A stretch of DNA of 35,802 bases from NCBI GenBank assembly GCA_012520725.1, contig JAAYNQ010000125.1:1-35802 (forward strand). Direction: 5' to 3'. Shown piece after piece: positions 1-35,802 of this stretch. Position numbers and translations under genes: made by a program. The notes under the pieces were generated by a model. The model was not told where the DNA came from. It searched no databases and saw only the letters and a list, made by a program, of their open reading frames with translations. Numbering within the stretch: position 1 is the first letter of the stretch; each line of letters starts with the position of its first letter. The stretch is from Syntrophomonadaceae bacterium (lineage in GTDB: Bacteria > Bacillota > Syntrophomonadia > Syntrophomonadales > Syntrophomonadaceae).

Positions 1-406
1 AAATCACTAACTTGTTTTGCCTTTTCAATGGTAGCAAGAAAATAACTTCAACCAGGATAATTGAAGCTACGATAGCAGTTATAACACTGGACAGCAAACC
101 CAGCAGCAAAACTATAGCGGCTACTAGGGCCGAGATGGGGACTTTCTGTAGGAGTTTGCTCATCAATATGGAAAACTGATCTTTAAGTACAAAAAACAAG
201 ATGCCTGCCACTAAAACCACTGATGCAATCATGATCGGTTCTTGCAGAGCCTCCAAGACCAGGTGGGTATTAATTTTACCCGAGATGATGGCGGCCAGAA
301 TTCCCATTACAAAGAGGAATGGTTCCAGGTTTTCTTCAACTTTCTTAATCATAAAGGGCAAAGTCAGCACCAAAAGTAGTATTACGGTAAGTCCACCAAT
401 AACCAA
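1..406 (-). CDS. DUF1646-family membrane protein, partial (C-terminus beyond window)
   Basis: The minus-strand frame reads from a TTG at 404-406 out of the left edge, so about 135 N-terminal residues are seen. They are strongly hydrophobic, with about four membrane segments. The N-terminal helix is followed by LPFMIKKVEENLEPFLFVMG, then a helix rich in Ile/Ala and a segment ending near SSVITAIVASIILVE. From memory this matches the DUF1646 family of integral membrane proteins, often annotated as putative cation or ion transporters; no substrate can be read from the sequence. The TTG start follows an AAGGGA-type Shine-Dalgarno at about 9 nt, and an in-frame TAG lies just upstream. An ATG a few bases upstream of the TTG is in another frame and stops after nine codons. 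The gene diverges from the CoA-transferase pair and has its own sigma-54-like promoter, so the two are probably expressed under the same condition. The family call is fairly sure; the function is unknown. Confidence 0.72.
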   Translation of the reverse strand, partial: MVIGGLTVILLLVLTLPFMIKKVEENLEPFLFVMGILAAIISGKINTHLVLEALQEPIMIASVVLVAGILFFVLKDQFSILMSKLLQKVPISALVAAIVLLLGLLSSVITAIVASIILVEVIFLLPLKRQNKLVI

Positions 407-503
407 TTCATTTCTTCCCTTCTATAATAATGTTTATCAATAACAAGCCCTGATTCTATTTGAATTCCCCAGCACCTCCTCCGATCCTGTTCTAATCTGC
501 TTC

Positions 504-520
504 ATGCAAAATTTATACCA
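504..520 (-). promoter_or_regulatory. Sigma-54 type -24/-12 promoter for the DUF1646 gene
   Basis: Read on the minus strand the site is TGGTATAAATTTTGCAT. The GG and GC dinucleotides are exactly 10 bp apart and the -12 box is TTGCAT, which fits the sigma-54 consensus TGGCAC-N5-TTGCW with mismatches only in the middle of the -24 box. The predicted start is near 494, leaving a leader of about 88 nt. Palindrome 608-643 lies about 130 bp upstream. Confidence 0.5.
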
Positions 521-607
521 TTGTCTAGAATACTGCTTTTATGCTGGTTAAATAGAAAATGGGGGAGAGCTGAACCGGGTAAAGTGTCCCAGACTATAGA
601 ATAAAGG

Positions 608-643
608 TGTCAAGTTCTTGGATTAATGTTCAAGAAGCTGACA
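608..643. promoter_or_regulatory. 36-bp palindrome, putative enhancer site 1
   Basis: This imperfect inverted repeat has outer arms TGTCA and TGACA and inner arms TTG/CAA, all symmetrical about one centre. It shares arm sequence, symmetry and exact 36-bp length with the site at 770-805. It lies about 130 bp upstream of the predicted start of the minus-strand sigma-54 promoter. That is a normal position for an activator of the NtrC class. Confidence 0.5.
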
Positions 644-769
644 TTTAATTAAGGTGGAAATATATTCAGGCAGTTTTTTGGGCCTAAAGGCTGAGAATAT
701 GATCCTTGGATATTTATCCCAGACTGGAATATTATCTCAGGTATGGGGGAGAAAAAGGATTTAGCCAGA

Positions 770-805
770 TGTCAGATCTTTGGATTATAATCCAATAAAC
801 TGACA
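770..805. promoter_or_regulatory. 36-bp palindrome, putative enhancer site 2
   Basis: The outer arms TGTCAG and CTGACA surround a perfect 16-bp inner palindrome, TTGGATTATAATCCAA (780-795), on the same centre. It is the second copy of the 608-643 motif, 162 bp away, and lies about 110 bp upstream of the predicted start of the plus-strand sigma-54 promoter. Both copies together look like binding sites of one dimeric activator. Confidence 0.55.
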
Positions 806-869
806 CCTGTTTTTGCATAATAAAAACAAAATATCTGATATTTGGGGCTATTATCGATTCGATTAGCTT

Positions 870-885
870 TGGCATGCTAATTGCA
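870..885 (+). promoter_or_regulatory. Sigma-54 type -24/-12 promoter for the CoA-transferase genes
   Basis: TGGCATGCTAATTGCA matches the consensus TGGCACG-N4-TTGCW at all but one position, with exactly 10 bp between GG (871-872) and GC (883-884). The predicted start is near 896, giving a long leader of about 270 nt before the GTG start at 1169. Confidence 0.7.
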
Positions 886-1092
886 TATTAAGGAAGAAGA
901 ATTATTAGTTGCAGTATGGTATCAGGCAAGACAAAGAAGTACATAGGATCGAATGACCTCGGTAATTGGACAATGGAATAACAGGTAAATTATGCTGCAA
1001 ATAGTATGAAATTGGTAGTCTATGACAAAAAGATTTATTAGGCTTCAAAAGAGAGGAAGGTGAAATTAAGAAGTATTACTGAAGATAAGATA

Positions 1093-1120
1093 TTGCAAAT
1101 GTATTCGTATATATTTGCAA
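1093..1120 (+). promoter_or_regulatory. Perfect leader hairpin/palindrome upstream of the CoA-transferase alpha gene
   Basis: The arms TTGCAAAT and ATTTGCAA continue inward through one G-U pair to give a 12-bp stem closing a 4-nt loop. It lies in the predicted 5' leader, ending 48 nt before the start codon. No T-run follows, so it is not an intrinsic terminator. It could be an RNA stabiliser or a protein operator; the sequence does not decide. Confidence 0.4.
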
Positions 1121-1168
1121 ACTTAACACATAATCTATAAATAGTAAGCTGAAAAGGAGGATCTACAA

Positions 1169-1990
1169 GTGAAAGAAAAAGTCATGTCTTTAGACCAGGC
1201 CCTAAACCTGGTTCAAGATGGGATGCTTCTGGCCATGGGTGGAAATGGCATGCATAGAAATGCAACTCTATTCGCCCTGGGATTGACTCTAAAGCCAGTA
1301 AAGGATCTCAAAGTTTGTGCTGCAGCACCTGGAATTGCTGCGGATATCCTGGTTGGAACCGGAAAAGCCGATAGAGCGTATTTTGGATTTTTCGGATTAG
1401 AAAATGAAGCAGGTCTGGCCCCTGGTATGCGTAAAGCCATGCAGGGAGCCAATCCTACTGCCAAAGCTACCGAAGGTTCCTGAACTGCCCAGATAGCGGC
1501 TCTCCGTGGGGGAGCATATGGTATACCATTCCAGCCGGTGTGCGGAATGTGGGGCAGTGATCTATTGGAACAGAATCCGGATTTTTACAAAGTTATGGAA
1601 TGTCCCTGGACCGGGGAAAAGGTGGTTTGCGTAAGATCACTGAGACCGGATTATTCGATTATTCATGTGCAGGAAGCTGATATTTATGGTAATGCCCGTA
1701 TACTGGGACCTAATTATCAGGATGTTCTATTGTCCAGAGCTTCCGGCCATGTTATCCTGACTACTGAACGTATTGTGGGAACCTATCGCATGCAGGAGGA
1801 ACCCAAGCTCACTGCCATCCCCCATATATTAGTTGATGCAGTGGTTGAATTGCCTGGTGGAGCCAAACATGGAATATGTTATCCTGAATACCTGACCGTA
1901 GATTTTGATCTACACAAGGAATACCAGAAAGCGGTAAAAAGCGGTGAGGTACCCAAATTCGCCGAAAAAATGTTGGAAGGGAGGCTATAA
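1169..1990 (+). CDS. Class I CoA-transferase-fold alpha subunit (GctA/IpdA-like), probable selenoprotein with in-frame TGA
   Basis: Read through the TGA at 1481-1483 (codon 105), the gene encodes 273 residues, near the usual length of GctA-type alpha subunits. The N-terminus has the family glycine-rich turn AMGGNGMHRN. Beyond the TGA the frame continues with ALRGGAYGIPFQP, GMWGSDLL, IIHVQEADIYGNARILGP and VDAVVELPGGAKHG, all typical of the family. No frameshift or second stop is seen, which argues against ordinary gene decay. The GTG start has AAGGAGG 8 nt upstream. From memory, aligned homologs carry Cys at the TGA position, and in the ring-hydrolase branch (IpdA) a catalytic Glu. The beta gene starts 2 nt after this one ends. 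The substrate is unknown. The main alternatives are a nonsense mutation or a sequencing error. Confidence 0.75.
1481..1515 (+). promoter_or_regulatory. Putative Sec codon (TGA) and bacterial SECIS hairpin
   Basis: After the in-frame TGA (1481-1483), nucleotides 1499-1505 (GCTCTCC) can pair with 1509-1515 (GGGGAGC). This gives up to seven pairs, one of them G-U, closing the loop GTG at 1506-1508; a 6-bp stem with a 5-nt loop is also possible. There are 22 nt between the TGA and the 3-nt loop. As I recall, bacterial SECIS elements have the apical loop roughly 16-37 nt after UGA, a short stem, and G among the first loop bases. All three conditions are met. No selA/B/C/D gene lies in the window. 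Confidence 0.5.
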
Positions 1991-1992
1991 AA

Positions 1993-2742
1993 ATGGAATA
2001 TGGAAAAGATTATGGAAAACCGGAAATGTTTGCTGTAGCATGTATTCGTGAGATACAGGAAGGCGATAATGTATTCCACGGCCTCGCTTCTCCAACCCCC
2101 ATGGTAGCCATGAAGGCGGCTAAAGTTTTGGGTAAGGATTTTGCCTATATAACTTTGACCGATGGTTTAGATCATGACTATTTACGTCCTCCTTACGTTG
2201 CTTCTACCCTGACCGAAAATACCTATACCGGAAGTGTGGCAACCTTTGGACTGGATGATATCTTTGACCTATTTGCCAGAGGCCAGGGAGATATTGCTTT
2301 CCTGTCCTGCCTGCAGATAGACAAGACCGGAAGAATTGCTATGTCGGTTCTGGGGGGAACAGATTACGATCATCCTGCCCTTAGAGGACCTGGTGGGGCT
2401 GGCTCTGCCAGTATAGTACCCTGCTGTCCCAGGACTATCATTTGGAAGTGTTCCCATGATACCAGAACTATGGTGAAGCATGTTGAGTTTGCTACTACTT
2501 CTCCAGCCAAGGACAAATGGATGATCTTAATTACTCCATTATGTATATTCCGCAAAGCTCCCGGAGAAACTGAGTTTAAACTAGATTGCATATTCCCCTA
2601 TACCACTATTGAAGAAGTAAAAGAAAACACGGCCTGGGAAATTGAAGAAACTGATGTGCCGGTAATGGATCCTCCTACGGAAGAAGAACTGGCCGCCCTC
2701 AAGAAGGTTGACCCCAATTATATTCTGGGCTATGAATTCTAA
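1993..2742 (+). CDS. Class I CoA-transferase-fold beta subunit (GctB/IpdB-like)
   Basis: This 249-residue partner of the upstream alpha subunit starts 2 nt after its stop, with GGAGG in the end of the alpha gene. The N-terminal AVACIREIQEGDNVFHGLASPTPMVA is the usual GctB-type beginning (a reaction-independent CoA-transferase fold). The middle has GPGGAGSA, the glycine-rich stretch of the beta subunit. In typical members the first domain ends in ESG, whose Glu forms the glutamyl-CoA thioester. Here the aligned place reads YITLTDGLDHD, with Thr at the Glu position. The pair may therefore not be a classical CoA-transferase; a hydrolase or lyase like IpdAB is an alternative. The alignment was done by eye. 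The family call is confident; the reaction is open. Confidence 0.8.
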   Translation: MEYGKDYGKPEMFAVACIREIQEGDNVFHGLASPTPMVAMKAAKVLGKDFAYITLTDGLDHDYLRPPYVASTLTENTYTGSVATFGLDDIFDLFARGQGDIAFLSCLQIDKTGRIAMSVLGGTDYDHPALRGPGGAGSASIVPCCPRTIIWKCSHDTRTMVKHVEFATTSPAKDKWMILITPLCIFRKAPGETEFKLDCIFPYTTIEEVKENTAWEIEETDVPVMDPPTEEELAALKKVDPNYILGYEF

Positions 2743-2762
2743 TATAGAAAAAATATAAGATT

Positions 2763-2811
2763 AAAGCGGGACATCACAGAAATGTTAATTCTGTGGTGGT
2801 CCCGCTTTAGG
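2763..2811 (+). terminator. Intrinsic terminator after the CoA-transferase pair
   Basis: A long hairpin has outer arms AAAGCGGGAC and GTCCCGCTTT and further inner pairing (TCACAGAA with TTCTGTGG), followed by a short T-containing tail. It closes the sigma-54 operon. Confidence 0.8.
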
Positions 2812-2889
2812 TTTTAATTGAACCGCAAGTTGTAGGTGTGGTCTGGGATTGCTGTATTTATCCAATAATATGGAAGTCCAACTATGTAC

Positions 2890-3141
2890 AGGCGTTGACG
2901 CGCACAGCTCGCAGCTACAAAGCTTTACGCTGTGCCCCACTAGCGGAGGCGGTGAGCACAGCTGGCCCCTACAGACTTACAACGGTGTTTTTGGTACTAT
3001 CGAGGATTGTAGGGGCGGTCTTCGACCGCCCGCCGGGGTTTGCTACGATATTCCGTCGGATGAACAAGCAGGCGAGCACAGCTGGCCCCTACAAGCCTCC
3101 AACCTTTGCTGTATATGCAGGCGAGCACAGCTCGCAGCTAC
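2890..3141. repeat. Dispersed palindromic repeat cluster, left of the persulfide reductase
   Basis: This stretch contains one complete 84-bp element (3009-3092) that begins GTAGGGGC and ends GCCCCTAC, with an inner palindrome GGCGGTC-N-GACCGCC-like core. Several partial pieces (GAGCACAGCTGGCCCCTAC and GAGCACAGCTCGCAGCTAC types) lie around it. The orientation is opposite to the array at 5130-5645. Open frames here follow the palindromes on both strands and do not look like genes. The rest of the gap from 2812 to 3322 shows no gene. Confidence 0.75.
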
Positions 3142-3322
3142 GGTCTGTTGCCATGACCTGCATAGTGCTGGACGCTTATGCTAGGGAGATACATACATAG
3201 GGTTAAGACCCAAATATCCAGCTTACTCATATTATTTGCATCTAGGTAGCAGATTTGGTTTAGAATAGAACTATAGACATATGTTTATATCATATACTCT
3301 TAAGAAAGGCAGGTGACTTATG

Positions 3323-3368
3323 CCTGGTTGAGTAAGTCGACTCCCCGGTTTTATCCGGGTCAACCAGG
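3323..3368 (+). promoter_or_regulatory. Leader hairpin before the persulfide reductase gene
   Basis: The arms CCTGGTTGA (3323-3331) and TCAACCAGG (3360-3368) enclose a second stem, CCCGG/CCGGG, with a TTTTAT loop. The stem ends 4 nt before the weak AGG ribosome binding site and 10 nt before the ATG at 3379. It may modulate translation or mRNA stability. It also argues that the ATG at 3379, not the GTG at 3313 inside the same frame, is the real start. Confidence 0.45.
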
Positions 3369-3378
3369 TTTAGGAAAG

Positions 3379-5043
3379 ATGAGAAGAAAAATAATTGTAG
3401 TGGGTGGAGTAGCCGGAGGAGCCAGTGCGGCATGCCGCTTGCGGCGCCTGGACGAAGCAGCTCATATAATTATGTTCGAGCGGGGAGCAGACATTTCTTT
3501 TGCCAATTGCGGCCTGCCATACTATGTGGGAGGGGTAATCGAACAGCGAAAAAAATTGCTGGTGCAGACCCCAAAATCTATGCGTAGCCGTTTTAACATT
3601 GATGTAAGAACCATGAGTGAAGTTATTAAAGTTAAACCGGCGGATAAGAAGGTAGAAGTAAAAAATTTAATTAATGACACGGTCTATGAAGAGACCTATG
3701 ATTATCTGATACTATCTCCCGGAGCCCAGCCTGCCTTACACAATATTCCGGGAATAGAAAAATCCAATGTCTTTGTAGTTAGAAATGTACCAGACAGTGA
3801 CAATATAAAACAGTATATTCAAAGCCATCAGCCCTCTGCTGCAGCGGTAGTTGGGGCTGGTTATATCGGGCTGGAAATGGCAGAGATGCTAAAAGAATCA
3901 GGACTTAAGGTGACTATAATTGAAGCGGCTGATCAGATTCTGGGGGCCTTGGATCCTGATATGGCAGCTATAGTTCAGGACTATATTAAGAAACAAGGGA
4001 TTGATATAATCCTTTCGGATAAAGTAGTGGCCATGGAGGGTGCCGAACAGGTAGAGAAAGTACAACTGGAAAGCGGGAAGACCGTTGCGGCCGGGTTAAT
4101 AATTATGGGGACTGGGGTAAAGCCCGAGGTTTGGTTGGCTCAAGAGGCTGGCTTGGCCATCGGTTCTACCGGGGGTATACTGGTAAACGAATACCTGCAA
4201 ACTTCTGATCCCTTTATATATGCAGCCGGGGACGCCATACAGATTAAGGACTTTGTTACCGGAGACGACAGCCTGGTGCCCCTGGCCGGACCAGCAAACC
4301 GGCAGGGATGGATAGTGGCCAACAATATTTGTGGCCGGCAAATTAAATACACCGGTTCCCAGGGTACTTCTATAGTTAAGATTATGGATATGGTGGCCGG
4401 GGGGACTGGACAGAATGAAAAACAATTAAAGCGTAAAAACATCGATTATTTGTTCTGTCATGCCCATCCTTTTTCTCATGCCACCTATTATCCCGGCAGT
4501 AGCCAGATGACTATCAAACTGCTGTTTACTCCGGGGGAAGGAAAGATATTGGGGGCCCAGGTGGTAGGATATGACAATGTTGATAAGACCATAGATGTCC
4601 TGGCTACTGCCATTAGAGCCGGGATGAATGTCTACGACTTGCTGGAGTTGGAACTGGCCTATGCTCCACCCTTTTCCTCAGCCAAGAGTCCGCCCAATAT
4701 GGTAGCTTATGTGGCAGCCAATATACTGGACGGCAGCATTGACTGTGTGCGCTGGGAAGAAGTCCGGGATCTGTTGGAAGAGGGAACCTTCTTGATCGAT
4801 GCTCGTATGCCCAGGGAAGTGGAAAAAGGCAGTGTTGACGGGGCCCATAATATCCCGGTGGATGATTTGCGGGAACGATTGGATGAGCTGCCCAAAGACC
4901 GGGAAATAGCTGTTTTCTGCCAGGTGGGCATGAGATCCTATATTGCCAATCGCATCCTACAGCAAAACGGTTTTAAGGCCAAAAACATCAGTGGGGGCTA
5001 CCGCTTATACCAGTATCTGAAAAATAGTGGCCTGGTTGAATAG
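3379..5043 (+). CDS. CoA-disulfide / NADH-dependent persulfide reductase with C-terminal rhodanese domain
   Basis: The gene encodes a 554-residue flavoprotein. The N-terminal GGVAGGASAA is the FAD dinucleotide-binding motif, a second GAGYIGLEMAE near residue 160 binds NAD(P)H, and AAGDAIQ near residue 280 is the second FAD motif. Cys44 in ANCGLPYY is the single redox cysteine of the CoA-disulfide reductase family. From about residue 450 a rhodanese domain follows, with Cys514 in CQVGMRSY as the persulfide-carrying residue. Fusions of this type (CoADR-RHD, Npsr) reduce CoA disulfide, CoA persulfide or polysulfide. The same frame stays open upstream to a GTG at 3313, but those 22 extra codons cover a strong hairpin and precede the conserved N-terminus. 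The gene stands alone between repeat clusters and ends in a terminator. The family call is sure; the exact substrate is not. Confidence 0.9.
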   Translation: MRRKIIVVGGVAGGASAACRLRRLDEAAHIIMFERGADISFANCGLPYYVGGVIEQRKKLLVQTPKSMRSRFNIDVRTMSEVIKVKPADKKVEVKNLINDTVYEETYDYLILSPGAQPALHNIPGIEKSNVFVVRNVPDSDNIKQYIQSHQPSAAAVVGAGYIGLEMAEMLKESGLKVTIIEAADQILGALDPDMAAIVQDYIKKQGIDIILSDKVVAMEGAEQVEKVQLESGKTVAAGLIIMGTGVKPEVWLAQEAGLAIGSTGGILVNEYLQTSDPFIYAAGDAIQIKDFVTGDDSLVPLAGPANRQGWIVANNICGRQIKYTGSQGTSIVKIMDMVAGGTGQNEKQLKRKNIDYLFCHAHPFSHATYYPGSSQMTIKLLFTPGEGKILGAQVVGYDNVDKTIDVLATAIRAGMNVYDLLELELAYAPPFSSAKSPPNMVAYVAANILDGSIDCVRWEEVRDLLEEGTFLIDARMPREVEKGSVDGAHNIPVDDLRERLDELPKDREIAVFCQVGMRSYIANRILQQNGFKAKNISGGYRLYQYLKNSGLVE

Positions 5044-5060
5044 ATTTTAAGTTTTATTAA

Positions 5061-5098
5061 GCAGGCAGGGATCTCATGGTTCCTGCCTGTTTAATTTT
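5061..5098 (+). terminator. Intrinsic terminator after the persulfide reductase
   Basis: The arms CAGGCAGG (5062-5069) and CCTGCCTG (5082-5089) are followed by TTTAATTTT. Confidence 0.8.
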
Positions 5099-5129
5099 CC
5101 CATGAATCAATGATTAACGATGCTAGTAC

Positions 5130-5645
5130 CTCAGAGCTAGCTGCGCTCGCCCGCTGGTCCATCCGCCGGAATACCGTAGCAAACCCCGGCTGGCGGCCGA
5201 AGACCGCCCCTACACATGCCCGCATGAGATCCATACTAACGATGCCAATCCGTAGGGGCGACCTGCGGTCGCCAGCCTGCCCGTTCCCCGGAATACCGTA
5301 GCAAACCCCGGCTGGCGGCCGAAGACCGCCCCTACACATGCCCGCATGAGATCCATACTAACGATGCCAATCCGTAGGGGCGAGCTGCGGTCGCCCGCTG
5401 GTCCATCCGCCGGAATACCGTAGCAAACCCCGGCTGGCGGTCGAAGACCGCCTCTACACATGCCCGCATGAGATCCATACTAACGATGCCAATCCGTAGG
5501 GGCTAGCTGCGCTCGCCCGCCTGCCTATCCGCAGGAATATCGAAGCAAACCTGGCTGGTGGTCGAAGACCGCCCCTAGTATTGCCGCCAGCGACCACCGA
5601 AATACTGTAGCTAGTCTCGTGCTGGCGGTCGAAGACCGCCCCTAC
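5130..5645. repeat. Tandem array of 84-bp palindromic elements, 122-bp period
   Basis: Four 84-bp elements can be placed at 5130-5213, 5252-5335, 5374-5457 and 5496-5579. A degenerate, rearranged fifth ends at 5645. Complete units start GTAGGGGC and end GCCCCTAC (or one-base variants), so each has terminal inverted repeats plus inner palindromes such as GGCGACC-TGC-GGTCGCC. They are separated by a nearly identical 38-bp spacer containing GCCCGCATGAGATCCATACT, which gives the exact 122-bp period. The first unit has lost its left end by mutation. Open frames in the array are by-products of the repeat. Nothing else is seen up to the yqfC start region. Confidence 0.85.
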
Positions 5646-5779
5646 ACACTTTCCACCTTTCATCTTCAACTTTTTTTCAACTTTCCACTTCTGATTCAGC
5701 TCCCTGGCATTAGCTATCCGGCACTGGCATATATTTGTATGAATGCATATATAAGCCCGAAAAAGGAGGCGGTCACAGT

Positions 5780-6058
5780 ATGGAAAAAAACCGGGATACT
5801 CTCAATCGAGTAATGGCTGACTTTCTGGAAATACCCAGGGACCTGGTCATGGATATCCCCAAGCTGACCCTTATAGGGAGAAATGAGTTGTATATCGAGA
5901 ATCACCGAGGAATTATTGAATTCCAGGCAGATTTGCTAAGAATTAATCTCAGTCGGGGCTTTATTGAAATACAGGGCAATAATCTGGAAATCAAAACCCT
6001 CTTGCCTGAGGAACTCTTTTTAATCGGTGAAATAAACACCATAGTCTTCAGGGATTGA
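5780..6058 (+). CDS. yqfC: Sporulation protein YqfC (YabP/YqfC family)
   Basis: This 92-residue protein lies directly upstream of yqfD, the usual place of yqfC in spore formers. The core runs LTLIGRNELYIENHRGIIEF and ends LRINLSRGFIEIQGNNLEI, the short beta-rich YabP/YqfC pattern. The ATG at 5780 has AAAGGAGG 11 nt upstream; 15 extra in-frame codons upstream would cover this ribosome binding site and are not used. In Bacillus the gene is made in the mother cell under sigma-E. A poor candidate (GCATATA, then CATATATA at 5746) lies just upstream, but its spacing is short and I do not call it. The molecular role is not known. Confidence 0.85.
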   Translation: MEKNRDTLNRVMADFLEIPRDLVMDIPKLTLIGRNELYIENHRGIIEFQADLLRINLSRGFIEIQGNNLEIKTLLPEELFLIGEINTIVFRD

Positions 6059-6072
6059 TAGGGGGTTAAGTT

Positions 6073-7302
6073 TTGAGCAACAAACTGTTCGACCAGTGGG
6101 GAGGAATTATGAAGGTCAGGCTGCAGGGAGCCCGGCCGGAAAAGATTGTTAATATGGCTTTAGCCCGGGGTATATTCTTGTGGGATGTCAAGAAAGAAAA
6201 AGATTTCATGACTTTTCGTATAAGAAGCAGCGGATATGAGGCTCTAAAAAGCCTGGCGGATGAAAACGCTTATGATATGGAAGTACTTGATAGAAGAGGG
6301 CTGCCTTTCATGAAGTCTGCCATAAAAAGAAGAATGGCTTTTTTGGGCGGAGCCCTGGGTTTTATTCTAGCTCTATATATTCTCTCTTCCTTCGTATGGT
6401 TTATCAGCGTGGAGGGCAACGATAGAATTAATGATAAAGAGATACTGGATACAGCACGGCGTTATGGTGTATATCAGGGAGCGGCCAAATGGAATTTTAG
6501 CCGCAATGATGCTGAAGAAGCAATCTTACGGGAAATCAAAGACCTGAGTTATATCAAGATAGATATCAGAGGAGTAAAAGCCCACATTGAAGTAGTGGAA
6601 AAAGTCATCCCAGGTGAGGAAATAAACGGTCCTTGTCATTTAATAGCCAGCCAGGACGGAGTAATTGAAGAAATCATAGTCTTGGACGGTCAAGCCCGGG
6701 TAAAGGAAGGTGACACAGTAGCCAAAGGAGACGTACTGGTGTCAGGCCTGGTAATTCCAGAAATAAATCCTTACATGCCGCCGGAGGCCAACCAGAATCT
6801 AGATCCTTACCTGGTTCGAGCCCGGGGAATTGTCAAAGCCCGGGTATGGTTTGAAGGATACGGGGAGTGTAGTCTTTACCAGGAAAAACGGGTACTTACC
6901 GGGAGTAAAGAGCATCGGATCTATTTTAAGACTCCCTGGAATGAATTTAAAATATTTGGTGATGATAAAACTGGTTTCGCTTTGTACCAGAGCAGTGAAA
7001 AGACTAATACTATCAATACCCCCTGGGGAGCTTTTGAGTTGCTGAGAATAGTCTTGCAGGAAGAAAGAGTGGAAAAGAAGCAATACACTGAGGCTGAAGC
7101 CAGGAAGGTGGCAGAGAAGAAGGCTCTGGAGATTTTGCAGAAAAAGCTGGATAAATCGGAAAGCATTAATAATCCCAGGATTGAAGTTTTATCAGCTCCC
7201 AGTGAATCGGTACTGAGGGTTAAAGCAGCGGTAGAAATCATTAGGGAAATTACTGAGGCTAAGCCTATAAAAGAAGGCGAAAATGGCAATAAAAGCTTAT
7301 GA
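6073..7302 (+). CDS. yqfD: Sporulation protein YqfD
   Basis: This 409-residue membrane protein follows yqfC by 14 nt. A cytoplasmic N-terminal region of about 80 residues is followed by one clear membrane segment (about residues 87-107, in MAFLGGALGFILALYILSSF). A large outer part comes next, with the family sequence VWFISVEGNDRINDKEI and a Lys/Glu-rich tail. The TTG start at 6073 follows GGGGGT. An in-frame ATG at 6109 has an equally good GGGGAGG, but starting there would remove residues that align by eye with the Bacillus N-terminus (MSNKLFDQWGGIMKV). YqfD is conserved in spore formers and needed for efficient sporulation; its biochemical role is unclear. Confidence 0.9.
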   Translation: MSNKLFDQWGGIMKVRLQGARPEKIVNMALARGIFLWDVKKEKDFMTFRIRSSGYEALKSLADENAYDMEVLDRRGLPFMKSAIKRRMAFLGGALGFILALYILSSFVWFISVEGNDRINDKEILDTARRYGVYQGAAKWNFSRNDAEEAILREIKDLSYIKIDIRGVKAHIEVVEKVIPGEEINGPCHLIASQDGVIEEIIVLDGQARVKEGDTVAKGDVLVSGLVIPEINPYMPPEANQNLDPYLVRARGIVKARVWFEGYGECSLYQEKRVLTGSKEHRIYFKTPWNEFKIFGDDKTGFALYQSSEKTNTINTPWGAFELLRIVLQEERVEKKQYTEAEARKVAEKKALEILQKKLDKSESINNPRIEVLSAPSESVLRVKAAVEIIREITEAKPIKEGENGNKSL

Positions 7303-7368
7303 TATGCTATAATTACTAAGATAAATAAATAGTAAAGATCATACTTGATGTTTGGAGGGAAACCTTTA

Positions 7369-8343
7369 TTGACAAGAAAAGAGGCTAGGGTATCTATTGA
7401 TGATAATGAAAAGGCTGTAATACTATTCGGAAGTAATGATGAGAACTTCAAGTATCTTAAGAGTATCAGTAATGTCGATATGTTCTCCCGGGGAGGGGAT
7501 ATCCTTCTATCCGGGGAAGAAGAACAGGTAAATGCTGCCTGTGAACTCCTGCGTAGTTTGATCGATATGGTGGAAACCGAGGGACAGCTGACTATTAATG
7601 ATATCAACTACTTGAATGGGCTGATGGCCAAGGGAGCAAAAGTAAGAGCCCAGGAGGTGGTATCCGGTCCTCTCTTAACTACCGTTCGGGGAAAGGTAAT
7701 AAAGGCAAAAACTCTGGGGCAGAAGCGTTATGTTCAGTCTATCATTCGCGATGATATCGTATTTGGTATTGGACCTGCTGGAACCGGCAAGACATACCTG
7801 GCGGTGGTTATGGCAGTTCGAGCCCTTAAGAATAAAGAAGTGGAACGGATCATACTGGTCCGGCCAGCGGTAGAAGCAGGAGAGAAGCTGGGCTTTTTGC
7901 CGGGAGACTTGATTGAAAAGGTAAATCCTTATCTAAGGCCTTTATATGACAGTCTATTCGATATTTTGGGGGTAGATGTAACTCAAAGATACCTGGAGAA
8001 AAACATTATTGAGGTGGCTCCTTTGGCTTATATGAGGGGCCGAACCTTAAACGATGCCTTTATTATTTTAGATGAAGCCCAAAACACTACTCCCCAGCAA
8101 ATGAAGATGTTTCTGACCCGGCTTGGTTTTGGATCGAAGGCGGTGGTAACCGGGGATGTCACCCAGGTGGATTTACCTAAAGAGGAATACTCGGGATTGG
8201 TGGAAGTTCAGAGAATACTTCACCTGGTAAAAGGAATATCCTTTGAGTACCTGAGTAAACAGGACGTCATTCGTCACCCCCTGGTCCAAAAGATTATCGA
8301 CGCCTATGAAATATTTGAGGCTAATGAAGAGAAAAGCAATTGA
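7369..8343 (+). CDS. phoH: PhoH-like ATPase
   Basis: This 324-residue P-loop protein of the PhoH family has Walker A GPAGTGKT at residues 135-142. IILVRPAVEAGEKLGFLPGDL and the Walker B region FIILDEAQNTTPQQMKMFLTR follow, both hallmarks of PhoH, with VTGDVTQVDLP as a further family motif. A KH-like N-terminal region precedes the ATPase domain. The TTG at 7369 has GGAGGG 9 nt upstream and is preferred over TTG/ATG at 7345/7348, which lie before that site. PhoH is an RNA-linked ATPase that commonly sits beside ybeY and era. The neighbourhood supports a role in RNA or ribosome metabolism. Confidence 0.92.
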   Translation: MTRKEARVSIDDNEKAVILFGSNDENFKYLKSISNVDMFSRGGDILLSGEEEQVNAACELLRSLIDMVETEGQLTINDINYLNGLMAKGAKVRAQEVVSGPLLTTVRGKVIKAKTLGQKRYVQSIIRDDIVFGIGPAGTGKTYLAVVMAVRALKNKEVERIILVRPAVEAGEKLGFLPGDLIEKVNPYLRPLYDSLFDILGVDVTQRYLEKNIIEVAPLAYMRGRTLNDAFIILDEAQNTTPQQMKMFLTRLGFGSKAVVTGDVTQVDLPKEEYSGLVEVQRILHLVKGISFEYLSKQDVIRHPLVQKIIDAYEIFEANEEKSN

Positions 8344-8396
8344 AGAAATATACATACTGTTGGCGAAAAGCTTAAGGCTTTTTAAGGAGAGTATTA

Positions 8397-10589
8397 ATGG
8401 GAATTTCCAAAATTCTTAGCAGTTTATGGAGAAATATTAGCCTATTTTTAAAAAACTCTAATATAAAAAAGGGTTTAAGTATATTCCTATTCTTTTCTAT
8501 AACTATTCTTATTTTATTCAGCAATTTTAATCCCAAGCAGGTAATGTTAAAGCCCGATGAAGTGGCCCCCCGGGATATTCAATCCAATGTTAATGCTACC
8601 ATTATTGACATAAAACAGACCGAAGAGTTGAAAAAACAAGCGGCAGCCAAAGTGCAGAAGGTTTATCATGAGGATACCTATGCCCTTACTAGCGCGGAAA
8701 ACGATATTGATCTATTCTATTCCAACCTGGAGAATATTCTGTTGACCGGTGAGGGCGAAGAACTGAATAGGGAGCAGGCCAAAGCTGCATTAGTAGACCT
8801 GCTGAAGAGCACCAGCACCCGCTTTAGTGATCTGGTTATAGATAACAATACCCTGGCTGACTATTTACTAAATTCCAGCCCGGAAGACCTGCAGCAGATG
8901 AAGCAGATCTCTCTGACCATAGTCCAAAGTGTAATGGATAAGCCGGTAACCGACGAGACCATGGAGGACTTAAACCTGGAAGCGGCCAGCAAGATTGAGG
9001 TTTTACCCTATTCTCCGGAGGCCCGGGAAATAATCAAGTTGGTGAGCATCAATTCCCTAAGACCCAATCTCATTTATAACGAAGAAAAAACCAAGTTGGC
9101 TATCCAGGAAGCTATGGATTCAGTATCACCGGTACAAAAAAACATTAAAGCCGGGGAGATAATAGTACGGGAGGGTAATCGGGTTACCGAAGAACAGATT
9201 GCCATACTGGAACAGCTGGGTATACAAAGGACTAATAATTACACTTTAACCCTGATCGGCACTGCTTTATTTGTCTTTTTGACCTTTTGGCTGGTGATAG
9301 ATTTTATCCGCAGGTATTATCCGGAAATTTACAAAAACGATATGCTGCTTTTGCTATTGGGCTTGGTTTTTGTTTTGGTAATATCAATAAGCCGGTTTTT
9401 GACCATAATCAAGGTGGGAGATCAACCGGCACTAGGCAATTTGATCGGATATCTGGCTCCAGTAGCTGCAGGCTCCATGCTGATTGCTATTCTGCTGGAC
9501 GACCATCTGGCCTACTTTATGACCTTGATCATAGCCCTGTATGTAGGATTGCTGACCGAAGGGAACCAGCTTTTTTATGCCATTACTGCTTTGGTAGGGG
9601 GAACCGTTGGAATTTTCCAGGTTCACCGGGTAGAACAAACTTCAGATCTGGCTAAATCCGGTCTATACATTGCCTTAGCCAATATAGCAACTATTATTAC
9701 CTTGCTTTTTATCGGAGATGATCTTAATCTCAATAGCCTGCTTTTGGGGTCAGCTATAGGTGCAATAAATGGTATTTTGTCAGCCGTATTGATGATAGGG
9801 GTACTGCCTTACCTGGAAGCTGCCTTCTCTATTACCAGTATGAGCAAGCTCCTGGAGCTTTCCAATCCCAATCATCCTCTGTTAAAGCGTCTGCTTCTGG
9901 AGGCTCCAGGCACCTATCATCATAGTTTAATGGTGGGTAATTTGGCTGAAGCATCCGCTGAATCCATTGGTGCTAATCCTCTCCTGGTAAGGGTAGGTTC
10001 TTTGTACCATGATATAGGTAAGATTAAACGGCCGGAATACTTTGTGGAAAACCAGCGGGGATTTGAAAATCCCCATGAAAAAATCGCTCCCGCTTTGAGT
10101 ACTCTGATTATAACCTCCCATGTTAAAGAAGGGGTGGAAATGGCCCGGGAGGCCCGTTTGCCGGATGCCGTCATAGACTTTATCGAACAACATCATGGCA
10201 CCAGTTTGGCCAAGTATTTTTACAGCCGGGCTTTGGAGGAGGACAGAGACGGCAGTGTGAATGAAGATAATTTTAGATATGATGGACCTAAACCGAGGAG
10301 TAAAGAAACCGCCCTGGTAATGTTGGCCGATTCAGTAGAAGCGGCGGTAAGATCTCTGGATACCCCCACCCCGGAAAAGATACGGGATATGGTGCGTATC
10401 CTGGTTAAGGATAAATTAAATGACGGCCAACTGGAAATGTGTGATCTGACCTTTAAGGATTTGGATACTATCGCTAAATCTTTTAACAAGGTATTAGAAG
10501 GTATATACCATAAACGTATTGAGTATCCGGAAATAATACAAAAAGAATTTGATCAAGGGGGCAATAACACTGGAAACGATGATGATTAA
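8397..10589 (+). CDS. yqfF: 7TM-HD family cyclic-di-AMP phosphodiesterase (PgpH/YqfF type)
   Basis: This 730-residue protein has an N-terminal membrane helix (about residues 25-43), then an extracellular 7TMR-HDED-type region to about residue 280. A group of seven hydrophobic segments runs to about residue 480, followed by a cytoplasmic HD domain. The metal-binding residues are visible as H508-H509 in TYHHSLMVGN and H538-D539 in YHDIGK, with later EQHHGT and MLADSVEAA. Listeria and Bacillus members degrade c-di-AMP, which makes that the likely activity here. The ATG has AAGGAG upstream. The gene lies between phoH and ybeY as in Bacillus, and its end overlaps the ybeY start by 11 nt, suggesting translational coupling. 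Confidence 0.92.
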   Translation: MGISKILSSLWRNISLFLKNSNIKKGLSIFLFFSITILILFSNFNPKQVMLKPDEVAPRDIQSNVNATIIDIKQTEELKKQAAAKVQKVYHEDTYALTSAENDIDLFYSNLENILLTGEGEELNREQAKAALVDLLKSTSTRFSDLVIDNNTLADYLLNSSPEDLQQMKQISLTIVQSVMDKPVTDETMEDLNLEAASKIEVLPYSPEAREIIKLVSINSLRPNLIYNEEKTKLAIQEAMDSVSPVQKNIKAGEIIVREGNRVTEEQIAILEQLGIQRTNNYTLTLIGTALFVFLTFWLVIDFIRRYYPEIYKNDMLLLLLGLVFVLVISISRFLTIIKVGDQPALGNLIGYLAPVAAGSMLIAILLDDHLAYFMTLIIALYVGLLTEGNQLFYAITALVGGTVGIFQVHRVEQTSDLAKSGLYIALANIATIITLLFIGDDLNLNSLLLGSAIGAINGILSAVLMIGVLPYLEAAFSITSMSKLLELSNPNHPLLKRLLLEAPGTYHHSLMVGNLAEASAESIGANPLLVRVGSLYHDIGKIKRPEYFVENQRGFENPHEKIAPALSTLIITSHVKEGVEMAREARLPDAVIDFIEQHHGTSLAKYFYSRALEEDRDGSVNEDNFRYDGPKPRSKETALVMLADSVEAAVRSLDTPTPEKIRDMVRILVKDKLNDGQLEMCDLTFKDLDTIAKSFNKVLEGIYHKRIEYPEIIQKEFDQGGNNTGNDDD

Positions 10590-11040
10590 CCAGCAAGATC
10601 GGGTAGAATTCACCCCAGCCCTGGAAGCAAGCTTAAGGGGAATTGCCGATGAAGCCGCCCAGAGACTTGGCATTTCTTCTTCCAGTGAATTAAGCCTGTT
10701 GCTGGTGGACAATGAATATATTAAAGAATTGAATTTTATGTACCGGGGTAAAGATGAAGCTACCGATGTACTTTCTTTTGCCATGAATGAACTGGGTGAG
10801 GAGGAACCGGAATTAGAGGAACTGGATGACATCAATATGCTGGGCGATATAGTAATTTCGGTGGAACAGGCCTGGCATCAGAGTCAGGAATACGGTCATA
10901 GTCTGGAGCGGGAATTGGGTTACCTGCTGGTTCATGGCCTCCTGCATCTATTGGGATATGACCATGAGAGCGAAAGGGAGCAAAAGCTGATGCGGGAATG
11001 GGAAGAAAAAATTATGAGTGCCGTTGGCTTAAGCAGGTAG
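10579..11040 (+). CDS. ybeY: Endoribonuclease YbeY (rRNA maturation factor)
   Basis: This 153-residue protein has the zinc-binding motif HGLLHLLGYDH near residues 118-128, the three-histidine site of the UPF0054/YbeY family. Upstream come YRGKDEATDVLSFAM and LGDIVISVEQA, also diagnostic. YbeY acts in 16S rRNA 3'-end processing and ribosome quality control. The ATG at 10579 lies inside the end of yqfF. A TTG 30 nt earlier is in frame, but the length and N-terminus of homologs favour 10579 (or the adjacent ATG at 10582). Nearby phoH and era fit the ribosome-maturation theme. Confidence 0.92.
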   Translation: MMINQQDRVEFTPALEASLRGIADEAAQRLGISSSSELSLLLVDNEYIKELNFMYRGKDEATDVLSFAMNELGEEEPELEELDDINMLGDIVISVEQAWHQSQEYGHSLERELGYLLVHGLLHLLGYDHESEREQKLMREWEEKIMSAVGLSR

Positions 11041-11050
11041 GTTATTTATA

Positions 11051-11410
11051 ATGAAGCGAAGATCTTTCCCGGAAAGTATGGCCTCTGCAGTATCAGGACT
11101 CATTATGATAGTAAGGTCCGAAAGGAATATGAAAATTCATTTATTAGCGGCTTTTTTGGCTAGCACCCTGGGGCTGCTATTGGATATTGATAGAATGGAG
11201 TGGGGCTTGCTGGCCTTAACTATATTCCTGGTGCTGATAGCCGAAGCGGTCAACACCGCTCTGGAAAGGGTGGTAGACCTGGTAACCTCTGAGTATCATC
11301 CCCTGGCCCGGGCGGCGAAGAATGCTGCGGCAGGTGCTGTTTTGCTCAGTGCCATAAATGCCCTGATTATGGCTTTTATAATATTTGGTCCCTATTTGGG
11401 CTTAAGCTAA
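11051..11410 (+). CDS. dgkA: Undecaprenol/diacylglycerol kinase (DgkA family)
   Basis: This 119-residue protein has three membrane helices. The N-terminal SERNMKIHLLAA and the central AEAVNTALERVVDL carry the family Glu65, Asn68 and Glu72. The enzyme phosphorylates undecaprenol (Gram-positive type) or diacylglycerol at the membrane and feeds the lipid carrier pool for wall synthesis. One feature is unusual: the conserved Lys-Asp pair of the family (AKDxAAGAV) reads K90-N91 here (AKNAAAGAV), a change possible by one base. From work on the E. coli enzyme, as I recall it, that Asp is important for catalysis. The gene lies 10 nt after ybeY in the usual order. Confidence 0.9.
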   Translation: MKRRSFPESMASAVSGLIMIVRSERNMKIHLLAAFLASTLGLLLDIDRMEWGLLALTIFLVLIAEAVNTALERVVDLVTSEYHPLARAAKNAAAGAVLLSAINALIMAFIIFGPYLGLS

Positions 11411-11613
11411 ACTAAAGCTCTTAAAGGAGCTGTACTGATTCTCGTTCCGGTAGCTAGTGGAAGTCTGACTTGAATAAATAAATGCAGTGGGATGCTTACT
11501 GTTTCTAATTATTTCAAGGCTATAGTTTTTATAAATCCTGGTAGTTTAATTAATAATAATAAGATATAATTTTATTTTGACGCCTTACATTAATAGAATT
11601 GGAGGATGGGGCA

Positions 11614-12009
11614 GTGGAAGTAGCTGCACTTTTACAGGAAGCCCAAAAAGCTCAGCAGAAATCATATTCACCTTATTCCCGATTTAAAGTGGGGGCAGCC
11701 TTGTTGGGCCAATCGGGACAGGTCTATACCGGAAGCAATATTGAAAACTCTTCCTATGGTTTAAGTATCTGTGCCGAACGCACAGCCCTGTTCAATGCTG
11801 TCAACCAGGGTGAAAGGGAATTTAAGGCTATTGCCGTGAAGGGCAGCGGAAAGGGATTTATTTATCCTTGTGGTGCCTGCTTACAGGTATTGGCTGAATT
11901 TGCTCCCCATCTACGGATTATAGTAGGCAATGAAGAAGATGAATGGGAAGAATATCTTCTGAGTGACTTATTGCCCCAGGCCTTTAACTTGTCGACACAG
12001 GAGGGTTAA
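11614..12009 (+). CDS. cdd: Cytidine deaminase
   Basis: This 131-residue protein has the length of the small tetrameric cytidine deaminases. YSPYSRFKVGAALL is the N-terminal motif, NIENSSYGLSICAERTAL carries the zinc-binding Cys and the proton-shuttling Glu of CAE, and YPCGACLQVL carries the second Cys pair. It converts cytidine and deoxycytidine to uridine forms. The GTG at 11614 has GGAGG 8 nt upstream; a TTG at 11599 is in frame but precedes that site. A gap of about 200 nt after dgkA may hold a promoter, though no clear one is seen. The era start follows 5 nt after the stop. Confidence 0.93.
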   Translation: MEVAALLQEAQKAQQKSYSPYSRFKVGAALLGQSGQVYTGSNIENSSYGLSICAERTALFNAVNQGEREFKAIAVKGSGKGFIYPCGACLQVLAEFAPHLRIIVGNEEDEWEEYLLSDLLPQAFNLSTQEG

Positions 12010-12014
12010 TATCG

Positions 12015-12896
12015 TTGAAATCAGGATTTGTTAGCATAGTAGGTCGGCCTAATGTAGGCAAATCTACTCTGATAAATACCATAATAGGAGAAAAAATTGC
12101 TATCGTCTCTGATAAGCCTCAGACCACCCGGAACCGCTTGCAGGGAATTTATACTTCGGATCAGGGCCAGATTATCTTTGTTGATACCCCAGGCATTCAT
12201 AAACCCAGGCACAGGTTGGGAGAATACATGGTGCAGGTATCCACCCGCAGCTTGCAGGAAGTTGATCTGGTTTATTATATTACCGATATTACCCGGCCTT
12301 ATGGAGGAGGAGAGGAGTTTATTATCAATTACTTGCAGCGATCTCCAGTTCCTGTATTCCTGGTGGTTAACAAGATGGATTTAAATGGAGAAGAACGCCT
12401 GCCCGAGTTTATAATGCCTTTTACTGCCCAGATGAGCTTTGCTGAGATAGTACCGGTTTCAGCTGCTGTAGGCACCAATCTGTCTCAGCTATTGGAGAAA
12501 ACCCTGACCTATCTGCCTGAAGGCCCTTTGTATTATCCGGAAGATGATATGACTGATCAGCCTCTTTCTTTTATAATTAGCGAATTAATCAGGGAAAAGG
12601 CTTTGGTGCTCACCCGGGATGAGATACCTCACTCCCTGGCGGTAGAGATTGAAGAATTCAAACAGCAAAGAGGGGGCAAGGTGTATTTAAGAGGGGTAAT
12701 ATATACCGAAAGAGATTCCCAGAAAGGGATAGTGATCGGCAGAAACGGACAAATGTTAAAACAAATCGGAGAACAAGCCCGCTTAGACATTGAAGAACTG
12801 CTAAAGCAATCAGTTTACCTGGAACTGTGGGTAAAGGTAAAGAAAAACTGGCGGGATAGTGAAAACAATCTCAGACAATTGGGATATCAACTATAA
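12015..12896 (+). CDS. era: Ribosome-assembly GTPase Era
   Basis: This 293-residue protein has an N-terminal GTPase domain: G1 GRPNVGKST, G2 region around KPQTTRNRLQGIY, G3 DTPGIH, G4 NKMD, and VSA as G5. The C-terminal KH domain contains VIGRNGQMLKQIGEQAR. Era binds the 3' end of 16S rRNA and acts in 30S assembly. The TTG start (12015) follows GGAGGG at the end of cdd by a normal spacing. Length and motifs are complete and nothing is unusual. Confidence 0.95.
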   Translation: MKSGFVSIVGRPNVGKSTLINTIIGEKIAIVSDKPQTTRNRLQGIYTSDQGQIIFVDTPGIHKPRHRLGEYMVQVSTRSLQEVDLVYYITDITRPYGGGEEFIINYLQRSPVPVFLVVNKMDLNGEERLPEFIMPFTAQMSFAEIVPVSAAVGTNLSQLLEKTLTYLPEGPLYYPEDDMTDQPLSFIISELIREKALVLTRDEIPHSLAVEIEEFKQQRGGKVYLRGVIYTERDSQKGIVIGRNGQMLKQIGEQARLDIEELLKQSVYLELWVKVKKNWRDSENNLRQLGYQL

Positions 12897-12921
12897 TTCA
12901 GCCTAATTGGAGTTGATCTTA

Positions 12922-13632
12922 ATGCTGGCATCCTATTTGGACAGCACCAATCTTAAAGCTGACAGCAGGAGAGAAGATATAATAGACTTATGTCAAAGAG
13001 CAGCCGAATTGGAAATGGCTGCTGTTTGCGTTAATCCGGTACGGGTATCTCTGGCCCGGCAGGTTTTGCAGGGCAGTAAAGTAGGGCTGGCCACTGTAGT
13101 TGCCTTCCCTTTAGGGGCTACTCCAGCCCAAGTTAAGCAGCAGGAAGCCTTAAGAGCCTTAAAGGATGGGGCCAATGAATTGGATGTAGTTATCAATGGA
13201 GGAGCGGTGAAAGACCGGGATTTTGACCTCTTAAGCCAGGAAATAAAACTGCTGCTGCAACTGAAAGAAGAATTTAACTATACCTTAAAGATCATAGTTG
13301 AAACCGCTATGCTTACAGTTGACGAATTAAAGCAGCTAACCCGACTGCTGGGGGATGCGGGAGTAGATTATATAAAGACTTCCACCGGCTTAGGCAGTCG
13401 GGGGGTGAGCATGGAAGATATAAGGATTATCAATGAGGTGAGAAAGCCCCAACTTAAGATAAAGGCCAGCGGAGGCATTAAAACCCTGGATTTTGCTCTG
13501 CAGCTGATAGGGGCCGGGGTAGAAAGGATAGGCAGCAGCAATGCGGAGGAGTTGCTGCAGGCCTATCGATGCCAAGAAGTGAGTTTAAATGGGGTTAATG
13601 GTTCAAAGGAGCAGCTTGGAAAAAGTGAGTAG
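12922..13632 (+). CDS. deoC: Deoxyribose-phosphate aldolase
   Basis: This 236-residue protein has the DeoC family sequence: ASYLDSTNLK at the N-terminus, AAVCVNPVRVSLAR, VVAFPLGA, NELDVVINGGA and KIIVETAMLT. The Schiff-base lysine is K152 in YIKTSTGLG, followed by KASGGIKTL. It splits deoxyribose-5-phosphate to glyceraldehyde-3-phosphate and acetaldehyde. The ATG at 12922 has GGAG 9 nt upstream; an in-frame TTG at 12907 would overlap that site. In Bacillus this gene is not between era and recO, so it is an insertion into the conserved block. With cdd nearby it suggests deoxynucleoside salvage. Its end overlaps recO by 8 nt. Confidence 0.94.
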   Translation: MLASYLDSTNLKADSRREDIIDLCQRAAELEMAAVCVNPVRVSLARQVLQGSKVGLATVVAFPLGATPAQVKQQEALRALKDGANELDVVINGGAVKDRDFDLLSQEIKLLLQLKEEFNYTLKIIVETAMLTVDELKQLTRLLGDAGVDYIKTSTGLGSRGVSMEDIRIINEVRKPQLKIKASGGIKTLDFALQLIGAGVERIGSSNAEELLQAYRCQEVSLNGVNGSKEQLGKSE

Positions 13633-14380
13633 TCGATATTATCAGAGCCGTGCAATAATTCTGAAAAATATGGATTATCGGGAAAGCGATAAAATAATTC
13701 ATTTGTTTACTGAAAAGGAAGGCAAATTAAGTGCTTTGGCTCGGGGAGTAAAAAAGCCTAAAAGCAGTTTGAGAGCCTGTGTCCAGCCTTTTTGTCATTC
13801 CTTTTTCCATTTTCACCGGGGGCGGGAAATGGAGTTGATAACTCAAGGCCGGCTTATGGAATTTTATGCTAATACCCGGGAAGATATATCACGACTGCTT
13901 TATGCCGTTTATATAATGGAACTACTGGATAAGTCTTTGTTGGATAAAATGCCTTTGCCTGATTTATACTACCATACCCTGGAGGTTCTGGAATATATCA
14001 ACCAATTGGGGATTAATCCTTTGATTATCAGGCATTTTGAACTGCAATTGCTGTTGAATCTGGGTTATTCGCCCAATTTGAATTCTTGTGTTAATTGTGG
14101 AAGTACAGAGCTGAGTGCTGTTAATATAGCCGCAGGGGGAGCAATATGCGAGGCTTGCCGGAAAGTTTCCGGTCCTATACACTCGATTTCTGCCCAGACT
14201 CTGGCTCTACTGCGCCTTTTAATGCGAGCGAAGCTTACCACTCTCAGCCGGGTTAAAGCATCGCCTGCTTCTCTAATGCAGTTGGAAAACCTGCTGGAGG
14301 CCTACCTGGAATACCACCTGGAAAGAAAGTTCAATTTGAGCCAGACCATCAAAAATCTAAAGGCCAAAATGATGATATGA
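13625..14380 (+). CDS. recO: DNA repair protein RecO
   Basis: This 251-residue protein has the RecO pattern: an N-terminal OB-fold with SRAIILKNMDYRESDKIIHL, then KLSALARGVKKPKS, an alpha-helical middle and a zinc finger with CVNCG and CEACR about 45 residues apart. RecO loads RecA on SSB-coated DNA in the RecFOR pathway. The GTG at 13625 overlaps the end of deoC by 8 nt. A TTG at 13616 is also possible and closer to the AAAGGAG site; the N-terminus of homologs does not decide between them. Confidence 0.9.
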   Translation: MSSRYYQSRAIILKNMDYRESDKIIHLFTEKEGKLSALARGVKKPKSSLRACVQPFCHSFFHFHRGREMELITQGRLMEFYANTREDISRLLYAVYIMELLDKSLLDKMPLPDLYYHTLEVLEYINQLGINPLIIRHFELQLLLNLGYSPNLNSCVNCGSTELSAVNIAAGGAICEACRKVSGPIHSISAQTLALLRLLMRAKLTTLSRVKASPASLMQLENLLEAYLEYHLERKFNLSQTIKNLKAKMMI

Positions 14381-14473
14381 TTTTAACTTTATGAAGCTAT
14401 GAAGAAAAAAATGATTCCCCTGCGGAAACGCTAGTATCATTGCTTGGGAGTATGATTTTCTAGGTGCTGCAGC

Positions 14474-14496
14474 GTGGTGTACCCTTCGGGCACCAC
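14474..14496 (+). other. GC hairpin in the recO-glyQ gap
   Basis: The arms GTGGTG and CACCAC enclose CCC-TTC-GGG, giving a compact, stable hairpin about 95 nt after recO. Only a weak T-rich stretch follows, so it is a poor intrinsic terminator. The rest of the gap from 14381 to 14620 has no gene I can recognise. Confidence 0.3.
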
Positions 14497-14620
14497 TGAT
14501 GTTTATGCATCCAAAGCCGCGAAAATATAACTTGGGCCGGGGGGCTAAACTTAATAATAAATTGAAAAAAAGGCTCAGAATTTGTTAATAATAATAGTAT
14601 GGCTTATGCCTTAATTAGCA

Positions 14621-14650
14621 TTGACACCAGCAAGTTCTGGTTGTTAAACT
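14621..14650 (+). promoter_or_regulatory. Likely sigma-A promoter for glyQS
   Basis: A perfect -35 box TTGACA (14621-14626) is followed after 18 bp by TAAACT (14645-14650) as a weak -10. It lies about 20 nt before the T-box leader, the right place for its start. Confidence 0.5.
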
Positions 14651-14670
14651 TATTTAAGAATTTTATATAT

Positions 14671-14886
14671 CCCAGTGATGAAAAAGAGTAGTAAGAAAGA
14701 TCGATCTCTCCCAGAGAGCCGGGGAAGCTGGAAACCGGCAGAGATTTCTTTCTGAAGGCGCTTTGGAACTGCCAGGAGGAAAGCCATTATGGTTAGTAAA
14801 GCCTGGGATTATTAAGGTGGGTGTAAAAACCAACCAGGGTGGAACCGCGGGTAAGCCCGTCCCTGTACAGGGACGGGTATTTATAT
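14671..14886 (+). promoter_or_regulatory. Glycyl T-box riboswitch with terminator/antiterminator
   Basis: The leader shows the ordered parts of a T-box. Stem I begins GATGAAAAAGAGTAGTA, with the AGTA of the specifier loop. The arms AGAAAGA/TCTTTCT and ATCTCT/AGAGAT form its upper stem. The 3' side of the specifier loop is GAA-GGC, so the specifier codon is GGC (14757-14759), glycine. The T-box sequence AGGGTGGAACCGCGGG is at 14836-14851. The terminator hairpin CCCGTCCCT/AGGGACGGG at 14856-14877 is followed by a T-rich run. Uncharged tRNA-Gly would promote readthrough into glyQS, as in Bacillus. Confidence 0.93.
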
Positions 14887-14903
14887 TCATGAGGAGGTAA
14901 TTT

Positions 14904-15815
14904 ATGAATTTTCAAGAGATAATACTGCGTCTGGAGAATTATTGGGGCAAACAGGGATGCATCATCCAACAGCCTTATGATATGGAAAAAGGGGCCGGGA
15001 CCATGAATCCCGCTACTTTTCTACGTTCATTGGGGCCTGAACCCTGGAAGGTAGCTTATGTAGAGCCTTCTCGCCGGCCTACCGATGGCAGGTATGGAGA
15101 GAACCCCAACCGTTTACAGCACTATTACCAGTATCAGGTAATATTAAAGCCATCTCCGGATAATGTTATTGATCTGTACTTGGATAGCCTCAGGGATTTG
15201 GGTATAGATCCGGACCAGCATGACATAAGGTTGGTAGAGGACAACTGGGAGTCCCCTACCCTGGGAGCCTGGGGGCTGGGCTGGGAGATTTGGCTGGATG
15301 GGATGGAAATAACCCAGTTCACCTATTTTCAGCAATGCGGTGGATTTGATTGTGTTCCGGTTTGTGCAGAAATAACCTATGGACTGGAGCGAATTGCCAT
15401 GTATATACAGAACCGGGAAAGCGTATTTGATATTGAATGGGTGGAGGGCATTCGCTATGCCGACGTCCATCACCAGGGAGAGGTGGAGCATTCCCGTTAT
15501 AATTTTGAGCTAGCCGATGTAAATACCCTCACCACTATGTTTAACCTATGCGAAAAGGAAGCATTGAGAGTGGCCGAAGAAGAGCTGGTATTGCCGGCTT
15601 ATGATTATGTATTGAAATGCTCCCACCTATTCAACCTCCTGGATGCCCGGGGAGCTATAAGCGTTACTGAACGAACCGGCTATATAGCCCGGGTAAGAAA
15701 CCTGGCCCGAATAGTAGCAGGACGCTATATAGAACAGAGGAAGAAAATGGGTTATCCACTGTTAAAAGATGAAAAACTGCGTCAGGTCTTCCTGGATCAA
15801 GAGGAGGTGCGGTAA
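14904..15815 (+). CDS. glyQ: Glycine-tRNA ligase alpha subunit
   Basis: This 303-residue class II synthetase subunit has [20 protein letters not shown] and [20 protein letters not shown], the signature of the alpha2beta2 glycyl-tRNA synthetase alpha chain. [18 protein letters not shown]-like sequence follows (here [18 protein letters not shown]) and [10 protein letters not shown] forms motif 3. The alpha subunit forms glycyl-adenylate. The ATG has GAGGAGG upstream and lies 17 nt after the T-box terminator. It overlaps glyS by 1 nt (TAATG), so the two are translated together. Regulation by the upstream T-box is well supported by the sequence. Confidence 0.97.
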
Positions 15816-17884
15816 TGGCAAAAGACCTTTTATTTGAGCTGGGTGTAGAGGAGATGCCATCAGCTTATATGCCCAAAGCTTTAGATGACCTGTCCCAGCT
15901 GGCCCGGAAGAAATTTGACGAGGCCCGGCTGCATTTTAGCGATCTGAAGGTTTATGGTACTCCCCGCCGTTTGACTCTTTACATCTCTTCCCTGGAAGAA
16001 AACCAGCAAGCTGCCCTAATAGAGACCCGGGGGCCCAAAAAAGCCATTGCTTATGATAAGAAAGGACGGCCTACTAAAGCTGCCTTGGGATTTGCCCGGG
16101 GACAGGGGGTTAAGCCGGAAGACTTGATAATTAAAGAGGTGGATGGAGTCGAATATATCTTTGCCAGCAAAGAAGAATCCACCCGACCCAGTACTGAAAT
16201 CTTGGGAGATTTACTCCAGGACCTGGTATACAGCCTGGTTTTCCCCAAATCCATGCGCTGGGCTTATTACAACACCCGTTTTGCCCGTCCTATTCGTTGG
16301 ATCTTGGCCCTTTTCGGGGAGCAGGTAGTAGAACTGCAGATTGAAAACATAAAATCAGGTCGTATCACATTTGGTCACCGCTTTTTAGGCCAGGGTCCCT
16401 TGGAAGTAAAAAAAGCCTCGGAATATTTCCAGGCTTTAAGTGAAAATTATGTGGTCCTGGACCAGGATGAAAGAAGGGCCTTGATTTGGCAGCAAGTGCA
16501 GGATACGGCCCAAGCCCATGGAGGCTCGGCCCTGGAGAATTCGGAGCTATTGGAGGAAGTCACTTACCTGGTGGAGTATCCTCAGGCCTTTTTTGGACAG
16601 TTTTCTGATTCCTACCTGGAAGTACCTCCAGAAGTATTAACCACCTCCATGATAGAGCACCAGAGGTATTTTCCGGTCTATGAGCAGGGAGGTCAGTTGA
16701 TGGCCGGTTTCATTGGGGTTAGAAATGGAACCGATTATTGCCTGGACCTGGTTCGGGCAGGAAATGAGAGGGTAATTAAAGCCCGCCTGGAAGATGCCCT
16801 GTTCTTCTGGAAGGAGGATACTAAAAAACCATTGGAAGATATGGTTCCAAGATTAGCCGAGGTCTTATTCCATGAAAGACTGGGCAGCATTATGGACAAG
16901 GTAGAGCGCTTAAGTGTATTGGCCTCTTACCTGGGGCAGAAACTGGCCTTAAGCAGTGAAAACCGCATAGCTCGAGCGGCCTATTTATGCAAAGGGGACC
17001 TGGTGAGCAGTATGGTGTATGAGTTTCCGGAATTGCAAGGGATAATGGGGCGCTACTATGCTCATAAAAGCGGCGAAGAGGCTGAAGTCAGCCAGGCTAT
17101 ATTCGAGCACTATTTGCCCCGTTTTGCCGGGGACCAACTGCCCCAAACCCATACCGGTATAGTACTCAGTCTTAGCGAAAAAATCGATAATCTAATCGGC
17201 TGTTATGCTATAGGTATTAAACCTAGCGGTTCCCAGGATCCTTACGCTTTGCGGCGGCAAGCATTGGGTATAGTAAATATTATTATTGACCATGAGCTGA
17301 ATCTTGACTTAGGTCAGGTATTGGCCCAAGCTTATACCGGATTTCAAGGGATTGAGCCGGAACAGGATATGGAAGTAACTGTTAGCGAGGTATTGGATTT
17401 CATCGGACAGCGTTTGCGGGGAGTACTATTGGAAAAAGGCCTGGCCTATGATGTGATTGATGCCGTATTAAGCATTGATAAATCAAATATCAATGATATT
17501 TACCAACGAGTGGTGGCCCTGCAGCAGTTTAAAAATGAAGCGGAATTTGCAGATTTAATGGTGGTATTTAACCGCTCCCATAACCTGTCCAAAAAATGGC
17601 ATTCCAATCAGGTTCAAATCGAAAATCTGGTGGATCCCAGTGAACTTAAACTCTTGGAGCGGGTGCGCCTGCTGCAGTCAGAATTGGGAGCTTATATTAA
17701 AACCGCCAGTTATGACCAAGCCTTGCATAGCTTGGCCTCCTTAAGGCCGGCAGTGGATGAATTCTTTAATGCAGTTATGGTTATGGTGGAGGAAGAAGCA
17801 TTAAAGAACAACCGCTTAAGCTTGCTTAAGTCAATTGCAGACTTATCCAGGTTGATAGCAGATTTCAGCAAAATTGTGGGATAA
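15815..17884 (+). CDS. glyS: Glycine-tRNA ligase beta subunit
   Basis: This 689-residue beta chain has LLFELGVEEMPSAYMP at the N-terminus, VYGTPRRLTLYI, PKSMRWAYYNTRFARPIRWILAL and SMIEHQRYFPV, all family hallmarks. SEKIDNLIGCYAIGIKPSGSQDPYALRRQALG near residue 460 is its HD-like part, and the C-terminal DALR-like anticodon-binding region follows. It binds tRNA-Gly and partners with GlyQ. Its ATG shares one base with the glyQ stop, with GAGGAGG upstream. Length and motifs are normal. No strong terminator is seen after it, only an AT-rich stretch. Confidence 0.96.
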   Translation: MAKDLLFELGVEEMPSAYMPKALDDLSQLARKKFDEARLHFSDLKVYGTPRRLTLYISSLEENQQAALIETRGPKKAIAYDKKGRPTKAALGFARGQGVKPEDLIIKEVDGVEYIFASKEESTRPSTEILGDLLQDLVYSLVFPKSMRWAYYNTRFARPIRWILALFGEQVVELQIENIKSGRITFGHRFLGQGPLEVKKASEYFQALSENYVVLDQDERRALIWQQVQDTAQAHGGSALENSELLEEVTYLVEYPQAFFGQFSDSYLEVPPEVLTTSMIEHQRYFPVYEQGGQLMAGFIGVRNGTDYCLDLVRAGNERVIKARLEDALFFWKEDTKKPLEDMVPRLAEVLFHERLGSIMDKVERLSVLASYLGQKLALSSENRIARAAYLCKGDLVSSMVYEFPELQGIMGRYYAHKSGEEAEVSQAIFEHYLPRFAGDQLPQTHTGIVLSLSEKIDNLIGCYAIGIKPSGSQDPYALRRQALGIVNIIIDHELNLDLGQVLAQAYTGFQGIEPEQDMEVTVSEVLDFIGQRLRGVLLEKGLAYDVIDAVLSIDKSNINDIYQRVVALQQFKNEAEFADLMVVFNRSHNLSKKWHSNQVQIENLVDPSELKLLERVRLLQSELGAYIKTASYDQALHSLASLRPAVDEFFNAVMVMVEEEALKNNRLSLLKSIADLSRLIADFSKIVG

Positions 17885-17923
17885 AACCATATTTTTTTAA
17901 ATAATTAGACAGGATTTTTTCAT

Positions 17924-17952
17924 TTGATATAGTATATATAATTGGTTAGGAT
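17924..17952 (+). promoter_or_regulatory. Possible sigma-A promoter for the ccpN-PDRP-ppdK operon
   Basis: TTGATA (17924-17929) and TAGGAT (17947-17952) are 17 bp apart in a very AT-rich gap. A start near 17959 would leave about 50 nt of leader before the ATG at 18009, and makes the in-frame GTG at 17964 an unlikely start. Confidence 0.35.
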
Positions 17953-18008
17953 ATATAATTAGGGTGAAAGTTCATAAAAAGTATAGCATAATTGGATGGT
18001 GTATTTTG

Positions 18009-18659
18009 ATGGAACTAAGCGAAAGGCAAGAAAAAATCCTGGAAATTGTTAAACAATTTGGACCCATAACAGGTGAGAAAATAGCCGATTTATTGTGTGT
18101 AACCAGGGCAGCTTTGAGGCCTGATCTGGCTGTGCTTACCATGTCAGGATTTCTCGAAGCCAAGCCCCGGGTCGGATATACTTTTAAAACCCAGGCCGTA
18201 GATAATGAAGTTAAGCGAATGCTAAACCAGTACCGGGTGGGAGATGTACAATCCATGCCGGTGGTTTTGAAGGAAAGCTGCAGCATTTACGATGCTATAG
18301 TAACCTTGTTTGTGCAGGATACCGGAACTATCTTTATTATTGATGATAATAATAATCTAAGTGGTGTGGTATCCCGTAAAGACTTCTTAAAAACTACTCT
18401 GGGTCAGGCCGACATATGTAAAATGCCGGTCAGTGTAATTATGACCCGGATGCCTAATGTTATTCTTTGCACTGCTGAAGAAACCGTAGTTGAAGCAGTA
18501 AGGAAAATAGTAGAACAGGAAATTGACAGCCTGCCGGTGGTAAAATATCATCTGGATGCAGATGGAGAAGAAAAACCGCAGGTGGTAGGAAAAATTACTA
18601 AAACCAATATAGCCAGATTGTTTTTAGACTTGGCCACCAGAAGTAATGAAGGGGGGTAA
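18009..18659 (+). CDS. ccpN: CcpN-type transcriptional repressor (HTH + two CBS domains)
   Basis: This 216-residue protein closely follows the CcpN layout. The N-terminal winged helix has RQEKILEIVKQFGPITGEKIA and TRAALRPDLAVLTMSGFLEAKPRVGY. Two CBS domains follow (about residues 75-135 and 140-210) with SIYDAIVTLF, GVVSRKDFLK, IMTRMPN and VVGKITKTNI. In Bacillus, CcpN represses gluconeogenic genes (gapB, pckA) and its activity is tied to YqfL. Here the next gene is that partner type and the one after is ppdK, so control of pyruvate/PEP interconversion is a reasonable inference. The ATG at 18009 is chosen because homologs start there. Confidence 0.88.
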   Translation: MELSERQEKILEIVKQFGPITGEKIADLLCVTRAALRPDLAVLTMSGFLEAKPRVGYTFKTQAVDNEVKRMLNQYRVGDVQSMPVVLKESCSIYDAIVTLFVQDTGTIFIIDDNNNLSGVVSRKDFLKTTLGQADICKMPVSVIMTRMPNVILCTAEETVVEAVRKIVEQEIDSLPVVKYHLDADGEEKPQVVGKITKTNIARLFLDLATRSNEGG

Positions 18660-18664
18660 ATTTT

Positions 18665-19483
18665 GTGAATCATCTACCTGGAGTTTTTATAATATCAGAT
18701 TCCATCGGCGAAACTGCAGAGATGGTAGTTAGAGCTGCGGCTAGCCAGTTCAATTCCGGGGAAATGGAAATCAGACAGATTCCTAATATATCTAATACTG
18801 AAACCATTGATGAGGTAATCCATCAGGCGGCCAATAATAAATTCCTGGTGGCATATACCCTGGTAATAGATGAATTAGCCATGTATCTTAGAGAGGAAGC
18901 TGAAAAGCATGGTGTGGTTTGCGTAGATATTTTGGGCCCACTGATTGCCGCCTTTAACAATATGAGTCAAATTGAACCCAGAAGGGAACCAGGCTTATTG
19001 CGGAAAATGGACGAGATGTATTACCGGCGGGTGGAAGCGGTAGAATTTGCGGTTCGCTATGATGATGGCAAGGATCCTAGGGGGATAGAATTGGCTGACA
19101 TTGTGCTAATCGGGGTTTCCCGAACATCCAAGACACCTTTGTCCATGTACCTGGCTCATAAAAGGATCAAAGTGGCTAACGTGCCTCTGGTTCCTGAAGT
19201 ACAACCTCCGGAGGAGTTATTCAAGGCTGAGAGGGGTAAGGTGATAGGTCTTACCATTAACCTGGAGCAATTAAACCAGATCCGCACCGAGAGACTTAAA
19301 ACCCTGGGTTTGAAAGGACAGGCCAATTACGCCAATCCGGAACGGATCCTGGAGGAGTTGGAATATGCTGATAGAATTATGAAAAGGCTAGGCTGTCCGG
19401 TGATTGAAGTTACCAACCGGGCGGTCGAAGAAACCGCTAGTAAAATTCTGGAGATTTACTATAGGAGGTTAAGCAATGTCTGA
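18665..19483 (+). CDS. PPDK regulatory protein (bifunctional Ser/Thr kinase / phosphorylase, DUF299)
   Basis: This 272-residue protein has FIISDSIGETAEMVVRAA at the N-terminus and the P-loop GVSRTSKTPLS near residues 150-160, both diagnostic of the PDRP/PSRP family. It phosphorylates a Thr next to the catalytic His of pyruvate phosphate dikinase using ADP and removes the phosphate with Pi. The adjoining ppdK supports PPDK rather than PEP synthase as the target, and its catalytic-site sequence MTSH supplies the target threonine. The GTG start has AAGGGGGG upstream and lies 5 nt after ccpN. The end overlaps ppdK by 8 nt. The Bacillus ortholog is yqfL. Confidence 0.93.
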   Translation: MNHLPGVFIISDSIGETAEMVVRAAASQFNSGEMEIRQIPNISNTETIDEVIHQAANNKFLVAYTLVIDELAMYLREEAEKHGVVCVDILGPLIAAFNNMSQIEPRREPGLLRKMDEMYYRRVEAVEFAVRYDDGKDPRGIELADIVLIGVSRTSKTPLSMYLAHKRIKVANVPLVPEVQPPEELFKAERGKVIGLTINLEQLNQIRTERLKTLGLKGQANYANPERILEELEYADRIMKRLGCPVIEVTNRAVEETASKILEIYYRRLSNV

Positions 19484-22133
19484 AGGTAAGTACATATACT
19501 TATTTGAAGAAGGGGATGCCCAGATGCGTTCCTTACTGGGAGGGAAAGGAGCTAATCTGGCGGAAATGACTCGGATTGGACTGCCGGTTCCACCAGGTTT
19601 TACCATCAGCACTGAAGCCTGCAATGAATATTTGGCCGCAGGTGGCGATTTTCCGGCTGGAATGCTGGAGCAGGTTTTTTCCGCTCTGAGCCAACTGGAA
19701 GCCAAGACCGGCAAGATATTCGGGGATAAGAGTAATCCACTGCTGGTTTCAGTAAGATCCGGTGCTGCTGTTTCTATGCCGGGGATGATGGACACGGTCC
19801 TCAATCTGGGTCTTAACGATGATTCGGTGCAAGGACTAGCGGTTTTGACCGGAGATGAAAGGTTTGCCTATGATTGCTATCGCCGCTTTATACAAATGTT
19901 CAGCAACGTGGTCTTGAATATTGATCATTCCAAGTTTGATGATATTGTGGAGCGCTACAAAAGCAAACTGCGCTTGATTTTCGATTATGAAATACCAGCT
20001 TCGGAATTAAAAGCTATTATAAACGAATATAAGGCTTTGGTAGAAAAAGAAAAGGGCTTTACCTTCCCCCAGGATGTAAAAGAACAGATGATAATGGCCA
20101 TTAAGGCAGTATTCGATTCCTGGAACAATCAACGGGCGATAGTATACCGGAGAATAAACAAGATAGACGATAAGCTGGGAACAGCGGTTAATATACAGTG
20201 TATGGCTTTCGGCAACATGGGTCAGGACTGTGGTACCGGAGTTGCCTTTACCCGCAATCCATCCACCGGAGAAAAGGAACTTTATGGAGAGTTCCTGGTC
20301 AATGCCCAGGGGGAAGATGTAGTAGCTGGAATAAGAACCCCAACCCCCATTAGTAAGCTGCAGGAACAGTTGCCTGGTGTATATCAACAATTTATCGATA
20401 CCTGCAGGAAATTGGAGAGCCATTACCGGGATCTGCAGGACATAGAATTTACGGTAGAGAAAGGCCAATTATATATGCTGCAAACCCGCAATGGGAAAAG
20501 AACTGCCCGGGCTGCAGTGAAAACTGCCGTGGATATGGTAGAAGAAGGCCTTATCAGCATAGAAGAAGCCATTATGCGGGTAGATGCCCAGCAGATCAAT
20601 CAGCTCTTGCATCGTCAAATTGACAGCAGTTCTGAGTTTAGCCCTATTGCGGTGGGACTTCCGGCATCGCCGGGTGCTGCCTGCGGCAAGGTGGTCTTTG
20701 AAGCTGATCTGGCCGAAAAGCAAGGAGCCGCTGGGGAAAAGGTGGTTCTGGTTAGAAGTGAGACCACCCCCGATGATATACACGGTATAGTATATGCAGA
20801 AGGCATACTTACCTCCCGGGGAGGAATGACTTCCCATGCCGCAGTAGTAGCCCGGGGTATGGGCAAGCCCTGTGTTTGCGGCTGTGAGAGTATAAAAATA
20901 AATGCCGAGGGAAAGTACTTCGAGGTGGGGGACAGAATAATTTATGAAGGGGATATAATAACCGTTGATGGTGCTACAGGTGGGGTAATGTTGGGAGAAG
21001 TACCCATGATAGAACCCACTTTGTCCGATGAGTTTGAAAAGCTCTTGCAGTGGGCCAATGAAATTAAGAGGCTGCAGATAAGAGCCAATGCCGATACTCC
21101 GGAAGATGCCACCCGGGCCAGGAATTTTGGGGCTGAAGGCATTGGGCTGTGCAGAACTGAACATATGTTTATGGCCAGTGAACGGCTGCCTGCAGTGCAG
21201 GAAATGATTATGGCTGAAAACCTGGAAGATCGGGAAGCGGCTCTGAACAAGCTGCTGCCCTTCCAGCGGGAAGACTTTTATGGTATTTTGAAAGCTATGG
21301 CTCCTTACCCGGTTACGATTCGCCTCTTAGACCCCCCTTTGCATGAATTTTTGCCGGACCGGGAATCCTTGTTGCTGGAAATCGCTGAACTAAAATTTAA
21401 GAATGCCAGTCCTTCACTAATCTTCCAAAAAGAAGAACTGTTGAAGAAGATTAATAGTTTGTCCGAAGCCAATCCCATGTTAGGCCATCGGGGATGTCGA
21501 CTGGGTTTGACCTATCCCGAGATATACCGCATGCAGGTCAGGGCAATTTTTGAAGCACTTAGCCGCTTGCAGCAAGAAGAGATTAAAACCTTTGCTGAAA
21601 TTGAGATACCCCTGGTAATAGATGAAGCAGAATTATTATACCTGAAAAAGCAGATAATGGAAGTATATGAAGAAGTAAAACAGGAAACCGGACAAGAATT
21701 GGAATTTGCTCTGGGGACTATGCTGGAGCTTCCCCGGGCCTGTTTAATGGCCGATGAAATAGCCAGGGAAGCCGAGTTTTTCTCCTTTGGAACCAATGAT
21801 CTGACCCAGACCACACTGGGTTTTAGCCGCGATGATGCGGAGGGCAAGTTTATTCCGGTATACCTGGAGAAAAAAATAATGAAAGAAAATCCCTTTGCCG
21901 TCTTGGACCGTAAAGGAGTAGGCAGTTTAATGAAGTTGGCCATAGAAAAGGCCAATTCTACCCGGCCCGGAATTCTGATGGGCATCTGTGGTGAACATGG
22001 GGGAGAGCCCAGTTCCATTGAGTTTTGCCATCAGATAGGACTAAATTATGTAAGCTGTTCTCCTTATAGAATTCCGGTAGCTCGCTTGGCCGCCGCCCAG
22101 GCCGCCGTGATTAACAAGGGTGAATCAAAGTAA
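19476..22133 (+). CDS. ppdK: Pyruvate, phosphate dikinase
   Basis: This 885-residue protein has the usual PPDK length. The N-terminal ATP-grasp part has LLGGKGANLAEMTRIGLPVPPGFTI and SVRSGAAVSMPGMMDTVLNLG. The swivelling domain carries the phosphorylatable His454 in GGMTSHAAVVARGMGKPCV. The C-terminal TIM-barrel shows EGIGLCRTEHMFM, GHRGCRLGLTYPE, FFSFGTNDLTQTTLG and GICGEHGGEP. It interconverts pyruvate, ATP and Pi with PEP, AMP and PPi. The ATG has AGGAGG upstream and overlaps the PDRP gene. Thr452, two residues before His454, is the expected PDRP target. A clear terminator follows. Confidence 0.97.
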   Translation: MSEGKYIYLFEEGDAQMRSLLGGKGANLAEMTRIGLPVPPGFTISTEACNEYLAAGGDFPAGMLEQVFSALSQLEAKTGKIFGDKSNPLLVSVRSGAAVSMPGMMDTVLNLGLNDDSVQGLAVLTGDERFAYDCYRRFIQMFSNVVLNIDHSKFDDIVERYKSKLRLIFDYEIPASELKAIINEYKALVEKEKGFTFPQDVKEQMIMAIKAVFDSWNNQRAIVYRRINKIDDKLGTAVNIQCMAFGNMGQDCGTGVAFTRNPSTGEKELYGEFLVNAQGEDVVAGIRTPTPISKLQEQLPGVYQQFIDTCRKLESHYRDLQDIEFTVEKGQLYMLQTRNGKRTARAAVKTAVDMVEEGLISIEEAIMRVDAQQINQLLHRQIDSSSEFSPIAVGLPASPGAACGKVVFEADLAEKQGAAGEKVVLVRSETTPDDIHGIVYAEGILTSRGGMTSHAAVVARGMGKPCVCGCESIKINAEGKYFEVGDRIIYEGDIITVDGATGGVMLGEVPMIEPTLSDEFEKLLQWANEIKRLQIRANADTPEDATRARNFGAEGIGLCRTEHMFMASERLPAVQEMIMAENLEDREAALNKLLPFQREDFYGILKAMAPYPVTIRLLDPPLHEFLPDRESLLLEIAELKFKNASPSLIFQKEELLKKINSLSEANPMLGHRGCRLGLTYPEIYRMQVRAIFEALSRLQQEEIKTFAEIEIPLVIDEAELLYLKKQIMEVYEEVKQETGQELEFALGTMLELPRACLMADEIAREAEFFSFGTNDLTQTTLGFSRDDAEGKFIPVYLEKKIMKENPFAVLDRKGVGSLMKLAIEKANSTRPGILMGICGEHGGEPSSIEFCHQIGLNYVSCSPYRIPVARLAAAQAAVINKGESK

Positions 22134-22211
22134 GGCATAAAATGGAATGATTGGGGCTTGTAAAGCCTTATGTACCAATAGTCTGCAGGATTCGATGTAA
22201 AATTAGAAACA

Positions 22212-22258
22212 GGGTACTGTCTCTTAATAACTTTAAGGGATAGTACCCATTTTTATTC
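22212..22258 (+). terminator. Intrinsic terminator after ppdK
   Basis: The arms GGGTACT and AGTACCC, with further inner pairing (TCTCTTAA with TTAAGGGA), are followed by ATTTTTATT. The remaining gap to 22454 shows no gene. Confidence 0.85.
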
Positions 22259-22454
22259 TTAAACTATTAGGCATTTATCATCGAAAGTTAAAGGGGTGCA
22301 AATTGGTTTTGAACAGGTTTTAATCCGATAAGGCTCAATAAACTGAGAAAGCGTTCTAAAAGTATTGGGGTTTCTTTAAATAACTTTTATTTTCAAATAA
22401 TATTTGGGATACAGTCTTAATCTCTGATCGGTCAATTCTCATTTGGCCGGTATT

Positions 22455-25400
22455 TTATTTATGAAGCCCGGGATTCCGGACTGCCTCAGTCAATCTGCTG
22501 TCAATATTGATATCAAGATCCTGCTCAAAACGTTTCTTGAATCTGTAATAAAGACTGACCGCCTTACTTCTCCTCCCTTGCCCCATAAGCAACTGGAGCA
22601 ATTCCAGACAGATTTTCTCGCTATAGGGTTCCAAAACCAGAGCGTGACGGAATATAGATTCAGCCTGGCTCAGTTTACCCCGTTTCTCATAAATAAAGCC
22701 TAACTTGAGGCAGATATCCTCAAATATCATTTTGCATCGTTCCCGCTCCAGAAATACCAAATCTCCATAATCACTATACTCCATCAAGTCGCCTCGATAG
22801 ATGGAGACCATTTGCTCCAGCAGTTCCAAGATGGCGTCGCTATCACTCCCGGTCTTCTCCGATAAGGCAGCCAGCTCCTGCTGCAGGCGCAAAAACTCGG
22901 CGATATCCAGCTCCAATATCTCGCTATTTCTAATTTGCAGGCCTCCAAGGGTTTCATGGATAAAGGCATTGTTTCCCGAAACAGGAACCTGGTATTTAGA
23001 AAGGGTTTTTCTAAGCTGGTATAAAGCTGTGCGCAGGGATACCATGGCGGATTTGCTATCAGAGTCAGGCCAGAAGATATTCAGCAGGGTATCTTTCGAT
23101 ACCGTTTTGCCGTTATTTAAAATCAGGTATTCCAATATGCCTTTTACTTTTTTTGTTTTCCATTCAGTATCCGGAATTTTTATGCCATTGACGAACACCT
23201 CCGGAGTACCGAAAAGTGCTGCTTTTACCACATAAAGCTGCTCTCCCTGACTAGGCTGGTATCGAAATACAAAATCCTCCACAAATGCTGTAATTCTGCT
23301 TTCATCCATAGTTTTGACTATTTTCGCCAGATAAGTTATAGTACCGCTGTCGTAAAACTTGCTCAGCAACTCTTCGGCAAAGCCAACACAATAGCCGTAG
23401 CGCATACTCCGGAGCGACATTTCGGTGAGGGTGGGAATATGGATATCCCAAAACATAAAATACCTGTTCTCTGATGCCAGTTCCATGGCTTGCTGCAAAT
23501 AATAGTGACCTTTTTCCTCATTTCCTTTGACATAATATAGCTTGGCCAGATGGAAACAGGCACCACAGAGTACCTGAGATCCCTTTTTCACCTTTGCCAG
23601 CCGCATCGCCGAGAGCAAGCAGCGTTCTGCCCGGGGAAAATCCCCCGACTCCCTGGCAATAGCTCCGAGAATGGACAGGGCAGTCTCATTGACCATTAAT
23701 CCGGGTTTGGCTTTTCTGAGCATAGCCATCTCCAGGCGGGCTTCCTCCAGATTACCGGTATTGGCAGGCCGGATGGACCAAAGCCGCTTTAAGAGCATAG
23801 TAGATGCAACCATTGCATTATTGTTCATCCGCCGGTAGTGAAAAATCGCATAATCAAGCATCTCTACAGAACCCTCCATGTCAAAGGACAGGTAGCGTTC
23901 AAAGGCAGCCAAGCGCCTACCGTTGGCTGACAGGTAGTCATAATCATATTTTTCACCGATGGCAGTGATTTCTGAAAGGGCAGAGGTCAGGCGCTCCTTT
24001 TCATTTTTCAATGACCAGGTGGTGGCCAGAAACAGCAGGACAAACCCACGGGCAGGCTCGATATTCTTGAAATTATCCAATAATAGGGCTGTTTGCATAC
24101 AGTGTTCCGCTCGGTCAAGCTTGCCGAGACAGTGATAAATTATGCAGGCCAGAATTAAGTACAGCCATTTGCTGTCTTCTGGGAGATGATCGTACAGAAG
24201 GGTTTCGCTTTGAGTTTCCCCCTGGCCAAACTGTTCTTCCCCGATGGACCGCACCATGTCCAGGATTAGCAAGGTGTTTTTGAGTTCCTGTGAAGTATTT
24301 TCCAGCTGCCAGGGAAGGCCTGTAGCTATTTCCCGTAAGCCCTTCATATCGTTGCTGCACATTAGAATATAGATCAAAACGCTTGCCGCCTGATAATAAG
24401 TATCGAGCTTTTTATCAAGCAAAGACATATGCAAGATTTTTTTTAGGGGTTCTACCATTTCCGATTGCCTGCTGTTGGGCATGAGTTGTGCTTTATACAT
24501 TAGGAGAACCGGATTATCCCTGACCAAATCCTCCGGCAGCAAGTCCAGCCAGATCTTCAATTGTGCGGTTTCGCCGACCAAAATCTTATTGTATCCGGCT
24601 TTTATTACAATATCAATGGCAGCAGATACATTTCCGCACTTTGCCAGGTGCTCGGCTGCCCGGATATAGGCTTCCTGGCCGATATAATAGGTGGCCGCTT
24701 TCAGGTGCAGCTGGGCGATCAGCTCACCGGAGCATCGGTTTTTCAAAATATGGAGCAGAAATTCCCGGAACAAAGAATGGAAACGGTATACTACCGGGTC
24801 CCCATGAATACGCTGGGTGAATAGGCCGAATCCCATGCTTTGTGCGATCAGAGCTTGTATGTCAGTGATCTCAAATATTTGCTCAGCCTCTGATTCTATA
24901 AAGTCCTGTAGCAGGGCAAGTCTGATCAAAGCATCCTGGGTACTGTATTCCACGGATTCAAATACTTCCAGGGACAAATACCGGAACAGAGCCTCTTCAT
25001 GGACCAGCTTAGCAAGTTCATGGGCAGGAATATTGGGTCCTTTGCTTTTTAATGCCTGGTATAAGATGATGATACCTGCTATCCATCCTTCTGTTTTTTC
25101 TTGGATAAAAACGGATAATTCTTGCTGAGCCAGGCTTTTATCCATGTGAAACATAAAATCCTTTACTTCAGATGGACTAAAGGCCAGGTCTTCAGCGCCT
25201 ATTTCCAGCACCTTTTGCTCCAGTTTTTGCTTCTCCGTATAGATTCTGAAATCAGTGCGGTTTAAGACGAATATGGTGCAGGAGGGAGGCAGGTTATCCA
25301 TCATAAACCTGGTCATATCACATATTTCTGGAGTCTGGATTACGTTCTGAAAATCATCCAACACGATATAGGTTCGGGCATGGCTGGAAGGACTATGGTG

Positions 25401-25784
25401 GGACCACATTTCCTGGCAAATCATGGCAATGGCCTGTTGGGGCTGGGATTCCAAATCGGCATATTCCTTAAGCATCCTTCGGGATTCGAAGAAGCGAGAA
25501 TCATCTGAGGGAAATACCGATTCCGCGAAATGGGCGATAAACGCCGGAAGGTTCCTATCCTCTGGGTCCAAACGGTACCAGCATATTCGGGAAGGCGGGC
25601 AATCCCGCCGGTGAAAATAGGAGGTGGCGAGGGTTGTTTTCCCGTACCCGGCAGGTGCGCATACACTGACTACCCGGGATGAGTCCATGGAGGCGTGAAG
25701 TTTTTCCAGTCGCTCGCTAAACATAAAATTTTCAGGTAATTCCGGCATTATGAGCTTGCTTTTTAATACAGGAATATAATGCAT
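22455..25784 (-). CDS. MalT/SARP-like STAND ATPase transcriptional regulator
   Basis: This 1109-residue protein has an N-terminal MalT-like STAND ATPase with Walker A CAPAGYGKTTLA (42-53) and a Walker-B-like YIVLDDFQN near residue 150. About 450 residues of helical, TPR-like repeats follow. Near residue 855 a winged-helix domain begins (FGTPEVFVNGIKI, then LILNNGKTVSKDTLLNIFWPD), followed by a bacterial transcriptional activation domain that ends in TPR-like helices. This is the layout of large SARP-family activators rather than the C-terminal LuxR helix of MalT. The ATG has GGAAGAGG upstream. It diverges from the giant protease gene and is its likely regulator. The ligand is unknown. Confidence 0.87.
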   Translation of the reverse strand: MHYIPVLKSKLIMPELPENFMFSERLEKLHASMDSSRVVSVCAPAGYGKTTLATSYFHRRDCPPSRICWYRLDPEDRNLPAFIAHFAESVFPSDDSRFFESRRMLKEYADLESQPQQAIAMICQEMWSHHSPSSHARTYIVLDDFQNVIQTPEICDMTRFMMDNLPPSCTIFVLNRTDFRIYTEKQKLEQKVLEIGAEDLAFSPSEVKDFMFHMDKSLAQQELSVFIQEKTEGWIAGIIILYQALKSKGPNIPAHELAKLVHEEALFRYLSLEVFESVEYSTQDALIRLALLQDFIESEAEQIFEITDIQALIAQSMGFGLFTQRIHGDPVVYRFHSLFREFLLHILKNRCSGELIAQLHLKAATYYIGQEAYIRAAEHLAKCGNVSAAIDIVIKAGYNKILVGETAQLKIWLDLLPEDLVRDNPVLLMYKAQLMPNSRQSEMVEPLKKILHMSLLDKKLDTYYQAASVLIYILMCSNDMKGLREIATGLPWQLENTSQELKNTLLILDMVRSIGEEQFGQGETQSETLLYDHLPEDSKWLYLILACIIYHCLGKLDRAEHCMQTALLLDNFKNIEPARGFVLLFLATTWSLKNEKERLTSALSEITAIGEKYDYDYLSANGRRLAAFERYLSFDMEGSVEMLDYAIFHYRRMNNNAMVASTMLLKRLWSIRPANTGNLEEARLEMAMLRKAKPGLMVNETALSILGAIARESGDFPRAERCLLSAMRLAKVKKGSQVLCGACFHLAKLYYVKGNEEKGHYYLQQAMELASENRYFMFWDIHIPTLTEMSLRSMRYGYCVGFAEELLSKFYDSGTITYLAKIVKTMDESRITAFVEDFVFRYQPSQGEQLYVVKAALFGTPEVFVNGIKIPDTEWKTKKVKGILEYLILNNGKTVSKDTLLNIFWPDSDSKSAMVSLRTALYQLRKTLSKYQVPVSGNNAFIHETLGGLQIRNSEILELDIAEFLRLQQELAALSEKTGSDSDAILELLEQMVSIYRGDLMEYSDYGDLVFLERERCKMIFEDICLKLGFIYEKRGKLSQAESIFRHALVLEPYSEKICLELLQLLMGQGRRSKAVSLYYRFKKRFEQDLDINIDSRLTEAVRNPGLHK

Positions 25785-25854
25785 GACATGACCTCTTCCT
25801 GTGTATAGTAGAGTGTTTTCGGCTTATTATGAGCAATATTTTTATTATATTTTA

Positions 25855-25928
25855 CCATGAAACAATGAAAGCTAAGGTTTTATAAGAATTTTCCATTTCA
25901 TATTTTTTTCATGGCCAAGATGTAAAAT
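25855..25928 (+). promoter_or_regulatory. Candidate SARP-type operator and -10 of the protease gene
   Basis: Two TTTCAT repeats (25896-25901 and 25907-25912) are exactly 11 bp apart, and ten bases later comes a -10-like TAAAAT (25923-25928). No good -35 box is present. SARP activators, as known from Streptomyces, bind 11-bp-spaced direct repeats that stand in for the -35. Two inverse copies, ATGAAA (25857-25862 and 25865-25870), lie upstream. The assignment is by pattern only. Confidence 0.38.
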
Positions 25929-25988
25929 GATTTATGCAGGTTTTGTCAGTTTATGAACATTTAACAAAAGAGAGGGCTGATATATTTG

Positions 25989-28900
25989 GTGACAAAAGGT
26001 TTTTCAAGGAAAGGGAAGCAGGTTTTATCAATCATTATAGCTACCCTGTTTTTATTCCAAACCATTCCTTTTCCTGGGGCTTTTTCGGCTGCTTCCATTC
26101 CCGAACCAAGCTTGGCTTCCATCATTGAAGCTCAGCCACCTGGAAAGGAAGCCCGGGTACTTGATCAGCATGAGTCTGAACAAGTGATCGAGCTGTCGTC
26201 AGTCCCTACGGGAGAAGATAATGGCTCCCAAGCGTCGGAAGAAATGCTGGTGGAAGAGAAGGAAGGCACGGTTCATACCCAGGAACTGCCCATTCGCTTT
26301 GCTACAGCGGAAGTAGAGCCTTTGGATGCCGTAAATAGTCAGGAAGCCAGGGTGAAGCCGGGAGAAATTATTGTCTGTTATAAGGAGCAAAAGAGCACTC
26401 GCTTTGCTGCCCAGGCTAATGGAAGGAACGTTGCTTCTGTGGTTTATGCCTCCCCGGATGTGGGTCTGGAGGAGACATTGGCCCAATTACGGCAAGATCC
26501 CAATGTGCTTTATGCCGAGCCCAACTATGAAATGTATGCTTTGACCGCCCCCAATGACCCCCGCTACGGTGAACAGTGGGGACTGCAGCGGATCAAGGCG
26601 GAGGGTGCCTGGGCAGATGCGGAATACATATTAGACGAGAATTCCGCTGATGCGGCCTCGGTGACAATTGCCATCCTGGATACCGGGGTGGACAGCAGCC
26701 ATGAAGACCTGAGCGGCCAGGTGCTTTCCGGTTATAACGTCCTGAACGGGTCAACAAATGCGGAGGATGATTCCGCCAGCAGCCACGGAACTTTGGTGGC
26801 CGGGATTGCTGCCGCTTTTACCAATAACCAGACCGGCATTGCCGGGGCAGCCGGTTCATATCCGGTAAGGGTCTTGCCTGTCAAGGTATTAGATTCGGCA
26901 GGTATTGGCAGTATGTACGATGTAGCCCAGGGTATCTGTTGGGCGGTTGATAATGGGGCCAAAATAATCAACCTTAGCTTGGGCGCCCGTTTGCCCGATT
27001 ACCCGGTAACCCTGGCCGAGGCGATACAATATGCTCAGGAAAGAGGGGTTCTGGTGGTGGCGGCTGCCGGCAACGAAGGGAAAGAAGTACAGGGGTTTTA
27101 TCCGGCCTGCCTCCCGGGAGTGGTATCTGTCATGGCTTCCGATAAGAATAATTACCGGGCCTCTTTTTCCAACTATGGAGGAATAGTGGAAGTGATCGCC
27201 CCCGGAGTGGATATCCTTTCTACGGCCAGGGGGAACGCCTACAGCAAGATAACCGGTACTTCTGCAGCAGCGCCCCTGGTAGCAGGTGCCGCTGCTATGC
27301 TGTGGTCCGCTTTGCCTGATAAGACTCCAGCTGAGCTTTCTGACGCGCTGATCAATGCCAGGGAGCAAAATGGTGTTTTCGATGCCAAATTGGCCTTATA
27401 TAAACTGCAATATCCCCAATACTACTCTTATGCGACCATGGTTGAACCGGCGGACAATAGCCGGGTGGGAGGGACTGTCACCCTAACGGCCAAGGTTTTC
27501 AACCCTAATAATGCCGAAAGGGTTGACTTTATCCTGGAAACAGAAGATTGGTCCCAGGAAGAGCAGGTGCTTGGCACCGTCCAACCTATTCCGGACAGCG
27601 GGCTTTGCAGTTTGGCCTGGGATACCACCACTTACCCGGATGGAAGGTACTATGTGGTGGCACGTGTGGACGGTTCTCCCGCTTATGGTATTTCTCTTAC
27701 TGTGGCTAATCAAACCGCCGGGGGTCTTTCCTTGTCCATCAAGAAACCTGATGGAGAGCCGGCTGCTGGAGCCAAGGTGACGGTTTTCCATGCTATCCAG
27801 GACGGCGGCCCCGGGAAATACCGGCTAATGGAGGAACGTGACTATCAACCAGCCTATCAGGGCGCAGCCGACCAGGAGGGGAGAGTAAACCTTCCAGCCA
27901 CACTGGCGATCAACGGTAACGAGTTCTTGGTCGTCGCCCAGGGGACGGAACCGCATTTTCTTTATCATCGGCTGCTGCGTTCTCCCGGTATCTATGAGCT
28001 GGATCCGACTCAAGACCCGCTCCTGGCTCAGCCGGTAACGGTGACGGCCAGGAAGGTGGAGGGTGATCCTCTGGCTGGAGCTTTGCTGCTGGCTAAGCTA
28101 ATAGACGTGGAATTGCCGGAATATTCTTATCTGGAAACCAGTGGTATCATTAGTGAAATACTCATTACCCAGCTTTCTGCCAGCGGGACCGGGCAAGTCT
28201 GGCTGACCCCGGGAAATTATGAGTTTCAATGTGTCAGTCCGGAGTATGCTTACTTCCTGCGGCAAAACTGCACGGTGGGAGAAAGGCCGCAGGATTTCTT
28301 CCTGTTGCCCAAAGCTGAGGACGTGGCACGGGTTAGCTTGCCAGAAGGGGATTTTCTTCAGATCGGCATCCAACTGAGGGATGAGCAAGCGGGTGCCTTT
28401 ATCGGCTTTGACAGCATACCAGGAGATCGGGTGCTCACCGTCACCCCTGGCCGATATACCGCCCTGATTGATACCATCAGACGGGACTTGAATAATTATG
28501 ACTGGTATTTGGAACGGCTTACACCGCCTTTTGATCTGCAAAAGGGTGAGATACATGAGATTTCCCTGGGGGAAGGTTTTAAAGGGGAATTGAAAAAATT
28601 TTATGAGGATCGAGAATATTTCACTACTGACGAAACGGCTTATTTCAAACTGCGCTTTTTTGATGGGTCTGCCGGTGACACTGGAAACGTCATTACCTAT
28701 CTCGGCTATCAGGCTGCTTCCCTAAGCGGCCTGGGATCGGCAACAGGGAGCGCTAAGCCAGCTGCGGTCATCAAGCCGGCAAGTGCTGGGAAAGCCCTTG
28801 GGACCGAAGCGGATCTGGAAGGAAGCGAAGGCCTGGCAGAAAGGAAAATGTTGTGTTTTAACCCGGTAAGCGGAGCATTTGAAATAGCCGGCCGGATTGG

Positions 28901-31900
28901 CACCCAGACGAATGCTTACCTGGAGATCGAAGATGAGCAGGGAGCCGTAGTGGCCTACAGAAATTTTAGTAACTGGTGGAACCATCCGTGGGATACCTGG
29001 GATTTTGGTCTACTGGGTTCCTGGTATCCCTATTCCCCAGGTATCTATCATGCCCTCGCCAAGCTGACAGCTGGTCCCTTCGCAGTAGGAAGCCCCGGTG
29101 GGATAATTAGCAGTGACCCGCTGAGTTTTGAAGTCAGGGAGCCGGATACAGGGGAACCCTCAGAGGAAGCAGGCTTAAGGGTGAAGATATGCTATGGAGG
29201 CGATGAGCTGGCCAGTGATGAACTGGTCCTGCTGGAGAAGTATGGGAACAGCTATGTAACAGTTGACACTTGGGCTGATAAAGTCAGCCCGGATGAGTTT
29301 GCCTATCAATATTTTTGGCCGGAAGAAAGTGGAGAATACGCAGTGGCGATACGAGGGTACAAGGACTCAGAGCCTTTCTTTGCCTTTGTTCCCTTTATCG
29401 GCGGGGAAGAGCCGTTGGTAGTCGAAGTTGATTTGACTGGTGGATTGCACCGCCTGCTGCTGCAGTTAGAAGAGGGGGCAGGGGGGGTTCCCTCTAAAAC
29501 CAGCCTGGGTATCTACGGACGGGACAGCAGCGGAGCCCGGGGCGGAGTTACTTTTTCTACTTCTTATTATGGTGAAGTATGGCCGGTCTGGGTGCCGGAG
29601 GGAAGCTATACCGTTCAGCTGGGAAAATATGCCACTCAAATAGCCTCCGACAGCTCAGATGGGAATTTATTTCATCTTACTCGTGATATCACTGTAAGCG
29701 AAGAAGACCTGGAGGAAATCCCGGTAGTTTTGTCCCTGGACCAGATGGTCCGGCTAACCCCCAAAGTGGATGAGACGGAAGCCGCTGTAACCCAAGGAGA
29801 CCCGTCTGACTACCTGGTGGGCGGCCTGCTCCTGTACGGACAGGATGGAGGAAGTACGCCCTTCTTCTGGTTGCGGCAAAAGGATCAGACCATCTACCTG
29901 CCGGCGGGAAGCTACACAGCCACTGGACTCCTGATCCGTAAACATTATGAAGGAAGCTGGCATTACTGGCTGGAAGGAGAACTGAATCTTACCGGTGACA
30001 GGGACTGGCTGCTGGATGATGCCTTTACCTCCAAATTATCCATCGATGCCGGTGAGTACCGGGGAGGGGAGACCCTGGAATCTACCCACGTGATTCAGGA
30101 CAGCAAGGGTAACCGCCTGATAGCTATGTATATGCCGACGGGTTATGGTATGTTTTCCAATAGTGCTCCACCCCCGGTTCAGCCCCAAAACCACGGGGAA
30201 GTTGCCCCGTTCCTGGTCATCAGGGAAGCGGGTGGGGCCGAGGTTTTCCGGGCTAAGGAAGCCCAGCCTAATTATGACATCTTGTTGGAGTGGGACCAAT
30301 ATTCGGGAGTGCTTAGACCTTTTGCACCTACCACCAGCTTCTATCAGGGCAGTTTTCAGGTGCCGGACCAGCTTCCCAGCGGAACCTACCAGGCAGTGCT
30401 GGAGCTGGGCGCGGGGCCGGAAGGCCTCTTGGCCAGCGATCCGGTAGATTTCAGCGTTCGCAATGATCAGGCCTCGCCTCGCTTGAACAGCTTGGTGCCG
30501 GAACTGACCAACCAGAATACTGTAAACATCTCAGGTACGGCAGCCCCCGGAGCTGTGGTCATCGTTTCTTACCGCTTGGGTACGGGTGAGGCAGTAGCCC
30601 TGGATCCGGTTAACGCCGACCCGGTAACCGGCAAATTTAACTTGGAGTTTATCTTACCGGCGGACGGCAGCTATGTCTTTACTGCCCGGGCTATGATAGG
30701 TGATATGCAGAGTGCCGAATCTGATCCGGTCACCTTGGTGGTGGACCGTACACCTCCAGGGGCTCCCACCGGTTTCACCGGGACGGTGGAGGACGCCAAC
30801 CATATCACTTTGAGTTGGGATTCTTCACCAGAACCGGATGTTGTGGCTTATCGCCTGACCCGGGACGGAACCCTTCTGGCAGAGGTGCCGAATGACGGCA
30901 GCCGGGTTTATCAGGACAGCGGCTTGACGGCGAATACCACGTATAACTACGCTCTGGTGGCGGTAGATGAAGCAGGAAACCTTTCCCAGGCCAGCGGGCT
31001 CAGTATAAAAAGCGGTGCAGCCGGGGACAGTATACCTCCGGCTGCACCAGCCCAGCCTCAGGTCTTATACAGACTGGGCGGCATGGCGGATATTTACTGG
31101 CAGCCTACTACGGATAATATCGGTGTGGCTGGCTACAAGATCTTCCGGGCGATGGGCGACGGCGAGCCGGAGGAGAGGGGAAGCGTCTCCGCCGATCAGG
31201 TGTTGGAGTTCCAGGACCAGGGGCTGCTGGCGGAGACACGCTATGTTTATACCATTCGGGCCTTTGATGGAGCAGGGAATGAATCGGATCCCAGTCCGGC
31301 ATATGAATTGACCACACCGGCCCTAAGCAATTCTCTGGTGAGTTACCGCTTCCCTTTAGATGGGGGACGGTCAGACCTTGGACTGGTCAATCCGGGAACA
31401 GTGATTACTGTCAAACTGGTCGGTGAAAAAGGGAGACAGGGAAGTGCGGAAGTAACTTATATACTCGCTCCCGATGAGAACAGTGCGACTTGGCCCGAGG
31501 CCAGGACTGTGGTTACCCCGGTCTTTTTGTCCGAAAGGGTTGATTTGCCAGGTACATATCAGGGAACATTTACTGTGCCGGAAGGGAGCGTTGAGATAAG
31601 CTCTATTACCGGTATCTTGACAGACGGTGCCGGGCATGAATCCCTGCGGCAGACTGCAGCCAACCTGCCCCTGCAAGTAGCAGGCATACTGCGGGTTGAA
31701 ATTAGCTTCGATGATCTGGAACAGCTAAGCGGTTTTCCCTTGATGGTGGAAAGTCCCACAACCGGGCAGAGCAGCATCCGGTATTTGGATGGTGCAGCAG
31801 GGATTTACTTCTTTTCCGGTTTGAAGCCGGCCGAGGATTATTCTGTAAGTCTAAGGAATAATAATTATCGGTTGATTATTAATGAGACAGGAATAGCGGT

Positions 31901-34900
31901 CCCAGCCGGCAGGGAAGCAATAATCCAGGGCGAACCCATTAAATCGGCCAGCTTGCGGGTGCAGGTGCTGGACCACCAGGGAATGCCGGTGGAAGGGGCT
32001 GCCGTCAGCTTCTATAACAGCTATACGGGAACAAGTACGGCAACGACTGACTCCGCAGGATATGCGGAGAGCGGATCGGATTCCCTGGCCGGGGAGGAAG
32101 TGTCTGCGATTGTCACCCTCAGCGGTCGGAGCGAATCCGTGCCCTGTTATAACCGGGAGGAAGCCAAATATACCCTGGCCGCCGGTCTCAATGAAAAGGT
32201 CATTCATCTTCAGCCTCTGCCTACTGGCACTATCACGGGGATAACGAAATTGGACACGACAGGCGAGCCTTTAAGGGGAGTCATAGTGACAGCTGCTCAG
32301 TACCTGGAGGGCAAGAGAAGTCTTACCACTACCGCAGTTTCCGATGAGGAAGGACGCTATACCCTCACAGTACCCACTGGGCTGGTGACAGTGTCCGCCA
32401 GTACTTCGACAGCAAAATACGTCGAGGATAATGTTCGATCTGTGTGGTTATCAGAAGGCGGCTTGGCGGAACTGGACTTGACCCTGTCTGCCGTGGGCAA
32501 GGCACAGGTGGACGTGACCATTCAGACCAAATATATTGACCAGGAAGAAACTGTCATCCGGGACATGAATTGGGCAACGGCGGTACATTATCGCCTGAAG
32601 GGCACAGATGCCATGGGCACAATTTCCAGAGACTATCCACTCCAGTTGAGGGGTGCACCCGGGGATGTACTGAGCATCTCTGTAGACGGGGTGGAAGCGT
32701 TCTTGCCCCAGCAGGAGCTAAAAGTAACACTGGATGATAAACGCCAAGGGGAAGCGATCTTCCGGCTGGAAGAGCAGGGGCGGATTATAGGACGGGTGTT
32801 GGATGAGAATGGACGGCTTTTGGACCTGTCTGACCCTCTTTTGAGCCAATACCGGCTTTTCCAGGGCAGATTATATGAGCTTAATTCAAGCGGGCAGAGG
32901 AGCTTTGTGTGCTACGTTCCGGTTAACGACGGCTCCTTCCGGATTACCGTACCCCGGCTGGGCCGCTACCTGCTGGATTTTTATTACGACCCGATGTTTT
33001 CTGTTAATAGTGGAGAGCATCCGACCTACACCGCTGTTTTGGGCCCCATCACCGTCAACCAATACCAGATTACGGATCTGGGGGATGTAGAGCTGACCTA
33101 TAATGAGGCCACCAACGTGCGGGGCTCCCTTTTCACCAGCCAGGCAGAAGCTGCTCCTGGTGGAATGGTACGCCTGGGAGCCGAAATCGGCTTGTATGAG
33201 ACGATGAATGACTGGACGCTGCAGAATACGGTCTTCAAACTGGCACTGCCGGCCGGCTGCCAATTGGTGGAGGGGAGCATGGTGTTCGATGGCCGGGAGA
33301 TAAACGTTGAGATGCCAGCAACAGCCGGGAATCCCATCACAGCAGATCTAGGGGATGTGGTTTTAAAGAAAGGGCAAACAAAGGTGCTGAATTGCCTGGT
33401 GTTGCTGGATGATCCCCAGCAGGCAAGCCGGCTGATGTTTGGGGGCAGTCTGGATTGGAATGCCGGTGCGTGGCACAAGGAACTGGCGGCAACTGAGGTC
33501 AGGATCAGCAAGCTGACCCTCAATGCTCCGGCAGTGCTGGTGACGCCGGAGACCACTGTCAGCGGCCGGGGACCGGCTGGTGCTACGGTACGGGTCTATG
33601 ACGAGACTCTACTTTTGGGAGAAACAATAATTTCTCCCGGAGGCTACTGGTATCTTCGAGTAACACTGCCAGATAAAGGGAATCCGGTCAGGCACCGGCT
33701 CCACGCGACGTCATACTGGCAAGACTTAGACTATTGCAGCGATACGCTGGATATCTTATTTGATCCTGATGAACCGGTACTTACGGAAGTGATAATAAAA
33801 CAGGGAGGTGGCCCTGAGCTTCATTTTGCTCCTACCGATGGAGTTGCCCGTTTCCCATATGTGGTTGTGCCTAACGCAGGTGGTGTGGAGCTTACCCTGA
33901 AGTTCAACCAAGCGAACCGGGTCAAAAACGCGGAAGTATCGGTTTTTCCCTACAGCAGTCCGGCTGTCAAACAAAGCAATGGGGACTTCAAAGCGACAGT
34001 CAATTTTTACGGGTACCAGTTAGGGGCGGTGTATCTGAAGTATGAGACCAAAAAGGATCCCACCGAGTTGAAGGAGATGGAAACACCGACGGAAGAGCAG
34101 CTGCGTAACCGGCTGTCCTGGCAGCTGCAGGACTTGGCCTATGAGACCATAGAGACCGAGGAAGAAAAAGAGAGAGAGGGAGTAAGACCTCCCGAGGACT
34201 GGCCTGAAGAGGAAACTCCCTGTTCCGCCGGAGTGAAATTTACTCTGCCCCAGCTGCCGGATATCGATGGCCGGGTAGAGATGACAGTGGCCCGGGATGT
34301 TACTTACTGGCCCACGGCGGAAGAAGTGCAGGAGGCAAATGAGACCGGGATCCCGGTATACGGCTTTAAAATGACCGGTTCCCAGATAACCGTCCCCAGC
34401 AATTCCTATACCATCTGGGTGGAGGGATATATCCCCCAGGCCTATCTTGATTCCGCTGCTGCCGAGGCGGGGATGGTAAGCGCAACTGGGGTAGGAGATT
34501 TGGCCCATGTAGGGGCAAAGGTCGTTTTCACTGAACGAAACGGCAAGCTGTTCAATGCTGCCGATTGGAGCATGAACCTGAAGGATGGCTTGGGTGTACC
34601 CGGGAAACTGGATGAACTGGGCCGCCTGGTGGATCAGGCGGCAGGCTGCGGCCGCTTGAGCAACATGTATAAGGACCGGCTTGACCGTTTGGCGACCAAG
34701 CTAATGATTGGAGAAGGAGCCAAGGCAGGCATGATGTTGGGCGGTACCTTGCTAGGACCGGCAACCTTTGGTGTTGGTACCCTGCTTATCTTTGCTGCCA
34801 GCAAAGCCATGGAATATGCAATTGATAAACAGATTGAAAAAGACATAGCCCAGGTAAAACAGGACATGGCCAAGGACGATGAATGCAAGAAGGATGAGCA

Positions 34901-35802
34901 GAATAACGACAACAATGATAATGACAACAACGACGAAGATTCCCGGGACCGGAAAAAGAAAAAGATAGCTGATCCCACCTGGATTTGGGATCCCAGCGGT
35001 ACTGTCTATGAGGCGGTTCCCGAAAATCCTTTAGCCGGGGTGCGGGCTACCATCTATGAGCAGGTCCTTGGGCAGGACGGCACAGTCAGCATGATGCCCT
35101 GGAACTCTCAATGGTATGGGCAGGAAAACCCCCTGTATACGGGGAGCAATGGCTATTACGGCTGGGATGTGCCTCCGGGTGAGTGGCAGGTGGTTTACGA
35201 GAAGGATGGTTATATCAGAGCTCAGAGTGAAGTGATGACGGTACCACCGCCCCGGACTAATGTAGATATTGGTATGAAGAGTCTAGCAGTGCCTGCGGTG
35301 CAAGCGGTAACTGCAGCAGGTGGAGGAAGCCATGTGGACATCAGCTTTGACCGCTACATGCTGGCAGGTACTTTGAATACCGGCGCCATCAGTCTTGTTT
35401 CCATAGGTGGAGAAGAGTCAGAATTTGTACGAGGTCAGGTCTATGGAGTAGAAACTGTCATTGATCCTCAAAACAGTGGAATCCTGTTGACCAGGAAAGC
35501 TCGTTTTGAGCCGGAAGAACCTCTTACAGTGGGAAATGTCTATCAGGTACTGGTCAGAGGAGCCGTCCAGAGCTATGCCGGTATTCCTATGGGAAATGAT
35601 TACCAGGTGAACGTGACGGTCCCAGGAGAAATTCCTCCTGTTGGAGAAGTGAGCAATGCCCAGGCTGTTGCCGGTGATCAGATGATTACTGTTTCCTGGA
35701 GTGATCCAGGGGCAGAAAACCTAAGTCAAATTAAGCTTTACTGGAAAGCTGTAGGAGCAGGAGAAGATCTGGGTACCCAATCTCTAGATAAAGGTGCGCT
35801 GA
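25989..35802 (+). CDS. Giant exported subtilisin-family (S8) serine protease, multi-domain, 3' end beyond window
   Basis: The frame stays open to the window edge, 3271 codons so far. A signal peptide (about residues 1-35, basic KGFSRKGK then a hydrophobic stretch) is followed by an inhibitory prodomain with VKPGEIIVCY. The S8 domain has a complete triad: D231 in AILDTGVD, H266 in SSHGTLVAG and S425 in GTSAAAPLVAG, with N362 (AAAGNEG) as the oxyanion residue. Many beta-sandwich regions follow, including an Ig-like segment, two FN3 domains (about 1588-1673 and 1679-1778) and carboxypeptidase-regulatory-like domains (about 1984-2164). A hydrophobic stretch near 2905-2945 precedes a Asn/Asp/Lys-rich linker. 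An SbsA-like Ig domain (about 3098-3215) and the start of another FN3 come last. The GTG (or the adjacent TTG at 25986) follows GAGAGGG. Confidence 0.88.
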   Translation, partial: MTKGFSRKGKQVLSIIIATLFLFQTIPFPGAFSAASIPEPSLASIIEAQPPGKEARVLDQHESEQVIELSSVPTGEDNGSQASEEMLVEEKEGTVHTQELPIRFATAEVEPLDAVNSQEARVKPGEIIVCYKEQKSTRFAAQANGRNVASVVYASPDVGLEETLAQLRQDPNVLYAEPNYEMYALTAPNDPRYGEQWGLQRIKAEGAWADAEYILDENSADAASVTIAILDTGVDSSHEDLSGQVLSGYNVLNGSTNAEDDSASSHGTLVAGIAAAFTNNQTGIAGAAGSYPVRVLPVKVLDSAGIGSMYDVAQGICWAVDNGAKIINLSLGARLPDYPVTLAEAIQYAQERGVLVVAAAGNEGKEVQGFYPACLPGVVSVMASDKNNYRASFSNYGGIVEVIAPGVDILSTARGNAYSKITGTSAAAPLVAGAAAMLWSALPDKTPAELSDALINAREQNGVFDAKLALYKLQYPQYYSYATMVEPADNSRVGGTVTLTAKVFNPNNAERVDFILETEDWSQEEQVLGTVQPIPDSGLCSLAWDTTTYPDGRYYVVARVDGSPAYGISLTVANQTAGGLSLSIKKPDGEPAAGAKVTVFHAIQDGGPGKYRLMEERDYQPAYQGAADQEGRVNLPATLAINGNEFLVVAQGTEPHFLYHRLLRSPGIYELDPTQDPLLAQPVTVTARKVEGDPLAGALLLAKLIDVELPEYSYLETSGIISEILITQLSASGTGQVWLTPGNYEFQCVSPEYAYFLRQNCTVGERPQDFFLLPKAEDVARVSLPEGDFLQIGIQLRDEQAGAFIGFDSIPGDRVLTVTPGRYTALIDTIRRDLNNYDWYLERLTPPFDLQKGEIHEISLGEGFKGELKKFYEDREYFTTDETAYFKLRFFDGSAGDTGNVITYLGYQAASLSGLGSATGSAKPAAVIKPASAGKALGTEADLEGSEGLAERKMLCFNPVSGAFEIAGRIGTQTNAYLEIEDEQGAVVAYRNFSNWWNHPWDTWDFGLLGSWYPYSPGIYHALAKLTAGPFAVGSPGGIISSDPLSFEVREPDTGEPSEEAGLRVKICYGGDELASDELVLLEKYGNSYVTVDTWADKVSPDEFAYQYFWPEESGEYAVAIRGYKDSEPFFAFVPFIGGEEPLVVEVDLTGGLHRLLLQLEEGAGGVPSKTSLGIYGRDSSGARGGVTFSTSYYGEVWPVWVPEGSYTVQLGKYATQIASDSSDGNLFHLTRDITVSEEDLEEIPVVLSLDQMVRLTPKVDETEAAVTQGDPSDYLVGGLLLYGQDGGSTPFFWLRQKDQTIYLPAGSYTATGLLIRKHYEGSWHYWLEGELNLTGDRDWLLDDAFTSKLSIDAGEYRGGETLESTHVIQDSKGNRLIAMYMPTGYGMFSNSAPPPVQPQNHGEVAPFLVIREAGGAEVFRAKEAQPNYDILLEWDQYSGVLRPFAPTTSFYQGSFQVPDQLPSGTYQAVLELGAGPEGLLASDPVDFSVRNDQASPRLNSLVPELTNQNTVNISGTAAPGAVVIVSYRLGTGEAVALDPVNADPVTGKFNLEFILPADGSYVFTARAMIGDMQSAESDPVTLVVDRTPPGAPTGFTGTVEDANHITLSWDSSPEPDVVAYRLTRDGTLLAEVPNDGSRVYQDSGLTANTTYNYALVAVDEAGNLSQASGLSIKSGAAGDSIPPAAPAQPQVLYRLGGMADIYWQPTTDNIGVAGYKIFRAMGDGEPEERGSVSADQVLEFQDQGLLAETRYVYTIRAFDGAGNESDPSPAYELTTPALSNSLVSYRFPLDGGRSDLGLVNPGTVITVKLVGEKGRQGSAEVTYILAPDENSATWPEARTVVTPVFLSERVDLPGTYQGTFTVPEGSVEISSITGILTDGAGHESLRQTAANLPLQVAGILRVEISFDDLEQLSGFPLMVESPTTGQSSIRYLDGAAGIYFFSGLKPAEDYSVSLRNNNYRLIINETGIAVPAGREAIIQGEPIKSASLRVQVLDHQGMPVEGAAVSFYNSYTGTSTATTDSAGYAESGSDSLAGEEVSAIVTLSGRSESVPCYNREEAKYTLAAGLNEKVIHLQPLPTGTITGITKLDTTGEPLRGVIVTAAQYLEGKRSLTTTAVSDEEGRYTLTVPTGLVTVSASTSTAKYVEDNVRSVWLSEGGLAELDLTLSAVGKAQVDVTIQTKYIDQEETVIRDMNWATAVHYRLKGTDAMGTISRDYPLQLRGAPGDVLSISVDGVEAFLPQQELKVTLDDKRQGEAIFRLEEQGRIIGRVLDENGRLLDLSDPLLSQYRLFQGRLYELNSSGQRSFVCYVPVNDGSFRITVPRLGRYLLDFYYDPMFSVNSGEHPTYTAVLGPITVNQYQITDLGDVELTYNEATNVRGSLFTSQAEAAPGGMVRLGAEIGLYETMNDWTLQNTVFKLALPAGCQLVEGSMVFDGREINVEMPATAGNPITADLGDVVLKKGQTKVLNCLVLLDDPQQASRLMFGGSLDWNAGAWHKELAATEVRISKLTLNAPAVLVTPETTVSGRGPAGATVRVYDETLLLGETIISPGGYWYLRVTLPDKGNPVRHRLHATSYWQDLDYCSDTLDILFDPDEPVLTEVIIKQGGGPELHFAPTDGVARFPYVVVPNAGGVELTLKFNQANRVKNAEVSVFPYSSPAVKQSNGDFKATVNFYGYQLGAVYLKYETKKDPTELKEMETPTEEQLRNRLSWQLQDLAYETIETEEEKEREGVRPPEDWPEEETPCSAGVKFTLPQLPDIDGRVEMTVARDVTYWPTAEEVQEANETGIPVYGFKMTGSQITVPSNSYTIWVEGYIPQAYLDSAAAEAGMVSATGVGDLAHVGAKVVFTERNGKLFNAADWSMNLKDGLGVPGKLDELGRLVDQAAGCGRLSNMYKDRLDRLATKLMIGEGAKAGMMLGGTLLGPATFGVGTLLIFAASKAMEYAIDKQIEKDIAQVKQDMAKDDECKKDEQNNDNNDNDNNDEDSRDRKKKKIADPTWIWDPSGTVYEAVPENPLAGVRATIYEQVLGQDGTVSMMPWNSQWYGQENPLYTGSNGYYGWDVPPGEWQVVYEKDGYIRAQSEVMTVPPPRTNVDIGMKSLAVPAVQAVTAAGGGSHVDISFDRYMLAGTLNTGAISLVSIGGEESEFVRGQVYGVETVIDPQNSGILLTRKARFEPEEPLTVGNVYQVLVRGAVQSYAGIPMGNDYQVNVTVPGEIPPVGEVSNAQAVAGDQMITVSWSDPGAENLSQIKLYWKAVGAGEDLGTQSLDKGAL

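Follow-up and report, generated by a model that had tools for sequence, protein, structure and literature searches.

A probable selenocysteine-containing alpha subunit of a proposed IpdAB-like acyl-CoA enzyme in a Syntrophomonadaceae bacterium

Does a gene of the CoA-transferase fold that is interrupted by a single TGA encode a selenoprotein and, if it does, to what kind of enzyme does the product belong? The question is raised by a 35,802-nucleotide contig of a Syntrophomonadaceae bacterium (hereafter the window, meaning this whole stretch), in which two neighboring genes both matched PF01144 in a profile search (Table 1). The preliminary description, made from the sequence alone, had claimed one TGA at codon 105 in an otherwise intact frame of 273 codons. 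The sequence confirms this claim; the TGA is the sole internal stop of the alpha gene, and no further lesion is present. The beta gene is intact as well and starts 2 nt past the alpha gene. A mechanical ORF call, on the other hand, renders the alpha gene as two pieces of 104 and 150 residues. All of the evidence presented below was obtained by computation and concerns the gene architecture, the conservation of the UGA, a hairpin, the selenocysteine (Sec) machinery, the fold, and the exchange of residues at the Sec position.

Table 1. Features of the alpha-beta gene pair and its downstream neighbor in the window.
Feature	Position	Strand	Basis or remark
Ribosome-binding site AAGGAGG, 8 nt 5' of the GTG start	1154..1160	+	sequence
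Alpha subunit, PF01144 CoA-transferase fold, 273 codons, putative Sec at codon 105	1169..1990	+	sequence, profile match, model
In-frame TGA, probably read as Sec	1481..1483 (codon 105)	+	same column in 36/36 TGA-bearing relatives inspected
SECIS-like hairpin GCTCTCC-GTG-GGGGAGC	1499..1515	+	covariation and synonymous-recoding test
Beta subunit, PF01144, lacking the transferase catalytic Glu	1993..2742	+	Leu at the AibB Cys56 / GctB Glu54 column
Long terminator-like hairpin, probable end of the alpha-beta transcript	2762..2809	+	20-bp stem, z = -7.2
CoA-disulfide reductase with C-terminal rhodanese domain	3313..5043	+	possible partner; separate transcript likely; neighbor kept in 5 relatives

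The TGA is conserved in the relatives of the window gene. Scanning 84,980 species genomes with a pattern yielded 12 relatives, of which 11 span the site, and all of the 11 (67-89% identity) possess TGA at codon 105. When the genomes of the window's GTDB class were searched in six frames, each of the 14 full-length close matches contained exactly one TGA, and the next full-length match was more than 400 bits weaker. Further TGA genes with identities as low as 33-38% were found in 398 genomes of the phylum plus two further classes. Altogether, 36 distinct TGA genes were inspected, and the TGA fell in the identical alignment column in every one of them, never being another stop. These genes share about 33% to 89% identity with the window gene and make up two or three clades of anaerobes, the carriers being at least 36 anaerobic bacterial genomes (syntrophs, Desulfosporosinus-like bacteria, and others). 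Three motifs can be distinguished around the site, namely EGSU (23 genes), EHTUP (four genes near L075), and [ED]H[TV]U[PV] (nine genes). One of the TGA genes resides in the complete, single-contig genome of a cultured type strain, Syntrophothermus lipocalidus TGB-C1 (published at 2,405,559 bases; PMC3035303), at C1:1233546-1234364, so that misassembly of metagenomes is excluded as a general explanation. Several genomes of Syntrophomonadaceae gave no match; hence, not every member of the family carries the gene. The viral contigs searched contained no relative, and the only relatives found beyond the phylum were that of Acetoanaerobium (a Cys form) and distant plasmid-borne ones.

A hairpin downstream of the TGA had been proposed as a SECIS element in the preliminary description, and its position is as described there: it begins 15 nt 3' of the TGA, and the G in its loop (position 1506) lies 22 nt after the TGA. 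By itself, the hairpin of the window is inconspicuous. The 47-nt region folds no better than its dinucleotide shuffles (z = -0.08), a test in which codons were swapped for synonyms at each gene's own usage gave a non-significant p value of 0.059, and an Rfam search of positions 1100-2100 returned no known family above the threshold. The significance comes from the relatives, with covarying stems in each of the two main Sec clades. Six pairs in the EGSU group are paired in 100% of the cells with two of them covarying, and seven pairs in the other Sec groups are paired in 98.6% with four covarying. The covariation score was reached by none of 500 shuffles in either set, and sliding the partner strand by one base destroys the pairing. 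In the synonymous-recoding test, the hairpin was stronger than the mean in 23 of the 23 Sec genes (mean z = -1.81; p < 0.05 in eight), the corresponding mean z values being +0.24 for 28 genes with Asn, +0.05 for three with His, and +1.15 for three with Cys. The hairpin is absent from the Cys and Asn homologs. Both covariation and synonymous recoding across the Sec relatives favor the SECIS interpretation.

The genome also carries the genes for making and inserting Sec. Where the preliminary description had named selA, selB, selC, and selD, we found selB, selA, the tRNA-Sec gene, and selD together on contig C201, and selD itself contains a TGA. selA was present in all of the 16 TGA genomes tested. 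In the phylum sample, selA was detected in 257 of 398 genomes (65%) but in 15 of the 15 TGA carriers, for which the probability by chance is about 0.0014. Judging from the sequences, the TGA at codon 105 is almost certainly read as Sec, i.e., the gene most probably encodes a selenoprotein; the UGA would be decoded by the genome's own SelA/B/C/D under the guidance of the hairpin.

The selenoprotein family is absent from the inventory published in May 2026, as no family of the CoA-transferase fold appears among the 119 prokaryotic selenoprotein families in Table 1 of that review (PMC13188914; open-access literature). No CoA-transferase-fold selenoprotein is on the deep-Sep list (PMC12013277), the family is missing from the published selenoproteome of Syntrophomonas wolfei (PMC1794560), and NCBIfam 20.0 holds no model whose cut-off the window protein reaches. 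The earlier statement that no selenoprotein was known in the class I CoA-transferase family agrees with the inventory and NCBIfam. The window family resembles known bacterial selenoproteins in the UGA accompanied by an in-gene hairpin, the presence of Cys homologs, and the standard SelA/B/C/D, but differs from them in that it has the motif EGSU or [ED]H[TV]U and no UxxC/CxxU redox motif. Most known selenoproteins are redox proteins, many of them being thioredoxin-like in fold (PMC13188914).

Which residues take the place of Sec in the other relatives? Cys, Glu, Asn, His, or Gln was found in the Sec column. Cys/Sec exchange is thus seen among the homologs, albeit Cys is a minority state (four genes, the set of L073, L074, L076, and L144, including that of Acetoanaerobium noterae) and not the state of many family members as had been claimed. 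L073, L074, and the A. noterae homolog share related flanks (EHACYT). Glu occupies the column in L079, L080, L085, and others, and Asn, His, or Gln in the ordinary GctA relatives. In the phylogenetic tree, the Sec genes were separated into two groups, and the Cys genes L073 and L074 were nested beside one of them. The IpdA-type Glu genes were placed on the same side of the tree as the Sec genes, with a weak joining branch (52/72). The related alpha subunits L155-L158, which share a [CA]DEP motif and carry Glu at the Sec position, may constitute a further group. The region 5' of the Cys homolog in L097 (about 8900-11400) contains no real ORFs and, to judge by its translated frames alone, looks like a cluster of tRNA genes.

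The AlphaFold model of the alpha subunit (pLDDT 89, pTM 0.89) places residue 105 in the first turn of a helix that follows a strand. The best structural match in the PDB was IpdA (Z = 32.5; 2.1 Å over 268 residues), including its E105A entry, followed by AibA and GctA. The entry 6coj is titled 'IpdAB E105A COCHEA-CoA complex', and comparison of its chains with those of 6co6 showed that the mutated residue is the Glu within EMDEG. The preliminary description had placed the catalytic Glu of IpdA somewhere in the aligned segment; Glu105 in fact falls in the exact Sec column under three MAFFT modes, an assignment that rests on multiple alignment, as the pairwise phmmer alignment to IpdA has a 3-residue gap beside the site. 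Cys237 was considered as an intramolecular partner of Sec and rejected; it is present in all of the Sec genes but also in the Glu relatives and GctA, and is hence not specific.

In class I CoA-transferases, the catalytic Glu resides in the beta subunit (Glu54 of GCT; PMC5380842). The corresponding residue is Leu in the window beta subunit and Leu, Ile, Met, or Trp in those of the Sec relatives. We compared 60 alpha/beta pairs, four of which were PDB references. The catalytic Glu of beta is missing in 29 of the 29 pairs with Sec, Cys, or Glu in alpha, and is present in 29 pairs with Asn, His, or Gln in alpha; one pair with Gln and AibAB have neither. Since one or two changes on the tree suffice to produce this reciprocal pattern, we regard it as a structural argument and not as an independent statistic. 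The name 'CoA-transferase-fold enzyme' given previously is appropriate as to the PF01144 fold and the paired genes, but 'CoA-transferase' would be a misnomer for the protein, given that the catalytic Glu is missing from its beta subunit.

Altogether, we propose that the window gene encodes the selenoprotein alpha subunit of a two-subunit IpdAB-like acyl-CoA enzyme, in which Sec is catalytic and which is probably not a CoA-transferase, and assign a probability of roughly 75% to this reading. Sec105 would substitute, from the alpha side, for the catalytic Glu that true class I CoA-transferases hold in beta. Like Glu105 in IpdAB, its selenolate may serve as a nucleophile or base toward the acyl moiety of a CoA thioester, and the enzyme would then be an IpdAB-like hydrolase or lyase. 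As far as the chemistry is concerned, such a role of Sec105, being neither redox nor transfer, is slightly favored by the sequences.

Three characterized systems are the closest to the window pair. IpdAB, the COCHEA-CoA hydrolase of Rhodococcus jostii RHA1 and Mycobacterium tuberculosis (PDB 6co6, 6co9, 6coj, and 6con; PMC5380842), shares the fold, the catalytic residue in the same alpha column, and the beta subunit without the transferase Glu; it differs in having Glu105 instead of Sec and in its low identity (25-27%), and no steroid genes are annotated in the surroundings of the window gene. AibA/AibB, the 3-methylglutaconyl-CoA decarboxylase (PDB 5mzw; PMC7756340), likewise shares the fold without being a transferase and is the closest PDB relative of the beta subunit, but AibA has Gly in the Sec column and AibB has Cys56 where the window beta has Leu. 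Glutaconate CoA-transferase GctAB (PDB 1poi) is similar in the fold, PF01144, and the adjacent alpha and beta genes, but GctB keeps the catalytic Glu54 and GctA has Gln in the Sec column. If the IpdAB-like reading is true, an acyl-CoA enzyme with Sec at its active site would add a further reaction class to those known for selenium catalysis, and the family would provide a natural set for comparing Sec, Cys, and Glu within one fold. The placement of the catalytic group in alpha or beta would serve as a simple sequence rule to tell true CoA-transferases from the other enzymes of the family. Ordinary annotation likely splits such genes in two and misses them.

The gene neighborhood bears on an alternative in which Sec105 has a redox role. 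Sec in glycine and proline reductases forms covalent intermediates in a reductive step. By analogy, Sec105 might form a covalent Se-substrate or Se-S-CoA intermediate in a reductive acyl-CoA step, and the enzyme would be regenerated by a disulfide reductase (CoA-disulfide reductase or an HdrABC-like complex). At 16 of 19 EGSU loci, the Sec gene is adjoined by an HdrC-HdrB-HdrA-HdrC-HdrB cluster (whole or partly visible), CoA-disulfide reductase, or both; this count excludes four Desulfosporosinus-like loci, and the three loci without such neighbors are on short or truncated contigs. A neighbor of this kind lies within 1.5 kb at eight of 17 EGSU loci versus one of 42 ordinary GctA loci, and the Cys homolog of A. 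noterae is located directly behind a CoA-disulfide reductase. Nevertheless, no such neighbor occurs at the four Desulfosporosinus-like loci or in the other Sec clades, no Sec-specific resolving Cys is conserved in either subunit, and the window gene pair is parted from the reductase by a strong hairpin and 570 nt. Moreover, Glu in the Sec column of relatives favors acid-base or acyl chemistry. We consider the redox role rather unlikely. A particular course, in which Sec105 attacks the acyl chain and is freed by forming a selenenyl sulfide, with CoA or a different thiol as partner, that Hdr-like or CoA-disulfide reductases would reduce, appears rather doubtful. If true, it would amount to a reductive selenoenzyme on the CoA-transferase fold, as opposed to the known thioredoxin-fold, molybdopterin, and glycine-reductase types. 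With respect to these loci, an HdrC-HdrB-short HdrA-HdrC-HdrB set is conserved beside the Sec gene in L088, L089, L090, and L092-L095, and a second GctAB pair and an MFS transporter often accompany the Hdr set or CoA-disulfide reductase at EGSU loci. CRISPR-like repeats and cas-like genes adjoin the Sec gene locus in L159 (about 5075-11902).

The shared fold and subunit order, and the exact coincidence of Sec or Cys in alpha with a missing beta Glu, would also suit a Sec-based CoA-transferase, in which the role of the beta Glu passes to Sec105 and the acyl group is held on it as an acyl-selenoester. We find this improbable, as IpdAB, with Glu in alpha, has also lost the beta Glu and catalyzes no CoA transfer between short acyl substrates (PMC5380842), and many EGSU operons hold a second GctAB pair, so a transferase is already there.

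It is very improbable that the gene is split or decayed, with the TGA as a true stop that leaves a 104-residue product, alone or together with another polypeptide started at the GTG at 1538: the mechanical ORF call is of this form, but the identical TGA in 36 genes, the covarying hairpin, the intact Sec machinery, and the conservation of codons 106-123, which lie outside both products, stand against it. The 18-codon stretch from the TGA to the following in-frame start shows 177 synonymous versus 82 nonsynonymous codon differences, indicating purifying selection. Two separate polypeptides were rejected on the conservation of this segment. A pseudogene or sequencing error is opposed by the TGA shared among 36 genes including one in a finished isolate genome, and recoding of TGA as Trp by the fact that no relative has Trp in this column.

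Several other features were observed in the window besides the putative selenoprotein locus. Four imperfect copies of a 33-nt GC-rich repeat (2897-3152) lie between the beta gene and the CoA-disulfide reductase gene. An ordinary T-box leader (14669-14867; 106 bits) is situated just 5' of an ORF at 14904 and glyS (15815-17884). An open frame of more than 3,270 residues (25986-35801), bearing subtilase, fibronectin type III, and bacterial Ig-like domains, exits the window. Divergent from this giant subtilase, a protein of 1,109 residues (22455-25784) is encoded, comprising MalT-like TPR, a bacterial transcriptional activator domain, and a C-terminal regulator domain.
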